64,000 nucleotides of DNA from assembly GCA_900143615.1 (NCBI GenBank), contig FREU01000001.1:1016767-1080766 (forward strand), in the 5' to 3' direction. Origin of the DNA: Rhodobacteraceae bacterium Alg231-30 (GTDB taxonomy: Bacteria > Pseudomonadota > Alphaproteobacteria > Rhodobacterales > Rhodobacteraceae). Below, one piece after another: positions 1-64,000 of the stretch. Under the pieces are notes generated by a model, which saw nothing but the letters and a program-made list of their open reading frames with translations, ran no database searches and was not told the DNA's origin. How positions within the stretch are numbered: position 1 is the stretch's first letter; each line of letters opens with the position of its first letter. The position numbers and the translations under genes are program-made.

Positions 1-389
1 TCAAACTGTTCTGTGGTCAGCCCCTGAACCATTCCTGTTGAGTGCGACCAATCCAGCGCATAATCACCGTCGTCTTCATCTCCTGCCCAAGTGACAACAC
101 TCACCCGTAGCGGATCGACCGAATTCAGATAGGAGATCGTTTCAAACAACGATTCCGCACCGCGCATGTAATCCATATTGACTGCGGCGGTTTCACGGGA
201 AAACATATCAGAGATTGCGAAAGCCGCTTTTTCGGTAGTGGTTCGTGCGCGATACATATCGAAAAAAACAGCCATGGCGAGAAATGCCCAAAACAGAATG
301 GGTATGAGAATCACGGCTTCAATGGCTACGGTTCCGCGCGTATCAGCGCGAAACTTTTGCAGGAGATCTTTAAGTCGTTGTTTGATCAT
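1..389 (-). CDS. TadE-like pseudopilin, partial (3' end outside window)
   Basis: The frame starts at the ATG at 389-387, four bases after the stop of the upstream tadE-like gene, and is still open at the window edge, so at least 129 residues are present. The N-terminus is short and basic, with a DTRGTVAIEAV motif leading into a hydrophobic segment (ILIPILFWAFLAMAVFF), which is the class III signal/transmembrane pattern of TadE/TadF minor pseudopilins of Flp (tight adherence) pili. A soluble extracytoplasmic part follows. It is the third gene of a tightly packed minus-strand set with a TadG-like and another TadE-like protein. Family assignment rests on N-terminal pattern and neighbours; the C-terminus is not visible. 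Confidence 0.75.
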   Translation of the reverse strand, partial: MIKQRLKDLLQKFRADTRGTVAIEAVILIPILFWAFLAMAVFFDMYRARTTTEKAAFAISDMFSRETAAVNMDYMRGAESLFETISYLNSVDPLRVSVVTWAGDEDDGDYALDWSHSTGMVQGLTTEQF

Positions 390-392
390 CGA

Positions 393-935
393 TTACCTTG
401 GCTCCTGTACGAAGGCGTTGCTCACCATCAGTGATAAGTCACCTGCAGCATCTTTTTCAAAGGCGGCACCAAGGCCTGTTGTGGGAAACAACGGCTTCAT
501 TTTTACGCAAGCTCGCAACACCATAAGTTCGTTTTCAGCACCTGGCTGGAAATTTTCATCGGTTACAGCTTCCGCCTCTTCTGCACGATTTGTGCATAGG
601 CGACTATCTGGCATTGCTTGCCAATTGCGCACGTCTCGAGTGCGCATTTCCAGCCGGAGGTTATTCGCACAATCGGGAATGATTGCGGCCTGTTCGCAAA
701 TTGCGTCTCGCAATGTGTCATGATCCGGGGTTGCGCCGGTGTTTAGGCGAACATCACGCACCACGACATCCAGGGACCGCTCAAGAAACGCATACCGCAA
801 AGTCATGATCCCCAGTTCCACTGCTGAGACCATAATAATCATAAAAATCGGGAAGATGAGTACAAATTCAATCGTGACGTGACCTTTGTCGTCACGTTTG
901 AAGACTTTGAGAACGCTGGATTTCGCCTTTTTCAT
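393..935 (-). CDS. TadE-family pilus assembly protein
   Basis: 180 residues. A basic N-terminus with DDKGHVTIEFVLIFPIF resembles the prepilin-peptidase (TadV) site followed by one hydrophobic helix that defines TadE/TadF pseudopilins. The rest is predicted to lie outside the inner membrane and contains four cysteines (CEQ, DCANN, LCTN, RACVK) that could form disulfides. Its ATG overlaps the stop of the upstream TadG-like gene by four bases (ATGA), and the next TadE-like gene begins four bases after its stop, so the three are very probably co-translated. The role is in assembly of a Flp/Tad pilus; no other tad genes (tadA, B, C, rcpA) are in the window. Confidence 0.82.
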   Translation of the reverse strand: MKKAKSSVLKVFKRDDKGHVTIEFVLIFPIFMIIMVSAVELGIMTLRYAFLERSLDVVVRDVRLNTGATPDHDTLRDAICEQAAIIPDCANNLRLEMRTRDVRNWQAMPDSRLCTNRAEEAEAVTDENFQPGAENELMVLRACVKMKPLFPTTGLGAAFEKDAAGDLSLMVSNAFVQEPR

Positions 936-2905
936 TGTGTCAGCTTCAACTTGCGGATTGAGGTGGCGATTGAGGCGAAGGCATCGGAGATTTCCTTGCC
1001 GCCAACATCAAAATAGTGCCCGTCCGAACTGGCGCAGTCTTTGAGGACGGCTTTACCTGCATCTGGTGCTTCAAAACCGATTGTAAAGACGGTGATGCCT
1101 TCTGCTTTGGCGGCTTCGCATATTGTGCGGCTGCGGCTGTCTTTGGTGGTCGTGCCGTTGCTTCCCTGAACACCGTCGTCCCAATCGGCACGCGCAGCAT
1201 CTTTGCCCATCCAAGGGGCGTACAGCTGATCGGCAACCCATCGCGGCGTCGTGTAGCCCCAAAGGTCGGGGTAAGTGACGCGAATGGCTGTGCCGTCTTC
1301 TTCCACTTCTTCGACGCTGGTCGCAACTTCTTTATATTTTTTGCACTTACCGTTTTTGCGCCAGGACGTGCATTCATATTCATAGTTTGTTTTTTCAAAT
1401 ACACCTTCGCCATAAGCGTGGTCGTACCAACCGGCGTCAACCCAATCTCCGGATTTATCATAGTGGCCCGGCCAATAAAAAAGAGGTTCTTCGGTTATGC
1501 CGTCGTTGTCTTCGTCGTATTCATCAATGCCGACATAGACGGAATAGACGTCTACTTCGGAGTTCCACCAGATATTGCTATCGCCTTCGCGGTAGCCTTC
1601 TTCGATATAGTATTGGCTAGTATTCTGTCCGTCGGTCATAAGAACAACAACTTTGACCGCCTCGCCGCTGGAATAGCCAAAAGGACGCCCTTCGAAACCT
1701 TCCGGTAAATCGTCCGACGCAATTAAGGATGTGACGACCGGCTGAAGGGTAGGATCAAGAAGCGCGGTGCCCCATTTCATGCCGATGTCGATCGACGTAT
1801 TGCCGTCTGCCACGAAGGCATCGATGTAGTTTTTCAGCGCAGTTGTGTCTTCAGACCAAAGCAACATCTCGCGAGAAGCCTTGGCTTCGCAGACCGGATA
1901 GGAGGAGACGGATGAATCATAATAGGTATCTTCGGAGGCTTCATCGCGACCGTCGGTTTCGCTCCACGGATCGAAATGCATTGTACGCTCAAAATAGGTG
2001 CTTGTGGAAATGCCGGTATCTTCGAAGTCGCTGGAGTCGAAATTCAAGCAGTTTGAGAAGTTAACGTGACTAAGATTCAACAGGTCAAGATTAAGAACAA
2101 GGTTTCCATCGTCATCATATTCCGGCTCAGCTTCGGCAAAATTTCGGTCACGGTATCGGAAGAACTCGTTGTTGGGCGTTACATTCAAATGCGCAAACAA
2201 CTCGTCAGGAGCCGAGACCTGTGTGGCATAGGGTACAATGGAAATCGACAAAGTGCCGTCTTCGGTATTGTCATCCATTGTCTGGACGAATTCCTTGGCG
2301 GCACTTTTAAGGTTGGTCAGGCGTGAGTTGCTGTTCATAGAGCCGGAGACGTCTAGAACGAGCGAGATCTCGATGTTCTCGATACGCTCCATCGCAACAC
2401 CTGAGGCCGGAACGCTGAGTTCATCAACGCCAACCATTTTCATGAACATTGTTTGGTGTACGGTTTTGGCTGAGGCACTCACTTGGCGATAGTTGAGACC
2501 GTCCTCAACGAGAACTTCGGTCAGATAGTCGGTCATACCGGCTTTATCGAAGTAGTCTTCTACAACGGCTTTGGGATCGCGTGTTTGATCTAAATCTGCT
2601 GCCGCCAGAATGGCGCGATCAATTGTGTGTTGCAGTTTGGTGCGCTTCATCTCGGAATGCATGACATCGACGCCGATGCCACCAATCATGAGAATGATTA
2701 GGAACAGGAAAATCGCGAAACCTACGACCACTCCGTTCTCGTCGGCATAAAACCGACGTAACATTGTGAGTGGACGGGCCGCTCTCATCCCTTTGGATTT
2801 TGACCCGCAATCGGTCTTGTTTTTGTCCATCACTCCATACCCCGCGGCTGCGCGCAAATACTTCAGAAGCCCAATGATGACCTTGGTCCGGGCGTTCTGC
2901 TCCAT
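932..2905 (-). CDS. TadG-like pilus protein with von Willebrand factor A domain
   Basis: 657 residues as given. The N-terminal region has the motif YADENGVVVGFAIFLFLIIL, a cytoplasmic stub followed by one membrane helix typical of TadG. A vWA domain begins near residue 175 with a metal-ion (MIDAS) motif DVSGSMN; a matching MTDGQNT lies further on and the domain closes with TVFTIGFEAPDAG. The central part is unusually rich in acidic and aromatic residues (for example YDDDGNLVLNLDLLNL and EYDEDNDGITEEP), which could bind calcium. Function is inferred as an envelope-anchored protein needed for Flp pilus assembly or surface adhesion. The start is uncertain: internal methionines at about 2830, 2788 and 2764 are possible, the last giving an N-terminus like other TadG proteins. 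Confidence 0.8.
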   Translation of the reverse strand: MEQNARTKVIIGLLKYLRAAAGYGVMDKNKTDCGSKSKGMRAARPLTMLRRFYADENGVVVGFAIFLFLIILMIGGIGVDVMHSEMKRTKLQHTIDRAILAAADLDQTRDPKAVVEDYFDKAGMTDYLTEVLVEDGLNYRQVSASAKTVHQTMFMKMVGVDELSVPASGVAMERIENIEISLVLDVSGSMNSNSRLTNLKSAAKEFVQTMDDNTEDGTLSISIVPYATQVSAPDELFAHLNVTPNNEFFRYRDRNFAEAEPEYDDDGNLVLNLDLLNLSHVNFSNCLNFDSSDFEDTGISTSTYFERTMHFDPWSETDGRDEASEDTYYDSSVSSYPVCEAKASREMLLWSEDTTALKNYIDAFVADGNTSIDIGMKWGTALLDPTLQPVVTSLIASDDLPEGFEGRPFGYSSGEAVKVVVLMTDGQNTSQYYIEEGYREGDSNIWWNSEVDVYSVYVGIDEYDEDNDGITEEPLFYWPGHYDKSGDWVDAGWYDHAYGEGVFEKTNYEYECTSWRKNGKCKKYKEVATSVEEVEEDGTAIRVTYPDLWGYTTPRWVADQLYAPWMGKDAARADWDDGVQGSNGTTTKDSRSRTICEAAKAEGITVFTIGFEAPDAGKAVLKDCASSDGHYFDVGGKEISDAFASIATSIRKLKLTQ

Positions 2906-3169
2906 CCTCTTTGTGGCAGCTTAATCAGGCGAAATTGAGGCGATTAAATGGGGAATTTTGGGTCTAATGGGCTGATTTTCTGAGCATTGACAACGCGCTG
3001 AGAACAATTGGGGTAATTGAGGTGTATATTTTGCGGCATGCCGAAGCATACGCGAAAACTAGCCTGTTATTTAATCATCGCTCGTCTTCGTTGAGCAAAA
3101 GTGATTACTGTGGGGGGATCACAGGCTGTGGCAGTGAGTCGCAGTGTGTTGCTTGTCAGGAGGTAAAAG

Positions 3170-4600
3170 ATGAGCACGATCAAGGAGCCGAGTTTTCGCG
3201 AAAGTGTGGACTTGATGTTCAACCGAGCGGTGGCACTAATGGACTTGCCACCCGGGTTGGAAGAAAAGATCCGAGTGTGTAATGCGACGTATACGGTGCG
3301 GTTTGGGGTACGGCTTCGGGGTGAAATTCAAACCTTCACCGGATATCGGTCTGTTCACTCAGAACATATGGAACCTGTCAAAGGCGGGATACGGTTTGCT
3401 CCGTCTGTCAATCAAGACGAGGTGGAAGCGCTTGCCGCATTGATGACCTATAAATGCGCGCTGGTCGAAGCGCCGTTTGGGGGGTCCAAGGGTGGGCTTT
3501 GCATCAACCCGTGGGAATATGAAGAGCATGAATTAGAGTTGGTGACGCGCCGCTTTGCCTATGAGCTGGCCAAACGTGACCTGATCAACCCTAGCCAAAA
3601 CGTTCCAGCCCCGGATATGGGGACAGGTGAGCGTGAGATGGCGTGGATTGCCGACCAATATGCGCGTATGAACACCACTGACATTAACGCGCGGGCCTGT
3701 GTGACGGGCAAGCCGCTAAACGCTGGTGGGATTTCCGGGCGTGTCGAGGCGACAGGTCGCGGCGTTCAGTACGCGCTTAAGGAATTTTTCCGCGATCCGC
3801 GTGATGTCGAAAAGGCAGGGCTTGCGGGTTCGTTGGATGGTAAGCGTATCATCGTGCAGGGGCTGGGCAATGTAGGGTATCACGCTGCCAAGTTCCTGAG
3901 CCAAGAGAATGGCGCGGTGATCATTGGGATTATTGAACGAGATGGCGGGCTCTTTAACGCCAGCGGGCTGGACGTGGATGCGGTGCATCAGTGGTTGGCC
4001 AAACACGGTGGGATCTCTGGTTATCCAGACGCAACACATTCCGAAAACGGCGCGGCCTTGTTGGAGGAAGAATGTGACATTCTGATCCCCGCCGCGCTTG
4101 AGGGTGTGATCAATCTGACCAACGCTGAGCGTATCAAGGCGCCGCTGATCATTGAGGCCGCGAATGGTCCAGTGACAGCGGGAGCAGATGACATCCTGCG
4201 CAAAAAGGGCACGGTGATCATTCCGGATATGTATGCCAATGCAGGTGGTGTAACGGTGTCCTACTTTGAGTGGGTCAAAAACCTGAGCCACATCCGGTTT
4301 GGTCGCATGCAACGTCGTCAGGAAGAGGCGCGTCACCAACTGGTGGTGGACCAGCTGGAAAGCCTGAGCGATGCGATGGGCAAAACCTGGTCGCCAAGTC
4401 CGGACTTTAAGCAGAAGTATCTGCGCGGCGCGGATGAGTTGGAGCTGGTTCGTTCGGGTCTGGATGATACAATGCGTATTGCCTATCAGTCTATGCGCGA
4501 GGTCTGGCATGATCGGGCGGATGTAAACGATCTGCGCACTGCGGCCTATCTGGTGTCGATTAACAAGGTGGCCGCAAGCTACCGGGCCAAGGGGTTGTGA
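3170..4600 (+). CDS. Glu/Leu/Phe/Val dehydrogenase (glutamate dehydrogenase)
   Basis: 476 residues, preceded by a strong ribosome site (AGGAGGT near 3159). Glutamate dehydrogenases interconvert glutamate and 2-oxoglutarate plus ammonia in the cytoplasm. The glycine-rich active-site block PFGGSKGGL lies at residues 102-110 with the upstream lysine block MTYKCALVEAP, and PVKGGIRFAP precedes it. The nucleotide-binding Rossmann motif is VQGLGNVGYHAAKFL, and NGPVTAGADDILR and PDMYANAGGVTVSYFEW are typical C-terminal family blocks. Cofactor preference (NAD or NADP) cannot be decided by eye. The next gene starts only four bases after its stop, so they are probably co-transcribed. Confidence 0.93.
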   Translation: MSTIKEPSFRESVDLMFNRAVALMDLPPGLEEKIRVCNATYTVRFGVRLRGEIQTFTGYRSVHSEHMEPVKGGIRFAPSVNQDEVEALAALMTYKCALVEAPFGGSKGGLCINPWEYEEHELELVTRRFAYELAKRDLINPSQNVPAPDMGTGEREMAWIADQYARMNTTDINARACVTGKPLNAGGISGRVEATGRGVQYALKEFFRDPRDVEKAGLAGSLDGKRIIVQGLGNVGYHAAKFLSQENGAVIIGIIERDGGLFNASGLDVDAVHQWLAKHGGISGYPDATHSENGAALLEEECDILIPAALEGVINLTNAERIKAPLIIEAANGPVTAGADDILRKKGTVIIPDMYANAGGVTVSYFEWVKNLSHIRFGRMQRRQEEARHQLVVDQLESLSDAMGKTWSPSPDFKQKYLRGADELELVRSGLDDTMRIAYQSMREVWHDRADVNDLRTAAYLVSINKVAASYRAKGL

Positions 4601-4604
4601 ACCG

Positions 4605-5201
4605 ATGGCAGGCCAAGATTTAACCGTGGCCTGCCGTTGCGGTGCCTTTGAAGCCATTATTAAGGATGCGAGCCCCAAATCGGGCTCGCATTTGCTTTGT
4701 TACTGCAAAGATTGTCAGGCCGAAGCTCATTATCTGGGCGCGACGGATTACCTTGAGACTGGTGGCGCGACCGACATCTATCAGACCACACCGGATCGGA
4801 TTGCGTTTGTGAAAGGTGTCGAGCGCCTTGCATGTTTGCGCTTGTCTCCCAAAGGTTTGTTGCGTTGGTACTGTGATTGTTGCAATACGCCCATGTTTAA
4901 TACACTGGCTTCGCCAAAGTTGGCCTTTGTTGGCGTGTTTACAAAAACCTTACAGGGCAGCGAAGCCTCCGACGCAATTGGACCGCTGATTGGTGTTGCC
5001 AATGTTGATGGAGTGTCGCACGACATGGCGCCCCCCAAACGTCGTGGAGAGATCCGCGCTTTTGCCAAAGTGTTATTGCGACAAGGGCGCGCGATGTTGC
5101 GTGGTACGGTAGGTCAGACACCGTTTTTTGATACTGCAGGCCAGCCAGTTGTGACGCCCAAAATTCTGACTTTGGACGAGCGAAAAGCCGCAACGCCATA
5201 A
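4605..5201 (+). CDS. DUF6151 family protein (GFA-like zinc fold)
   Basis: 198 residues. The N-terminus CRCGAFEAII, then LLCYCKDCQAEAHYLG, then RWYCDCCNTPMFNTL gives the spaced Cys pairs of a zinc-binding fold related to GFA (glutathione-dependent formaldehyde-activating) proteins. I recognise it as the DUF6151 type, whose function is not known. It follows the glutamate dehydrogenase gene by four bases and precedes an outer-membrane-type gene by about 100. No catalytic role should be assumed from the resemblance to GFA. Confidence 0.75.
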   Translation: MAGQDLTVACRCGAFEAIIKDASPKSGSHLLCYCKDCQAEAHYLGATDYLETGGATDIYQTTPDRIAFVKGVERLACLRLSPKGLLRWYCDCCNTPMFNTLASPKLAFVGVFTKTLQGSEASDAIGPLIGVANVDGVSHDMAPPKRRGEIRAFAKVLLRQGRAMLRGTVGQTPFFDTAGQPVVTPKILTLDERKAATP

Positions 5202-5303
5202 AAGTTAAAAGTTTTTTGGAAATAGTATGATCTTAATTGGGATTTACGGCGTAAGCTCGTAGCAACGTCACCGCAAGGTGATTCACAGGGGAAGGACCGC
5301 GTC

Positions 5304-6194
5304 GTGGCCAAAACTACAGCCTTTTCATGCTTCGCTATTGTCTGCGCCTCTGTGGCATCGGCGCAAGAGCAGACTTTGATCCCTGGTGTGGGGCTGAGTG
5401 TTGAAGGCGCTTGGGTAAATCAGCAAAGCTCAGATCTGTCGGGCGGCGGTAGTTTCTCGGTGGATCGAGTGTACGGCCGCGCGGGCGGGTTTAAACGGTT
5501 GGACAATGGTTTGGGGCTAGGGCTTTTCGCAAGTTATGGCAATTCAGACTATGACTTTAGCGGAGCTGCGCCTTGGGGGGAGGTCCGTGAGAGTGCAATT
5601 TCGACAGCATTTAGCGGTAAGCTGAACAACGGCGCGCAGTATTTCATCGCTCCGTCGGTGCGTACCCGATATGAGCGGGGGGCGTCGGCATCAGATGGTC
5701 GCACGGCCGGTGTGTTTGCCGGCATCAGCTGGCAGGTGAGTGACAATTTGAAGATCGGCCCCGCCTTTGGTGCCTTTGAGGGGCTGGGCGATGACGATGT
5801 GGAAGTCTTTCCGGCGCTGTTATTGGACTGGAAGATGTCAGATCGTTTGAGTCTAAGCACAGGTCCCACAATTGGCGCGTCTCGCGGGCCGGGGCTGTCG
5901 TTGAGATATGCAATGAGCAACGACTGGTCCGTGACGTTGTCAGCGCGATCGGAGAAAAACCGATTTGCCCTGAGTGATAGTGGATCAACGCCAAACGGCG
6001 TGGGACAGGATCGTAGTGTGCCAGTCGTCGTTAGTTTAGGATATGCGCCCAATCCGGCAATGTCATTTTCGGTTTTTGCCGGTGCCGAAGTGGATGGACA
6101 GTTGCGTCTTGAAGATGCCACTGGGTCTGTTGTCGGCCGCCAGAGCTATGATGCCGCTCCAATTGCGGGGTTGGCCTTTTCTCTCGCCTTCTGA
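5304..6194 (+). CDS. Predicted outer-membrane beta-barrel or autotransporter-like protein
   Basis: 296 residues from a GTG start, with a ribosome site GGGGAAGGA at 5288-5296. A Sec signal peptide (ending near ASAQEQ) is followed by many short alternating strands separated by glycine/aspartate turns and ending in an aromatic residue (AGLAFSLAF), the usual terminal strand of an outer-membrane barrel. Blocks such as GLGLGLFASYGNSDYDFSG and SLSTGPTIGASRGPG fit strand-turn-strand barrel architecture. No specific family was recognised. It stands alone between the DUF6151 gene and the sarcosine oxidase operon. Confidence 0.6.
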   Translation: MAKTTAFSCFAIVCASVASAQEQTLIPGVGLSVEGAWVNQQSSDLSGGGSFSVDRVYGRAGGFKRLDNGLGLGLFASYGNSDYDFSGAAPWGEVRESAISTAFSGKLNNGAQYFIAPSVRTRYERGASASDGRTAGVFAGISWQVSDNLKIGPAFGAFEGLGDDDVEVFPALLLDWKMSDRLSLSTGPTIGASRGPGLSLRYAMSNDWSVTLSARSEKNRFALSDSGSTPNGVGQDRSVPVVVSLGYAPNPAMSFSVFAGAEVDGQLRLEDATGSVVGRQSYDAAPIAGLAFSLAF

Positions 6195-6330
6195 GGCGGG
6201 GTTTGCTTTCATGCTATTTGCGACCCAGCTTGTCGCTGAGGGGCTATTAGACGCTCTTGGGCCCCGATAGGCTTACCCAAAGGGGTTGCATGAACCAAGG
6301 CTGCGGTCTTGGGCGTGAAAGGAATGTAGT

Positions 6331-7587
6331 ATGCGGTTTTCCGGCCTTCGGGTTTTGAAAGAAGGGCTGAGTGGCAACAAAGGCTGGGGCGCGCATTGGC
6401 GCGACGCGCAGCCCAAGCCGGAATACGACATGGTCATTATTGGCGGCGGCGGGCACGGATTGTCGACGGCGTATTATCTGGCCAAGAACCATGGCATGAC
6501 CAATATTGCGGTGCTGGAGAAAGGCTATCTGGGCGGTGGGAATGTGGGGCGCAATACAACGATTGTGCGCGCAAATTACTTTCTGCAGGGCAATTCCGAG
6601 TTCTATTCCCATTCTTTGAAGCTGTGGGAAGGGCTTGAGGAAGATCTGAACTATAACGTCATGCATTCGCAGCGTGGGTTGATAAATTTGTTCCACTCAG
6701 ACGGGCAGCGCGATGCCTTTGCACGGCGCGGCAACATGATGGTCAATCAGGGTGATGATGCCATTCTGCTGGACCGCGAAGGCGTGCGCAAACATCTGCC
6801 TTATCTGGACTTTGAACAGACGCGATTTCCGATTTACGGCGGGTTGTATCATCCACGTGGCGGCACGGCACGCCATGATGCGGTGGCTTGGGGCTATGCC
6901 CGCGCGGCGTCAGATCGCGGTGTTGATCTGGTGCAAAACTGTGAGGTCACCGGCATCGACATCGAGGGCGGTGTCGTGAAAGGCGTGCAGACCAGTCGCG
7001 GTGCGATCCGTGCCAAGAAAGTTGGGATCATTGTGGCGGGACGGTCCGGTCAGGTGGCTGCTATGGCGGGGCGGCGTTTGCCTGTTGAAAGCCATGTCTT
7101 GCAAGCCTTTGTCACGGAGGGGCTGAAACCGGTGATTGATCATGTGGTCAGTTTTGGCATGGGGCATTTTTATATCAGCCAGTCCGACAAAGGGGGCTTG
7201 GTGTTTGGCGGCGATCTGGACTTCTATGCCTCTTATGCACAGCGCGGCAACCTGCCGATGAAAGAGCACGTCATGGAGGCAGGCATGACTTTGATGCCAA
7301 TGATCGGCAAGGCGCGGGTGTTGCGCAGTTGGGGGGGGATCATGGACATGACGCCGGATGGTAGCCCTGTGATTGACAAGATGGAGGGCATTGACGGGCT
7401 CTACATTGACTGCGGCTGGAACTACGGCGGTTTCAAAGCTGTGCCCGCATCTGGCTGGTGTATGGCACATTTGATGGCGACCGACACCTCCCATGAGGTG
7501 GCGGCCAAGTTTCGGCTGGACCGGTTCCGTACGGGGCATGGGATTATGGATGAAGAGGGCACGGGCTCTCAACACAATCTGCATTGA
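6331..7587 (+). CDS. soxB: Sarcosine oxidase subunit beta
   Basis: 418 residues. The beta subunit of heterotetrameric sarcosine oxidase oxidises sarcosine (N-methylglycine) at its FAD and works with a covalently bound FMN at the alpha/beta interface. The dinucleotide-binding motif VIIGGGGHGLSTAYYLA is near residue 35, followed by EKGYLGGGNVGRNTTIVRANY. The block GGTARHDAVAWG contains the histidine expected near the FMN site, and WNYGGFKAVPASGW near the C-terminus is typical of the family. It leads the gene order soxB-soxD-soxA-soxG. The operon supports growth on sarcosine or glycine betaine breakdown products. Confidence 0.96.
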   Translation: MRFSGLRVLKEGLSGNKGWGAHWRDAQPKPEYDMVIIGGGGHGLSTAYYLAKNHGMTNIAVLEKGYLGGGNVGRNTTIVRANYFLQGNSEFYSHSLKLWEGLEEDLNYNVMHSQRGLINLFHSDGQRDAFARRGNMMVNQGDDAILLDREGVRKHLPYLDFEQTRFPIYGGLYHPRGGTARHDAVAWGYARAASDRGVDLVQNCEVTGIDIEGGVVKGVQTSRGAIRAKKVGIIVAGRSGQVAAMAGRRLPVESHVLQAFVTEGLKPVIDHVVSFGMGHFYISQSDKGGLVFGGDLDFYASYAQRGNLPMKEHVMEAGMTLMPMIGKARVLRSWGGIMDMTPDGSPVIDKMEGIDGLYIDCGWNYGGFKAVPASGWCMAHLMATDTSHEVAAKFRLDRFRTGHGIMDEEGTGSQHNLH

Positions 7588-7641
7588 GGATGTGATGGTG
7601 CGGTTTAAGTATTTTTGCAGAGAAGAAGCTGGGACGGTGGG

Positions 7642-7914
7642 ATGCGGTTGAAATGTCCTGTTTGCGGAGAGCGTGATCGGCGCGAGTTTTACTATATGGG
7701 GGATGCGGTCGCGTTGCAGCGCCCCGACCCTGAGGCGAGCGATGGTGTGTGGGATGATTACGTGCACAATCGTGACAATCCGGCAGGGGTGACGCGAGAC
7801 CTTTGGTATCACGAAGGTGGATGTGCCGCTTGGGTTGTGGTGACGCGCAACACGGTCACCCATGAGATTTTAAAGACCGAGTTGGCGGCGCATGCGCCGA
7901 AGGTCGCGTCATGA
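7642..7914 (+). CDS. soxD: Sarcosine oxidase subunit delta
   Basis: 90 residues when begun at the ATG at 7642, which gives the family N-terminus MRLKCPVCGERDRREFYYMGD; the longer frame from 7615 adds residues not seen in the family. The delta subunit is a small zinc protein: Cys5 and Cys8 of CPVC, and the later H and C of LWYHEGGCAAW, are the expected ligands. Its stop overlaps the start of soxA (ATGA at 7911-7914), showing translational coupling. Confidence 0.95.
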   Translation: MRLKCPVCGERDRREFYYMGDAVALQRPDPEASDGVWDDYVHNRDNPAGVTRDLWYHEGGCAAWVVVTRNTVTHEILKTELAAHAPKVAS

Positions 7915-10841
7915 GGGTGGATGGCAAAGGGTTGGTGGACCGCACGACGCCTGTGAGCTTCCGCTTTGATGGGCGCGCGTTTCTAGGGTATCGCGGGGAT
8001 ACATTGGCGTCGGCTTTGTTGGCCAATGAGGTTAAGCTTGTCGGGCGCTCGTTTAAATACCATCGCCCGCGCGGCGTGATGGGCGCAGGCAGCGAAGAGG
8101 CCAATGCTTTGGTCACCGTGGGGCGCGGGGCAGCGCAGGATCCGAATGTTCGTGCAACCGTCCAGGAGGTTTTTGAAGGACTTGAGGCGCGCTCGCAAAA
8201 CCGCTGGCCATCGTTGGATTTTGACCTATTGGCAGTAAATGATCTGGCAGCGCCGTTTTTGGGGGCTGGCTTCTATTACAAAACATTTATGTGGCCCAAG
8301 GCGTTTTGGGAGAAAATATATGAGCCAGTCATTCGGCGCGCGGCAGGTTTGGGGGCGCTGAGTGAAGAGCATAATCCGGATATTTACGAGAAGGCCTATG
8401 GGTTTTGTGATCTGCTGGTGATTGGGGCAGGGCCTGCGGGGCTCATGGCGGCGTTGGTGGCGGCACGCGCCGGTGCGGATGTGATTTTGGCGGATGAAGA
8501 CAGCCTTATGGGCGGACGGCTGAACAGCGAAGTTGAAGACGTCGATGGGATGTCTGGTGCGGATTGGGCGGCGCAAGCCGTAGCAGAATTGGACATGTTG
8601 CCAAATGTGCGGCTGATGACGCGCACGACGGTGACGGGGGCATATGATCAGGGCACTTATGGGGCGCTGGAGCGGGTCAGCCATCATTTAAGTGATCCCC
8701 AAGGGCGGCCAAAGGAATGTTTCTGGCGCATCGTTGCCAAGCGGGCGATCCTTTGTGCCGGTGCGATTGAGCGCCCTGTGGCGTTTCGCAACAATGACAG
8801 ACCCGGTATTATGACTGCCAGCGCGCTGCGCACCTATCTGAACCGATATGGCGTTGCACCGGGGCGGCGGGTGGCCGTGTTTGCCAATAATGATGATGCC
8901 CATCGCACGGCGCGCGATCTGGTGGCAGCTGGCGTGCACGTGGGGGCGGTGTTGGACCGTCGCCGAGATGCACCCAGCAGCGATCTGTTTGAGGTGATCA
9001 AAGGAGCAGAGGTTTGCAATACTGCGGGCCGCAAAGGCTTGGAGAATGTGACCTATCGCACGTTGGCAGGTGAGGACAAAATCGAGACCGATTGTCTGGC
9101 CATGTCTGGCGGGTGGAACCCAACGGTGCATCTGACCTGTCATATGAATGGCAGACCGGTTTGGAGTGAGGCGATCCAGTCGTTTGTGCCCGTTGAGGGA
9201 ATGGTGCCCGGTCTGCGGGTCGCTGGCGCGTGCAATGGGGTGTTTTCCACACAGGGCGCGCTGAGCGAGGGTGCTGCGCAAGCGGTGGCCGCATTGCAAG
9301 ACCTTGGCATGACGGCTGTGGCTTGTGACGTGCCTGAGGCGCAAGATGCGCCCTATCGGATGGCGCCGCTTTGGGCGGTTGCCGGCGGTGGGCGGGCATG
9401 GCTGGATTTTCAGAACGATGTGACCGTCAAAGATGTCAAACAAGCCGCGCAGGAGAATTTCCGCAGCGTGGAGCATATGAAACGTTACACCACACAGGGC
9501 ATGTCGCCCGATCAGGGTAAGAATTCCAATGTGGGCGCATTGGCGATTTTGGCAGACGCAACTGGGCGTGGCATTCCAGAGACGGGAACAACCACCTTTC
9601 GCCCACCGTTTGTCCCAGTGTCGATCGCTGCCATTGGGGCAGGGGCGCAGGGAGCGGGGTTTGCACCACAGAGGTTTACCACCAGCCACAAAGCCAGCGT
9701 TGCGCGGGCGGCGCCGATGATCGAAGCGGGACTGTGGTATCGCCCGAGCTATTTCCCAACACACGGCGAAACCACTTGGCGGCAAAGCTGTGATCGCGAA
9801 GTGACTATGGTGCGCGAGGCCGTCGGTGTTTGTGATGTGTCTACATTGGGCAAGATCGATATTCAGGGTGCAGATGCGGCCACGTTTCTGGACTTTGTCT
9901 ACTGCAACATGTTTTCGACCCTTAAAGTGGGGCGCACGCGCTATGGGCTGATGTTGCGAGAGGACGGCACGGTGATGGACGATGGCACCACCGCGTGTCT
10001 GGGAGCGCAGCATTTTGTGATGACCACAACGACGGCCGCGGCGGGCAATGTGATGCGCCATCTGGAATATGTGCATCAATGCCTGCGGCCTGAGCTGGAT
10101 GTGCAGATGATCTCGGTGACAGAGCAATGGGCGCAATTCGCCGTTGCGGGACCCAAGGCACGTGCGTTGCTGAACGGTCTGCTGGAAGACGAAATCGATA
10201 ATGACAGCTGGCCGTTTATGGCCTGTGGTGAGGTGCAACTGCTGGGCGTCTCGGGACGGATGTTCAGGATCAGCTTTAGCGGCGAGCATGCCTATGAAAT
10301 TGCGGTGCCTGCGCGCTATGGCGAGAGCCTGTTCCGGCTCTTAGTTGAACGGGCCGAGGCGCTGGGCGGGGGAGCCTATGGCATGGAGGCGCTGAACGTT
10401 TTGCGCATCGAAAAGGGCTTTATCACGCACGCGGAAATACACGGACGCACCACCGCGTTTGATATTGGCATGGGGCGCATGGTGAGTGCCAAGAAAGACT
10501 GTATCGGTAAGACGATGAGCGAGCGGCCGGGCCTGCATGGGGCAGAACGTGAGCAGTTGATAGGGCTAAAACCTATTGGCGATGTCAAACAGCTGACAGC
10601 GGGCGCACATCTGTTTGAAGTTGGTGCAGACCCTATACGTGAAAACGAGCAAGGCTATACCACCTCGGTTGGGTTCTCACCCACAATGGAGAGCTTTTTG
10701 GGCTTGGCATTTTTGCGAAACGGGCGTGCGAGACATGGTGAGGAGGTCGTGATGGTGGATCATCTGCGCGGCGTAACGGCGCGGTGTATCGTGAGCGATC
10801 CGGTGTTCTTTGACCCTGAAGGAGGGCGTGTGCGTGGGTGA
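7911..10841 (+). CDS. soxA: Sarcosine oxidase subunit alpha
   Basis: 976 residues, normal for the large subunit. The N-terminal part has the 2Fe-2S-ferredoxin-like fold without the cluster cysteines (FRFDGRAFLGYRGDTLASALLANEVKLVGRSFKYHRPRG region), then an NAD-binding domain with LLVIGAGPAGLMAALVAARAG near residue 170. The C-terminal third is a GcvT-like domain that binds tetrahydrofolate and takes up the methyl carbon as methylene-THF (YGLMLREDGTVMDDGT and FSGEHAYEIAVPARYG are GcvT-type blocks). It overlaps soxD upstream and soxG downstream. Confidence 0.96.
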   Translation: MRVDGKGLVDRTTPVSFRFDGRAFLGYRGDTLASALLANEVKLVGRSFKYHRPRGVMGAGSEEANALVTVGRGAAQDPNVRATVQEVFEGLEARSQNRWPSLDFDLLAVNDLAAPFLGAGFYYKTFMWPKAFWEKIYEPVIRRAAGLGALSEEHNPDIYEKAYGFCDLLVIGAGPAGLMAALVAARAGADVILADEDSLMGGRLNSEVEDVDGMSGADWAAQAVAELDMLPNVRLMTRTTVTGAYDQGTYGALERVSHHLSDPQGRPKECFWRIVAKRAILCAGAIERPVAFRNNDRPGIMTASALRTYLNRYGVAPGRRVAVFANNDDAHRTARDLVAAGVHVGAVLDRRRDAPSSDLFEVIKGAEVCNTAGRKGLENVTYRTLAGEDKIETDCLAMSGGWNPTVHLTCHMNGRPVWSEAIQSFVPVEGMVPGLRVAGACNGVFSTQGALSEGAAQAVAALQDLGMTAVACDVPEAQDAPYRMAPLWAVAGGGRAWLDFQNDVTVKDVKQAAQENFRSVEHMKRYTTQGMSPDQGKNSNVGALAILADATGRGIPETGTTTFRPPFVPVSIAAIGAGAQGAGFAPQRFTTSHKASVARAAPMIEAGLWYRPSYFPTHGETTWRQSCDREVTMVREAVGVCDVSTLGKIDIQGADAATFLDFVYCNMFSTLKVGRTRYGLMLREDGTVMDDGTTACLGAQHFVMTTTTAAAGNVMRHLEYVHQCLRPELDVQMISVTEQWAQFAVAGPKARALLNGLLEDEIDNDSWPFMACGEVQLLGVSGRMFRISFSGEHAYEIAVPARYGESLFRLLVERAEALGGGAYGMEALNVLRIEKGFITHAEIHGRTTAFDIGMGRMVSAKKDCIGKTMSERPGLHGAEREQLIGLKPIGDVKQLTAGAHLFEVGADPIRENEQGYTTSVGFSPTMESFLGLAFLRNGRARHGEEVVMVDHLRGVTARCIVSDPVFFDPEGGRVRG

Positions 10842-11385
10842 GTTGGTCACAAAATCTGCTTGTGAAGAACTACTGCCGTTGCAGATTGGCGGGGTTCAAT
10901 TGAGTGAACTTACACAAACACGCATGACGTCTTTGGCGCCCAAGCGCGGGCAAGAGGACGCTTTGTCAGATGTGTTGAAGGGCGCGCATGGTATGGCGCT
11001 GCCCGCAGTGAACCGTGCTACTGGACGTGAAGGTGCACGGGCTATTTGGTTTGGGATGGGGCAGGTGATGTTAATCGGGCCAATGCCTGACGTCGCGCTG
11101 GGCGCATTTGCGGCCATGACGGATCAATCAGACGCTTGGGCTGTGGTGCGGCTGGAAGGGACTGGGGCAGAAGATGTTCTGGCGCGGCTGGTGCCGTTGG
11201 ACTTGCGATCCGGGAGCTTCAAACGCGGTCATACTGCGCGCAGTCAGTTGCAACATATGACCGTGTCGGTGACGCGCGTTGGGGAGCAGGCTTTCCAAAT
11301 CATGGCATTCAGATCCATGGCGCAAACATTGGTTCACGAATTGGAGACTGCGATGAAAAGGGTTGCGGCACGTAGCGCATCCTGA
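10834..11385 (+). CDS. soxG: Sarcosine oxidase subunit gamma
   Basis: 183 residues from the GTG at 10834, which lies seven bases after a GGAGGG ribosome site (10821-10826); an upstream TTG at 10810 and a GTG at 10828 share the frame. The gamma subunit is a GcvT-like small subunit that packs against alpha. The sequence shows the diverged family pattern (RAIWFGMGQVMLIGP, DQSDAWAVVRLEGTGAEDVLARLVPLDLR). It overlaps the end of soxA by eight bases and ends the operon. Confidence 0.88.
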   Translation: MGELVTKSACEELLPLQIGGVQLSELTQTRMTSLAPKRGQEDALSDVLKGAHGMALPAVNRATGREGARAIWFGMGQVMLIGPMPDVALGAFAAMTDQSDAWAVVRLEGTGAEDVLARLVPLDLRSGSFKRGHTARSQLQHMTVSVTRVGEQAFQIMAFRSMAQTLVHELETAMKRVAARSAS

Positions 11386-11406
11386 CATTTACGAAGGCAC
11401 CACTTG

Positions 11407-11721
11407 ATGATGAGGTCCCAAATGCGCCTGCTGCCAATTCTGTCCATTGTTGCACTGTCTGTTTCCGCTGTCCCCGCGTTTGCAGATCAAAAGGATGAAT
11501 GCGAGCAACAGGCTGCCGTTGTGACACGCGCAGCCGAGCTGCGGTTGGAAGGCAAAAATCAGAAGAAAACAGTTGAGCAATTGCAGGCTGGCGATCCGGC
11601 GGTGACAGAAAAATATGTGCCAGCTGTGCCCCATATTGTGGATTGGATTTATACACTTAAGCGCAAAGAGGTCCGTCAAGACCCCGGGGCGGCCTATCTG
11701 GCAAGCTGTCTGGCGCAATAG
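11407..11721 (+). CDS. Small exported protein of unknown function
   Basis: About 104 residues from the ATG at 11407 (ATGs at 11410 and 11422 are also possible). A Sec signal peptide ends near VPAFADQ. The mature part is about 80 residues, helical and charged, with one cysteine near each end (DECEQQ and ASCLAQ) that could pair. No family was recognised. It lies between soxG and dnaG, 22 bases after soxG. Confidence 0.6.
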   Translation: MMRSQMRLLPILSIVALSVSAVPAFADQKDECEQQAAVVTRAAELRLEGKNQKKTVEQLQAGDPAVTEKYVPAVPHIVDWIYTLKRKEVRQDPGAAYLASCLAQ

Positions 11722-11764
11722 CGCTTATAGACTCTGCCCCTGACGCCTTCGTATACTGCTGCTT

Positions 11765-13717
11765 ATGAGCCTGCCTCCTGGATTTCTGGATGAATTGCGC
11801 AGCCGCACCAGCCTGTCTCAGGTGGTGGGGCGTAAAGTCATGTGGGATGCGCGCAAGTCCAATCAGGGCAAAGGCGACATGTGGGCGCCATGCCCGTTTC
11901 ATCATGAAAAATCTGCGTCTTTTCACGTGGATGACCGCAAAGGTTATTATTATTGCTTTGGCTGTCAGGCCAAAGGCGATGCAATTACCTTTGTGCGTGA
12001 GACCGAGAATGTCGAGTTCATGGAAGCGGTCCGTATACTCGCAGAAGAATCCGGCATGCAGATGCCCGAACGTGACCCGCAAGCACAACAGAAAGCCGAT
12101 AAGCGCACGCAACTGGCTGACGTTATGGAAATGGCGGTGCAGCACTATCGGCTGATGTTGCACGCGGGCGCCGGGACTATGGCGCGGGCCTATTTGGATC
12201 ATCGTGGTTTGAACGAGGCGGGCCGTGAGAGATTTGAGATCGGCTTTGCACCGGAAGGCTGGCAGGGGCTGTGGGATCATTTGGTGGGCAAAGGCGTTGC
12301 GCCAGAATTGATCATCGGCGCGGGGCTGGCCAAACCGTCCAGTCGCGGCGGCAAACCCTATGACACGTTTCGCAATCGCATCATGTTTCCAATCCGCGAC
12401 GCGCGAGGGAAATGCATCGCGTTTGGCGGGCGGGCTATGGACCCCGATGATAACGCAAAATACCTCAATAGCCCTGAAACGGAGTTGTTTGATAAAGGTC
12501 GTAGCCTGTACAACCATGGTCCGGCTCGCGAGGCCACTGGACGTGGTCAGGCCTTGATTGTGGCCGAGGGCTATATGGATGTGATAGCGCTGGAGCGCGC
12601 GGGGTTTGAAGCATCTGTTGCGCCGTTAGGGACAGCGATCACCGAAAGCCAGTTGCAATTGATGTGGCGCATCGCGGATGAGCCGATCATTGCGCTAGAT
12701 GGTGACAAAGCTGGCTTGCGGGCAGCAATGCGGGTGATCGATACGGCTTTGCCGCTGCTTGAAGCTGGGAAATCGCTGCGTTTTGCGATCATGCCGGAAG
12801 GTCTGGATCCTGATGATTTGATCCGCGCCAAAGGCCCTGGCGGCGTTCAAAAGGTGCTCGATCAGGCGATGCCGATGGTGGATTTGCTGTGGCAGCGCGA
12901 AATTGAAGGGCGGGTTTTTGACAGCCCTGAACGTAAAGCGGCGCTGGACAAAGCGTTGCGCGAAAAAATTAAACAGATCAAAGATCCGTCAATTCGCACA
13001 CACTACGGTCAGGCGATCAAAGACATGCGCTGGCAATTGTTTCGCCCGCAGCGCAACTCAAAGCCGTTCCAAAAAGGCAAAGGCGGCTGGAACGCGAAAC
13101 CGCAAGTGCAGACCCGTACCAAGACAACGATGCTGGCTGCCAACGACGGCGGGATTGAGCACCAGCTGCGCGAAGCAGTGGTGTTGAGCATCGCATTGGT
13201 GACACCCGAAGTGCTGGATGATTTTGAATATGCGCTGGAAGGCATGGTCTGTGTTGACGACATGAACGCGCTGGTGCGCGATACATTGTTGCGTTTTGCA
13301 CACGATCCTGATCCGCGGGGGGCTGTGGAAAACGCTCTTGGCCCTGATGTCGTTGAAAAACTGCTGATGCATCCCTATGTGGCGATTACGCCTGCGGTAC
13401 GCGATCCAGGGAACACTGAGATCGCCCGGCAGACGCTGGCTGCAGAATTGGCCAAACTCAAAACCGAACGCGGCCTAAGTGCTGAGATTGCTGAAGCCGA
13501 AGAAGACCTTCTTGGGTTGGCTGATGAGGCGATGACGTGGCGTTTGGGACAAGCCGCCGAGGCCCGCAATAATGCGATGCGCAGTCAACAGGAAGAGGGC
13601 GGTGATTATGAGATGGGCCCCAACGGAGCACCAATTGACAAAGACGAACGCGCAGCGTTGGATGCGTTGAGAGATAACATAGATTTCACCAGAGGTGGCA
13701 AACCGCCACGCACTTAG
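11765..13717 (+). CDS. dnaG: DNA primase
   Basis: 650 residues. DnaG makes RNA primers at the replication fork. The N-terminal CHC2 zinc finger is CPFHH...YYYCFGC (residues about 40-65), and the TOPRIM domain carries LIVAEGYMDVIAL and the acidic LDGDKAG motif. The core block FGGRAMDPDDNAKYLNSPETE is typical. The C-terminal helicase-interaction part is diverged and acidic. It precedes rpoD, the remnant of the macromolecular-synthesis gene order dnaG-rpoD. Confidence 0.97.
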   Translation: MSLPPGFLDELRSRTSLSQVVGRKVMWDARKSNQGKGDMWAPCPFHHEKSASFHVDDRKGYYYCFGCQAKGDAITFVRETENVEFMEAVRILAEESGMQMPERDPQAQQKADKRTQLADVMEMAVQHYRLMLHAGAGTMARAYLDHRGLNEAGRERFEIGFAPEGWQGLWDHLVGKGVAPELIIGAGLAKPSSRGGKPYDTFRNRIMFPIRDARGKCIAFGGRAMDPDDNAKYLNSPETELFDKGRSLYNHGPAREATGRGQALIVAEGYMDVIALERAGFEASVAPLGTAITESQLQLMWRIADEPIIALDGDKAGLRAAMRVIDTALPLLEAGKSLRFAIMPEGLDPDDLIRAKGPGGVQKVLDQAMPMVDLLWQREIEGRVFDSPERKAALDKALREKIKQIKDPSIRTHYGQAIKDMRWQLFRPQRNSKPFQKGKGGWNAKPQVQTRTKTTMLAANDGGIEHQLREAVVLSIALVTPEVLDDFEYALEGMVCVDDMNALVRDTLLRFAHDPDPRGAVENALGPDVVEKLLMHPYVAITPAVRDPGNTEIARQTLAAELAKLKTERGLSAEIAEAEEDLLGLADEAMTWRLGQAAEARNNAMRSQQEEGGDYEMGPNGAPIDKDERAALDALRDNIDFTRGGKPPRT

Positions 13718-13833
13718 TGCGCTTTGGTGAGGCACTGGTAAAGAAAACGGGATAAACAGGGTTGCGAATCACCCACCCGCGGGTTTGATTCGTTTTACGC
13801 GAATCACCCTAGCCGAACTTGCAGGAGCAATGC

Positions 13834-15816
13834 ATGGCCGCCAAAGATAACGACGACCAGAAGCCCGCCGATCAGGACGCAGAAATTTCCTTGGATATGA
13901 GCCAAGCTGCCGTCAAGAAGATGATCGCTGAGGCACGGGAAAAAGGGTACATCACCTACGATCAGCTGAACCAGGTTTTGCCACCTGATCAGGTTAGCTC
14001 GGAACAGATCGAAGATGTGATGTCGATGCTCTCGGAAATGGGCATCAATATTATTGAAGACGAAGAAGCTGAAGAAGAAGAGCAGAAGTCCACGGCTGTT
14101 GTTGACACATCGTCGGCAGCTCGCGGTGTTGCGCTGTCTTCCGGTGCGAGCGAAAAGTTGGACCGCACCGACGATCCGGTGCGGATGTATCTGCGCGAGA
14201 TGGGCAGTGTTGAACTGCTGAGCCGTGAAGGCGAGATCGCGATTGCCAAGCGCATCGAGGCCGGTCGCAACACGATGATCTTGGGCCTGTGTGAAAGCCC
14301 GCTGACGTTCCAAGCGATCACCATTTGGCGTGACGAACTTTTGTCCGAAGATATTCTGCTGCGTGACGTGATCGATCTTGAGACCACGTTTGGCGATCAG
14401 ATGGGCGAGGAAGAGGGCGAAGGAGCCCCTGTTGCCGAAGCTGCTAATGTTGCCTCCGCGCCCAAAAAAGAAGCAGAGCAAGAGTTGGATGCTGATGGCA
14501 ACCCAATTGCCAAAGACGACGATGATGACGAAGACGAACAGGCGAACATGTCGCTTGCCGCGATGGAAGCTGCGCTAAAGCCGCGTGTTCTGGAAACGCT
14601 TGACATCATCGCACGCGACTTTGCTCAACTGTCGGATATGCAGGATGCGCGTATCTCGGCGACTCTGAACGAAGATGGCACCTTCTCGGGCAAGGACGAA
14701 GAAATCTATCAAAAACTGCGCTCGGAAATTGTTGAGTTGGTGAATGAATTGCATCTGCACAACAACCGTATCGAGGCGTTGATCGACCAGCTTTATGGTA
14801 TCAACCGCCGCGTAATGCAGATTGATGGCGCCGTGGTGAAGTTGGCTGACCAAGCCCGCATCAACCGTCGCGAATTCATCGAAGCCTATCGTGGGCGTGA
14901 GCTTGACCCGAACTGGATGGACGACATGGCCACCAAGTCCGGCCGTGGCTGGCAGATGTTCATGGAACGCTCGGCTGACAAAGTGAACGAGCTGCGCAAC
15001 GACATGGCGCAAGTTGGTCAGTACGTCGGTCTGGATATCAGCGAATTCCGCCGCATCGTTCAGCAGGTTCAGAAAGGCGAAAAAGAAGCCCGTCAAGCCA
15101 AGAAGGAAATGGTCGAAGCCAACCTGCGTTTGGTGATTTCGATTGCCAAGAAGTACACGAACCGCGGCCTGCAGTTCCTTGATCTTATTCAAGAAGGTAA
15201 CATCGGCCTGATGAAGGCGGTGGATAAGTTTGAATATCGCCGTGGGTATAAGTTCTCGACTTATGCAACATGGTGGATTCGTCAGGCGATCACCCGCTCG
15301 ATCGCAGACCAAGCCCGCACCATCCGAATTCCGGTGCACATGATCGAAACGATCAACAAACTGGTCCGCACCGGTCGTCAGATGCTGCACGAAATTGGTC
15401 GCGAACCGACGCCAGAAGAATTGGCCGAAAAGCTGCAAATGCCGCTTGAGAAGGTTCGTAAGGTGATGAAGATCGCCAAAGAGCCTATCTCGCTGGAGAC
15501 CCCAATTGGTGATGAAGAAGACAGCCAACTGGGTGATTTCATTGAGGATAAGAATGCTGTGTTGCCCCTGGACAGCGCCATTCAGGAAAACCTCAAAGAA
15601 ACCACAACGCGGGTTCTTGCATCGCTTACTCCACGTGAAGAGCGAGTGTTGCGGATGCGCTTTGGGATCGGAATGAACACCGACCATACGCTGGAAGAAG
15701 TGGGCCAACAGTTTAGCGTGACCCGCGAGCGGATTCGTCAGATTGAAGCCAAGGCGCTGCGGAAACTGAAGCACCCAAGCCGGAGCCGAAAACTGCGCAG
15801 TTTCCTTGATCAATAA
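13834..15816 (+). CDS. rpoD: Primary RNA polymerase sigma factor (sigma-70)
   Basis: 660 residues from the ATG at 13834 (CAGGAG at 13822-13827). Region 1.1 is at the N-terminus, followed by a long acidic non-conserved insertion (around EEEGEGAP and DDDDDEDEQ) typical of alphaproteobacteria. Regions 2.1-2.4 include [20 protein letters not shown] and [15 protein letters not shown]; region 3 begins [13 protein letters not shown]; region 4.2 has the helix-turn-helix [20 protein letters not shown]. It recognises housekeeping promoters. A Rho-independent terminator follows 25 bases after the stop. Confidence 0.98.
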
Positions 15817-15840
15817 GCGGAATTAACAAAAATTTGAACA

Positions 15841-15868
15841 GAGCGTCCTCCTTGGGCGCTCTTTTCTT
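15841..15868 (+). terminator. Rho-independent terminator after rpoD
   Basis: A GAGCGTCC/GGGCGCTC stem (one G-U pair) with a short loop is followed directly by TTTTCTTTT. It lies 25 bases after the rpoD stop. Confidence 0.85.
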
Positions 15869-15931
15869 TTGGGTAGATAGGTCTAAGCTGAGGGAATATT
15901 ATGGATTCCCTTTTAGATTGCGAGGCCGACC

Positions 15932-16342
15932 ATGAAAGCTGCGCCATTTTTCCTAATTCTATTTGCCGCCGCCTGTACCGAAACAGGAACAGGCGGTTTT
16001 GTAACCTCCAGCGGCGTGCGTGTGAACGCGGTCAACGAGCAGGTTTTTGAAGTTATCCCGCAAGCGGGTGCGCAGAGGGCGCAGTTCTGGTGCGGTGCCG
16101 GGGATTATGCAAGTCGTACCTTGGGAGCGTCGTCTCGAGATCGGGTCTATGTTGTCAGCGAAATTGGACCGGGTGTGACGCGCGAAACGCGCGAAGCGAT
16201 GCAGTTTTCCATGAGTCCCCCAGCGTCGGTCAGCGGTGCTGCAGGCAACGTGTCCCATTGGGGTCCCAAAATTGGCGATGATCGATTTGTCGGAGACGCG
16301 CGCATGAGTTGTAGCACTGGCATCAACCGGTTTGACCCCTAA
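15932..16342 (+). CDS. Small lipoprotein, paralog 1 of a four-gene tandem family
   Basis: 136 residues with a lipoprotein signal (ILFAAAC). The mature part has the shared family core: GVRVNAVNEQVFEVIP, then FWCGAGDYASRTLGAS, then VYVVSEIGPGVT, then SHWGPKIGD and a final cysteine (MSCST). The WCGA and C-terminal cysteines are conserved in all four copies and probably form a disulfide. Function unknown. It is the first of four tandem paralogs after rpoD. Confidence 0.7.
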   Translation: MKAAPFFLILFAAACTETGTGGFVTSSGVRVNAVNEQVFEVIPQAGAQRAQFWCGAGDYASRTLGASSRDRVYVVSEIGPGVTRETREAMQFSMSPPASVSGAAGNVSHWGPKIGDDRFVGDARMSCSTGINRFDP

Positions 16343-16386
16343 TGGCCGACAGAAGATGGTTTAATTTAACGAAGCATGGAGATGTC

Positions 16387-16818
16387 ATGAAACGCCTGAT
16401 GACCCTTTCAACGTTGTTTCTCGTAGCCGCATGTGACACCAGCGACGGGCAGGGAGCCTCTACCTCGGGGTTTGTCACAAACACCGGAGTAAGAGTGAAC
16501 CCGGTGAATGCCAATGTGTTTGAAGTTGTGCCTAAAGCGGGCGCCCGTGGATCCTCTCCATTTTGGTGTGGAGCGGGGCAATACGCACGACGTGCGCTGG
16601 GAGCGCAAGATAACGCACGAGTCCATGTGGTAGGGGGTGTCGGGCCTGGGGTGACAAGCACCAGCCCGGATACAGCACAGTTTTCGTTGTTGCCGGCAGG
16701 TCAAGCTGAAGGTGCCACTGGACGTACGGGCAGTTGGGGGCCAAGCTTGGGAGCCAGCAAAACAGTGATCTCCGCGCGTTCTGGATGCAGCCGGTCGTCT
16801 GATCGCGATCTTCGGTGA
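16387..16818 (+). CDS. Small lipoprotein, paralog 2 of the tandem family
   Basis: 143 residues from the ATG at 16387, which places the lipobox (LFLVAAC) correctly after a short signal; the frame is open upstream to 16342 but that start would spoil the signal. Shared core: GVRVNPVNANVFEVVPKAGA, FWCGAGQYARRALGAQ, VHVVGGVGPGVT, SWGPSLG and a last cysteine (SGCSRS). It is closest to paralog 1 in sequence. Function unknown. Confidence 0.7.
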   Translation: MKRLMTLSTLFLVAACDTSDGQGASTSGFVTNTGVRVNPVNANVFEVVPKAGARGSSPFWCGAGQYARRALGAQDNARVHVVGGVGPGVTSTSPDTAQFSLLPAGQAEGATGRTGSWGPSLGASKTVISARSGCSRSSDRDLR

Positions 16819-17272
16819 GCCTATTTATCCACGTGCGTCATGCCTGCGACCCTAAAAACGTATTCGTTGCTAAAGGGTGTGTTTTAACCGCTTGGTTTTT
16901 GGTAGTTTCGATTTTCTGCGAAATTCACAATTGAATAGGACGAAAAGTGAAGCGCTCTGGCCCGCCGGTGTTCTTTTTTGAGCTAGGTATGGATATTCGG
17001 AGCGGTTTGCGTTGTTTAGTGCTATGGGCGATCTCCAATGATCACGCTAGCGGAATATGAACCAGCTTGCGCGAGCACATGTCTGTCGAGAGTTCTGTTT
17101 TCCTAGACAAAAACCTTCTGGTCGGCGTAATCTCGCTGTGTGTCACTGTGACGCGGATGTGAGTTTGTTTGAATTTTTCGGATCTTACAGTGCGTCTATA
17201 AAAGAATAACTTTGTTTGGTGCGGTGCTAGTTTTTTGGTTTCAATCTAGTCAATTAATTGGGAATTGAAAAA
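16819..17272. other. Gene-less stretch between paralogs 2 and 3
   Basis: About 450 bases without a convincing gene. It is more AT-rich near its end and probably carries the promoter of paralog 3, but no clear box can be defended. Confidence 0.4.
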
Positions 17273-17677
17273 ATGAAACGATTTGTCGTTTTAGGTTCGG
17301 TGATGTTGGCGGCTTGTAGCGTGAGCGCGTCGGAAGGCTACCGGATGATAAATGGAATAGATGTCAACGCAGTCAACTCTGAAGTTTTTGAGGTCGTGGC
17401 GCGCACTGGGGGGCCCATCGCGGATTTTTGGTGCGGTGCGAGCAATTTTGCCCGCGATGAACTGGGCGCGAGCTGGCAAGACTATTTATACGTGGTCGGA
17501 GGTGCAGGCGTCGGCGTAACAAGCGCCAGTCCAAGCACTGTGCAATTTGCTATGGCTCCAAGTTCTGAGATATCCGGTGCCTCCGGCCGCGATAGCCATT
17601 GGGGGCCGGAACTTGGGGATAAGATGAAAATTCAGGCTGCCGATGTCGAATGTCAATTCAGCAACTCTATGGAGTGA
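17273..17677 (+). CDS. Small lipoprotein, paralog 3 of the tandem family
   Basis: 134 residues from the ATG at 17273 (an upstream start at 17258 adds five residues). The signal ends in a possible lipobox (VMLAAC). Shared core: GIDVNAVNSEVFEVVARTGG, FWCGASNFARDELGAS, LYVVGGAGVGVTSASPS, SHWGPELGD and a last cysteine (VECQF). Function unknown. Confidence 0.68.
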   Translation: MKRFVVLGSVMLAACSVSASEGYRMINGIDVNAVNSEVFEVVARTGGPIADFWCGASNFARDELGASWQDYLYVVGGAGVGVTSASPSTVQFAMAPSSEISGASGRDSHWGPELGDKMKIQAADVECQFSNSME

Positions 17678-17770
17678 TTGCGACTTTGACCGCTGCCTTC
17701 TAAGCATCGGTTGGCAGGGCGCGTAAAATGTGAGGAAGTTGCGCGCTTAGGCAATTTGGGGAGGGGTGAA

Positions 17771-18187
17771 ATGTTCAAACTAAGTGCCGCAATAGGTTTA
17801 GGTGTAGCTTTAGCTTTAGCTTTACCACAAATGGCATCCGCAAATTTTAGGGCGGTAAATGGTGCTCATGTTGTTCCTTTGAATGACTATGAAATTGAAA
17901 CCATCGGACGACCGGGATCGCGAAAAGACGACTATTGGTGTGCCATTGGTGACTACTTGCGACGCAGCAAAACACCGTGGAACACTCGTATCTATGTGTT
18001 GAGCGGTATCGGGCAGAGTCGTATTAGTGACTCAACCATAGCTGTATCATTCACGCTTAATCCCGACGCCTCGGGCATCGAAATCTACACGAACAACGTA
18101 ATTACAGACGTATTGACTGTCGGTTACGGGCGCAGTGTTTCGACAGCTTGGGGGGAGTGTTCGAGGAGGCTGCCGCAGTTTTTCTGA
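17771..18187 (+). CDS. Small exported protein, diverged paralog 4 of the tandem family
   Basis: 138 residues from the ATG at 17771 (ribosome site GAGGGGTGA). Unlike the other three it has an ordinary signal peptide (cleavage near MASANF) and no lipobox. The core is recognisable but diverged: VNGAHVVPLNDYEIETIGRPG, YWCAIGDYLRR, IYVLSGIGQSRIS, and a last cysteine (GECSRR). It shows how the family has spread from lipoprotein to soluble form. Function unknown. Confidence 0.65.
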   Translation: MFKLSAAIGLGVALALALPQMASANFRAVNGAHVVPLNDYEIETIGRPGSRKDDYWCAIGDYLRRSKTPWNTRIYVLSGIGQSRISDSTIAVSFTLNPDASGIEIYTNNVITDVLTVGYGRSVSTAWGECSRRLPQFF

Positions 18188-18202
18188 TCGGAACTGAAGA
18201 CG

Positions 18203-18628
18203 ATGGTGACTATGAGGCAGAGTGAGATATCTGTGCAGACCACGGGCGCTGGACTATATGAAATCACCAATCAGATACGCCAATGGGTGAGCGTGTCGCC
18301 GCAGAGTGGCTTGCTCACGCTTTTTGTGCGCCACACGTCCTGCAGCCTGTTGATACAGGAAAACGCGGACCCCGAAGTTCAGACTGATTTGCAAAACTTC
18401 TTTCATCGTCTAGTTCCTCCGACCTCTGATCCCTCAATGCAGTATTTGACCCATACCTATGAAGGGCCGGATGATATGCCCGCGCATATCAAAGCGGCAA
18501 TGATGCCGGTATCTTTGCCAATTCCGGTGACCGATGGAAGGTTGGCTTTGGGGATGTGGCAAGGAATTTATCTCTTTGAACACAGAAATGCGCCGCACAC
18601 GAGACGTGTAGCGGCGCACCTTGCATGA
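18203..18628 (+). CDS. YjbQ/UPF0047 family protein (secondary thiamine-phosphate synthase type)
   Basis: 141 residues (a start at 18212 is also possible). Conserved family motifs are RHTSCSLLIQENADP, THTYEGPDDMPAHIKAAM, and GMWQGIYLFEHR. The family forms a metal-binding trimer and some members weakly join thiamine precursors, but the physiological role is not settled. It lies between the lipoprotein family and nrdR. Confidence 0.88.
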   Translation: MVTMRQSEISVQTTGAGLYEITNQIRQWVSVSPQSGLLTLFVRHTSCSLLIQENADPEVQTDLQNFFHRLVPPTSDPSMQYLTHTYEGPDDMPAHIKAAMMPVSLPIPVTDGRLALGMWQGIYLFEHRNAPHTRRVAAHLA

Positions 18629-18857
18629 ATAGGCTTGGAGGGCCTTCCTGAATATATAGGGAGTCATCTAAGGTTTGAGAATATGGGAGTTTTGCACATA
18701 TTTTCCCCCGGCCATTTTCCGCTGACATCTGTATGTTGGGGCAGTTGATTTGTCTCTACCCAAACAGTTGTAGCTGTCCTATAGTGCCTGTGGATAACTG
18801 GCGGTTCGCCCCTACAGGCGGTAAACAGAAACCAAGAATAAACGGGGGGGAAGGCCA

Positions 18858-19325
18858 ATGCGCTGTCCGTTTTGCGGAAATATTGACACTCAGGTGAAGG
18901 ATTCACGTCCGGCCGAAGATCATGTTTCAATTCGACGTCGGCGGTTTTGCCCTGCCTGCGGTGGGCGGTTTACGACTTATGAACGCGTTCAGTTGCGAGA
19001 CCTTGTGGTCGTGAAATCCAATGGGCGTCGCGAAGACTTTGACCGCGACAAGCTGGAACGTTCAATCCGAATTTCGATGCAAAAGCGCCCTGTTGAACCT
19101 GAGCGCATTGATCAGATGATTTCAGGTATTGTGCGTCGTTTGGAGAGCATGGGAGAGACCGATATCTCGTCAAAGACTATTGGCGAAATAGTCATGGAAG
19201 CTTTGGCGCGCATCGACACGGTGGCATATGTCCGCTTTGCCAGCGTCTACAAGAACTTTCAGGCCGCCGATGACTTTGATAAGTTCGTGAGTGAACTCCG
19301 TCCCGATCATCCTCCTGAGGAATAA
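18858..19325 (+). CDS. nrdR: Transcriptional repressor NrdR
   Basis: 155 residues. NrdR represses ribonucleotide reductase genes in response to ATP/dATP. The N-terminal zinc ribbon is CPFCG...[15 protein letters not shown], followed by the ATP-cone domain ([33 protein letters not shown]). Length and motifs are normal. It is two bases upstream of ribD, the usual alphaproteobacterial nrdR-ribD order. Confidence 0.97.
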
Positions 19326-19327
19326 AC

Positions 19328-20425
19328 TTGTCTGACATACGCTTCATGGCGCTGGCCTTATCGTTGGGGCGGCGTGGTCAAGGTTTGAGCTGGCCCAACC
19401 CTGCTGTGGGGTGTGTCATTGTGAAAGACGGCCGCATCGTTGGCCGCGGCTGGACACAGCCTGGTGGTCGACCGCATGCAGAGCCTGTGGCTTTGGCGCA
19501 AGCTGGCGATGCAGCAGCGGGTGCGACCGCGTATGTCACACTCGAACCCTGTGCACATTACGGTCAGACGCCCCCATGTGCCGAGGCACTGATTGCGGCT
19601 AAAGTCGCGCGCGTTGTCGTCGCGATAGAAGACAGCGACGCGCGTGTCGCGGGCAAAGGTCTAGAGATGTTGCGCGCTGCTGGCATTGAGGTTGAAACCG
19701 GTGTTTTGGAAGAAGAAGCGGCCCGTGATTTGCAGGGGTTCTTTCGCAAAACGGATTTGGGTCGTCCATTTCTGACGTTGAAGCTGGCGACCAGTCTGGA
19801 TGGCCGTATTGCAACCGCCACAGGTGAGAGCCAGTGGATCACGGGATCAGCGGCGCGCCGCGAGGTACACGCCATGCGCATGCGGCATGACGCCGTCATG
19901 GTAGGCGGAGGGACAGCCCGTGCGGATGATCCTTCTCTTACGGTGCGTGATATGGGGGTACAGAAACAACCCGTGCGGGTGGTTGTGTCACGTCGGCTGG
20001 ATTTGCCCTTGATGGGCGTCTTGGCGCGCACGGCTCAAGACATACCGGTCTGGATCACTCATGGGAGCGACGCAGATCCAAACCTACAAAGCGTTTGGCG
20101 TGATCTCGGGGCGGAGTTGCTGCCTTGCGCTTTGGAAGGAACACATGTGTCACCGGTGGCGGCGCTTGAGGCCTTGGGGCGCAAAGGTCTGACGCGGGTT
20201 TTCTGCGAAGGTGGGGGGGCTTTGGCCGCGTCATTGCTGACTGCAGATTTGGTCGACGAACTCGTGGTTTTCTCCGCGGGGCTGGCTCTCGGAGCGGAAG
20301 CTTTTCCCGCAATTGGCGCTATGGGTATTGAGCGGCTGGCTGCGGCCCCGAGATTTGAGCGCATTGAGGCGCGTGGGGTTGGCGCTGATGTGTTGACCGT
20401 TTGGCGTAGAACTCAAATTGGCTAA
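19328..20425 (+). CDS. ribD: Bifunctional riboflavin biosynthesis deaminase/reductase RibD
   Basis: 365 residues from a TTG start at 19328 with GAGGA at 19316-19320; the next in-frame ATG is at 19346. RibD deaminates and then reduces the pyrimidine intermediate of riboflavin synthesis. The deaminase zinc site is HAEPVAL and PCAHYGQTPPCAEAL; the C-terminal reductase has SLDGRIATATGESQWITG and VFCEGGGALAASLL. It follows nrdR. The next riboflavin gene, ribE, is 4.7 kb away, past an inserted capsule block on the other strand. Confidence 0.95.
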   Translation: MSDIRFMALALSLGRRGQGLSWPNPAVGCVIVKDGRIVGRGWTQPGGRPHAEPVALAQAGDAAAGATAYVTLEPCAHYGQTPPCAEALIAAKVARVVVAIEDSDARVAGKGLEMLRAAGIEVETGVLEEEAARDLQGFFRKTDLGRPFLTLKLATSLDGRIATATGESQWITGSAARREVHAMRMRHDAVMVGGGTARADDPSLTVRDMGVQKQPVRVVVSRRLDLPLMGVLARTAQDIPVWITHGSDADPNLQSVWRDLGAELLPCALEGTHVSPVAALEALGRKGLTRVFCEGGGALAASLLTADLVDELVVFSAGLALGAEAFPAIGAMGIERLAAAPRFERIEARGVGADVLTVWRRTQIG

Positions 20426-20487
20426 GTCATTCCCGCGGAGGGGCCGTTTTATCCGGCCCGCCAGCGCGGGCGCGCGCGATCCATCGC

Positions 20488-22488
20488 TTAGCGCCAGAGC
20501 GAATGGTAGCTGGCAAGTTTGCCCTGCACTTTTGAAATTAGTCGGTTGGCAATACCAGGATGGGGAATGTTGCCTGTGGCAAGTCGCTCGAGCACGGTTT
20601 CAACGGCGCAAGGTAAGCCGCTGATTGGATCGCGGTAGCGCGGATAATCTATCAAGGTGGCATGTACGAGGCCGCTTATATCCGGCCGCGCTGTGCGTCG
20701 CGTGGGCACTGCGCCACGGTCTTTTGTTAATCCCCATCCAGCGTAAAACGGCGCGCCAAAAGTCACGACAGATACGTCACGGATGAGGGCTTCAAAGCCT
20801 GTGAGAGAGGTCATCGTCCAGACCTCGTCGACTTGTTCCAATAACTGCGCCATGTCTGCGTATTGTAAGACCATGTCGGCCAGATTGGCGGCGTTTGATA
20901 CTGCCCCCGTTCGCAGACCTGCTTCGACGTCGGGATGTGGTTTGTACAACACGATGGCGTCAGGGTTTTCGGATCGCACGAGTTCCAACAACGCTTGGTT
21001 GGTCTTGATGGTGTCGCAGCCGGTTACAATTGAGGCGTCATCCTCGACTTGTCCCGGCACAAGGATCAGGCGGCCTTGGGGCAGGGGGGGCGTCGCCCCG
21101 CCAAGGTTGTATTTGCTAAGCCCCAGTGTACGCAGATCACGGATCAGTTTTTCGGCGCGGTGCTGTTGATCGGGGCGTAAGCTGCTGCGGAGCGCAATCA
21201 GGCGCTCAAGGCGGCTTTCGCTGTTGGGGTCATAGTAAATGCCAAGGTCGTCAGTGACGAGCGAAAGAGGCGGCACAAGTTCAGCCCCCAGGCCGCGAGA
21301 GCGTAGAAACCCGTCCTCTACGCGAATGGCACCTTTAGGCCCGAGTTTGTTCGCCCAAACCATGGATGGGCGGTCTGCACGTTCTTTGTCAAAAGTCAGC
21401 GGTTTTATGGTGCCAAAGAAGCGCTGCAATGGTTTGCGTTTCCATAAGCGCATGCCAAAGGCCGCCCAGCCGTGGCGGTCGGCGCGCCAGGCACGGGCTT
21501 GGGCTTCTAGTTGATCAATGACATCTTCGAGCTGGCATAGCTGGTCCGAACAGGGGTTGTACCATCGCGGATAGAGGATCATGGCAGCGGCAAATAGCTG
21601 AGCGCGGGTTAGAATGCGTTGGCGGCGCGGGACAGGGAATTCATCGGTAGTCAGGCCCCAGCCCGCATAAAAAGGTTGGCCAAAGACGCGGGGTTTATGA
21701 CCTGCAAAGATCGCTTCGAACCCCATTTGAGACGACAGTGTATAAACGCCTACAGCGCCTTCAAATAAAACCCAAGGGCTGTAGGCCTCGGTACACAGGC
21801 TGACCCGAGCTGTGACATCATCCGGTCCGTAAAAACCGTCTCGTTTGCCGTGTGCGGTTTCCGGATGGGTCTTGATCAGGACTGGACAGCCTGGGTGCTC
21901 TTCTTGGGCCATGACCAGCATTTCGCGAAATCGCGCGTCTGTGCCCCCAGAGGCTTTGACTGAGGCATCGCCACGTGTTTGGTCGATGACCAAAACATAT
22001 CCAGGGGCAGGTGGCGGCAAGTCCGGTTCCACTGCGGCATATTTGGTGAGGTGCGCCTCCTGCAGTCGCGCGATGGCGGCGCGCGCACGGTTTAGCAGCG
22101 CTGAGTCGTCCAATGGATGTGTGACGAGCAGGTCTTCTAAGTCAGACGGAATGCTTGGATCAAAATGCGGCGATTCTTGATCAATCAATAGTCCGATAGG
22201 TGGTTCACCAGCGACGCGACCCGGATGAAGGGAGCGCAGCAGGGCATCTTCAATGAAGAGTTTTTTCGCATTTGTACGATCGGAAACCGAATGTCCACGA
22301 TGGGCTGTCGGACTTTGTCCCCATATGGCGATTTGGTCCTCGGAATTAGGCCAGCCTAGGCGAAGATCGTATCCTGCAAGCTTGAGAATGCGGCGCAGTC
22401 TCTTTTGGCGATAAAACCCACCGTTGAATGCAAAAAGCCGCCGAGAGCTTGAGCTTTCGGCGGCTTGAGTGCGTGGATCGTGGTTCAC
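20488..22488 (-). CDS. kpsC: Capsular polysaccharide Kdo-transferase/export protein KpsC
   Basis: 666 residues with an internal duplication: FGQPFYAGWGLTTDEFPVPRRQR-type and FGAPFYAGWGLTKDRGAVPTRR-type blocks, each with a preceding KTHPE or KPHPD motif. This is the two-domain layout of KpsC, which adds alternating Kdo residues to the lipid linker of capsules exported by ABC transporters. It lies three bases after the Wza-like lipoprotein gene, so they are co-transcribed. No kpsM/T transporter genes are in the window. Confidence 0.88.
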   Translation of the reverse strand: MNHDPRTQAAESSSSRRLFAFNGGFYRQKRLRRILKLAGYDLRLGWPNSEDQIAIWGQSPTAHRGHSVSDRTNAKKLFIEDALLRSLHPGRVAGEPPIGLLIDQESPHFDPSIPSDLEDLLVTHPLDDSALLNRARAAIARLQEAHLTKYAAVEPDLPPPAPGYVLVIDQTRGDASVKASGGTDARFREMLVMAQEEHPGCPVLIKTHPETAHGKRDGFYGPDDVTARVSLCTEAYSPWVLFEGAVGVYTLSSQMGFEAIFAGHKPRVFGQPFYAGWGLTTDEFPVPRRQRILTRAQLFAAAMILYPRWYNPCSDQLCQLEDVIDQLEAQARAWRADRHGWAAFGMRLWKRKPLQRFFGTIKPLTFDKERADRPSMVWANKLGPKGAIRVEDGFLRSRGLGAELVPPLSLVTDDLGIYYDPNSESRLERLIALRSSLRPDQQHRAEKLIRDLRTLGLSKYNLGGATPPLPQGRLILVPGQVEDDASIVTGCDTIKTNQALLELVRSENPDAIVLYKPHPDVEAGLRTGAVSNAANLADMVLQYADMAQLLEQVDEVWTMTSLTGFEALIRDVSVVTFGAPFYAGWGLTKDRGAVPTRRTARPDISGLVHATLIDYPRYRDPISGLPCAVETVLERLATGNIPHPGIANRLISKVQGKLASYHSLWR

Positions 22489-22490
22489 AG

Positions 22491-23627
22491 TCAGAGGCTG
22501 CCCAAACCGCTGAGCGTGTCAGCCGAGGTCAGTGTACCCGTGATAGCTGCGATAGTTTTGTTCCATGTGGTGATCGGTGCTTCGGTCACATAGAGCGTGT
22601 CGCTGTCGCGGATGACAAAATCGCGCGCCATGAACATGCCGTTGGGTTTGGTGAGGTCCAGAACGTAGACCATGCGCTGTGCGCCGATCAGATCAGAGCG
22701 GCCCAAAACGTCATTAGCTATGGTGTCCGCTTCGTTGCGGAAGACAAAAACGCCGGTTGGATCGCCTGTCGTGGGGGTGAGCCCGCCGACCTGCGCCAAT
22801 GCCTCAATGGCTGACAGGTCCTTGGTGAAGAAGTTCACGCGGCTTTGGGTGCCGGTGGCGCCCATCGCGGTAAAGGCGCGGGTGTCTTCTTCGACCAAAA
22901 TGCGATCTCCGCCACGCAGAGCGATGTCGAGTTCTGGGTTTTCATACAAATCCTGGAACCAGATTTTCCCCGAGGTATTACCTCGGAGAACTGTGATCTG
23001 GGCAATTTCCGGAACGATGGTTACACCGCCGGCATTGGCCAGCATGGTCGAAAGCGTACGTGTCGGACGCTCGATCGGGTAAACGCCTTGTGCGCCCACG
23101 GTGCCGACCAGAGAAACCGTTGCGCCATCCCCCGCAGCACGGCGAACTTCGACTTGGGGGTCGGGGGTTTGCTCTTCGAGTTTGGCCGAAATGATGCGGC
23201 GGATGCTTTCAGGCGTGTTGCCTGCGGCCCGGATGCGACCAGCATAAGGTACAAAGATAAAGCCTGCGCCATCAACCTGGACTTCTTCCAGCACGGCGGC
23301 AACTTGGCCTTCGGGGCCAAGTAGGGGTTTGTCTACGTTTTCCCAAATGGTCAGTGCCAGAATGTCGCCAGGACGAATTGTGTCTGAGCCAAGCTGTCCG
23401 GCGCTTTGGAAAGCACTGTCAAAGCCCAATGCGGGCACCACAGCGGTGCTGCGCGTTACCCTGTCGTTGACCGAAACAATGAAGGCATCGCCTTCACGTT
23501 GTACGGAGCCAGCGTAGATTTCGCGCTTGTTCGGGCCGGGGCGTGGGATCAATGTGCATGACGAAACAAATGCCGCCAAAGTCACGATTGCGACGCACTT
23601 CGCCCATCGAGTTTCTAAGGGTTTCAC
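22491..23627 (-). CDS. Polysaccharide export lipoprotein (Wza/KpsD type)
   Basis: 378 residues from a GTG start (23627) with GGAG upstream. A lipoprotein signal ends at AAFVSSC. The poly_export motif RPGDILALTIWENVDKPLL is followed by SLBB-type segments (VDGAGFIFVPYAGRIRAAGNTPE; VGAQGVYPIERPTRTLSTMLANAGG; ALRGGDRILVEED). It should form the outer-membrane channel for a capsular polysaccharide. It is followed by kpsC and preceded by kpsS. Confidence 0.9.
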   Translation of the reverse strand: MKPLETRWAKCVAIVTLAAFVSSCTLIPRPGPNKREIYAGSVQREGDAFIVSVNDRVTRSTAVVPALGFDSAFQSAGQLGSDTIRPGDILALTIWENVDKPLLGPEGQVAAVLEEVQVDGAGFIFVPYAGRIRAAGNTPESIRRIISAKLEEQTPDPQVEVRRAAGDGATVSLVGTVGAQGVYPIERPTRTLSTMLANAGGVTIVPEIAQITVLRGNTSGKIWFQDLYENPELDIALRGGDRILVEEDTRAFTAMGATGTQSRVNFFTKDLSAIEALAQVGGLTPTTGDPTGVFVFRNEADTIANDVLGRSDLIGAQRMVYVLDLTKPNGMFMARDFVIRDSDTLYVTEAPITTWNKTIAAITGTLTSADTLSGLGSL

Positions 23628-23723
23628 TGCTCGGTCTCCTCGACCTGTTATTATTCTGCCTCAACTTTTTCAGACAAGGTATCGGAATCCGTAAGAAAAA
23701 TCTAGCGCTAGACCTAGTGTTGT

Positions 23724-25016
23724 TTACTTCACCAGACGCAACTGTTGCCTTGGAGCCGCTGTTCCGGTTTCCAATGCGTCGTATGGATCATCCGCAGCAA
23801 GCATCATATCGACGACATGGCGCATCAATTGGCGGCGACCGCGGGCGGAATAAAAGCCGCCAGCAACCTGACTGGTTTCAAGCAGATAGCGGCGATAGGT
23901 CTTATACGCGCGGTTGTCAGGGCGATTGGCGGCGGCAAAAAAATCGCTCAAAGGCTGGGTGCTGACAAACTCGGGTTGGTTGAACACGGCATTGCCAAAA
24001 GCCTTGAGCGGAATGCCGCGCCAAAGTACTTGTTGAGCTGCAGTAGAGTTCACAGTGACAGCTGTGCGGGCATCGTTGAGCAGCTGCGCCAACTTACCGC
24101 CGCGCACGTAGTGGATGCGGTCGCGCACGCCGTGTTTCTCGGCCAGCCGGTATATTTCGCGGCGCAGCGGCACGCGGCCATCTTCTAGAGGATGGGCCTT
24201 GAATACGAGGTGATGATGGCGTGGTGCGCCTGCGGCAAACCCTTCGATTACCACGGCGAGAAAATCGGTCATACTGTCAAACGGCGAATGCATCTGGAAG
24301 CTGCTGTCATGTTCGAGTTGCAGCAGAGCAAGATGATAGGGGAAGCCGCCGTATTTGATCCGCAGCGTGGCAATGCGTCGCCCGATTGCCAGGAAAGGCA
24401 TCAACAGAAGACGTTGTATATAAAGCTGAAATTCGCGGGTCACCGGCAGAGACCGGTGCGGTTTGAAATTGCGATACTTGCGGTTGGCGAACATCACAAA
24501 CCAATGATAGAGCGCGCCGTAAAACACATGTTGGCGCATGTCCCCCCAATGGCCTGGGGGCAGAGGCGCCTCCATGTCTGACCCTTCCAATGCCTTGTCC
24601 ATGTCGCAGATGCTCATGTCCATCAGGCGAGAATGCCCGTTGGAGCCACCACGTTCGTATGTCACCCAATAGGGGCGCAAATAGCCCTCTTCAAAGACGT
24701 GAATGCGCAGACCTGCGGCGCGGGCGATTTCGACGGCTTGGGCGTGTATCGGACGGGTGTCACCATAGAGCACAATATCGCTGATTTCTTTGTCTTTGAG
24801 CTGGGACGCGAAGAAGTCTGGCCATGTTTCGGGGATGTCCAAAAACGGGATATAGCTTGAACGTTCCGGCCAAAATGCGCGATCACCGGCGTTAAAGCCA
24901 ATGCGCCATGTCCGGGCGCCAGAGCGACGAAGCATACGAGAAAGTCCTGCAAATACAGGGCCGTGTGGCCCTTGCAGGAACAAGAATTTTCTGTTTTCTC
25001 CGCTCGGCATGGTCAT
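23724..25016 (-). CDS. kpsS: Capsule polysaccharide Kdo-transferase/export protein KpsS
   Basis: About 430 residues from the ATG at 25016 or 25010; the frame is open upstream to a TTG at 25040. Motifs: FLFLQGPHGPVFAGLSRMLR near the start, FEEGYLRPYWVTYERGG, FKAHPLEDGR, and the late TVNSTAAQQVLWRGIPLKAFG. KpsS adds the first Kdo to phosphatidylglycerol for ABC-type capsules. It is about 100 bases upstream of the export lipoprotein gene in the same direction. Confidence 0.86.
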   Translation of the reverse strand: MTMPSGENRKFLFLQGPHGPVFAGLSRMLRRSGARTWRIGFNAGDRAFWPERSSYIPFLDIPETWPDFFASQLKDKEISDIVLYGDTRPIHAQAVEIARAAGLRIHVFEEGYLRPYWVTYERGGSNGHSRLMDMSICDMDKALEGSDMEAPLPPGHWGDMRQHVFYGALYHWFVMFANRKYRNFKPHRSLPVTREFQLYIQRLLLMPFLAIGRRIATLRIKYGGFPYHLALLQLEHDSSFQMHSPFDSMTDFLAVVIEGFAAGAPRHHHLVFKAHPLEDGRVPLRREIYRLAEKHGVRDRIHYVRGGKLAQLLNDARTAVTVNSTAAQQVLWRGIPLKAFGNAVFNQPEFVSTQPLSDFFAAANRPDNRAYKTYRRYLLETSQVAGGFYSARGRRQLMRHVVDMMLAADDPYDALETGTAAPRQQLRLVK

Positions 25017-25160
25017 TTCAATCCAAGTTATACGCAACAACTTTTAGAGACGTTAGTCTTTCCTTGAGGCGGAAATATGGTCGCAGTTTGCCAAACTCTG
25101 GCACTTGTCTGCAAAGGCGCGGAAGGATAGGTCTGTGGCGTTCATAAAACGGGGACAGAT

Positions 25161-25751
25161 ATGTTCACAGGCATCGTTACAGATTTGGGTGAAATTCGTG
25201 CGCTGGAGAAGCGCGGAGATTTGCGCGCGCGGATTGCGACATCGTATGACACGGCGGGCATTGATATTGGTGCCTCGATTGCCAGTGACGGCGTTTGCTT
25301 GACAGTGATCGAACTTGGAAGCGATTGGTATGATGTGGAAATTTCCGCTGAAACCGTTTCAAAAACCAATCTGGGAGCTTGGGCCGAAGGGCGCAAAGTG
25401 AACCTTGAGCGGTCTTTGAAAGTGGGTGACGAGCTGGGAGGTCATATCGTGTCGGGCCATGTGGATGGTGTGGCAGAAATCGTCGAAATGCGTGACGAAG
25501 GTGACAGTACACGCTTTACGTTCCGCGCGCCTGAGGCGCTGGCAAAATTTATCGCGCCTAAGGGATCTGTTGCGTTGAACGGCACCTCATTGACCGTGAA
25601 TGAAGTGGATAATTGTGATTTTGGCATCAATATTATTCCGCACACCAAAGAGGTCACGACTTGGGGTTCTGCCCAAGTTGGCGACATGGTGAATTTGGAA
25701 ATCGATACGCTGGCACGCTATGTGGCACGACTTGCCGAGATGAATGGTTAA
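25161..25751 (+). CDS. ribE: Riboflavin synthase alpha chain
   Basis: 196 residues. The enzyme dismutates two lumazines into riboflavin. The two homologous barrel halves begin MFTGIVTDLGEI and GGHIVSGHVDGVAEI; SDGVCLTVIELG and LNGTSLTVNEV are the paired substrate-binding blocks. It is separated from ribD by the capsule block and from ribB by five other genes or elements. No FMN riboswitch was seen upstream. Confidence 0.96.
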   Translation: MFTGIVTDLGEIRALEKRGDLRARIATSYDTAGIDIGASIASDGVCLTVIELGSDWYDVEISAETVSKTNLGAWAEGRKVNLERSLKVGDELGGHIVSGHVDGVAEIVEMRDEGDSTRFTFRAPEALAKFIAPKGSVALNGTSLTVNEVDNCDFGINIIPHTKEVTTWGSAQVGDMVNLEIDTLARYVARLAEMNG

Positions 25752-25776
25752 CGGCGCAAAACACTGAAAAATCCAC

Positions 25777-25820
25777 GTCGGTATTACGTCGGTATCGCGA
25801 CGGTATTGCGACGGTGGCGT
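25777..25820. repeat. Four tandem 11-bp repeats
   Basis: Four head-to-tail 11-base units: CGTCGGTATTA, CGTCGGTATCG, CGACGGTATTG, CGACGGTGGCG. The period is close to one DNA turn. They lie between ribE and the sigma-factor gene, about 130 bases upstream of the latter. Confidence 0.8.
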
Positions 25821-25948
25821 TTTTTGGCAAATTACGACGTTAACGAGTGGACTCAAGTCGGACCAAAACCGGACGCGTGGCGGCCGGGGCTTGACGTTCT
25901 GGGTGGGCTTTCCCACGTTTTGGGCCTGTCGCAGTGAGGATGCCCGCC

Positions 25949-26494
25949 ATGCAATTAGATAAGATTTGGGATCAGTATCGCGATGCTTTGCGCGGATTTC
26001 TACGCAAGCGCGTGGATGACGAAGATGATGTCGAAGACCTGTTGCAAGAGGTGCTGATCAAAACCCATGCCAATATAGCTGGTCTGCGCGATGCGGGCGC
26101 GCTGCGCGGATGGCTGTTTCAGGTGGCCCGCAATGCGGTGATGGATTTTTACCGCCGCAAGGGGCGGGCACAGGATGTCGCGGTTGAGGATCCTTGGTAT
26201 GGCGACGGTCCGGATGAGAGCGTGCATCGCGACCTTGAGGGCTGTGTGCAGCCGTTTTTGAATGCGTTGCCTGCGGCGGATGCGGATTTGCTGCGCGCGG
26301 TTGATTTGGGCGGGCAGTCGCAGAAATCATATGCGGCGGAACATGACCTGAGCTATTCGACCCTGAAAAGCCGTGTTCAGGCCGCGCGCGCCAAGCTGGC
26401 GGCGCAATACCAGAGCTGTTGTCGTTTTGAGTTGAACGCGCGTGGCGAGCTGGTTCAATTCCAGCGTCGGGATGGGCCGTGCGACGGCTGCTGA
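25949..26494 (+). CDS. ECF-type RNA polymerase sigma factor (SigZ-like) with Cys-rich tail
   Basis: 181 residues from the ATG at 25949 (an ATG at 25940 is in frame). Region 2 includes DVEDLLQEVLIKTH and GWLFQVARNAVMDFYRR; region 4 includes GGQSQKSYAAEHDLSYSTLKSRVQAARAKL. The C-terminal tail has four cysteines (a CC pair and CDGC) about 20 residues apart, which could bind a metal or sense redox state. No anti-sigma gene adjoins. It may be regulated by the 11-bp repeat array upstream. Confidence 0.85.
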   Translation: MQLDKIWDQYRDALRGFLRKRVDDEDDVEDLLQEVLIKTHANIAGLRDAGALRGWLFQVARNAVMDFYRRKGRAQDVAVEDPWYGDGPDESVHRDLEGCVQPFLNALPAADADLLRAVDLGGQSQKSYAAEHDLSYSTLKSRVQAARAKLAAQYQSCCRFELNARGELVQFQRRDGPCDGC

Positions 26495-26670
26495 TCCTGC
26501 CTTGACGCAGTGGATATGATGCATATATCGCCGTCACACCGATGAAGGATATTTATGCGCAGAAAACACATGCTGACTGTTTTGGTATCGTAACGCCGCT
26601 CTTGTGGAGGGGTGAAATTATCTGTGGCGCACTGCTTCTGTGGCGGACTGCGTCAAATCGGGAGTTCACA

Positions 26671-27120
26671 ATGGAACACTCAAATTTTTCAATCCGGGGC
26701 TATAAGGCTGCGGACAATACTCCGCTGACGGATATCTGGTTCGCGGCCTCTCAAATCGCGCATGGTTTTTTGGGCGCGGAAACTTTGCTGGCGCATAAAC
26801 AGCTGGTGTCCGACATCTATCTGCCGCAGGCCGAAACATGGGTTGCGGAGCTGAACGGGAAACCCGTCGGGTTTCTTGGGTTACTAGAAAACCATATCGG
26901 CGGGATTTTTGTCGATCCGGCCTGTCAGGGGCAGGGCATCGGGCGCAAATTGATCGCGCATGGTTTGTCGATCCGTTCAGAATTGACGCTGGATGTTTAT
27001 GCGCGCAACGCGGCCACACATGAGTTCTATCGCAAGTTGGGGTTCGTTGAGACATCGCGGCGCGATCAGGACGCTCAAGGATTGCCGTTTGAAGAAATCT
27101 CGATGCTTCTGAAAAAGTAA
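26671..27120 (+). CDS. GNAT family N-acetyltransferase
   Basis: 149 residues from the ATG at 26671 (GGAG at 26661-26664); the longer open frame upstream is not supported by a ribosome site. The acetyl-CoA loop is FVDPACQGQGIGRKLIAHG, followed by LDVYARNAATHEFYRKLGFVE, typical of GNAT enzymes. Substrate unknown. A terminator follows. Confidence 0.9.
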   Translation: MEHSNFSIRGYKAADNTPLTDIWFAASQIAHGFLGAETLLAHKQLVSDIYLPQAETWVAELNGKPVGFLGLLENHIGGIFVDPACQGQGIGRKLIAHGLSIRSELTLDVYARNAATHEFYRKLGFVETSRRDQDAQGLPFEEISMLLKK

Positions 27121-27127
27121 GAGATCG

Positions 27128-27156
27128 GAGCGGTGCGGTTGCGCCGCTCTTTTTTT
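27128..27156 (+). terminator. Rho-independent terminator after the GNAT gene
   Basis: Stem GAGCGG/CCGCTC followed by a run of seven T, eight bases after the acetyltransferase stop. Confidence 0.85.
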
Positions 27157-27233
27157 GCGAAATCTGCAGAAATTTTTCGTCCTTTTTTGTGGCCAAGCGT
27201 CTTGGGGGCAAAGAGATCAAAAGGACATTCAAA

Positions 27234-27944
27234 ATGATCAAAATCATCAGTTTCAAAATCTGCCCCTTTGTGCAGCGGGTGGCGGCCATGTTGGAAGCCA
27301 AGGGGCTGGACTATCAGGTCGACTTTATTTCGCTGAGCGATAAGCCACAGTGGTTTCTGGACATCTCGCCCAATGGGCAGGTGCCGGTGATGGTGGCTGA
27401 AAGTGGCGCGGCGATTTTTGAGAGCGAAGCCATCGTTGAGTATATTCAGGACGCCTATGGCCCGCTTGAGGTCGGGCTGACGCTTGAGCAAAAGGCGATG
27501 CAGCGCGCATGGGGCTATCTGGGCGCGAAAACCTATATGCCGCAATGTGGCGCGATGCGCAGTCCGACGGCTGAGGTTCTAGAAGACAAGGCTGCCAAAT
27601 TGGGAGAGGCTTTTGATAAGGTTGAGAAAGCTTTGGAGCAGGGGCCGTATTTTGGTGGCGCAGATTTGGGCTGGGTCGATATTGCTTGGCTGCCGCTGTT
27701 GCACCGCACCCAGATCATCAAGGATCACACCGGATATGATTTCCTACAAGGGCGCGCCAATGTGCAGGCATGGCGCGCAGCCCTCAAAGAGACCGGATTG
27801 TTTGATAAATCTGTGGCGGCGGATTTTGAGGAGACGTTTGTCGATTTTTACCTGTCTGAGCAGACGTATCTTGGGTGTTGCAAGCGTGACTGTGCGCCCA
27901 AAGAACGCGCGAGCTGTTGCGGAACCAGCGGCTGCTGCGGGTGA
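27234..27944 (+). CDS. Glutathione S-transferase family protein with cysteine-rich tail
   Basis: 236 residues from the ATG at 27234 (AAAGGA upstream). The thioredoxin-like N-domain has the active-site motif CPFVQR, so it is a cysteine-type GST (thiol-transferase/dehydroascorbate-reductase-like), followed by SPNGQVPVMV and ESEAIVEYI for glutathione binding. The helical C-domain is normal up to about residue 205. It ends in an unusual tail with seven cysteines in the last 22 residues (including CC, CC and CC pairs), which looks metal-binding. Convergent with the epimerase gene downstream. Confidence 0.85.
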   Translation: MIKIISFKICPFVQRVAAMLEAKGLDYQVDFISLSDKPQWFLDISPNGQVPVMVAESGAAIFESEAIVEYIQDAYGPLEVGLTLEQKAMQRAWGYLGAKTYMPQCGAMRSPTAEVLEDKAAKLGEAFDKVEKALEQGPYFGGADLGWVDIAWLPLLHRTQIIKDHTGYDFLQGRANVQAWRAALKETGLFDKSVAADFEETFVDFYLSEQTYLGCCKRDCAPKERASCCGTSGCCG

Positions 27945-27953
27945 TTGGAAATG

Positions 27954-27978
27954 CGGGGCATGGCTTGGCAGTGCCCCG
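27954..27978. terminator. Hairpin between convergent GST and epimerase genes
   Basis: Perfect CGGGGCA/TGCCCCG stem with an 11-base loop between two convergent genes; it could end transcription from either side, though T-runs are weak. Confidence 0.55.
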
Positions 27979-27984
27979 TTCTAT

Positions 27985-29037
27985 TCACCACATATCGCCC
28001 ACGGTGTAGCCTTGGGGGAAGGGATCGGTGGGGTCGAGCGTGTAGTTGGACATGCCGTAAATCCAGCCTTGGCCGGATAATGTGGGCACGATGGCTTTGT
28101 ACGGACCAACGGTGGTTTCTTTGACAATCCGTCCGGTAAAGGTCGTGCCCAACGGGCCTGCATTCACATAGTCCTGCCCAACAGCCAGCAGTCCACGCGC
28201 ATGCAGCACTGCCATTTTGGCGCAGGTGCCCGTGCCACAGGGCGAGCGGTCCAGAATGCCGCTGGCGGCTTGGGGGTTTTGCGGATCAAATGCGCCGGTC
28301 GAGATGGTGATCGCACCGCGCCCGTGCGTGGCCGGATCAATGGGCGGACCCCAGAGGTTGGTGATTGTCGGCCCTGTGATGTCGGGGTTTTGCGGATGTA
28401 CGACCGCCAGCTGCTCGGCGGCTGCGTGGCGAATGGCTTCGCTGACGCGCAGGATTTCCCCACCATTTTCCGCCGCAAGATCGACGTTCAACTTAGCGGC
28501 CTCAGCCAGCACAAAGAACATCCCGCCCCATGCCACATCCACGTTGACGGTCCCAAGCCCAGTCACTTCGATTGGCGCATCCAGATGCATCACAAAGGCG
28601 GGTACATTGCGCAAGCTGACCGAGGTGACTTTGCCGCTCTGACAGCGCGCGCGCACCTTGACCAATCCGGCAGGCGCCTCAAGCATGAGCTCGGTCACAG
28701 GTTCCACCATCGGCAAGATGCCTGTCTCCAGCAACACAGTGGCCACACAGATGGTATTAGAACCTGACATCGGCGGGTATTCCATCTGCTCCATGATGAT
28801 AAACCCCATGTCGGCGCGCGGATCACAGGGCGGCACAATCGCGTTGCAACACAGCCCGGGATTGCCGCGCGGCTCACGCAGCATCATCAGGCGGATGTGG
28901 TCATGATCGCGCGCAAAACTTTGCATCTTCTCAAACACTGAATTGCCCGCAAGATGGGGCAGACCTGCGGTGATAACCCGCCCCGGTTCCCCCTCGGCAT
29001 GGGCTTCTACAGCAGTGATAAGACGATCCGTGCGCAT
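27985..29037 (-). CDS. Proline racemase superfamily enzyme, probably hydroxyproline epimerase
   Basis: 350 residues. Members epimerise or dehydrate proline and hydroxyproline through a pair of active-site thiols. Here the first site is PPMSGSNTIC, with serine where proline racemase has cysteine, and the second is DRSPCGTGTCA, with cysteine kept. The Ser/Cys pair is a known variant in the superfamily, associated with hydroxyproline (4- or 3-hydroxyproline) epimerase activity rather than racemisation of proline; dehydratases have Cys/Thr. No other hydroxyproline genes adjoin, so the exact substrate is not fixed. Confidence 0.82.
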   Translation of the reverse strand: MRTDRLITAVEAHAEGEPGRVITAGLPHLAGNSVFEKMQSFARDHDHIRLMMLREPRGNPGLCCNAIVPPCDPRADMGFIIMEQMEYPPMSGSNTICVATVLLETGILPMVEPVTELMLEAPAGLVKVRARCQSGKVTSVSLRNVPAFVMHLDAPIEVTGLGTVNVDVAWGGMFFVLAEAAKLNVDLAAENGGEILRVSEAIRHAAAEQLAVVHPQNPDITGPTITNLWGPPIDPATHGRGAITISTGAFDPQNPQAASGILDRSPCGTGTCAKMAVLHARGLLAVGQDYVNAGPLGTTFTGRIVKETTVGPYKAIVPTLSGQGWIYGMSNYTLDPTDPFPQGYTVGDMW

Positions 29038-29104
29038 GGGGCTACTCCTTTGGGTCTATCCTAAACGCATCGCTGTTGTACCGACCAGAGCATTTCACCC
29101 GATC

Positions 29105-29158
29105 TTTTTGGTGCCATAAATACCTCTGGGGGCCGCTTCGGCGGCGGGGCAGCGCCCC
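29105..29158. repeat. Intergenic repeat element, copy A
   Basis: TTTTTGGTGCC then ATACCTC, a G-run, an inverted repeat and GGGGCAGCGCCCC. The same ordered blocks recur at 41874-41935, with a different central stem. It lies between divergent genes. Confidence 0.75.
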
Positions 29159-29338
29159 TCAGGCTCAGCTTTGCTGAGCCATGCCCAAACCGGCGGCGGC
29201 GCCCGTCAGGGCGGCAACGGCGGGCGGGAGGCCACCCAAGGTGAGTTCCGTCGCGTTTGACAACAGGCTTGACGCTTGTAGCACTGGTCTTTGGGCGATC
29301 CATGGGCTATCTGGGCGGCAACAATTTCGGAGAATATT

Positions 29339-30463
29339 ATGTCCTTTGAGAATCCGGGCCCCGTTGAGCAAAGCCTGAGTGCCGCAATCAGCCCCATTGA
29401 AGAAATCATCGAGGACGCTCGCCAAGGGCGAATGTATATTCTCGTGGATCACGAAGACCGTGAAAACGAGGGTGATTTCATCATCCCCGCAGAATTTGCC
29501 GATGCGGCTGCGATCAACTTTATGGCCACACACGGACGTGGTCTGGTCTGCCTGCCGATGACAGCTGAGCGTATTGACCGACTGGACTTGCCGATGATGG
29601 CGGTGAATAATTCGTCCCGTCACGAAACCGCCTTTACGGTTTCCATCGAAGCTCGCGAAGGGGTTTCCACCGGTATTTCCGCAGGTGATCGCGCGCTGAC
29701 CATTGCCACAGCCATCAACGAGCAAAACACGATGGCCAGCCTTGCCACACCCGGACATGTTTTCCCGCTACGTGCCAAACGTGGTGGCGTGTTGGTGCGC
29801 GCAGGTCATACCGAAGCCTCGGTGGACATCTCGCGCTTGGCCGGTTTGAATCCATCAGCCGTGATCTGTGAGATCATGAACGAAGACGGCACCATGGCGC
29901 GTCTGCCCGAGTTGGTTGAGATTGCCAAGAAACACGGCATGAAGATCGGTACGATCAGCGATCTGATTGCTTACCGGTCGCGCAATGACAATGAGGTTGT
30001 TCAAACCTCTCGCGAAACCGTGACGTCCGAATATGGCGGCGACTGGGACATGCGCATTTTCACTGACCAGATTCATGGCGTGGAGCATGTGGTGATGATC
30101 AAAGGCGACATCAGCACGCCCGAGCCTGTGTTGGTGCGCACCCATGCGCTGCATGAAGCCAGCGATGTTTTGGGGCTGGGTCCCAAGTCGGTCAGCGAAG
30201 TGCCAAATGCGATGAAGAAGATCGCCGCCGAGGGGCGTGGCGCAATTTGTCTGTTCCGCGAGCCGCGCCACAGCCTTTATGCCGATGAGGACGAAGGGCC
30301 GCGCACGGTCAAACGCACCGGTCTTGGCGCACAAATCCTGTCCAATCTGGGCTGTCGCGAATTGATCCTGCTGACAGACAGTCCGCAGACACGCTATCTT
30401 GGTTTGGACGCCTATGGGCTGAGCATTGTGGGCACGCGCCCGATCCTGTCGGAGGAAAACTAA
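29339..30463 (+). CDS. ribB: 3,4-dihydroxy-2-butanone 4-phosphate synthase with degenerate GTP cyclohydrolase II domain
   Basis: 374 residues from the ATG at 29339 (GGAG upstream). The N-terminal half makes the four-carbon unit of riboflavin and is intact: [34 protein letters not shown]. The C-terminal half has the fold pattern of GTP cyclohydrolase II but lacks the zinc cysteines expected after [16 protein letters not shown] and the usual substrate motif. It therefore resembles the RibBX-type hybrid known from proteobacteria, and a separate ribA would be needed elsewhere. It heads ribB-ribH-nusB. Confidence 0.92.
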
Positions 30464-31015
30464 ATGGCCACTGCAGAACAGCATTATATTTTGCCCCGCG
30501 CCGAGTTTGATAAACCGGTCAAGATTTTGATCGTGCGTGCGCCGTATTACAAAGATATCGGCGACAATCTGCTAAAAGGCGCGATTGCCGAGATCGAAGC
30601 CGCAGGCGGCACCCATGAGGTGGTTGATGTGCCCGGCGCGCTGGAAGTGCCCACGGCCATCGGCATCGCAGAACGCATGAGCAACTTTGACGGATATGTC
30701 GCGCTAGGCTGTGTTATTCGTGGCGAAACAACGCATTACGAGACTGTTTGCAATGACAGCAGCCGCGCGATCCAACTGCTGGGCCTGCAGGGTCTGTGCA
30801 TTGGCAATGGCATCCTGACCGTGGAAAACCGCAAGCAGGCCGAAGTGCGCGCGGACGTGGCCGATCAGAACAAAGGTGGCGGCGCTGCGGCTGCGGCCTT
30901 GCATCTTGTGGCGCTCAGCCGTAAGTGGGGCGGTCAGCGCAAGGGCGTCGGATTTTTGCCCGAAGCTGATGAGATCAAACTCGCAGGCGAATTGAAGGAC
31001 AACCCTACGGCATGA
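30464..31015 (+). CDS. ribH: 6,7-dimethyl-8-ribityllumazine synthase
   Basis: 183 residues. It joins the two riboflavin precursors. Motifs VDVPGALEVPTAI, GYVALGCVIRGETTHYE and GNGILTVENRKQAE are characteristic; the histidine of TTHYE is the proposed general base. It starts directly after the ribB stop and its own stop overlaps nusB (ATGA). Confidence 0.97.
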   Translation: MATAEQHYILPRAEFDKPVKILIVRAPYYKDIGDNLLKGAIAEIEAAGGTHEVVDVPGALEVPTAIGIAERMSNFDGYVALGCVIRGETTHYETVCNDSSRAIQLLGLQGLCIGNGILTVENRKQAEVRADVADQNKGGGAAAAALHLVALSRKWGGQRKGVGFLPEADEIKLAGELKDNPTA

Positions 31016-31482
31016 CCCTTTCCGGCAACCAGAAACGCAAGATGAAATCAGCCTCGCGGCTCTATGCGGTGCAGGCGCTGTTTCAGATGGAAACCTCCGG
31101 GCAAACTGTGGATCAGGTGCGCGTTGAGTTTCTGGATTTCCGCTTTGGCGCTGCGGTGGATGACACTGCCGATATGATTGAAGGCGATGCCGAGTTGTTT
31201 GAGAAAACGCTCAGCGACGCGGTCAACAATCAGGGCACCATTGACCAGATGACCGATCGAGCACTGGTGGCGAAATGGCCGATTGCGCGCATCGATCCCA
31301 CTCTGCGGGCCCTGTTTCGTGCCGCCGGAGCCGAGCTTTTGCAGTCAGAAACACCGCCCAAAGTGGTGATCAGCGAATATGTCGCAGTGGCTTTGGCGTT
31401 CTTTCCAGAGGGCAAAGAGTCCAAATTTGTCAACGCGGTGCTGGACCACATGGCCCGCGAAGCGCGCCCCGAAGCCTTCTAA
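31012..31482 (+). CDS. nusB: Transcription antitermination protein NusB
   Basis: 156 residues. NusB binds boxA RNA with NusE in rRNA antitermination. Family blocks: SASRLYAVQALFQME, VAKWPIARIDPTLRALFRAAGAEL, and the late VISEYVAVALAFFPEGKESKFVNAVLDHMARE. It overlaps ribH by four bases, the standard order in this group. Confidence 0.96.
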   Translation: MTLSGNQKRKMKSASRLYAVQALFQMETSGQTVDQVRVEFLDFRFGAAVDDTADMIEGDAELFEKTLSDAVNNQGTIDQMTDRALVAKWPIARIDPTLRALFRAAGAELLQSETPPKVVISEYVAVALAFFPEGKESKFVNAVLDHMAREARPEAF

Positions 31483-31536
31483 GGCTGTTAGGTCACAAAG
31501 ACCTGACTTGCCAACAAAAGCTATAGGCGTATCGTT

Positions 31537-31562
31537 GAGACCTCTTTTGAGGAGGTCTCGCA
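31537..31562 (+). promoter_or_regulatory. Hairpin covering the ribosome site of the next gene
   Basis: GAGACCTC (31537-31544) and GAGGTCTC (31552-31559) form a perfect 8-bp stem with a seven-base loop. The ribosome site GAGGAGG (31549-31555) lies partly in the loop and partly in the 3' arm, a few bases before the ATG at 31563. It may tune translation. Confidence 0.6.
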
Positions 31563-31877
31563 ATGCCCAAGCTCATCAAGCTCTATATCACACAGGTTAT
31601 CATTGGCTTTGGCCTCTCAGCCGCTTTTGTGGCGCTGCTGTTGTGGTTCAATGTTGCCAATCTGTGGCATTTGGTGAGCCACACCGATGGCGGCGTGCTG
31701 GCGGTTGTGATTTTGTGGGTGTTCAATGGTATCGTGTTTGCCGGTGTTCAGTTCAGCATCGCCATTATGCGGCTTGCGCGCGATGCGGACGATCATGGCG
31801 GCGGTGGTCGTCGCAATGCGATCCCGGTTGCTCTGGCTGAACCCGTTCCTGTGCGGGTGCGCAAAGGCGGCGCATAA
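31563..31877 (+). CDS. Small inner-membrane protein of unknown function
   Basis: 104 residues with two clear membrane helices (VIIGFGLSAAFVALLLWF and a second around VVILWVFNGIVFAGVQF) and a Gly/Arg-rich cytoplasmic tail. No family function is known. It follows nusB by 80 bases and has its own hairpin-covered ribosome site. Confidence 0.75.
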   Translation: MPKLIKLYITQVIIGFGLSAAFVALLLWFNVANLWHLVSHTDGGVLAVVILWVFNGIVFAGVQFSIAIMRLARDADDHGGGGRRNAIPVALAEPVPVRVRKGGA

Positions 31878-31958
31878 AATCCGCAGTGACCAGTCAATAC
31901 CCAGAGACGTTGAAAGGGCCGCAGCAGCCGAAGCAAGCGGTGCAATTTTGAAGGTGTG

Positions 31959-33194
31959 TCAGTCTGTACCGGAGTTTGGCGTTCCATCGTCGTCATAAAC
32001 AACGTCGTCAAATTCGCACCCCGGTCCGCCTTTGGTGAACTCCTCGATAAGCTTTGGATGGAAGTTGGTGCACCGCAAAATGTCGTCAGCTTTTTCGCCT
32101 CGAGGGCGGGCGTGGAAGATTATGTCGACCAATTCATCGTTTTTGTTCACCACCGGAAACGCGCGCCCAATCCTTTCGTAGTTCTTTGAGCTACCTTTCA
32201 CGAAAAACCGAACATCGTTTTTGTCGTCTCGCATGATTTTGCGGCACATACCGTTCGGGTTTTTACAAACTGCAATAAAACCCCCGTAGAGATCTGTGTC
32301 CTCGTAGTCGCCGCTCGAGTAGAAAATGTAGTATTTGTCGTTTGGGGATTTCCATGCCCAGGCTCCTTCCAGCAGGCCGCCACCATCTTCAAAGCGGACT
32401 TCGGACGGGAAAGGGGTGTTGCGGTCCCAACCGGATTTGTCCGTGTCTCTTTCCACTTTCTGGCCTGGACAGAGCAGAAATCGTGGCTTCTTCAGGTCCA
32501 GCGATCGGGACATGCCCTGGACGCGGATGCAGGTAGTGTTGAGGGTTTTGTCATTGCGCACGTCGGCGTACATGAACAAGCCGTCTTCGTCTGCATCAAA
32601 GATGCTGCCGTTATAAATGTCCATGAGCAAGGGGTCGTTGCTTCTGAGCTTCCAGTCCAGAGGAAATCCGGAGGCGGTTGTGCGACCGTGTTTGAGTTGG
32701 ACAAAGACATAGGTGCTGCGCCGCCCGGCGGTTTTGCGCAAGTCGGTGTCGAAGTCGTCGACTGACGGCAGTGATGCGATCATGATCAAGCCGTTTGCGC
32801 TTTGGAAAAACTTTTTCTCCCATTCCCAGAACCCGTCGGCGCGCAGTTTTCGTTTGCCATTGGGGGAGAACAATCTCACCAAATTCGGCGCGCCATCGTC
32901 GTCTTCAAATGAACCGGCCTCAAGGCTTTGGTATTCCAGAACATGTGATTGGGTGCCGGTCATAATATAGGTGCCCGCGTCCGTGCCAAAAATGTTGGGA
33001 TCGCGTAGCCATTTTTCTTCATCCGCTTGCCAGACCAGAGGGTAGTCATTGGCAAGGGCTACGGGGGCGTTGACCGGTAGAAGGTAAACAATGACAGCGG
33101 TAAGAGCGAAAGCCATGACCGCGCCGGTTTTTTTGAAAATCGTTGGCGCTGTTCGCGAAATCAATCGACAGTTTTGTTCAACGTAAAGGCGCAT
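31959..33194 (-). CDS. Secreted protein with GH43-like beta-propeller pattern
   Basis: 411 residues with an N-terminal signal or anchor (AVMAFALTAVIVYLLPVNAPVALAN). Blocks such as LLEGAWAWKSPNDKYYIFYSSGDY, YGGFIAVCKNPNG, and the N-terminal WLRDPNIFGTDAGTYIM resemble the five-bladed propeller of GH43-type glycoside hydrolases, whose typical blade has a YYLFYS-like strand. The catalytic triad cannot be assigned with confidence. Seven cysteines occur, mainly in the second half. No polysaccharide-use genes adjoin. Treat the enzyme class as a guess. Confidence 0.55.
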   Translation of the reverse strand: MRLYVEQNCRLISRTAPTIFKKTGAVMAFALTAVIVYLLPVNAPVALANDYPLVWQADEEKWLRDPNIFGTDAGTYIMTGTQSHVLEYQSLEAGSFEDDDGAPNLVRLFSPNGKRKLRADGFWEWEKKFFQSANGLIMIASLPSVDDFDTDLRKTAGRRSTYVFVQLKHGRTTASGFPLDWKLRSNDPLLMDIYNGSIFDADEDGLFMYADVRNDKTLNTTCIRVQGMSRSLDLKKPRFLLCPGQKVERDTDKSGWDRNTPFPSEVRFEDGGGLLEGAWAWKSPNDKYYIFYSSGDYEDTDLYGGFIAVCKNPNGMCRKIMRDDKNDVRFFVKGSSKNYERIGRAFPVVNKNDELVDIIFHARPRGEKADDILRCTNFHPKLIEEFTKGGPGCEFDDVVYDDDGTPNSGTD

Positions 33195-33561
33195 TCAATT
33201 TCCCCTTCGGGTCTTGATCAAAACGCAAGATTTGCTCCACTGAAAATGCCGTCGGACCAAATCTAAACCATGAAAATACATATTTCAGGGTAGGGGAATA
33301 GGGTGCGGTCAATCAACTGTCGTATTCATTTTGGGCGCAGTTTTAACGCAGATGACACCAAAGCATTCAAGAAGATATGCCAAAGGGGAGGCGGCACAGC
33401 TTGACCAGCCTCCCTTGTCTGCCCCGCTCTACCTCTCGCGGGGCGTAGACGTGCTTCAAGGCCTGTGGTTGTGCGGAATAGGAAAAGTGGCAGGCTGGGG
33501 CCATCCTTGAGGAGATCTGATCTGACCCTATGTGCCGCTTTCCCCCCAAAGACCACGGACA
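33195..33561. other. Gene-less stretch with one hairpin
   Basis: About 370 bases between divergently organised units. A GCCCCGC/GCGGGGC stem at about 33420-33444 is the only notable structure. No gene is supported. Confidence 0.4.
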
Positions 33562-33987
33562 TCACGTCATGTCGTGCAGATTGGATAGGAAGCCGTGCCA
33601 GCCTTTATCAAGCGCAAGAACCAGCCCGTAGCCATCGGCGTTGTCCGGTAGGCCTGAGTGCTCAAGTGTGAGCCGTGTGCCGCCGGCTGTAGGTGTGAGA
33701 TACCACTCGACCGTGCTCATCACGCCCGCCATGGGGCCCACAGTAAAGGACCAGCGCATAAATTCATGCGGGCGCATGTCCTCGACGGTGCCCCAGCACA
33801 TCCGGTCCCCGTCTTTTTGTGATGTTAGAAGATAGTCTTCACCAGCGGCGAGATCTTTTTCGGCGGGGTGGAACCATTTGCCGAGCAGATCGGCCTTGGT
33901 GAGAAACTCCCAGACACGCTCGGGGGAGGTGGGTAGGTAGACGGATTTGCGGATGGTTGTGTCAGTCATGGTTGTGTCCAGTGTCAT
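33562..33987 (-). CDS. SRPBCC (AHSA1-type) domain protein
   Basis: About 141 residues from the ATG at 33987 (AAGGATATT ribosome site); a second ATG at 33969 overlaps the ArsR stop. START-like SRPBCC proteins bind hydrophobic ligands. Motifs: LPTSPERVWEFLTKADLLGKWF, MCWGTVEDMRPHEFMRWSF, and the closing KGWHGFLSNLHDM. It overlaps the upstream ArsR gene by 26 bases; the trio ArsR plus two SRPBCC proteins is a recurrent cassette. Confidence 0.87.
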   Translation of the reverse strand: MTLDTTMTDTTIRKSVYLPTSPERVWEFLTKADLLGKWFHPAEKDLAAGEDYLLTSQKDGDRMCWGTVEDMRPHEFMRWSFTVGPMAGVMSTVEWYLTPTAGGTRLTLEHSGLPDNADGYGLVLALDKGWHGFLSNLHDMT

Positions 33988-34306
33988 TTGAAATATCCTT
34001 TTCGATCGCAATTTGCAGGGCCGCCAGACGGTCTTCCCAGAATTGGTCAAACCAGCCCAGCCAATCAAAGGCCGGTTTCAGGGCTGCGGCGTTGAGGGAA
34101 TTAATGGTTTCACGTCCACGGCGTTCGACATGAATGAGACCACCATCCGAGAGCATCACCAGATGCTTTTTCACGGCAGCGCGGGTCATGTCGAATTGGT
34201 CAGAAACTTGCGCAACGGTCATGGGTTCCTGTCCCAGCATGCGCAGGATGTCTCGTCGGGTTGGATCGCCAAGAGCGCGAAACACGGGTTGTAAGTTTGG
34301 GGGCAT
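33962..34306 (-). CDS. ArsR family transcriptional regulator
   Basis: 114 residues with a winged helix-turn-helix: FRALGDPTRRDILRMLGQEPMTVAQVSDQFDMTRAAVKKHLVMLSDGGLI. It lacks the CxC metal site of arsenic sensors, so it is of the SRPBCC-associated type. It is the middle gene of a three-gene operon and probably binds the inverted repeat upstream of the first gene (34798-34834). Confidence 0.92.
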   Translation of the reverse strand: MPPNLQPVFRALGDPTRRDILRMLGQEPMTVAQVSDQFDMTRAAVKKHLVMLSDGGLIHVERRGRETINSLNAAALKPAFDWLGWFDQFWEDRLAALQIAIEKDISNDTGHNHD

Positions 34307-34335
34307 GGCAGCTCCTTTTGTCGGTCAATAGGGGG

Positions 34336-34779
34336 TTAGCGGGTTTCGGGGGCGGGTGTGCCGCCTGAGAGGTGATTGCGCAGGCTGTGTTCAAAGAAAT
34401 GTTGCCAACCGCGGCTACAGACATCGAGACAGGCGAGCGATGCATTTAAGCCTTGGTGAACGAGAGTGATGTCGCAGCCGGATTTTGTCGGTGTAATGTG
34501 CCAGTGCAACTGTGTGCCGGTCCACTCAGTCGGGTCATAGTCGTTGATGATCATGTGGGCGTCGGTGCAATGCCAGATCAGAGCGTCCTGCGCATCAAAG
34601 GCAAAGCTGGCATGGCTGTTGTTGAACCGCACCGTGACGCCATTGGGCGTGCGTTCGGCGCGCCGGGTCCACCACAGGTGTATGTCGTCAAAAATCGCAG
34701 CACGGGCGGCTGTCGGGGCTGAAGGCACCGAAATGGTGGCGCGGTAATTGGCTTGGGTATTCTGGGTGTCGAGCGACAT
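34336..34779 (-). CDS. SRPBCC domain protein, first gene of ArsR operon
   Basis: 147 residues from the ATG at 34779 (GGAG upstream); the frame is open to 34803 but that lies in the operator. Pattern RATISVPSAPTAARAAIFDDIHLWWTRR and the final RGWQHFFEHSLRNHL are typical of AHSA1-like SRPBCC proteins. It is 29 bases upstream of arsR. Confidence 0.82.
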   Translation of the reverse strand: MSLDTQNTQANYRATISVPSAPTAARAAIFDDIHLWWTRRAERTPNGVTVRFNNSHASFAFDAQDALIWHCTDAHMIINDYDPTEWTGTQLHWHITPTKSGCDITLVHQGLNASLACLDVCSRGWQHFFEHSLRNHLSGGTPAPETR

Positions 34780-34797
34780 TTTGGGCTCCTTAAGAAG

Positions 34798-34834
34798 TAC
34801 CATTTGGTATCCCTTTATGTGATACTAAATGGTA
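34798..34834. promoter_or_regulatory. Operator-like inverted repeat upstream of the SRPBCC/ArsR operon
   Basis: Arms TACCATTTGGTATC (34798-34811) and GATACTAAATGGTA (34821-34834) are complementary at 13 of 14 positions with a nine-base spacer. Each arm is itself nearly dyad-symmetric (TACCAAATGGTA). It lies 19 bases upstream of the first gene. Confidence 0.8.
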
Positions 34835-34979
34835 TTATGTCAATGGGCTGTGGGGCGCTCGGGGTGCTGTAGAATTCTTTTTTGATGGGTGAACTCTGGG
34901 GGTGGTGTCTTAGCCTATTGAAAGCAATGCGATATTTCGTGGCGCGCGCGGATTTTGTTTCTGCACTGAAACCGCTTGG

Positions 34980-35420
34980 GACTATGAGGGAGAGATCAGA
35001 TGGGCGCGAATTTTGCCGCTGTGACGACTGCGGTCGCAGCTGTTTGGCACCGGTTATGGTCTGGCGAGGCCTGTCGGTGCGCACCTCCCGCTGAACGGGG
35101 CAGGCCGCTAAAGCGCGGGACAGGTCAAAGGGTGTCTCTGGCCATTTTAGCGCCGAATGCGGTGCGTCAAATGGGGGGGAGGCGGATCACACTGTGGGCG
35201 GCATGCACATTTATGCCGCGTCGCGTGAAGACACGCCTAAATTCGATCCCGCGTTTCATGTGAACTGGAAGGATAAGCTGCCTTGGTTGCAGATGGAAGA
35301 TGAGCTGACAAAGGAGGGCACCACGTTGCTGTCTGCGCCTGAAGTATCAAGAGTCGTTGCGACAAGGTTCCGCTTGGGAAGAATGGCGCGACAGGAGCAA
35401 AGGCTTATCAGCTCGGAGAC
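34980..35420 (+). pseudogene. Decayed GFA-family (formaldehyde-activating-like) gene
   Basis: Two frames carry pieces of a GFA-type protein. One frame near 35010-35080 encodes FCRCDDCGRSCLAPVMVWRGL, like the CxCxxC zinc block at the start of GFA proteins. After a stop, another frame from about 35200 encodes GMHIYAASREDTPKFD and KLPWLQMEDELTKE, like the GFA C-terminal end. The central zinc block was not found. I read this as a frameshifted, partly deleted remnant; the similarity is judged by eye. Confidence 0.45.
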
Positions 35421-35692
35421 CGCACAAATCGTAGGGCTGAGAAGCCTTGTGAGAGATGGAAAGTAGACCTTGGGGCAGGGCGCAGCTAACGGCGGCTGAG
35501 AGCCCATTTTGACCGATGCTGCAGTAGGCTCAGATGGCGGCTATTCGCAGTTAGTGAGCTTTTCAAGGCCACGCGAACGGCCCTGAGCAGACCTTGATCA
35601 AACAACACAATGCAGCGATGCAGTTTCCCTAAAACTGCCGTTGGCGCTTTTGTGCAGCAATTTGGCAGGTCGCCGGCCTGCTGCAAAAAAAC

Positions 35693-36229
35693 TTAGAGTT
35701 TTTGTAGATCAACTGGATCACCCTGAACTAAGAGGCGATTCAAATACTCTTTGGCCGGACCCGGGTTATGAAATTCGACGTTGTTCACGACGTATTTTCC
35801 ATTCTTCAGTGGGATGACGTATCCGCGATGTTTAAGGCCATGGCCGGAGTAGCCGGTGTCATGAGTTTGGCCAACTGGTTCAAAACTTTCAGTCGAAGCA
35901 TGTTCGTAACTTTTGGGTTTGTGAAGCAATTTAGGGGCACTAGAAACAAAAGACTTGGCCACGTACCATTCAATGGTTTTGGTGGCGGCGGCGGAGTCAA
36001 AGTGCGCCTTCAGAAAAGTCGAAATCGCAATTAATAGGACGCCTTGAATGCCGAGGGCAAACGCACCAGTTATCCCAGCCCAGTTGAGTGGGTTATGGCG
36101 GTCCACGGAGAACACGAACGCCAGAATTGCAAACGCTCCAGCTGCAATCGTGACCCAACCTAATACTACCATAATCCCGGAAAATCTGTAGCCAAAATCA
36201 TAGTTTGAATGAAAGTGAGGTGGTGACAT
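35693..36229 (-). CDS. Small inner-membrane protein of unknown function
   Basis: 178 residues with a good ribosome site (AGGAG). Two membrane helices in the first half (IMVVLGWVTIAAGAFAILAFVFS and AGITGAFALGIQGVLLIAISTFL) and a soluble C-terminal half containing HRGYVIPLKNGKYVVNNVEF, perhaps a small beta domain. No family was recognised. It lies in a low-density accessory stretch. Confidence 0.65.
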   Translation of the reverse strand: MSPPHFHSNYDFGYRFSGIMVVLGWVTIAAGAFAILAFVFSVDRHNPLNWAGITGAFALGIQGVLLIAISTFLKAHFDSAAATKTIEWYVAKSFVSSAPKLLHKPKSYEHASTESFEPVGQTHDTGYSGHGLKHRGYVIPLKNGKYVVNNVEFHNPGPAKEYLNRLLVQGDPVDLQKL

Positions 36230-37087
36230 GTTGCGCTCCTAGAAAAGATTGTCGCAACGAATATGGGGTTTACGGCTTTGGTGTCCTTGTCGGGATACGT
36301 CAAAGTTCTTGTATATCTCGCCAATCAGGGGTGACGACTAAGTTGGCCAAGATTGAATTTAATCCGGATCAGCATTGGAAACAAAATGCCACGCCCTGAA
36401 ATTCAGCCGTCCATCGACATTGTAGCGGATACTCTCCTGCGCAGGAACATCGCCCAACCCGTCGCGGTCATGTTGCCAGACAAATAAGAGGATTGGGTCA
36501 TTCTCACTCCCGCAGCCCTCGCCCCCAAGCACTTACAAAACACGTCACCATATCAGAGGAATAGCAAGCGCAGATTCTGACGGAATTAACGATCGAAATG
36601 GAAGTCTCGTAAGCGGGCTTCAACAACACTCACACAACATAATTGAGAGGAACCCTATGGCCCCAACTGGTTGTAGATCTCTTGAATGTCGGCTTTGAGG
36701 AACGTTAGACTTACAGACTGCAGTTGCAGCCTCCTCGCTCCAAGTCCCTTCTAATTGGACGCTTTGGTCTGAGACCGACGTCGCGGCGCGATAAAACAAC
36801 AGTAGCTTTGTCCGCAAACGGGCCTCGGGCGCGCGCAGGCAATCAGCAGCATAGCCTCAAAGGGGAACCATTAAGAAGGAAAAGTGGCGGGCCCGCAAAC
36901 GCAGCCGTAGGGTTATCTCATTCCCGAGGACCTGTATGTACAGGTGGGCGCCAGGTAATCAGGCCAGGGCCAGAACAGAGCCAGCTCCCTCGGAATTGCT
37001 TAAGGCCACCGGAATGCAACCGTATTACGAGAAGGGCAGAACCCGCCACGCTCCTATGTAGGCGCGTCGGCGGGTTCTGACAAGGGT
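36230..37087. other. Long gene-less stretch
   Basis: About 860 bases with only short, unsupported frames. A 10-bp stem AGAACCCGCC/GGCGGGTTCT at 37036-37079 lies at its end and belongs with the downstream side of the propeller-cytochrome gene at 37131. I see no RNA gene or mobile element; part may be decayed coding DNA. Confidence 0.4.
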
Positions 37088-37114
37088 CTGCGCGGCGACA
37101 TAATCGCCGCGCAG
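37036..37114 (-). terminator. Two consecutive hairpins after propeller-cytochrome gene 1
   Basis: CTGCGCGGCGA/TCGCCGCGCAG (37088-37114) and AGAACCCGCC/GGCGGGTTCT (37036-37079) are strong stems just downstream (minus strand) of the gene ending at 37131. Neither has a long U-run, so they may stabilise the RNA end rather than act as classic terminators. Confidence 0.55.
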
Positions 37115-37130
37115 TATGTTGTTGAGGGAC

Positions 37131-38834
37131 TTACTTCGACAGGGTCGAGAGGTAAGCGCCGATTGCGCGGCGTTCTTCTTCAGAGATGTCGTCAGCAATG
37201 AAGTCCATTTGCGGAACAACACCGTTCAGAGCTTCGTTCAGAAGCGAGTAGCCGATGCCGCGGATATCCGGGCCAATCGCGCCACCAGCGTCCATGCTGT
37301 GACATGGGGCACAACCGTGGTCAGCCGCTTTGGTTTCAAAGAGCTCTTTACCCATTGCGATTTGCTCTGGAGTTGCTGGAACGTGCTCTTCCTCTTCAGG
37401 AGCGAGACGGGCCAGAACGTGCTCTTCGACTTTGGCGATCATGTTGTGAGAACGTGGTCCGCCTTGGTCGGCCATCAGCTCACCAGACCAGTCGGCTTCG
37501 TAACGTACGAAGGCACCAGAGTGTGTGTCGCCGCCGTATGGGGTTGCCACATAGTCTTTTACCTCAAGAGTGTTGAGGTCGACGATGATGGTTTCCCAGC
37601 CGTTCATGGACGAAACCCAAAGTTCGTTCACTTCTGGATCGGGGTGCAGGATTGCGTGGTCAACCGAGGAGGCCGAGCCGCCCAAGTGGATTGGCATCTG
37701 CATTTTGCCGCGGAATGGTGCAAAGCGCTCAGCGTCAACAACACCGAGGTTCATGCCCACGTTGTGTGTGCCTTCGCCTTTACCAACCGAGAACAGCAGG
37801 CTTTCGTCCCAGTTCATCGCAACGCCGTAGGGGCCGCCTACGCCAGCAGATGTCCAAGCGATCACGCTGTTGGAGTCATTGTCGATTTTGTAGACATAGC
37901 TGCCTTGGCCATCGATGACATAAGTGTGTTTGTCATCATAGCTGTGGGTGATGCCGATGGGGTGGTAACCAGTGCCCATCACGTTGTTCACGATACCTGT
38001 GTTCAGGTCGAGCTTGGCAACACCTGCGGTTGGAACATAGTTCTGACGGTGCTCAGCGGAGCCGATCGAGATGTAAGCAGTGTTACAGTCGCGCGACGGG
38101 CTAACAAATGGGTGACCCATTGTCTGAACGTCATCATAGTTGATGGCGCGCGCTACACGGTTGTCATCATCAGGATCCAGAACAAAGTGTGGTCCACCGG
38201 AGGCGCCAAAGCCGAACTGTGCAATCACGCGCTGTGTGCCATCTTCGGTAGCACAAGCCATGATGTGGTGAGGCGCTTGCGAGCGAGGCGCACCACGGTA
38301 GTGGCTTTCCTGACGCAGCAGCTTGTCGAGTTTCAGCGTGCGCATGTTCACCACGGCGATGTAGCCGGATGTACGTGTTATGCTACCGTCCTGCTCGTTC
38401 CAGCCAACATAAGCCCATTTCCCATCAGGGGAGACGACCATGCCGTGTGGGCCGCGCGCGATGCGGTTGCCGGTTTCGTGGTGGTTCACGATCACGTCAG
38501 TGATGACTTCTTTGGTGTAGGCGTCAACCAGGTGGAAACCTGCGTAGCTGCCGTCCAGAAGACGATCGGTGTTGTAGTTCTGGTGAGATTCACTGGTCAC
38601 GTAGACCAATGGGTGTTTTTCAACATCCCAGGCATCAGGGCCGCTTGAATCAAACTGAGCCACGAGCTCTAGGCCGCCGCGAATTGATTCATCTGTATCC
38701 CAGTCCATTTCGGCTGCCTTGGCGACAGCTTCGTCATAACCTGGGATGGCTGTTTGCTGTGCATATACTGCAGGGGCCATCAGCAATGCTGAGAGGCCGA
38801 CAATCATGGGCAGCGGAGCTTTGAATTTTTTCAT
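37131..38834 (-). CDS. Periplasmic His-rich beta-propeller fused to C-terminal cytochrome c (paralog 1)
   Basis: 567 residues: Sec signal (ends AVYAQQ), a long YVTN/d1-like beta-propeller (about 60-470), and a cytochrome c domain with heme site CAPCH at 508-512 and likely Met ligand in PQMDF. Histidines lie in repeated propeller motifs shared with its two paralogs: KHPL, ESHQN, GPHG, a HH pair, GGPHF, MGHP, YHPIGITH, EGTHNVG, SSVDHAILHP, GDTHSG. This density of invariant histidines suggests a metal (possibly copper) site rather than a plain scaffold. Function is not known; electrons from the propeller centre would pass to the attached heme. It stands alone with hairpins at its 3' side. Confidence 0.85.
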   Translation of the reverse strand: MKKFKAPLPMIVGLSALLMAPAVYAQQTAIPGYDEAVAKAAEMDWDTDESIRGGLELVAQFDSSGPDAWDVEKHPLVYVTSESHQNYNTDRLLDGSYAGFHLVDAYTKEVITDVIVNHHETGNRIARGPHGMVVSPDGKWAYVGWNEQDGSITRTSGYIAVVNMRTLKLDKLLRQESHYRGAPRSQAPHHIMACATEDGTQRVIAQFGFGASGGPHFVLDPDDDNRVARAINYDDVQTMGHPFVSPSRDCNTAYISIGSAEHRQNYVPTAGVAKLDLNTGIVNNVMGTGYHPIGITHSYDDKHTYVIDGQGSYVYKIDNDSNSVIAWTSAGVGGPYGVAMNWDESLLFSVGKGEGTHNVGMNLGVVDAERFAPFRGKMQMPIHLGGSASSVDHAILHPDPEVNELWVSSMNGWETIIVDLNTLEVKDYVATPYGGDTHSGAFVRYEADWSGELMADQGGPRSHNMIAKVEEHVLARLAPEEEEHVPATPEQIAMGKELFETKAADHGCAPCHSMDAGGAIGPDIRGIGYSLLNEALNGVVPQMDFIADDISEEERRAIGAYLSTLSK

Positions 38835-39126
38835 TTTTTCTCCATTTCGGTACGCGCTTGGTACCTAGTGGCAATCTATCCAGTGCCACAGGATCGTGAA
38901 TATGAATGCGCAAGTCATCTTTGGTGGGGCGAAATTTAGCTAGTTATTGGCGTTGGGGCGGCGGGCTGTTGCTCGGAATTTTTTACTTGTGTCAGGATGT
39001 CATATTGCCGATGGGAGCCTGTTTTGCGTTAAAAATTCGCCCTTCCTCACACACCTCAAAAGTGTTCCGGGAGCGGTGGTTTTCCGTCAAAATGCGCTTT
39101 TGAAATTTCCGATGAAATTTAAACCT

Positions 39127-39165
39127 CAAAAAAGAAAGCCCCACTCAGCTTGTGCTGAATGGGGC
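39127..39165 (-). terminator. Rho-independent terminator after propeller-cytochrome gene 2
   Basis: On the minus strand, GCCCCA-x-TCAGC/GCTGA-x-TGGGGC stem followed by TTTCTTTTTT, about 45 bases after the stop at 39210. Confidence 0.9.
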
Positions 39166-39209
39166 GCTTTTTAGGCTGCTGTCAGGGACCCCTGAAGCGG
39201 CTTGACCTC

Positions 39210-40904
39210 TTAGTGGCTGAAGGTCGACAGGTATGCCGCGATAGCCTGACGGTCTTCTTGAGAGATTTCATCACGGATGAATTCCATCTGAAGAACGCGA
39301 CCCAGAGCTTCGTCTACCAGAGCAAAGTCAGCACCTTGGATGCCTGGAGCAGACATGCCGTTGGCGTCTGGACCGTGGCAGGAAGCACAGCCTACGCCGC
39401 CAGCAGTTTCTTGGAAGATCACGCGACCTTCTTCGATTTGCTCGGCGGTGTAGACAACTTCTTCGCCAGTGCCCAAGCGGGCTTCGGTGATGGCTTTAAC
39501 TTTTGCCAGCATCGTTGCGCCTTTTGGTCCACCTTGGTCCACGAGCAACTCACCGTTCCAGTCAGCATCGTAACGTACGAAACCGCCAGAGTGCGTGTCA
39601 CCACCGTTTGGAGTCGCGATGTAGTCTTTCACCTCAAGTGTGTTGAGGTCGACAACCATGGTTTCCCAGCCGTTCATGTTGGAAACCCACATCTCGTTCA
39701 CTTCGGGATCGGGGTGCAGGATGTTGTGATCAACCGAGGAGGCCGAGCCGCCCAGAATGATTGGCATCTGGTGTTTGCCACGGTACGGCGTGATGCGGTC
39801 TGCATCAAGGATACCCAGCGATTGGCCGACGTTGTGTGTGCCTTCGCCTTTACCCACTGTGAAGGCCAGGCTTTCGTCCCAGTTCAACGCGATGCCGTAT
39901 GGGCCTGCTACACCGGCGGATGTCCAGCCAACAACGCGGTTGGCGGCATTGTCGATTTTGTAGACAAAGCTACCGTGTCCATCGACGACAAAGGTGAACG
40001 CGTCGTCATGGGTGTGGGTGATGCCGATGGGGTGATAGCCTGTGCCCATCACGTTGGTGACGATGCCGCTGTCGATGTCCATCTTGGCGATGCCGCCACC
40101 GGGTGCATAGGCGTGACGCAGTTCAGGTGAGCCGATCGATACAAATGCGGTTTTACAATCGCGTGACGCAGTGATGAACGGGTGGCCCATCTGCTGAATG
40201 TCATCATATGTGATCGCACGCTCAACGCTGTTGTCGGCGCCCGGGTCCAGAATGAAGTGTGGGCCACCGGATGCACCAAAGCCGAACTGTACGAATACGC
40301 GCTGCTGGCCTTCAGGTGTTTCGCAAGCTTGGAAGTGGTGGACTTCCTGTGAGCGAGGCGCGCCGCGATACATGCTTTCCTGACGCATGATCTTGTCGAC
40401 CTTGAGGGTCTGCATGTTGACAACTGCAACGTAGCCGGAGCCACGTGTTGCTGTGCGGTCTTGCTCGGACCAGCCGACGTAGGCCCATTTGCCATCAGGC
40501 GAAATGATTGTGCCATGTGGCCCGCGTGTGATGGCGTTGCCTTCGGGGTGGTGAGACACGATTTTCTGAGCGATGACTTCTTTGGAATAGCCGTCGATCA
40601 GGTGGAAACCTGCGAAGCTGCCTTCCAATGTGCGGTCAGGGTTCGGGTTCTGGTGGGACTCAGATGTGACGTAGATCAGCGGGTGCTTTTCCACATCCCA
40701 AGCGATGTCGCCTGAGCTGTCAAATTGCGCCACCAGGTGCAGACCGCCGCGAATGGACTCGTCTGTCGCCCAATCGGAGTCTGCTGCTGCGGCTACGGCG
40801 TCGTCGTAGCCTGGAATTTCGGTTTGTTGGGCGGTGGCTGCGGTGGTCAGCAAAACTGCTGAGGTCCCCATCGCCATGGCCAGTGTTGTGAATGGTTTTT
40901 TCAC
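39210..40904 (-). CDS. Periplasmic His-rich beta-propeller fused to C-terminal cytochrome c (paralog 2)
   Basis: 564 residues from a GTG at 40904 with GGAG upstream; the frame is open further upstream but without a signal peptide. Signal ends near TAATAQQ. The propeller is closely similar to paralogs 1 and 3 (for example WDVEKHPLIYVTSESHQN, GGSASSVDHNILHPDPEVNE, GGDTHSGGFVRYDADWNGE) and keeps the invariant histidines. The cytochrome c domain has CASCH at about 506-510 and LQMEF with the likely Met ligand. It lies between paralog 1 and the mmcB gene and ends in a strong terminator, so it is a separate transcription unit. Confidence 0.86.
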   Translation of the reverse strand: MKKPFTTLAMAMGTSAVLLTTAATAQQTEIPGYDDAVAAAADSDWATDESIRGGLHLVAQFDSSGDIAWDVEKHPLIYVTSESHQNPNPDRTLEGSFAGFHLIDGYSKEVIAQKIVSHHPEGNAITRGPHGTIISPDGKWAYVGWSEQDRTATRGSGYVAVVNMQTLKVDKIMRQESMYRGAPRSQEVHHFQACETPEGQQRVFVQFGFGASGGPHFILDPGADNSVERAITYDDIQQMGHPFITASRDCKTAFVSIGSPELRHAYAPGGGIAKMDIDSGIVTNVMGTGYHPIGITHTHDDAFTFVVDGHGSFVYKIDNAANRVVGWTSAGVAGPYGIALNWDESLAFTVGKGEGTHNVGQSLGILDADRITPYRGKHQMPIILGGSASSVDHNILHPDPEVNEMWVSNMNGWETMVVDLNTLEVKDYIATPNGGDTHSGGFVRYDADWNGELLVDQGGPKGATMLAKVKAITEARLGTGEEVVYTAEQIEEGRVIFQETAGGVGCASCHGPDANGMSAPGIQGADFALVDEALGRVLQMEFIRDEISQEDRQAIAAYLSTFSH

Positions 40905-41381
40905 TGTGTTTTTCTCCGTTATCGATACGCTTGGAACGCATTTGCTATGTGAGTGTTGATCGAGGTTTTGTGAAGGACAGTTTCGCTGAGCACTTCGCAA
41001 CCGGCGTCTTTGGGCCATTTGTGGCTGAAGGGGTCGGCTGAGAGTCGCCTATGGCGACAGGGGTGGCGCATTTTGTCACATGGTGTGCCAGCTGCCAATT
41101 AAGGTAAAATGCGCGCTAACATTTCCGAACTGCGTCACGTACAACAACTATTGTGGCGGACAAAAGTGCTTCGCTGGCTGCCTTGCCCAGCCTGCCCGAA
41201 CCCAGCCTGCCCGAAAAATCACCTGAATTCAGGACAGCCATTAGAGCGTCAACAATACGTGGCTGTTAGCGGCTCATGGCGGCTTGGCGACCGCCAAACC
41301 TGCAGGAGGTTTTAACGCCTTCACATCCGGATTGCCTCGCGAACACTTGCTATTTGTTCATGAATTGTTCACCATTCGGAG
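40905..41381. other. Intergenic region between propeller gene 2 and mmcB
   Basis: About 480 bases holding the promoters of two divergent genes. A direct repeat of CCCAGCCTGCCCGAA occurs twice in tandem at about 41187-41216. No FNR-type box like that upstream of paralog 3 was found. Confidence 0.4.
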
Positions 41382-41837
41382 ATGGATGAGAATTTGCAAC
41401 CCGGACAACTTCTGGCACGTGGCGTTGGGCGTCATTTGCGTGGCCATGGCTTTGTGTCAATTGAGGAATTTGTGCCGGCGCGTGGTCTGCGTGTGGACGT
41501 TATGGCACTAGGTCCAAAAGGCGAGTTTTGGGTGATTGAATGCAAGTCCAGCCGGATGGATTTTCAGTCCGATCAAAAGTGGCAGGGCTATCTGGACTGG
41601 TGTGACCGGTATTTTTGGGCGGTCGATACTGACTTTCCGACCGACCTGTTGCCGCCGGACACTGGGCTGATCATCGCAGATGCGTATGATGCGGAAATCA
41701 TTCGCATGGCGCCCGAGGACAAGCTGGCAGCTGCGCGGCGCAAGAAATTGATCCAGAAGTTCGCCACTGATGCCGCGCGCCGGCTTCAGAGATTTCGTGA
41801 TCCGCGCCTCCCTGCTTTGCCTGATGACACTGAGTGA
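41382..41837 (+). CDS. mmcB: MmcB family DNA repair protein
   Basis: 151 residues. The PD-(D/E)XK nuclease-like core is RVDVMALGPKGEFWVIECKSS, followed by FQSDQKWQGYLDWCDRYFWAV and FPTDLLPPDTGLIIAD. This matches the MmcB family, an alphaproteobacterial DNA-damage-related protein whose gene is LexA-controlled in Caulobacter. It is unrelated in function to the cytochrome genes on either side. Confidence 0.88.
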   Translation: MDENLQPGQLLARGVGRHLRGHGFVSIEEFVPARGLRVDVMALGPKGEFWVIECKSSRMDFQSDQKWQGYLDWCDRYFWAVDTDFPTDLLPPDTGLIIADAYDAEIIRMAPEDKLAAARRKKLIQKFATDAARRLQRFRDPRLPALPDDTE

Positions 41838-41873
41838 CGCTCAGGCATCGCAAGTTCAGACCCTGACAGCCGC

Positions 41874-41935
41874 TTTTTGGTGCCTAAAATACCTCGGGGG
41901 AGGCGCGGCTTGCCGCGACGGGGGCAGCGCCCCCT
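41874..41935. repeat. Intergenic repeat element, copy B
   Basis: TTTTTGGTGCC, ATACCTC, a G-run, a CGCGGCTTGCCGCG stem, then GGGGGCAGCGCCCCC. Same ordered blocks as at 29105-29158. It lies between convergent mmcB and the DUF6324 gene. Confidence 0.75.
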
Positions 41936-41947
41936 GATCCGATAAGT

Positions 41948-42136
41948 CTAGTTGCCGACCTGCTGAGCGGCCGCGGCCGCCGCGCGGATTTCCTCGGCAA
42001 TTTCCTCAGCTTCCTCTGGCGAGAAATCCATTGGAATTTCGGCATCGCCAGCTTGAATGAAAATCCGCACGAATCCCTGGTCCGTAGGGCCTATCTGAAG
42101 GTTGGCCTCGATGTCACGTTCGGTATTAATGCCCAT
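41948..42136 (-). CDS. DUF6324 family small protein
   Basis: 62 residues, preceded by GGAG. Begins MGINTERDIEANLQIGPTD and ends in an acidic/alanine helix (EEIAEEIRAAAAAAQQ). I recognise it as a short conserved alphaproteobacterial family of unknown function. Confidence 0.75.
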   Translation of the reverse strand: MGINTERDIEANLQIGPTDQGFVRIFIQAGDAEIPMDFSPEEAEEIAEEIRAAAAAAQQVGN

Positions 42137-42316
42137 TGCGGTTCTCCTGATTGAATAAATCGACTAGCCCGAAAGGCGCGTTAAGGCAAGACATGCAAGG
42201 ATTTGAAGCTCTGAGAGGACAATTGGCAGTTTGGTGCCGAGACATACATATAATCTTCAAAAATCCTGTTTTAGGCGCTTGCATTCATCCGCGCAGGAGG
42301 CTAAATCGCCCTTGTT

Positions 42317-42393
42317 GCCGCCTTAGCTCAGTTGGTTAGAGCACTGGTTTGTGGAACCAGGGGTCCCCCGTTCAAGCCGGGGAGGCGGTACCA
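42317..42393 (+). tRNA. tRNA-His (anticodon GTG)
   Basis: A 77-base cloverleaf with acceptor GCCGCCT/AGGCGGT, D-arm TAGCTCAGTTGGTTAGAGC, anticodon GTG in TTTGTGGA, T-arm with GTTCAAG, and CCA encoded. Position -1 is T and position 73 is A: it lacks the universal G-1:C73 feature, as is known for alphaproteobacterial tRNA-His. Confidence 0.96.
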
Positions 42394-42501
42394 CCCCCCC
42401 CCTCTACATTGATGACTTATTGCGCGGTTCTGCTTGCGCGTTTTGCGACCTGTCTGACCCGTGTCCGTCAATGCACGAGCTGCTTTTTCTGTGACTTCCA
42501 A

Positions 42502-42538
42502 TAAAAAAGGCGGGACCCTCCTCTGGAGAGACCCGCCT
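42502..42538 (-). terminator. Rho-independent terminator of the propeller/cytochrome operon
   Basis: On the minus strand, AGGCGGG/CCCGCCT stem with an inner imperfect CTCTCC/GGAGGG pairing, followed by TTTTTT. It lies 27 bases after the stop at 42565. Confidence 0.88.
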
Positions 42539-42564
42539 ATGTTCGTCTTTGTGTGAAGCGTCGC

Positions 42565-43710
42565 CTAGTGGCAGTAGTTGTTGGTCTTTGCCATGGAGAT
42601 CTGTTCTGGGTTCGATATCACATTCTTGATACGTGCGGTGATTGTGCGGCTGAATGTATCAAACACAACCACATCCCCGGTTTCCTGTATCGTGACGTAG
42701 ATACGTCGGCCATCTGCGTCCCCTACAGGCGCGCTGGGGGTGCCGCCCAAGTCGACTTCGCCATAGCTTTCCATGCTCTCCAAATCGAGCACAACGGCCT
42801 TGTTCTCTGAATCACTTGCCAGGAAGGCCAGAGTTTCAAAGAAGCCAGTGGAAATACCCGCCAGTGAATTGACGCCGGGCAGGGTCCCAACCGTTTCGAA
42901 GTGCTCGGTTGAAATGACTGTTGTGGTCGCGTTGCCGGTGTTGGCTACGACAACAAAGCGTCCGTCAGCTGTGATGTATGGGCGCTGCGGCTCGCTGCCG
43001 ACGGGGAGGGTGTCAACCTGGTTCCAATTGGTGAAGTTGACCATCGGCATGCGGCCAGTATTCTGGTCCACAAGTATGCCATAGAGGCCATTAGGTGTCC
43101 GGGTCATCAAGGAATAAGCAGCTGAATTGGAACCATTTTCCATTGAGAGTTCAATAGGGTCCATTATCGAGCCCATGATTGCGCTGACGACCTGAACTTC
43201 CTGAGTGTCCCCATTGGGAACAAACAAATACTCAGAGTCGTCTGAGTAGCTCATTGAGAGTGGATTTTCCACGCCCTCGATCACGTCAAGAATTTCGGCA
43301 TCACTCAGCGATATGCTGACGATCGTCTTGTCATCTTGGTTCACAACCGAAGCTTCAAACCCGTTTGGTGCTATGTTCAGAGCGTCAGGAACAATAGGCA
43401 AGTCGATGACAATGTCGTCGCTGTCCTGAATGTCCATGATGGTCAGCGTTTGGTTTTCCCGGTTTGCATAGACGATCCGGCTCATTGAGGCAGAAATCGC
43501 CATGTAGTCAGGATGAACTGGCAGGCGGATTTTACCCGCCAGTTCATCCACGCGGATATCGATCATGGCAAGTTCTGCCACGTCGGCACTTTTGACCACG
43601 GCATAGTGCTCAAGTGCAGAATATTCGCGGTCCCAGTAACGGTCATATCCCCACCAGGATACCCCGCCCACCGCAACAACAGCGGCCATAGAGAGTAGTA
43701 ATTTTTTCAT
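42565..43710 (-). CDS. Membrane-anchored YncE/YVTN-type beta-propeller
   Basis: 381 residues with an uncleaved-looking N-terminal helix (LLLSMAAVVAVGGVSWWGY) and a beta-propeller of repeated strands (ISASMSRIVYANRENQTLTIMDI, YSDDSEYLFVPNGDTQEVQVV, ITADGRFVVVANTGNATTTVIS). It lacks the histidine set of the three large paralogs and has no CxxCH heme site. The last residues are NNYCH. It is the last gene of the cytochrome operon, 29 bases after the CcdA-like gene, so a maturation or binding role for the system is inferred, comparable in layout to NirF-type accessory propellers but not shown to be one. Confidence 0.75.
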   Translation of the reverse strand: MKKLLLSMAAVVAVGGVSWWGYDRYWDREYSALEHYAVVKSADVAELAMIDIRVDELAGKIRLPVHPDYMAISASMSRIVYANRENQTLTIMDIQDSDDIVIDLPIVPDALNIAPNGFEASVVNQDDKTIVSISLSDAEILDVIEGVENPLSMSYSDDSEYLFVPNGDTQEVQVVSAIMGSIMDPIELSMENGSNSAAYSLMTRTPNGLYGILVDQNTGRMPMVNFTNWNQVDTLPVGSEPQRPYITADGRFVVVANTGNATTTVISTEHFETVGTLPGVNSLAGISTGFFETLAFLASDSENKAVVLDLESMESYGEVDLGGTPSAPVGDADGRRIYVTIQETGDVVVFDTFSRTITARIKNVISNPEQISMAKTNNYCH

Positions 43711-43739
43711 CTATAGAGACTCCTTACCGTAGTCCCGGA

Positions 43740-45125
43740 TCAGCTAAGACCGAGCAGAGGATAAATTAGGTCACTGACCGTGTGGAATTGGTCAAACACG
43801 AGGATGAGGCCAAAGCCGATGATGATCAGCATGCTAATGAGGCCGATTTGCGGGGTGTATTTGGACACCCAGTTCATCACCGACATTGTGCGCGACAAGA
43901 AGAAGGCGGCCGCCAGGAACGGGATTGCAACCCCCATCGAGAAGATGAACAGGATCAGCCCGCCCAGCCATGCGCTGCCCAGATAGCCAACATAGACAAA
44001 CAGCAATGTCAGAATGGAACCCGAGAAGCAGACCATACAGCCGAGCGAAAAACCAACAGCCATCAGAGCCGAGCGCACATAGGCACCTTTACCTGAGACT
44101 TCGTTGCTTGGTTTCATGGGCAAGCGGCACACCAGTGGGGCGCGGGTCTGGATACCCATCCAAATTCCCATGGCGATGACCAGAATGCCCGATCCTACGG
44201 CCAGCTGTTTAGAATAGGATTCAAACAGGAACTGAGCGGACTTACCCGCAAATCCAATTGCGGCCCCTGCGGCGGTATAAAACACTGTGACGCCGACAAT
44301 AAAGGCGATCGCAATCATCATGACACGGCGGCGCACATCCTTGGGTAGAGTGTCTCCCTTGCGCAGCTGTTCTGCCGACATACCGGTTATGGTTGCCATG
44401 AACACAACGACCAGCTGGATCAGGCAAGGTGTTAGAACCGATGACAAAATCCCCGCGGACAGCGCAAAGACGATCATTGGCGAACTAAGCCCCTGACCTT
44501 CTTCGGGGTATTCAATTGGCAGTTGCCACGACATTGTGTAGCTGCCCTGACGTTCATCCCAATTGTGGCTCAAAGTCAGCTCAAGAAGTTCGGAATCAGG
44601 TTGGATTATGTCGTTGCCATTTGCATCAAAGCGCGGGAACCAGAATGTTGCGTTGCGGTGATGGTCAGCATCCTCAGCGCCTTCTGCACGCGCAATCGGG
44701 TAATCCACACCGTCAACAGTCATGATTGCAACAGGTAGCCCGTCGGGCAGGGTGCCGGTGTGCACGCTTTCGGTTGTGGTAAAGACGTAGTGGTCTTTGG
44801 TGTCGTATTGCGCGGCGATGCGCGCAGTTGCGGTCCGCTTGAAATACTCTTCGGTTGAAAACACAGCGGCCAGCGAAGACTGATCCGGCGTTTCTACACC
44901 ACGTGCCAAGACAGTACTCAGGGTACGATGGGCCGTGTTGCGACCGGTGCGGATTTCGGTACCCGCATCTTTCATAAGTTTCTGGCCTTCAACCATGTAA
45001 GGGAAGACCAGCCATGCGGAGGAGAGTAATAGCGTAATGACGAGCGTAAGTATAAAGGCGAGTAGCCCGTGTTTTTTTAACCCTTTCGGTGCGTCGACGC
45101 CGGCCGAGGAAGTTTCGTCAGACAT
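43740..45125 (-). CDS. CcdA/DsbD-type membrane protein with N-terminal periplasmic domain
   Basis: About 461 residues from the ATG at 45125 (AAGGAG eight bases upstream). One N-terminal helix, a periplasmic domain of about 200 residues, then six or more helices with the two CcdA cysteine motifs: SSVLTPCLIQ and GCMVCFSGSILTL. CcdA-type proteins pass reducing equivalents across the membrane for cytochrome c maturation or for metal-site assembly. The added periplasmic domain is unusual for CcdA. It lies in the cytochrome operon, so it probably serves these cytochromes or the metal site of the propellers. Confidence 0.83.
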   Translation of the reverse strand: MSDETSSAGVDAPKGLKKHGLLAFILTLVITLLLSSAWLVFPYMVEGQKLMKDAGTEIRTGRNTAHRTLSTVLARGVETPDQSSLAAVFSTEEYFKRTATARIAAQYDTKDHYVFTTTESVHTGTLPDGLPVAIMTVDGVDYPIARAEGAEDADHHRNATFWFPRFDANGNDIIQPDSELLELTLSHNWDERQGSYTMSWQLPIEYPEEGQGLSSPMIVFALSAGILSSVLTPCLIQLVVVFMATITGMSAEQLRKGDTLPKDVRRRVMMIAIAFIVGVTVFYTAAGAAIGFAGKSAQFLFESYSKQLAVGSGILVIAMGIWMGIQTRAPLVCRLPMKPSNEVSGKGAYVRSALMAVGFSLGCMVCFSGSILTLLFVYVGYLGSAWLGGLILFIFSMGVAIPFLAAAFFLSRTMSVMNWVSKYTPQIGLISMLIIIGFGLILVFDQFHTVSDLIYPLLGLS

Positions 45126-45131
45126 TTGCAT

Positions 45132-45506
45132 GTCTCCTTGCTTGGTGTTGTTCGCTTGGTCCCGGGATCCGCATGTCAGCCGATTGGCCGCTGCGATCTT
45201 TTTGATTTGCTAGGGTCCCAAGGCGGGATAGTTGTGTTGCTCGGTTGAGGACCGTTTCCGAAGTTCCAAATGCTGTTTGTGTTGTGCATCGAGTAGGTTT
45301 TTGTGGACGAAAATGATCGGGTTTCGAATGAAATGATATTTCAATCGGACGGTCGAAATCGGCCTGTTTTATATGTGTTCGAGCGCAAGCCAAAGATTAG
45401 CATTCTTGTTTTTTGGGATGCTTTGAGTGACGCGGGCGCAGCGAGTTCTTGGTCGCCGCGCCCTGCCGAAATTGATTTATCTTTGAGGCATGTGAAGGGG
45501 GTACGC
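45132..45506. other. Gap between the CcdA-like gene and the third small cytochrome
   Basis: About 370 bases on the operon path with no supported gene. It could hold an extra promoter for the CcdA-like and propeller genes; no box is clear. Confidence 0.35.
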
Positions 45507-45848
45507 TTAGCCGTTCACTTCCCAGAGGTAGTCCAGGTACGCTTCGATGGCTTGCAGCTCATCGGCGCTAAGGTCGAAGAAGGTCATTACTGGTACAGCG
45601 CCGTTCACGGCGTTCTGGATTTGAGCCATGCGTGCACCTTGAATGAAGACACCGCCCATTTCCGAGCTACCTTCGGCTTCCATGCCGTGACAGATGGCAC
45701 AGCCCATGTCACCGGCGTCGGTTTCAAAAAGAACTTTACCCTGTGCGACGAGCGGGTCGTCTAGGCTTGGCGCGGCGAGTACTGGAGCGGCGCTGAATGC
45801 GAGTGTTGAAGCTAGGATAACTCCGAGAAATTGCTTGGTCGTCTTCAT
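45507..45848 (-). CDS. Small periplasmic cytochrome c (stand-alone copy 3)
   Basis: 113 residues from the ATG at 45848 (AGAGGAAAT upstream). Sec signal ends near APVLAAP. Heme site CAICH in GDMGCAICHGMEAEG; a conserved methionine in VPVMTFF is the likely sixth ligand. It is homologous to the C-terminal domains of propeller paralogs 1 and 2 (GCAxCHG, then an M-x-F block, then AIEAYLDYL). Confidence 0.88.
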   Translation of the reverse strand: MKTTKQFLGVILASTLAFSAAPVLAAPSLDDPLVAQGKVLFETDAGDMGCAICHGMEAEGSSEMGGVFIQGARMAQIQNAVNGAVPVMTFFDLSADELQAIEAYLDYLWEVNG

Positions 45849-46116
45849 TTTATTTCCTCTGTCACGTGATTTTTCACGCTTTCTTGGGTGCAGTTGTGCT
45901 TGGATCGGCGGCGGCGCTCTTATGTCGGCGCCGTTCGCCATTTTTCCTGTTTATTCGGCGAGTATTTAGACTGATATAGGGTGTTGTTCTGCATTTTCTT
46001 TGGGCTCGGCGAACTTTCGCCCAAAACTGCATGCGCGTGGAACGACGGAAGACTTCACTCATTACAAAGAGACTAAAATAACCCCAAGTGAGTGCTCCCG
46101 CCCCTCAGTCATATGA

Positions 46117-46434
46117 TCAAAGCTGTTCGATCCAAGCGCCGATAGCTTTGACTTCTGGTCCATTCATTGCCATGTATGAGCGGAGGAATTGCATTTCCAT
46201 AACTGACTGGAATGCTGCTGTGATATCGAGGTCATCAAGGCCGCGAATGTCTGGACCAACGTCACCACTTCCATCGATTGAATGGCAAGCGGCACAGCCC
46301 ATTTCACCCGCGGTTTCTTCAAACAAGAGTTTGCCCATTGCGAGCTGATCTTCGTCCGCAGATACCGTTGTTGCCATACCAAGTAGGAGGGCAGAAGCAA
46401 GAGATGAAGTGATGGATGATTTCGTGAGTTTCAT
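46117..46434 (-). CDS. Small periplasmic cytochrome c (stand-alone copy 2)
   Basis: 105 residues. Sec signal ends near TTVSADE. Heme site CAACH in GEMGCAACHSIDGSG, then GPDIRGLDDLDITAAF and MEMQFL with the likely Met ligand. Closest relative in the window is the next cytochrome upstream (46504-46830), suggesting local duplication. Confidence 0.9.
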   Translation of the reverse strand: MKLTKSSITSSLASALLLGMATTVSADEDQLAMGKLLFEETAGEMGCAACHSIDGSGDVGPDIRGLDDLDITAAFQSVMEMQFLRSYMAMNGPEVKAIGAWIEQL

Positions 46435-46503
46435 TTTGGTTTCTCCTTTTGCACGAAGTTAGGGTTCGTGAAAACTATTGGTGCGTTGAAGAGGACTGGG
46501 GCG

Positions 46504-46830
46504 TTAGCCAAGAGATTCGATATAGGCGCCAACAGCCTTCATTTTTCTGCTGCCTGGTCCAATGTCTCCGCGCAGGAACTGCATTTCGAACACCGAGTTG
46601 AACGCGGCACTTACGTCGAGATCGTCATAACCACGGATATCCGGTCCGATATCACCGGATCCGTCCATTCCGTGGCACGAGGCACAGCCTACGCCGCCTG
46701 CGGTTTCCTCAAAGATGATTTTGCCTTCTGCAATGAGATCTTCATTGGCTGAAACCGAGGTTGTCGACATGGTCAGGGCAAGGCCTACAGTCGCAGCGAA
46801 AGCAAAAGTCGAAGTCAAAATTTTTGACAT
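46504..46830 (-). CDS. Small periplasmic cytochrome c (stand-alone copy 1)
   Basis: 108 residues. Signal ends near TTSVSANE. Heme site CASCH in GGVGCASCHGMDGSG, then GPDIRGYDDLDVSAAF and FEMQFLRGD with the likely Met ligand. The sequence around the heme is almost the same as in the fused domain of paralog 2 (VGCASCHG). It directly follows the cytochrome-less propeller gene, separated by a strong hairpin, and probably replaces the missing fused domain. Confidence 0.9.
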   Translation of the reverse strand: MSKILTSTFAFAATVGLALTMSTTSVSANEDLIAEGKIIFEETAGGVGCASCHGMDGSGDIGPDIRGYDDLDVSAAFNSVFEMQFLRGDIGPGSRKMKAVGAYIESLG

Positions 46831-46856
46831 ATTGGTATTCCTTATTCGGCATGAGA

Positions 46857-46881
46857 CATGCGACGCCTAAGGCGTCGCATG
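46857..46881 (-). terminator. Strong hairpin between propeller gene 3 and cytochrome copy 1
   Basis: CATGCGACGCC/GGCGTCGCATG is an 11-bp perfect stem with a three-base loop and no U-run, 20 bases after the stop of the propeller gene. It may stabilise the upstream mRNA segment and set different levels of propeller and cytochrome rather than end transcription. Confidence 0.6.
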
Positions 46882-46901
46882 CTTTCCAATCGGATTAGAG
46901 T

Positions 46902-48362
46902 TTAGTTGCCTTTACGCTCTGCAACTTTTGCACGCACCAGGTCCTGCATTTCGTGGGATACCGGACCGCCTTGGTCAAACAGCAGCTCGCCGTTCCAGTC
47001 AGCGTCGTAGCGAACAAAGCCACCGGAGTGAGTGTCACCACCGTTTGGTGTAGCGATGTAAGCTTTTGGCTCAAAGGTGTTCAGGTCCAAAACGATTGTT
47101 TCCCAACCCTTCATGGAAGAGATCCACAGTTCGTTTTTCTCGGGGTTTGGGTGCAGGATGGCGTGGTCAACTGAAGAAGCAGAACCGCCCAGGAAGATTG
47201 GCTGCTGAAGGAGGCCAGCGTAAGGCGTCATGTTGTCGGCGCTAACCAGACCAACAGTTTGACCGACGTTGTGGATGCCTTCACCTTTACCAACTGTGAA
47301 CAGGATGCTTTCGTCCCAGTTCAATGTACCGCCGTATGGGCCAGCAACGCCGGAACCCGTGTGGCCAACAACTTGGTTGGTTTCGTTGTCGATTTTGTAA
47401 ACATGGCTTCCGTGTCCATCAACTACGAAGGTTGACTTGCCGTCCATAGAGTGAGTCACACCAATTGGGTGGTGGCCTACGCCCATGACGTTGGTAACGG
47501 CGCCAGTTTCAAGATCAAGTTTCGCCATGCCCGCTGCGCCTGCATTTGCGCCACGGATTTCTGGAGACCCGATCGAAACATACATGGTGTTACAGTCAGG
47601 CGATGGTGTCGTGTAAGGGTGCCCCATCAGCTGAACATCTTCATATGTTACAGCACGATCTACACGGTTGTCATCGTCTGGGTTAAGAACAAAGTGTGGA
47701 CCGCCGTCAGCACTAAAGCCGAACTGCAGGAAAACCCGCTGTTTGCCTTCAGCAGTAGTACAGGCCTGCACGTGGTGGATCGCTTGGGAACGCTGGGCGC
47801 CCCGGAAACGGCTCTGCTGTTTGAACAGCTTGTCAATTTTCATAGTGCGCATGTTTACGACAGCCACGAAACCGGTTTGGCGAATGTCGCCGGAGGTCCG
47901 TTCTACCCATCCGACATATGCCCATTTCCCGTCAGGGGATGTGGCAACACCATGTGGGCCACGGGCGATTTGTGTGCCGCGCTCGGCGTTTGAGCCGATA
48001 TACTGAGCGACGATCTCATGGGTGTCGGCATCCACCAGATGGAACCCGGCAAAGGAGCCGCTGAGGCTACGATCTGGGTTGTTGTTTTGGTGAGATTCTG
48101 ACGTGATGTAGACAAGCGGGTGCTTGGCCGGATCCCATGCATCGGGACCGCTGGAGTCGTATTGAGCAACCAGGTGCAGACCGCCACGAATGGATTCATC
48201 GTTGGCCCAGTCGGATGCTTCAGCTGCAGCAACCGCTGCTTCAAACTCTGGAGCTTCTAGGATTGAAGTTGTTGCGATCGATGCGGATGCGGTCGACGCT
48301 GTGGCGATCGCCAGCGCGATAGCTGAGATGCCGCCGATTGTGGCGCGCTTGGATTTTGTCAT
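46902..48362 (-). CDS. Periplasmic His-rich beta-propeller without cytochrome domain (paralog 3)
   Basis: 486 residues with a Sec signal (GGISAIALAIATASTASAS). It aligns along its whole length with the propeller parts of paralogs 1 and 2 and keeps the histidine set: KHPL, ESHQN, GPHG, HHVQAC, GGPHF, MGHP, HHPIGVTH, GEGIHNVG, SSVDHAILHP, GDTHSGG. It ends where the cytochrome domain begins in the others. The partner hemes are probably the three small cytochromes that follow. An FNR/CRP-type site is 105 bases upstream of the start. Catalytic role unknown; a multi-copper propeller is one hypothesis. Confidence 0.87.
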   Translation of the reverse strand: MTKSKRATIGGISAIALAIATASTASASIATTSILEAPEFEAAVAAAEASDWANDESIRGGLHLVAQYDSSGPDAWDPAKHPLVYITSESHQNNNPDRSLSGSFAGFHLVDADTHEIVAQYIGSNAERGTQIARGPHGVATSPDGKWAYVGWVERTSGDIRQTGFVAVVNMRTMKIDKLFKQQSRFRGAQRSQAIHHVQACTTAEGKQRVFLQFGFSADGGPHFVLNPDDDNRVDRAVTYEDVQLMGHPYTTPSPDCNTMYVSIGSPEIRGANAGAAGMAKLDLETGAVTNVMGVGHHPIGVTHSMDGKSTFVVDGHGSHVYKIDNETNQVVGHTGSGVAGPYGGTLNWDESILFTVGKGEGIHNVGQTVGLVSADNMTPYAGLLQQPIFLGGSASSVDHAILHPNPEKNELWISSMKGWETIVLDLNTFEPKAYIATPNGGDTHSGGFVRYDADWNGELLFDQGGPVSHEMQDLVRAKVAERKGN

Positions 48363-48466
48363 TTGTTTTCTCCGTATTTAGTTCTTGGCAGGTTTGGTTC
48401 CTGTTTTCCAAGATCAGATTCGGTGACCTGATGGAGATTTTATTTCACTTCAAAAATTACAGTTAT

Positions 48467-48480
48467 TTGATCTGGATCAG
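48467..48480 (-). promoter_or_regulatory. FNR/CRP-family box upstream of propeller gene 3
   Basis: TTGATCTGGATCAG matches the FNR/Dnr consensus TTGAT-N4-ATCAA at 9 of 10 positions. It is 105-118 bases upstream of the start; an AT-rich stretch TGAAATAAAAT lies at the right distance downstream to serve as a -10 region of an activated promoter. Confidence 0.6.
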
Positions 48481-49183
48481 AAACCCTTTTTGCCCGAAAT
48501 GGTGATTTCTTCCGAAGTTAGCCTCTGCGTTTCCAATTATTGCGAGGGCGAATCTGTCTTTCGGGTAACCGTATGAAGGGTAGAAAACTATCAGTTTATT
48601 TTCGAAAGGTTTGGTTGGGAAATCTCTTTTTATTTTTCGGCGGATAATGGCTTTTTGGTATCTTCTGCGGCAGTTATCTGCTTGCTGTGGAAGAGTTCAG
48701 GTAGTGATAGTTTTATATAATTTGCAAAGATATCTGGGTAATTCATTGTTTTTGTTGGAAATACTTGTTTTTTGATTTTGATTTCTTATTCTCTATTTGA
48801 TTTAGGGCGGATTGTCGCGGCTGAATGAAGTATTTTAATTAGTTGAGCAAGCTCGTTGGTGATTTTATTTTCGGTAATAGTGTTGCTGCCACGTTTCTTC
48901 GGCGAGATGCTGCTTGAATTCGGCGGTAATTCACCAGAACTCAATGAAGTGGTGGAGAGATTTTGGACTGAATAGGCATTTGAAGGGGGGCACCTGCAAA
49001 AGCTTATGCCTTATTATCTTTGTCCTTGGGTATTTTTGGTGCTTTTGATCGATTTCGTATCCCCTGTTTGATTGATCTATATCGCGAGGGCTGGCGATGT
49101 GTTTGGTGGCTTTTACCAAAGATTGACCCGACCTAGGCGAGTTACGCCAAGGAGATGTGGGTAATTCTCAAATTTTGAGCAGG
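48481..49183. other. AT-rich gene-less stretch between the cytochrome operon and the sensor kinase
   Basis: About 700 bases, clearly richer in A and T than its neighbours, without a supported gene. It lies 3' of the kinase gene and 5' of the propeller operon, so it may contain further regulator sites or a small RNA, but nothing can be named. Confidence 0.4.
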
Positions 49184-51733
49184 TTAAGGTGCTGGGGTGG
49201 ATGTCGTTGTTTTTAGGGCCTTCAACAGTTGGGCGCGCAAAGGGGGCCACGAGGCCTCGTCGCTGCCTTCCAATTGGGACAGTGTTTGCCATTGGGCCTG
49301 GAGGCCAAGGACAGCCGCAGAACCGTAAAGCGCATGAGCTTGGGCGCGCGCGGCTGGGGTTGGGTGCTCGGCCAATTGGAGCAGCGTAGCAAAAGCGTCC
49401 ATTTCAATGTGAAATTGATCCAAAGCGGCCTGATAGCGTTCGCGCCCGAGTATCTTGATCGCCTGGGTCTTTGCATCGGATGAATGCGCCCGATCTTGGT
49501 CACCGATATCATTGGGCACGGGAGTCATCGGGGTGTCCAAAAGCTGAGTGATGCTCTGGCGCGAAAGGGGCTTGGTAATTATCTGGCGAAACCCGGCGCT
49601 TTTGATGCGTTCTTGGTCTTCGGTGGCGGCATGTGCGGTCAGCGCGACAATACGTGTGGCTTTGTTTGGACCGGCGCCGGCACGGATGGATTGTAGTGCT
49701 TCGATCCCGTCCACACCGGGCATGCTGATGTCCATCAAAATCAAATCATAGGCTTGTGCCTCAGCCATTTGAATTGCGCTTTGGCCGCCGTGGGCTTCAT
49801 CGACGGTGAAGCCACGATTGCGCAACATTTCAGCGGCAATCAGGCGGTTGATCTCATTATCGTCCACCACCAGCGCATTGGTTGTTCCGGCAGGCGATAT
49901 GGATGCCTTTGTTTGTACAACAGGTTTTGGAAGACTGGGCGCTTGTGTGGGCGGCAGTGGCAGGCGCATGGTAAAGAGGCTGCCTTCACCTTCTATGCTG
50001 TCGGCCTCAAGTTCACCTCCCATAGCTGTGATCAATTGCTGGGTAATCGCGAGACCAAGGCCGGTGCCTGAAAACTCGCGTGAATAGCCCGTGTCTATGG
50101 TGACAAAGGCCTCAAAAATTCGGCTTAGGTCTTCTTCCGCGATGCCCACGCCAGTGTCTGAAATCCGGAATTCAACCAAATCCCCTTCCGCGAGTCTTTC
50201 GACCTCCAGCGTTACGGTGCCGTTTGTTGTAAACTTTGTGGCGTTGCCGAGCAGATTGATCAGGCACTGTTTCAAACGGTTTTCATCACCAATGACGCTG
50301 CCGATGTCCTCGGGGATCAGGTGAATGCTAATCGTGTTGTTCTGCACCTCGCTCAGAGCGATTTGGCTTTTGACCACATTGTTCACCAAATCGGGCAATG
50401 AAACGGTTTGTGTTTTGGGAGTGATGGCGGTGGCATCGTTGCGCGATAGGTCCAACACATTATTGACGTGGCTTAAGAGCAGGTCACCGGATAGCCCAAT
50501 CGCGTCCAGATAGCGGGTCTGCCCGGGCTTCAGGCTATCGCGGTCGATCAGTTCAAGCGAGCCGAGGATGCCATTGAGCGGCGTGCGCATCTCGTGGCTC
50601 ATCACAGTGAGCAGCTCAGCTTTGGCTTTCTCTCCGGCTTGTGCTTCGTCACGCGCGCGCACCAGCTCTTCCTCATCGGCGACCTGTTGGGAGATGTCGC
50701 GCAAGAAAGAGACAAAGACGGTTTGGTCACCGTTGTTTGCCACATCGATCGACAATTCGGTGGGGAACACGTGGCCGGATTTGTGCAGTGCTTCCAGCCG
50801 TACGCGGCCCGCTCCAATGACACGTTTCTCGCCGCTCTCCAGAAACCGTTTCATGCCAGCAACATGGGCCGCGCGCAAATGTTCAGGCACAATCAAATCG
50901 CTCATGTTTTGCCCAAGGACGTCGGCCTGTTTGTGACCAAAGACCTGTTCTGCAGCGCCGTTGAACGCGATGATATTACCATCGGTGTCGATGACCAGAA
51001 TGGCATCCAGCGACGAGTTGACCATGGCTTCAAAGCGGGTGCGCATCAACTCGTTTTCCTGCGAAACAGTGCGAATTCGGGTGTACATACGTAGAAGGAA
51101 CACGATGGTCGCAGCCAGAATTGTGATCAGGGCAAGGGCGGAGAGCCCGAGTTTGAGCAAGGTTTGAGAGATGTCGCCGCGCGTGATCTCGTCACTGTCG
51201 GCAAAGAGCCCGATCCCGTCCAAGGCAAGACCGCGAATGTCAGGGTGTAGATGTTCGGTCCGTGCGCGCAAATTGGGGACTTGATCCAGCAATGCTTGGT
51301 CGCTGCCATCAATGAACGGAACAGCCAGGTCGAGAAATCGTTTGAAATGCGCGATCCGTTCGGGGATGCCGGGTTGGGTGCGAAACTCGGCGTAAACCGG
51401 GCTGTCTGCGATGATGGCATATCGGCTGTAGAAAATGTCAAACCGGCGGCGCAGTTGTTCAAGCTCTTCAGGGCCGTCAATTACCACCCGATCCATCGTG
51501 TTCTGAAGTCGCAGCAGGTCCACTTCGATCTGGGCCAATGTCCATTCGACATTGTCGGTTGAGGCCGTGGCCAGCCGCTGCATCTGGTTCAAAACGACCC
51601 GACCCAGAACAACGCTTTGCGCTAGAAGAACCAAAAGCACGAGGCTCAGAACAGCCGTTCTGAGCCACGGGGTTTGCCAGAATGCACGCGCTGTCTTGAT
51701 GAGACTTCTCCGTTTAGTCTTGCAACACTTCAA
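49184..51733 (-). CDS. Hybrid sensor histidine kinase (PAS-HisKA-HATPase-REC-HPt)
   Basis: 849 residues. Two membrane helices (about 27-47 and 195-215) enclose a periplasmic sensor of about 145 residues. Then a PAS domain (RFEAMVNSSLDAILVIDTDG), HisKA with His380 in VMSHEMRTPLNGILG, a HATPase with DTGVGIAEEDLSRIFEAF and GTGLGLAI, a receiver domain (LVVDDNEINRLIAAEM, DLILMDISMPG), and an HPt-like end (AHALYGSAAVLGL). The start is uncertain: no ATG lies near the N-terminus, and the TTG at 51733 overlaps the upstream gene by 20 bases. It probably phosphorylates the LuxR-type regulator nearby. Confidence 0.88.
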   Translation of the reverse strand: MKCCKTKRRSLIKTARAFWQTPWLRTAVLSLVLLVLLAQSVVLGRVVLNQMQRLATASTDNVEWTLAQIEVDLLRLQNTMDRVVIDGPEELEQLRRRFDIFYSRYAIIADSPVYAEFRTQPGIPERIAHFKRFLDLAVPFIDGSDQALLDQVPNLRARTEHLHPDIRGLALDGIGLFADSDEITRGDISQTLLKLGLSALALITILAATIVFLLRMYTRIRTVSQENELMRTRFEAMVNSSLDAILVIDTDGNIIAFNGAAEQVFGHKQADVLGQNMSDLIVPEHLRAAHVAGMKRFLESGEKRVIGAGRVRLEALHKSGHVFPTELSIDVANNGDQTVFVSFLRDISQQVADEEELVRARDEAQAGEKAKAELLTVMSHEMRTPLNGILGSLELIDRDSLKPGQTRYLDAIGLSGDLLLSHVNNVLDLSRNDATAITPKTQTVSLPDLVNNVVKSQIALSEVQNNTISIHLIPEDIGSVIGDENRLKQCLINLLGNATKFTTNGTVTLEVERLAEGDLVEFRISDTGVGIAEEDLSRIFEAFVTIDTGYSREFSGTGLGLAITQQLITAMGGELEADSIEGEGSLFTMRLPLPPTQAPSLPKPVVQTKASISPAGTTNALVVDDNEINRLIAAEMLRNRGFTVDEAHGGQSAIQMAEAQAYDLILMDISMPGVDGIEALQSIRAGAGPNKATRIVALTAHAATEDQERIKSAGFRQIITKPLSRQSITQLLDTPMTPVPNDIGDQDRAHSSDAKTQAIKILGRERYQAALDQFHIEMDAFATLLQLAEHPTPAARAQAHALYGSAAVLGLQAQWQTLSQLEGSDEASWPPLRAQLLKALKTTTSTPAP

Positions 51734-52226
51734 TCTGGCTTAGCTGCCAGATGCTACGAGAATAATAAGACTCTGTTTTATAGCTCTCGTCGATATCAAA
51801 GGGGTAAATTATCCATAGCGGACCCTTATCGCGTACAGACATTTCTTCGCCGTTGCGAAGATAGGCCACAATCGGGCCACCTTGGACTGCGTCAGACAAA
51901 GGAATTTCCACCGCGTAGTCATTTACAGCTACCGCACGCAGAGTGTCGCCCTGCATCCCCAAAGTTTGGGTGAGATCATATAGGGATACGCCAACGAATT
52001 GTTGCGGCCCCTCCGTCCAGATGGTGGTGGTTTCAAAAGAGACGGGATCAAATGCTTGGAGCATGTCCATGTCAAAGGTTGCACCATCTGGTCCGTTTTT
52101 CGTGTCGATGTCACCACTCACCGTCAAGATGACGGCACCGCTGGGCGTTGCGAGATCAGAGGCCAGTATGGGCGACGAGAGAACAACCGTGCCGACAATG
52201 GCTGCAGCGAGTGTTTTGAGAAACAT
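51714..52226 (-). CDS. Small periplasmic protein with possible SUOX-type (molybdopterin-binding) fold, cysteine-free
   Basis: 170 residues from the ATG at 52226 (AGGAG upstream); signal peptide ends near PILASD. The pattern ILTVSGDIDTKNG, then VGVSLYDLTQTLGMQGDTLRAVAVNDYAVEIPLSDA, then GPIVAYLRNGEEMSVRDKGPLWIIYPFD resembles the sulfite-oxidase-type fold annotated as oxidoreductase molybdopterin-binding. It contains no cysteine at all, so it cannot ligate molybdenum through the usual Cys. It overlaps the kinase gene and is probably a periplasmic binding partner of its sensor domain. Confidence 0.72.
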   Translation of the reverse strand: MFLKTLAAAIVGTVVLSSPILASDLATPSGAVILTVSGDIDTKNGPDGATFDMDMLQAFDPVSFETTTIWTEGPQQFVGVSLYDLTQTLGMQGDTLRAVAVNDYAVEIPLSDAVQGGPIVAYLRNGEEMSVRDKGPLWIIYPFDIDESYKTESYYSRSIWQLSQIEVLQD

Positions 52227-52441
52227 TATTGAACTCCTGAAATGGGACGCATCGACGTCGATTTCGGTGGAGTATAGGGATGTTTGTCTCAGGCGCATGT
52301 GAGCAAAGGGTCAGCCAACTATCCTTTCGTATAGGTGGCATAGACCGTTGCGCCCCAGTCGCAGCCGAAAGGGAGCAAAACTCAACCAACAGGTGTCATT
52401 ATAGTGAATCCTCAGGGTGGTGCAGTTTTGAGGAAAAGAAG

Positions 52442-53155
52442 ATGCAACAAAGTGATGTATATAAATTTCACAACGCTGGCGTGCAGCCGCAGTCGATTGT
52501 AAGCTCGGGATCTATTAGAGAAGTGACAGGTGATTTGAGCATGCGAGTATTGATTGCTGACGATCATGAAATGGTGCGCGATACGATCGCGGCGTTTCTG
52601 TCGTCTGAAGGGGATGTCGAGGTTGTCGCCGTTTCCGACCACAGCGCGGCGATGGCGGCGCTGGATGAAATGCGACGATTTGATCTGGTGCTGCTGGATT
52701 TCAATATGCCGGGCATGAATGGTCTGGACGGGTTGCAGCGCAGCCTGCAGAAATACCCCAATCAGAATTTTGCCATTCTCAGCGGCACGGCTCCCAACAG
52801 TATTGCCCAAGAGGCAGTCGAGATTGGCGCCTGTGGATTTGTGCCCAAAACGCTGGGCGCGAAATCTCTGCTGAATGCGATCCGGTTTATGGCCTCTGGC
52901 GAAGTTTACATTCCGGCCGCTTTGATGCGGGAAGAAGCGGCGCGCGAGCCGCATCCTCTGGAAAAGAGTCTGAGCAGTCGCGAATTGCAAGTGCTGGATG
53001 GGCTGTGCCGAGGACAATCCAACAAGGAAATTGCGCGCGAATTGGATTTGCAGGAAGTCACGATCAAGCTGCATGTGCGCACCCTGTGCCGCAAGCTTGA
53101 CGCCAAGAACCGCACCCAAGCCGCGATGATTGCCAAAGAGGCCGGTCTGTTCTGA
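52442..53155 (+). CDS. LuxR/NarL-type response regulator
   Basis: 237 residues from the ATG at 52442 (AGGAAAAGAAG upstream); an internal ATG at 52541 with MRVLIADDHEMV would give the classic receiver start. Receiver domain with the phospho-Asp in LVLLDFNMPGMNG and the late FVPKTLGAKSL; C-terminal LuxR helix-turn-helix SSRELQVLDGLCRGQSNKEIARELDLQEVTIKLHV. It is divergent from the periplasmic protein/kinase pair and likely their output regulator. Confidence 0.9.
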   Translation: MQQSDVYKFHNAGVQPQSIVSSGSIREVTGDLSMRVLIADDHEMVRDTIAAFLSSEGDVEVVAVSDHSAAMAALDEMRRFDLVLLDFNMPGMNGLDGLQRSLQKYPNQNFAILSGTAPNSIAQEAVEIGACGFVPKTLGAKSLLNAIRFMASGEVYIPAALMREEAAREPHPLEKSLSSRELQVLDGLCRGQSNKEIARELDLQEVTIKLHVRTLCRKLDAKNRTQAAMIAKEAGLF

Positions 53156-53180
53156 CCGGCCCCGAGGCGTTTGCTTTTCT

Positions 53181-55805
53181 TTAGAAGAGAATAGCATCGG
53201 ACAATGTTTCGGTTGTGTTGCCGGTGCTGTCATACCAATTTTCAAGCGTGAGCGTTGTGCTGCCCAGTGTCAGAACGGCATCTGAGCCGGACTGGGTCAG
53301 GTTGGCAGAGAACCAGGCGACTTCTTCGGCGTCGCCATCGGCGAAGTTGAGTTGGCGCAGATCCAGCGTGTCGCCTTGGAGGGCGGAAAAGTCGGTGATG
53401 ATGTCACTGGCCCCGTCCACATCTTCGCTGCGAAAGACAAAGCGATCATCGCCCAATCCGCCGGTCGCTATGTCATTGCCAGCGCCCATGTAGATTTTGT
53501 CGCGCCCGTCGCCGCCATCAAGCGTATCGTCGCCCGAGCCGGCGTTGATATAGTCTTTGCCCGCGCCGCCGAGGATGGCGTCGCTGCCAGAGCCGCCTTT
53601 GATATAGTCGGCATCGTCGCCGCCCGAGATCACATCGTTGCCGGATCCCCCATCGAGCCGGTCGGCGCCTGCATTCCCGTTAAGCGTGTCATCGTGTGAG
53701 CTGCCGGAAAGGCTGTCATCGCCATCTCCGCCCGACATGAGATCGTTGCCGGTGCCGCCGGACAACACATCGTTGCCTGCGCTACCGTCCAGCACGTCGT
53801 TGTCGCTGCCACCTTCCAGAGTGTCGTCGCCCGCGCCGCCAACCAGTTGGTCGTCGCCTGAGCCGCCCTGAAGCAGATCCACGCCATCATTACCTGCCAG
53901 AACGTCGTCGCCTGATCCACCTTCAAGGGTGTCATCGCCCGTGTCACCTGACAGTTGGTCGTCATGACCTCCGCCCAGCAAGATATCGTTGCCGTCACCG
54001 CCAAACAGAACGTCATGGCCCGAGCCACCTTCGAGGCTGTCCTGACCGATGTCGCCGTTGAGCGTGTCGTGCCCTGCTGAGCCAGAAATCAGATCGTCGC
54101 CGTCGCCGCCAGAGAGCCAGTCGTCTTCTTCGCCCAAAGGATTGCCAAACTGGTCAAATCGCGCGCCGGTCTCGTCATAATGCGAGATGATCTCGTCACC
54201 GGAGGGGTTGGGACCATTGCCGCCATAAAGGCTGTCGTTGCCGGACCCACCCATCAAGGTGTCGCCGCTGCTGCCGCCCAAAAGCGTGTCGCTGCCAAGG
54301 CCGCCCTGCATGGTGTCCGCTCCGCCGCCGCCGGACAGGCTGTCATCCCAAGACAACTCACCTTCGTCGGTTGCGACCAGTACGATGTCGCGGATCAAAA
54401 TGTTGCCGTTTAGGTCAACTTCGGCAAAGGGGCTCAGGGCGGTTGGATCACCCGCACCGTCGTTTGAGCTGGATCTTGGGGCGGTTGCGACCAGTTCGAG
54501 TGTGGCAGTGTTTGTGATTGGATCAATGATTACGCGATAGATGCCGCCAGCTGAGGCGGTGCTATCGTTCATGTCGTGATCACCGGAGTTGCCGCCGACG
54601 TAAAGGTTGCCGTCGCCATCATAAAGCGCCGCGCCGAAGGTCATGGCTGGGACACCGCCCAGAGTTTGGCCATCTATGACAGTTTCCACCACGGGGATGC
54701 TTGCGAACACAGGTTCGCCGGAGGAAATGTCGATGGTGAGGAGGGTGGTGTTTTGACCTTCGGCGGGCGGTCGTGTCATGCCTGCAAAAGTTTGGGTGTC
54801 GGCATCAAATGCCATGTCGTAAAACCGCTGACCGACGAGGTCTTTGGGCAGTTTATAGACGCTTACAAGGGGATCGCCTTGCGCGTCAAACTGATCGACG
54901 TCGATGACTGAGATCCGATCCATGCTTGAATCAAAAGACCAGAGGTTGCCCTGGTCGTCAAAATCGCCGGTCCACGAACGGTATGGCGTCGCCCCGATGC
55001 GATAGCTGGCGCCGTCGGCGTCCATCATCACAAGATCACTGCTTGAAACGGCATTGCCCAGACTGTCCACACCATTGCTAACGGCAATTGCGTAGAGCAA
55101 ATTGTCTTGCGCGTTAAAGCCCATGGAGTTGACGTTGACGGTACCGGTTGCGCCTGCCAGTTCGTAGGTCTGGGTTTCAGTGTCAAAGACATGCAAGGTG
55201 CCGTTGAGCACTTGATAGAGGTTGGCCTGACCTTCGGCAAAAGTGGCAACCGTGGTTGGCGTGCCATTGATGACCATTTCGTGGTCGTAGGAAAAAATCG
55301 CGCCGCTGGTGTCGATCACGGGACCGCTGCCCTCGACGTCGATCGAGCGGATGGTCAAGACCGATTGAGCGCTATCTGCTGTAAAGGTCAGATCATGCGC
55401 GCCAAATCCGCCGCTCTCAGACGTCAGCGTGGCGACCACAACACCGTCAACAAGGATTTCAACACCCGCGCTAGTGACGCCGGCGGCAAAGTTTGACGCG
55501 ATCTCAAGCGACATCGTGTAAACGCCGCCCGCTTCGGTGGCGACAGATTGCGTCATCGACTGATGACCGCCCTCAAGGTTGGTGACTGTCCAAGCGCCCG
55601 ATGACTGGTAGTCGGCAAAGCTTTGGTTGTTGTCGGTGCCTTCGGCGAGGTTGTCGGTTGCGTAGTCACCAAACAGTTGGTCGCCATTGGCGAGGCCATT
55701 TATGGTGTCATCTCCAGCACCACCAATGATGCTGTCAGAGGCGCTGGACCCGTCCAGAAAGTCCGAGAGGCCCGTGCCGTTTAGGGCGGTGTTATCGACT
55801 GACAT
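53181..55805 (-). CDS. RTX (calcium-binding) protein with propeller-like middle domain
   Basis: 874 residues, no signal peptide, as for type I secretion. A short N-terminal RTX block (GGAGDDTINGLANGDQ) is followed by a jelly-roll-like part, then a DUF6923-like propeller region (YQVLNGTLHVFDTETQTYELAG, FDDQGNLWSFDSSMDRI, LYDGDGNLYVGGNSGDHD). From about residue 490 to 800 there are more than 20 GGxGxDxxx nonapeptides, ending in DRFVF and a C-terminal secretion-type segment. It is probably secreted and Ca-dependent. It lies after algD in the same direction, so a link to the exopolysaccharide matrix is inferred; no epimerase domain is visible. Confidence 0.85.
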   Translation of the reverse strand: MSVDNTALNGTGLSDFLDGSSASDSIIGGAGDDTINGLANGDQLFGDYATDNLAEGTDNNQSFADYQSSGAWTVTNLEGGHQSMTQSVATEAGGVYTMSLEIASNFAAGVTSAGVEILVDGVVVATLTSESGGFGAHDLTFTADSAQSVLTIRSIDVEGSGPVIDTSGAIFSYDHEMVINGTPTTVATFAEGQANLYQVLNGTLHVFDTETQTYELAGATGTVNVNSMGFNAQDNLLYAIAVSNGVDSLGNAVSSSDLVMMDADGASYRIGATPYRSWTGDFDDQGNLWSFDSSMDRISVIDVDQFDAQGDPLVSVYKLPKDLVGQRFYDMAFDADTQTFAGMTRPPAEGQNTTLLTIDISSGEPVFASIPVVETVIDGQTLGGVPAMTFGAALYDGDGNLYVGGNSGDHDMNDSTASAGGIYRVIIDPITNTATLELVATAPRSSSNDGAGDPTALSPFAEVDLNGNILIRDIVLVATDEGELSWDDSLSGGGGADTMQGGLGSDTLLGGSSGDTLMGGSGNDSLYGGNGPNPSGDEIISHYDETGARFDQFGNPLGEEDDWLSGGDGDDLISGSAGHDTLNGDIGQDSLEGGSGHDVLFGGDGNDILLGGGHDDQLSGDTGDDTLEGGSGDDVLAGNDGVDLLQGGSGDDQLVGGAGDDTLEGGSDNDVLDGSAGNDVLSGGTGNDLMSGGDGDDSLSGSSHDDTLNGNAGADRLDGGSGNDVISGGDDADYIKGGSGSDAILGGAGKDYINAGSGDDTLDGGDGRDKIYMGAGNDIATGGLGDDRFVFRSEDVDGASDIITDFSALQGDTLDLRQLNFADGDAEEVAWFSANLTQSGSDAVLTLGSTTLTLENWYDSTGNTTETLSDAILF

Positions 55806-55846
55806 GTCGTGTCTCCAAGGAATGTATATTTATTTGTTTCAAGGGG

Positions 55847-57238
55847 TTACCAGCCGATACCTTCGAGGAGGCAATCGTTGGGGGCGTCTTTGAACAGGCG
55901 CACCAGATCAATCGCTGGCGTCTGGCTGTTGTGCAGGCAATCGCGGTAGATGTCCTTGGCGTGGCTGACGATCAGCAGGTCACAGTCTTGCGCCATCTCC
56001 TCGGCATCGTCGCGCAGCATCGAGGGGAGATCATCGGCGAGATCTGCCAGGCCGGGGTTGCCGTGGCGCACATAGGCCAGCTGACCCGCGATGGGGGTAT
56101 CTGCCGAGATGGCGCAGTCATGAGCGACCAATTCGACCCCGTCGGCGCGCAACTGTGCCATCACCTCGAGCACAGGGCTTTCGCGCAGATCATCAGTGTC
56201 GGGTTTGAAGGCAAGCCCGAGTACGCCCACACGCTTGGCCCCTGTGGCACGCACCATACGCACGGCTTCGTCGATTTGAGCTTTGTTGGAGCGGTCCAGA
56301 TTGCTGATCATCGGCAGATCAACACCCGCCTTGTCGGCCAGATAGGTCACGGCACGCACTTCCTTGGGCAGGCAAGAGCCGCCATAGGCAAAGCCGGGAC
56401 GCAGATAGTAGGGCGACAGGTTCAGTTTGGTGTCTTGAACAAAGATGTTCATCACGTCGTGGCTGTCGATGCCCATTGGCTTGCACAAGCGTCCGATTTC
56501 ATTGGCAAAACAGACTTTGGTCGCGTGCCAGACGTTGTCGACATATTTGACCATTTCTGCCGCCTCGATCGAAGTCAGAATCGGGTTGGCATCAACGGGT
56601 TCGTAAATCCGTTTCATGATGTCGGCCGTGCGTAGGTCTGTGGTGCCGATCACGGTTTTTGGTGGGTTGTGGAAGTCGTCAATCGCCACGCCTTCGCGCA
56701 AAAATTCCGGATTGAAGCAGATGCCAAAGTCACGACCCAGAACCTTGCCGGAGAAATCCTCAAGGATGGGCGCCATGATCTTCATTGTCGTGCCGGGGGG
56801 GATGGAGCAACGCATGGCAAAGACATGAAAACCGGATTTGTCGCGCAAGCCACGGCCCATATTGCGCGCAGCAGCTTCGATATAGCCGACATCACAGCCA
56901 CCATCCGCAGCAGTGGGTGTGCCGACAGAAATGAAGGTCACATCCGTATCGCGTACGGCCTGGGACAGATCGTCGGTGGTTGAAATCAAGCCTTCGTCAA
57001 CACCGTGGGTCAAGTAACGCTCAAGGTCTTTTTCATGGATTGGGCTTTCACCCCGGGCTACGGCTTCGGTCTTGGACGGGTCTAGATCGACACCGATAAC
57101 CTCGTGTCCTAACCACGAAAGACAGGCTGTGGACACAGCGCCGACATAGCCCAGTCCGACAACGCTGATCGCTGGTTTTGCGTCGCTAAGCGGGGCAACT
57201 GCTTGGGCGCGGGCAAAGTCAATTTTGTTGAATTCCAT
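55847..57238 (-). CDS. algD: GDP-mannose 6-dehydrogenase
   Basis: 463 residues. AlgD oxidises GDP-mannose to GDP-mannuronate, the committed step of alginate-type polymers. NAD-binding GLGYVGAVSTACLSWLGHEVIGVD starts near residue 28; catalytic Cys289 lies in YGGSCLPKEVRA; FNPEFLREGVAIDDFHNPPKTVIG is the AlgD-type substrate block. A close alternative is a UDP-glucose dehydrogenase, but context with alg8 and alg44 favours AlgD. It lies beyond a terminator after alg8. Confidence 0.9.
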   Translation of the reverse strand: MEFNKIDFARAQAVAPLSDAKPAISVVGLGYVGAVSTACLSWLGHEVIGVDLDPSKTEAVARGESPIHEKDLERYLTHGVDEGLISTTDDLSQAVRDTDVTFISVGTPTAADGGCDVGYIEAAARNMGRGLRDKSGFHVFAMRCSIPPGTTMKIMAPILEDFSGKVLGRDFGICFNPEFLREGVAIDDFHNPPKTVIGTTDLRTADIMKRIYEPVDANPILTSIEAAEMVKYVDNVWHATKVCFANEIGRLCKPMGIDSHDVMNIFVQDTKLNLSPYYLRPGFAYGGSCLPKEVRAVTYLADKAGVDLPMISNLDRSNKAQIDEAVRMVRATGAKRVGVLGLAFKPDTDDLRESPVLEVMAQLRADGVELVAHDCAISADTPIAGQLAYVRHGNPGLADLADDLPSMLRDDAEEMAQDCDLLIVSHAKDIYRDCLHNSQTPAIDLVRLFKDAPNDCLLEGIGW

Positions 57239-57376
57239 AACGTTTCCTCCGTGGTTGGAATGAACTTAAGGTATTGAATTTTATGATGTAACTGTGGGGA
57301 AGGTTATGTCGTGGTCGCGAAGGATGCGCGTTTCTAACCCAAAGGATAGCCCTCGCGCATTTGAGCAAATCGCTGC

Positions 57377-57406
57377 AAAAATGGCCCGCAGATATCTCTG
57401 CGGGCC
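57377..57406 (-). terminator. Rho-independent terminator after alg8
   Basis: On the minus strand, a perfect GGCCCGCAGA/TCTGCGGGCC stem with a four-base loop followed by ATTTTTG, 44 bases after the alg8 stop. Confidence 0.88.
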
Positions 57407-57449
57407 AGTGTGCCGAGGGGCGATAATAGGGACAGCCTCTCGGTGGGGA

Positions 57450-59039
57450 TTAGATAACTGGAAGGTCGATCAAACCGGCGTAGATCATGAGGACCATCAG
57501 GAATGTTGCGACGGCGGTGAATAGTTGAAACTTGGCAAAACCGTTCTTGAGACGATCTAGCCATCCCTGACCGCCGCCTGAACTCTGGTTGCCGCGGTTG
57601 GACCATTTTTGTTTGGACAAATGAAAGATCATATAGATTTTGACCGAGGCATTGATGACTTGGTTCAGATACAAGATGAATGGCCACGTCATATCGGCGC
57701 GGCGCGAGTATCCGAACAAGAACAAGCTGAGCACGCAGCGTGAAAATAGCACCCAGATGATGCAGTTCCAAAAATAGCCAGGCGCAAGCGACGAGGCGAG
57801 AACGGCCATTACCGGGCTTACCATCATGGTCCACATCGCGATGCGTTGATCGACAATACACCACCAGATGAAAAACGGCATTGCAGTCGGACCAAGCGCG
57901 ATTGCGCGGGTGCCATTACGCAGCATATTGCCCGACCAGCGGCGGAAGTTTTGCACCATGCGGCCAAGGCCGTTTTCTTTGATGACTTCGATTGTGTAAA
58001 CCGTGGCGTCCGGCACATAGGTCATTTTTGCGCCCAAGCTGAGCAAGCGATACCAACTGGATTTGTCGTCGCCGGACAAAAACCGAAAGCGTCCCCAGAG
58101 CCAATGATCCAGATGGTCAGCCTCAATTGTACGGATAAAGCTTTCGGTCAGAACGTGTTTGCCACGAAACACGCTCATTCGACCAGTGAGCGTGAGAACA
58201 CGACCGGATAGGGCGTGGCTTTGCATGGCGAGGCGGCGCTGGGCAAAGCGCATCTCAAGCCAGTTGGAAATCCACTTGGGGCCGTAGCAGATGACTTCTT
58301 CGTCTGTGGTGAGCGCTTGCAGCTCGGGATCGGCACCAAACATTGGCAAGCATTTGCGCAGCACATCATCGCCAAACAACGCATCCCCATCCATAAAGAT
58401 CAGCAGATCATCGGGGTGGGGCATGGCGCGGCAGATGGCGCGCAGCACCAGACCAATGGCCATGCGTTTGCCGGGCTGGTTCTGGCGAATGAATACCAAA
58501 GAGGCGAGCTCATCGGGGATATCTTGGGCGTAGGTCTCGACAAACTGTCGAATGATCATCTCGTCATAGGCGCTTCCGGTGCCAATGTAGATCGTGGTGG
58601 GTACGCGTTCGCGGCGGATTTGGCCGAGAACAGAGCCGATCACGCGTTTGGTTATGGCGGGCTCTTCAAAGTAGGTGGTCATCTGGATGTGCAGATGACG
58701 GGGACGCCATCCTGTGGCCCAGAGCGCGTCAGCGCGCCTTCGCATGCCAGGCCACGTTGCGCGCGCATAAATCTGAGCCCGCACGGCATGGGTGAACCAC
58801 CAGCCAAAGCGCCACAGACCCAACGTGCCCAGAGCCACAGTGATATGCATCACGGATGGGTTGAAAAAGCGGTTTGGGACGCTGGTGAGCAGCCACAAAA
58901 GCCCCATGATCATCAGCAGGAAACCAGCGAAATGTCCCAGCGACCATTTGGTGAAAAACGAGGGGGTGGGCCCGCGAAAGGTGCTCAGCTTGGCGGTCAG
59001 GTCTTTGTCAAAAGCATATTCGGATTGGGGTTCATACAT
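57450..59039 (-). CDS. alg8: Alginate-type polymerase glycosyltransferase Alg8
   Basis: 529 residues. GT2 family membrane glycosyltransferase that polymerises mannuronic acid. Acidic motif FMDGDALFGDD, acceptor block LDHWLWGRFRFLSGDDKSSW, and the QxxRW-like motif in QNFRRWSGNMLRNGTRAIALG match Alg8; two N-terminal and several C-terminal membrane helices surround the catalytic part. It starts three bases after alg44, so both are co-translated. Confidence 0.93.
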   Translation of the reverse strand: MYEPQSEYAFDKDLTAKLSTFRGPTPSFFTKWSLGHFAGFLLMIMGLLWLLTSVPNRFFNPSVMHITVALGTLGLWRFGWWFTHAVRAQIYARATWPGMRRRADALWATGWRPRHLHIQMTTYFEEPAITKRVIGSVLGQIRRERVPTTIYIGTGSAYDEMIIRQFVETYAQDIPDELASLVFIRQNQPGKRMAIGLVLRAICRAMPHPDDLLIFMDGDALFGDDVLRKCLPMFGADPELQALTTDEEVICYGPKWISNWLEMRFAQRRLAMQSHALSGRVLTLTGRMSVFRGKHVLTESFIRTIEADHLDHWLWGRFRFLSGDDKSSWYRLLSLGAKMTYVPDATVYTIEVIKENGLGRMVQNFRRWSGNMLRNGTRAIALGPTAMPFFIWWCIVDQRIAMWTMMVSPVMAVLASSLAPGYFWNCIIWVLFSRCVLSLFLFGYSRRADMTWPFILYLNQVINASVKIYMIFHLSKQKWSNRGNQSSGGGQGWLDRLKNGFAKFQLFTAVATFLMVLMIYAGLIDLPVI

Positions 59040-59042
59040 GAC

Positions 59043-60473
59043 TTAGCCCTCCGAATTCGGCAACCAGCCACGCAGCCAGTTCTTGGCGCGATTGGTGATT
59101 TGACGTTTGGCTTCCAGATTAACCGGCGCGCCAATGCGGAGGCGGTTGCGCGCCTCGGCCAGGTCCATGTCTGAGGGCTGTACCCAAACCAGAATACCGT
59201 ATTCACCGGGGCGATCAGGATGATCGCCCGCTTGAATGTCAGAAATAACGCCATCGATCTGAGCCTTGCGGCCGGCATCGTTGAACCCGACCGAGGCTGG
59301 CATACCGATGTAGAGCGTCTCAGCAAAACGTTCAGACACCCAGCCGACGGTCTGGCGCAACTCTTCGGCTTCGAGCGAAATTGTCGCTGCGCCCGTTGTC
59401 ACAAACTGGCCCTGTTGGATCAAAACCTCGCTGATGATGCCGTCGGTCGGGGCAACGATTCGGGTGGACTTTGCAATCTCGCGCCGCCCCGACCGCTCCA
59501 CACGGCTGCGCCGAAGCTCGAGCGTGCGGAATTCTTGTTTTTCCAAAAGGCGTCGTCTTGTGATCTCGAAAGGGTCATGCGGATAGGCGGATGGGGCACC
59601 ACGATCGTCAAGCGCAAGCCAGCGCTCGCGAATGTCTGAAAAACGGCCCTCAAGGTCATGCGCTTCATAGATGCGCTCGATACCGGCAAGGCGAATGGTT
59701 TCGTCCTGATGGCGTCCAACGCGGTCTAGCTCATCCAGCGCCACGTTGACGCGTTCCAAGGCCAGCTCAGAGGCGGCTAAAGAGGCGCGGGCTTTCTCAA
59801 GATCAGCCTCAAAGGACGGGTTTTTCACGCGTGCCAGAACGCTCCCTGCAGTGACATGATCTCCGCTGGATACAATTATTTCACTGACAGTGCCTGCTTG
59901 CGGGGCCACCAAATGGGTGGTCGGTCCAACGACGCGTCCATGTTGGATGTCGATGCGATCGAGGTTGGTGAGAATGCTCTGGCCGATCACGCCAAAAACA
60001 ACACAGGCGAGGGCCACGTAAGTTGCCACACTGAACGCAACGCGCAGAGCACGCACAGTCGGAGATTTTTGGCCAACTTCCTTTTCCGAAACGGTTTCTT
60101 CCATCGGCACAAGGTCAAGAGGCGTATCGAGACTTGTGATGACATCTTCGCTACAGGCCATCTTGCCCGAAAGGAGTGAGCGATAAAAAAGCGCCAGAGT
60201 TTCGCGTTGACGACCGCTGAGATCGGAAAGGATTTGAGCGCCGGGCCGATCGGGAGACGGAGACAGGCGCACGGGGAAACGCACGTCGACACCTTGGAAA
60301 GGCACGCTGAGTGTTCCGGCTTTGGGGGCCTTGGGCGCATCTTCGGGCCAATCAAGTTCAGCCAGCGACCATTGGCGGATTGTCACAACCTGTCCATCGG
60401 GCATCTCAAACAGCAAGACGGCCTGAACCATCGGTTCAATTGCCGGAGCTGGTGGTTGATGGGTCACGCGCAT
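59043..60473 (-). CDS. alg44: Alginate co-polymerase Alg44 (PilZ plus membrane-fusion domain)
   Basis: 476 residues. N-terminal PilZ-like part (MPDGQVVTIRQWSLAELDW), a membrane helix (VAFSVATYVALACVVFGVIG), then an HlyD-type periplasmic domain (APQAGTVSEIIVSSGDHVTAGSVLARV, IVAPTDGIISEVLIQQGQFV). Alg44 activates Alg8 when c-di-GMP binds PilZ. Here the usual RxxxR ahead of the PilZ core is missing and a stop codon six codons upstream rules out a longer N-terminus, so c-di-GMP binding may be lost or altered. Confidence 0.88.
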   Translation of the reverse strand: MRVTHQPPAPAIEPMVQAVLLFEMPDGQVVTIRQWSLAELDWPEDAPKAPKAGTLSVPFQGVDVRFPVRLSPSPDRPGAQILSDLSGRQRETLALFYRSLLSGKMACSEDVITSLDTPLDLVPMEETVSEKEVGQKSPTVRALRVAFSVATYVALACVVFGVIGQSILTNLDRIDIQHGRVVGPTTHLVAPQAGTVSEIIVSSGDHVTAGSVLARVKNPSFEADLEKARASLAASELALERVNVALDELDRVGRHQDETIRLAGIERIYEAHDLEGRFSDIRERWLALDDRGAPSAYPHDPFEITRRRLLEKQEFRTLELRRSRVERSGRREIAKSTRIVAPTDGIISEVLIQQGQFVTTGAATISLEAEELRQTVGWVSERFAETLYIGMPASVGFNDAGRKAQIDGVISDIQAGDHPDRPGEYGILVWVQPSDMDLAEARNRLRIGAPVNLEAKRQITNRAKNWLRGWLPNSEG

Positions 60474-60763
60474 AGATTGGGTCCATAATCAGGTTTTTGA
60501 GACCTTAGCGCAGCGCCTACAGGGAGTGTTTGACGCGTTAGGTGATTGGCGTGGAAATTGGTGTCTGGCGCGCGCGAAAGCCTACGGCGCGCTATCCTTT
60601 GGGATAGGCGATGGCGGCTCCTGATTTTGCGAAACGACAAGAGCGGCCTTTGTTTCAAAAGCGGCTAAAAATCGAAATTTCTTGCAAAAATGGGCGTTTT
60701 GAAGAACCATTAGGCAGTGAACAGCCAATATTTTTAAGAGTTCGTTTTGTTTAGGGGGCAGGA
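60474..60763. promoter_or_regulatory. Divergent promoter region of alg44 and the LysM/FecR gene
   Basis: About 290 bases between divergent genes; AT-rich near 60650-60740. No operator could be defined. Confidence 0.4.
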
Positions 60764-63133
60764 ATGTTTTCTCCTGCGTTTGGCTATTTCGGGTCACGTC
60801 TATTGTCGTGCGGGGCCCTAACGGGGAGTTTGATCGCAGTTGTCGGTTTTGCCGCGACTGCGCAGGAGACCGTCGACCCTGATACGCTCCCATTTGAAGT
60901 GGTCCGCTATGAAGGCGAGGAAACACTGCGCGCGTTTACGGCGCGCCACCTCAAAGATCCGGACCTTTGGCCAACTGTACTGAAACTCAATCAAATGGCC
61001 TCGCCTGCAGATTTAAGGGCTGGGTCGGATCTGCAGATGCCGGTGCAACAAGTGGCCTTGGCGGATGATGCGCTGGCCACGTCCCTGCGCGCGATCCAGA
61101 AAGCCACCGCAGAAGGTGCGCGCCTGTTTGCGCCGCAAGAGATCGGAGTGGCGATTGATGATCGCGAAACTGCACAAGAGCGGCGTGTAGAAGGCGAGTG
61201 GCGCGAGGTTGTGGTCTATGCGGGATCGGCCACTGAAAAGGCAACTGAAGCTTTTGAAATTGCCGTGGCACAGCGTGATAAAGCCGCCGAGGCCCTGATC
61301 ACCGACATTCATGGCAATGTGGAAGGGCGCGATCCGGCGGAACCTGCGTGGTCGGATCGGAATTTGAACGACATTCTGGTCGAATTTGAAAAAGTGCGCA
61401 CCTTGTCAAATTCGACCACTCAGGTGACGTTTCGCGATCTCAGTCGGTTAAGATTGAATCCCAATTCCAATGCCACCATTCAGCGGATGCGGTCTGATCC
61501 ATTGACGGGCAAGGAAGTGACCAAGGTCAGCCTGTCCAACGGAGATTTCTATGCGCTGCTCAATCAACTGTCTGACCGCGATAGTTTCGAGATCGATGTG
61601 CCAGGAATTAAGACCACCACCGAAAGTGATGATTTCTGGATCAAAAATGACGAACAGGGTGCGTTGTTTGTGAACTATGACACGGCAGCGCTGGATATCG
61701 CTTCCGGCACTGACAGGGTGTCTTTGGGGGAAAACGAAGGCGTGGTTATTGACGCCGCCGGAGTCAAGGCGCGCACAGAAGTCTTGGAAAACACGGTGCT
61801 GTCGACGCCTGAAAACCGCGCAGATGTTTATGGAACATCGGTCGATCTGGCGTGGCAGGCCTATCCCGAAGCTGCGGGGTATTGGTTTGAGGTCGCAGCC
61901 GACGCAGGGTTTAACCGGATGCTGTCGACCGAGTGGGGTGTCAAAGAGCTTGAGTATCGCGTCGAGGCGCTGCAGCCTGGTGTGCATTTTTGGCGTGTGG
62001 CGGCGCTTGATAAACTGGGATTGCCCGGAAAATGGAGTGAGGTTCGGGAGTTCGAGTTACGGGTGGATGAAACTCCGCCGTTTCTGACGCTGTTTGCGCC
62101 AGCTGAGGCAGAATTGTTTGAGCGCGACAGCATTGAGATTTTGGGCGCGTCAGAAAAGGGCGTCTTGCTCACGCTGAATGGCACGCCAGTGGATGTTGGG
62201 GCGGATGGCAGTTTCTTGACCAATTTTGCTTTAAATGCTGGATCTAACGCTCTGGTATTGATCGCAAAAGATGCTGCAGGAAATGTCTCGCAGAAGCGTC
62301 GGCAAGTGATTTATGAACCGCGACAGGATGTTTCGATTACGCTTGATGCGGGCTTGGCGCGTACGCTTGATGTGTCTGGTGAACTGCTTGTCAGTCGCAA
62401 TCCTGACATGACGGTTCTGGCGCAGACCACCGCGCCGTCAGGGCTTGAGGTGGTCTTACGTGATCAAGTTGGTGCAGCAGTGGGGCAAACGCGGATTGGA
62501 GCCAAGGGCGCGTTGGCGATTACGGTACCCGTTCCCGTGTCCAAAACATCCTATGGATTGGAAATTCTGTCCGCTGCGGGCTCGGTGATCGGGCAGTCGA
62601 CCTTTGCCGTTGCGCGCGATTCCGAGGCACCACAAGTGGTTTTGGATGTGCCGGCCCCACGCGCGACGGCAGATGTGAACCTTGATTTGACAGGTATGGT
62701 CGGGGATGCGGTGGCTTTGTCGCTTGGCGAAGAAACGCTTGAAATATTTGATGAAAGCTTTGTGGCTTCGGTCACGCTTGAGGCCGGTGTCAATGTGTTT
62801 GAGTTCCGTGCCGAGGACGCGGCAGGCAATGTCGGTGTGCTGCGCGTGGAAACGATGTTGGATCTCGATCCGCCCGAGATTCTGGACGCCCAGATGCGCC
62901 GCCCAAACGGCGAAGGCGGAGCCATCGAGATTTTGGTGCAGGCGCAGGATGCGTCGGGTTTGCGTCAAGCGGCCCCTTATCTGGTGGAAGTTGGAGACGC
63001 GGAATTTGAAGGCTATCTGCGCTGCGACAGTGCGGGCGGTATCTGCCGCGCCAGCCTGCCTGCACAGGCGGGTGAGATGACCCTAATTGAGGTCATCGTT
63101 GAGGATTACGCAGGAAACGAGGCGATCCGGTGA
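60764..63133 (+). CDS. Envelope protein with LysM-like, FecR-like and Ig-like domains
   Basis: 789 residues. Signal or anchor at the N-terminus (GSLIAVVGFAATAQE). A LysM-like part follows (YEGEETLRAFTARHLKDPDLWPTVLKLN), then a FecR-like region (LSNSTTQVTFRDLSRLRLNPNSNATI and SGTDRVSLGENEGVVI) and several Ig-like repeats (VDETPPFLTLFAPAEAE, GSNALVLIAKDAAGNVSQK, AGVNVFEFRAEDAAGNVGVL). It may bind peptidoglycan or polysaccharide in the periplasm. It is divergent from the alginate genes and its stop overlaps the next start (TGATG). Confidence 0.78.
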   Translation: MFSPAFGYFGSRLLSCGALTGSLIAVVGFAATAQETVDPDTLPFEVVRYEGEETLRAFTARHLKDPDLWPTVLKLNQMASPADLRAGSDLQMPVQQVALADDALATSLRAIQKATAEGARLFAPQEIGVAIDDRETAQERRVEGEWREVVVYAGSATEKATEAFEIAVAQRDKAAEALITDIHGNVEGRDPAEPAWSDRNLNDILVEFEKVRTLSNSTTQVTFRDLSRLRLNPNSNATIQRMRSDPLTGKEVTKVSLSNGDFYALLNQLSDRDSFEIDVPGIKTTTESDDFWIKNDEQGALFVNYDTAALDIASGTDRVSLGENEGVVIDAAGVKARTEVLENTVLSTPENRADVYGTSVDLAWQAYPEAAGYWFEVAADAGFNRMLSTEWGVKELEYRVEALQPGVHFWRVAALDKLGLPGKWSEVREFELRVDETPPFLTLFAPAEAELFERDSIEILGASEKGVLLTLNGTPVDVGADGSFLTNFALNAGSNALVLIAKDAAGNVSQKRRQVIYEPRQDVSITLDAGLARTLDVSGELLVSRNPDMTVLAQTTAPSGLEVVLRDQVGAAVGQTRIGAKGALAITVPVPVSKTSYGLEILSAAGSVIGQSTFAVARDSEAPQVVLDVPAPRATADVNLDLTGMVGDAVALSLGEETLEIFDESFVASVTLEAGVNVFEFRAEDAAGNVGVLRVETMLDLDPPEILDAQMRRPNGEGGAIEILVQAQDASGLRQAAPYLVEVGDAEFEGYLRCDSAGGICRASLPAQAGEMTLIEVIVEDYAGNEAIR

Positions 63134-64000
63134 TGGGGATGATGGGAGTGAAACGCGCACTGATTTGGATGGGGTTGGGCTGTATTCTGAGCCTGGGAAA
63201 CACAGCAGTTGCTCAAGACATGGCGCCGCCACCCGATCAGGGATTGCTGGTGGTTTATGGCGTTTTGGCCCCGACGCGAGAAGGCGATATAGATCACAAG
63301 GAAACCATTTTCTTTAGCCTGCCCAAAGATTTGCGTGACCGCGTTTATGTGCGCATTTTTGATCCCGAGATGCGTGGCGAACATGATTTCCGCTATGGCC
63401 GCTATGGCAATACGCAGACAATCTATCGCGTTGTGGGCGGAGATGGCGCCTATTCCGGCGTCGCTGTGCCCGAGGCTGTGGCGGATGGCTATGTCCCCAA
63501 GAAAATACGTAGGGACGCAGTGATGGCCGACATGCCGGGTGAGGTGCTGCGGGAGGCCTCCTTTGTGAGCGAAGAGGAAACCGATGGTCAGTGGGTCTCG
63601 CTGGGCGCGGTGCGGGCGCGTCAGGGCGAGGTTGTCGGGGATCGGGCGTGGTTTCGATTGGATGTGTTGGGGGCTGACGGAGATGATGGCAACGGTTTTA
63701 ACGTTGATGTTAGTCTTGCGCGAGATGTCCACCGCCGCCCCGAAGGCTTGGAAATGCTGGCCTATCAGCCCACTATTCGCTGGCCCGGTGGTGACATCGG
63801 CACGCGGGTAGAAGTGGTGAACCCCGGTGCGGGGCCGATTGTTGTTCAGAATTTCGATGGGGCGGCGGGTGATCTACGCTTGAACCGGATGTATTCCGAC
63901 ATAAAGCTGCGTGCGTCGGGGCAGAACCGATGGGCCAGCGAAGAGGTCGCACCAAGCGAAGAGCTTTTGGCGATCACCTTGCGCGGCGGGTTTGAGACGC
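63133..64000 (+). CDS. Exported protein, partial, partner of the LysM/FecR gene
   Basis: At least 289 residues, open to the window end. It starts at the ATG at 63133 that overlaps the upstream stop. Signal peptide (CILSLGNTAVAQD), then beta-rich sequence (LLVVYGVLAPTREGDIDHKET, VYVRIFDPEMRGEHDFRYG, FNVDVSLARDVHRRPEGLEM). No family was recognised. Overlap shows co-translation with the previous envelope gene. Confidence 0.75.
   Translation, partial: MGMMGVKRALIWMGLGCILSLGNTAVAQDMAPPPDQGLLVVYGVLAPTREGDIDHKETIFFSLPKDLRDRVYVRIFDPEMRGEHDFRYGRYGNTQTIYRVVGGDGAYSGVAVPEAVADGYVPKKIRRDAVMADMPGEVLREASFVSEEETDGQWVSLGAVRARQGEVVGDRAWFRLDVLGADGDDGNGFNVDVSLARDVHRRPEGLEMLAYQPTIRWPGGDIGTRVEVVNPGAGPIVVQNFDGAAGDLRLNRMYSDIKLRASGQNRWASEEVAPSEELLAITLRGGFET

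Follow-up and report, generated by a model that had tools for sequence, protein, structure and literature searches.

Copper enzymes built on a propeller are, to our knowledge, known for few reactions only, namely the reduction of N2O by nitrous oxide reductase (NosZ) and the oxidation of thiocyanate by thiocyanate dehydrogenase (TcDH). Whether three paralogous, histidine-rich propellers encoded in a 64,000-nucleotide stretch of Rhodobacteraceae DNA (the window) hold a metal of this kind, and what they would do with it, is the question that this locus raises. A first-pass annotation had proposed periplasmic oxidoreductases that deliver electrons to cytochrome c, with a heme d1-type propeller as the main alternative. 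The reading preferred here, at a probability of roughly 55%, is a family of periplasmic, probably copper-dependent, oxidoreductases that resembles NosZ and TcDH in how it works but belongs to neither, exchanges electrons with cytochrome c or a cupredoxin, and is loaded by its own factor, which joins a three-histidine domain to a DsbD-type membrane part.

Three propeller genes of an apparently undescribed family

The open reading frames of the window place the three genes, paralogs A, B and C, on the minus strand where the first-pass annotation had put them (Table 1), the frame of paralog B extending past its GTG start to 41018. The proteins are 61–67% identical in pairwise comparison and carry export signals which, judged by eye, are of the Sec type. 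As had been described, two of them bear a C-terminal heme, each with a single CxxCH (CAPCH in A, CASCH in B), and paralog C does not. Over the propeller region of A, B and C, every Pfam and NCBIfam model stayed below its cut-off, and the sole model above cut-off on propeller relatives was the generic repeat model TIGR02276, in two of the ten relatives scanned. No description of the propeller family was found in the open-access literature among the matches listed, plasmid and phage collections yielded no match, and a search of the window for a tRNA-His attachment repeat found no exact copy of at least 14 end bases. The propellers apparently make up a large and so far undescribed family of exported proteins.

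Table 1. Features of the propeller locus (positions in the window; bit scores with Pfam cut-offs where given)
Feature	Position	Strand	Basis and remarks
His-tunnel propeller, paralog A	37131..38834	-	567 aa; signal peptide (by eye); C-terminal heme c domain, CAPCH at residue 508; PF00034 21.8 bits, cut-off 21.3
His-tunnel propeller, paralog B	39210..40904	-	GTG start, GGAG upstream; C-terminal heme c domain, CASCH; PF00034 21.6 bits
YncE-like small propeller	42565..43710	-	N-terminal membrane anchor (by eye); PF21783 37.8 bits, cut-off 27.1
Membrane partner	43740..45131	-	N-terminal helix (by eye), three-His domain, DsbD_TM region; PF02683 50.5 bits, cut-off 27.1
Undescribed three-His domain of the partner	44508..44930	-	ExVHxGxLP ... 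HHR; His in 3 of the 7 columns invariant across 17 sequences
Small one-CxxCH protein, cytochrome c-like	45507..45941	-	CAICH; 18.0 bits, under cut-off 21.3
One-heme cytochrome c	46117..46434	-	PF00034 25.4 bits; 54–63% identical to fused heme domains of own-genome paralogs L015, L017, L018
One-heme cytochrome c	46504..46830	-	PF00034 23.6 bits; 47–59% identical to fused heme domains of own-genome paralogs L015, L017, L018
His-tunnel propeller, paralog C	46902..48362	-	486 aa; no heme domain; core H137, H196, H197, H400, H445

A five-histidine core in the wider family

At least a dozen histidines had been reported as shared by the three proteins, and 14 are indeed invariant across A, B and C (H81, 91, 108, 137, 196, 197, 223, 248, 298, 304, 364, 400, 404 and 445, in paralog C numbering), but only five of them hold in the wider family. 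An alignment of 35 members from the Rhodobacteraceae, to which the window belongs, the Trueperaceae and the Chloroflexi (median pairwise identity 27%, minimum 20%) has nine invariant columns, five of which are the core histidines of Table 1, and every remaining histidine of paralog C is found in at most 19 of the 35 rows; K359 and D399 (34/35 each) and E361 (32/35) are near-invariant. Partial, broken or weak sequences were excluded from these counts (the L006 copy, L049:8138-8845, L067:1-702, L061:4781-5548, the L070 fragment and the matches G821:C25 and G818:C34). Most of the dozen shared histidines are conserved in the close clade only, and the family-wide core is the five. Histidine in five of nine invariant columns, at such low identity, takes the pattern beyond mere kinship of the three paralogs. 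The source genome carries 15 propellers, and so many paralogs in a single genome suggest variants for different substrates.

Structure models and searches of known structures

Both AlphaFold (AF2) models, one of them of paralog C with pLDDT 74 and pTM 0.80, have seven blades. Histidines scattered over the surface, which the first-pass annotation had named as a sign against its proposal, are not what the model gives: the invariant ones sit on the inner strands of blades 7, 1, 2 and 3, which follow one another (H400; H445; H137; H196 and H197, respectively), and five random core positions all fall at innermost-strand starts with a frequency of 8e-6, the strands being taken from the model. A conserved histidine set that would lie on one side of the propeller tunnel is supported by the model.

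NosZ is the sole copper enzyme among the Foldseek matches listed, but the top matches are lactonase-type, surface-layer, YVTN, WD40 and designed propellers, and with the second model cd1 nitrite reductases take ranks 2–4 and much of the top 50. With the first model NirN stands at ranks 3, 5 and 7, NirF is high, and AztD (6cmk) appears at rank 49. For cd1 and NirN, query-based TM-scores are 0.40–0.49 and the rmsd is 6 to 10 Å. TcDH is absent from the best 50 rows of each list, which says nothing against a resemblance to it. In sequence searches of the PDB, a single protein and a nine-row profile retrieved generic propellers and no close characterised homolog, so close kinship to a characterised non-metal family, the other sign that had been named against the proposal, did not emerge. 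The 35-row profile reached 8q9x, a Tat-signal protein (E 1.9e-7), NirF (E 2e-6), cd1 (E 0.008–0.02), and 6uwe, 5oex, 6sji and 5f75 (E 0.023–0.038 over about 60 residues).

Comparison with NosZ and thiocyanate dehydrogenase

Like NosZ, the modelled proteins are seven-bladed propellers with histidines at the inner strands, the blade order matches in the structural alignment, an electron carrier domain lies behind the propeller, and the invariant histidines are modelled at innermost strands, where NosZ bears its CuZ ligands, of which H326 and H494 are named in PDB entry titles of the Foldseek list. The CuZ site of NosZ, however, uses seven histidines on six blades, as against five family-invariant ones on four blades here. 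Compared with the NosZ ligands, the HH pair lies on blade 3 instead of blade 2 and Tyr343 is found on blade 6, where NosZ has a CuZ histidine; in place of the two-cysteine CuA domain the propellers of the window have a heme c domain or nothing. Profile homology to NosZ was considered and rejected: hhalign against one NosZ gave a probability of 2–3%, and the 50% obtained against 15 NosZ rows (own-genome NosZ counted twice, two of 16 loci without a frame left out) falls on a short 'PHG..PDGK' blade motif, three blades off the structural register, and was discounted as homology. Clade III L-NosZ, named lactonase-type in PMC13122619, is a propeller enzyme whose model, NF052460, has a similar length (480 positions). 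This model was not listed for the A, B and C propellers up to E 1; against its cut-off of 700, its best score was 54.4 bits among ten relatives scanned and 139 bits in the source genome, where the match is the ordinary NosZ.

TcDH (PDB 5F75, 6SJI) is a periplasmic seven-bladed propeller that binds copper inside its central tunnel and passes electrons to cytochrome c, according to PMC9456337 and PMC6504805, the latter of which lists an active site of K103, H135, H136, Q156, H206, E288, D314, H381, H437, H482, H528, D529 and R544. The present family would share the periplasmic seven-bladed propeller and perhaps an active site of histidines accompanied by Lys, Asp and Glu. When residues are compared by spacing only, the HH pair of TcDH would lie one blade earlier, and TcDH would have extra histidines on blades that carry no invariant histidine here. 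The signal of TcDH is Tat (PMC6504805) whereas that of the family is Sec by eye, and its partner genes, Cop/Cus, differ from those found here. Membership of the TcDH family, whose homologs have been compared in the literature at >30% identity, was rejected on the weak and short profile match given above. Cyanase was found in none of the nine propeller genomes and in two of 32 genomes overall (G006 and G020, with no propeller at E 1e-30); its absence is weak evidence against thiocyanate as the substrate because Thioalkalivibrio lacks cyanase too (PMC6504805).

Membrane partner, neighbouring genes and electron carriers

By sequence, the membrane partner falls within the DsbD/CcdA superfamily, with DsbD_TM above cut-off. 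In an alignment of 18 partners, cysteine columns are conserved in 13–15 of 15–17 rows, and C236, C365 and C368 (of 463 residues) in 15 of 17 rows each. Unlike the DsbD and CcdA transmembrane reductases, which it otherwise resembles, it carries the new three-histidine domain, on which no Pfam family rose above cut-off (four pieces scanned) and for which the PDB gave no match at E 1. Of 394 Rhodobacteraceae genomes, three encode this domain, exactly the three with propellers, and it is fused to a cupredoxin in L003 (by similarity) and L004 (by Pfam). Within the stretch read, the partner gene was not found near the own-genome copies L015–L019 or the relatives L001, L061, L064 and L065. Homologs of the YncE-like protein lie close to propellers in L020–L024, L049, L050 and L051, and rhodanese genes adjoin the propellers at two of six loci (L003, L004), a weak hint of a sulfur substrate. 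Neither a metal ABC transporter nor nos-like genes occur among the window neighbours scanned with Pfam.

The paralog C gene is followed by three genes for one-CxxCH proteins. Separate hemes after paralog C had been noted at first pass; the first two of these proteins pass the Pfam cytochrome c cut-off, and the third stays below it. A redox domain is fused to 19 of the 35 propellers (16 heme c, 3 cupredoxin, partly by eye); the heme c may stand at either propeller end, being N-terminal in distant paralogs, and the cupredoxin is C-terminal in L062, L063 and L066. Together with the Sec signal and the seven blades, these fusions partly support the periplasmic oxidoreductase originally proposed. 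Genes for bd-type oxidases are found in the neighbourhood of propellers.

Proposed mechanism

In the preferred reading, the five histidines would bind a copper centre, with between one and three ions, at one flank of the tunnel, resembling the sites of NosZ and TcDH; a small substrate would enter the tunnel and be oxidised, and electrons would exit singly via heme c or cupredoxin towards the respiratory chain. Because the signal is of the Sec type, the metal would be inserted outside the cytoplasm. The partner would load it, its three-histidine domain holding copper and its DsbD-type membrane part supplying reducing equivalents, and the YncE-like protein would be an accessory; alternatively, the DsbD_TM partner could act in the maturation of heme c and have no part in copper supply. 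Several points speak against the copper oxidoreductase: profiles do not join the family to NosZ or TcDH, the models put a tyrosine on a blade that bears a histidine in NosZ, their best fold matches are lactonase-type, YVTN, WD40 and designed propellers, with cd1 and NirN also high in the lists, and the partner gene is missing from the sequence read around several propellers.

Alternative explanations

The reaction might run in the reductive direction, with the cytochrome or cupredoxin feeding a histidine-bound copper centre at which a small molecule is reduced, as N2O is by NosZ. The fold matches listed, in which NosZ alone is a copper enzyme, fit this, as does the NosZ domain order of L062, L063 and L066, with a weak TIGR04246 match on the L066 cupredoxin (21.3 bits). 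A reductase is nevertheless unlikely: an ordinary NosZ is encoded elsewhere in the genome, with nosR-, nosD-, nosF- and nosY-like neighbours (by eye), the copper loop of the relatives' cupredoxin has one cysteine as against two in CuA (by eye), searches of A, B and C at E 1 list no NosZ model from Pfam or NCBIfam, and the bd-type oxidase neighbourhood suggests oxygen as the final acceptor.

It is also conceivable, at a low probability, that the propeller stores or passes Zn or Cu in the periplasm, the hemes being incidental. The model for this is AztD, a zinc-transfer propeller that resembles NosZ and nitrite reductase in structure (PMC6689063) and, like the present proteins, is periplasmic, the latter being predicted to bind metal; its place in the Foldseek list and the three-histidine domain of the partner agree with such a role. 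AztD, however, has eight blades and a zinc ABC operon, and passages on it mention neither heme nor cupredoxin (PMC6689063), whereas seven blades are modelled here, cytochromes and DsbD_TM are the neighbours, no metal ABC transporter is among those scanned, and relatives carry a fused heme c, N- or C-terminal, or a fused cupredoxin.

A slim chance likewise attaches to a lactonase or YVTN-type scaffold without a metal site, in which the histidines stabilise the fold and heme is the only redox centre. The top fold matches, lactonase-type and surface-layer propellers, would be as expected, but five histidines remain strictly invariant and Lys, Asp and Glu nearly fixed although identity falls to 20%, and a dedicated partner co-occurs with the propellers.

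A heme d1-type propeller like cytochrome cd1, NirN or NirF, once the main alternative, is now highly improbable despite the fused cytochrome c (N-terminal in distant paralogs), the Foldseek ranks, profile E-values better than or equal to those of TcDH, and PF02239 (d1 domain) scores under the cut-off of 25.5 on relatives (24.9 bits on L066, a distant Chloroflexi relative, 19.0 bits on L021:10275-12053), for cd1 has eight blades and both models seven, the TM-scores and rmsd are poor, a d1 site uses fewer than five histidines, and PF02239 has no match on A, B or C at E 1.

Biological significance

The copper oxidoreductase proposed here may represent a new kind of respiratory enzyme. A broader claim, put forward tentatively and at slightly less than even odds, is that the family is one more lineage of histidine-tunnel copper propellers, in addition to NosZ and TcDH. 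It would be built around five histidines, exchange electrons through interchangeable ports, either heme c or blue copper, and receive copper from a factor of its own, the new three-histidine domain on a DsbD-type membrane carrier; the 15 copies in one bacterium would perhaps serve to oxidise various small substrates that are not known to support respiration by such a route. If this is true, the family, with its strictly conserved ligands, its dedicated factor for loading and its interchangeable ports, would extend periplasmic redox chemistry by another route. It would also provide a comparison case for the evolution and loading of CuZ-like sites, and the 15 paralogs in one organism would be a test bed for substrate range. 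The five histidines and the partner domain make up a signature by which the system can be spotted in genomes.

Conserved histidines and predicted fold

The histidine pattern is real, strict and widely scattered. The three propellers of the window (A, B and C in the table) are 61–67% identical to one another, share 14 invariant histidines and start with Sec-like signals, as judged by eye; their propeller part stays below the cut-offs of all Pfam and NCBIfam models. An alignment of 35 members was assembled from these three, five other close copies and seven distant copies of the source genome (G000), three proteins of the genomes G004 and G060, one of Trueperaceae and 16 of Chloroflexi, omitting seven partial or weak matches (the L006 copy, L049:8138-8845, L067:1-702, L061:4781-5548, the L070 fragment, G821:C25 and G818:C34; L numbers denote loci read in G000 or other genomes). 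Exactly nine of its columns are invariant, namely H137, H196, H197, G344, H400, P405, E411, W413 and H445 in the numbering of C. The five core histidines were again found in 35/35 each in a separate MAFFT run, in which K359 (34/35), D399 (34/35) and E361 (32/35) are near-invariant. Every non-core histidine of C occurs in at most 19 of the 35 rows, and H248, H298, H364, H81 and H404 are added conservation of the close clade. The tandem paralog L005:3432-4898 is devoid of H91, H108, H223 and H298 and keeps all five core histidines.

AlphaFold2 models, built with nine sequences, reached pLDDT 74 and pTM 0.80 for C, and 74.8 and 0.75 for A. By strand count both have seven blades, one of them closed by strands from both ends; in A, blade 4 lacks its inner strand. 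The innermost strands of the C model start at residues 139, 195, 246, 299, 345, 398 and 447, and H137 (blade 2), H196/H197 (blade 3), H400 (blade 7) and H445 (blade 1) lie within two residues of such starts, on what are predicted to be four neighbouring blades. Five positions drawn at random from the core all fall at such starts with a frequency of 8e-6, a guide only, as the strands are those of the model. One non-generic PDB match of the 35-row profile is a Tat-signal protein of 489 residues, 8q9x and 8yu5 (E 1.9e-7 and 2.3e-5).

Features of the window and of related loci
Feature	Position	Strand	Remark
6S RNA-like element	36886-37045	minus	Rfam RF00013 at 29.3 bits, short of the gathering score of 46.4
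Propeller A	37131-38834	minus	C-terminal one-heme cytochrome c domain
Propeller B	39210-40904	minus	C-terminal one-heme cytochrome c domain
tRNA-His	42317-42393		flanks stretch 42565-60473
YncE-like propeller, N-terminal anchor	42565-43710	minus	comes after the DsbD_TM gene
DsbD_TM membrane protein	43740-45131	minus	comes after the small CxxCH proteins
Propeller C	46902-48362	minus	three small single-CxxCH proteins come next
Cupredoxin-propeller, Chloroflexi	L062:4786-6828
Cupredoxin-propeller, Chloroflexi	L063:1705-3828
Cupredoxin-propeller, Chloroflexi	L066:7040-9115

Electron ports and likely direction of flow

Heme c is fused to 16 of the 35 members, C-terminally in A, B, the G000 copies of L015-L018, L065 and L067:3618-5591, and N-terminally in the seven distant G000 copies and L051. 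Three others carry a C-terminal cupredoxin (recognized by Pfam in L066 and by eye in L062 and L063), and the order, propeller then cupredoxin, is that of nitrous oxide reductase; by eye, the copper loop of these cupredoxins contains a single Cys, like that of blue copper proteins, whereas that of CuA has two. Judging from gene neighbourhood, separate cytochromes would serve C and the propellers of L019, L002 and L048, and L001 has one cytochrome-cupredoxin protein. Two of the three CxxCH proteins behind C exceed the Pfam cytochrome c cut-off, which 45507-45941 misses. One cytochrome, 46117-46434, is 61–63% identical to the heme domains fused in L015 and L018, and this occurrence of the same heme domain both free and fused is the strongest argument that the propellers would have a redox function.

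Among Chloroflexi loci, a cytochrome bd-type oxidase subunit I is found near the propellers of L002, L004 and L068, and near those of L002, L003 and L004 there are both a cupredoxin and a cytochrome c whose membrane part was recognized by eye, each in 3/3 scanned, where promising-looking genes were picked rather than a census taken. These neighbours favour electron flow from the propeller to oxygen. L003 and L004 also contain rhodanese genes, and L002 has a class V aminotransferase of the kind found in cysteine desulfurases, a weak hint of a link to sulfur. Cyanase was found in none of nine propeller genomes tested.

Near the cupredoxin-propeller of L062, L062:1956-3713 has the make-up of mercuric reductases, an HMA domain combined with a pyridine nucleotide-disulfide oxidoreductase, and adjoins a regulator-like gene. 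The response regulator of the window, which lies with a hybrid kinase upstream of the propeller operon (49184-53155), is 29–33% identical to the regulators of sensor kinase/response regulator-like pairs beside Chloroflexi propellers (L002:13159-15776, L004:12719-15356, L005:492-3100).

Copies, distribution and probable gain

Profile search of G000, presumably an alphaproteobacterial genome (4.54 Mb, estimated completeness 100%), gave eight close copies, all at E 8.8e-236 or better, plus seven distant ones (E 1.1e-17 to 2.2e-9), the latter 23–25% identical to C over the alignment. The distant copies fall in five loci, where DsbD_TM and YncE-like genes accompany them, in the order DsbD_TM, YncE-like, propeller in four of the five and altered in L024; L021:6550-12053 holds three distant heme-propellers in tandem behind these genes, followed by a porin-like gene. 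Four close copies are solitary (L015:5550-7307, L016:6195-7916, L017:5427-7184, L018:6446-8203): the stretch read around them shows neither a partner gene nor a cytochrome gene, and their neighbours seem unrelated, for example elongation factor genes in L017. In the midpoint-rooted tree, the eight close copies form a single clade (support 100/98), as if multiplied within this lineage, with the G060 copy nearest (100/99) and Trueperaceae thereafter.

At E 1e-30, no propeller was found in the 59 other relatives searched, including 24 of the same genus. A wider profile at E 1e-10 matches 3/394 genomes of the family, G000, G004 (same genus, one distant copy) and G060 (another genus), and 2/398 genomes of a phylum sample; at E 1e-20, 6/400 match in the phylum to which G821, a Chloroflexi carrier, belongs. 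These counts include known carriers, with the best three or four candidates scored per genome. A named genome scan gave records from one Trueperaceae and five Chloroflexi, including one Dehalococcoidales.

Eight same-genus relatives (L099, L100, L101 and L102-L106) were compared at the matching place. The 6S RNA candidate is full-length and strongly conserved among the five relatives aligned. In seven of the eight it lies about 50–200 bases from the homolog of 41382-41837, the two propeller genes (37131-41018) being missing between them; in L101 about 1.6 kb separates the element from that homolog. In L099 and L100, the homolog of 60764-63133 follows within about 300 bases behind tRNA-His, so 42565-60473 is absent from these two; the stretches read for the other six do not include that homolog. 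It thus seems that two separate gains occurred, one on either side of the same small conserved block. The GC content barely deviates (0.53–0.55 vs 0.55), and the rest of the window has no exact copy of 14 or more bases of the tRNA-His end.

The membrane partner

Between its first helix and its DsbD_TM region, the membrane protein 43740-45131 has a domain of ~140 residues with the motif ExVHxGxLP ... HHR. Seven columns, three of them His, are invariant in 17 sequences, all drawn from propeller neighbourhoods, and in an earlier alignment of 18 partners the three histidines were each present in 18/18. No Pfam family exceeds its cut-off on the four pieces scanned, nor does PDB give a match at E 1. 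The domain sits between cupredoxin domains and is free of DsbD_TM in L004, which the L003 protein resembles. It occurs in three genomes of a 394-genome family sample, G000, G004 and G060, the same three that carry the propeller (the two samples are of equal size and apparently one draw), and each of the six copies found in G000 falls in a propeller locus (the window and L020-L024). No adjacent partner was seen in the stretch read around the propellers of L015-L019, L001, L050, L061, L064 and L065. We read the partner as a loading factor of the propeller, in which the three histidines would hold copper and the DsbD-type part would reduce; alternatively, it may mature the hemes. Most likely, the propellers form a new family of putative periplasmic oxidoreductases, with a histidine tunnel that probably holds copper and a loading partner of their own.
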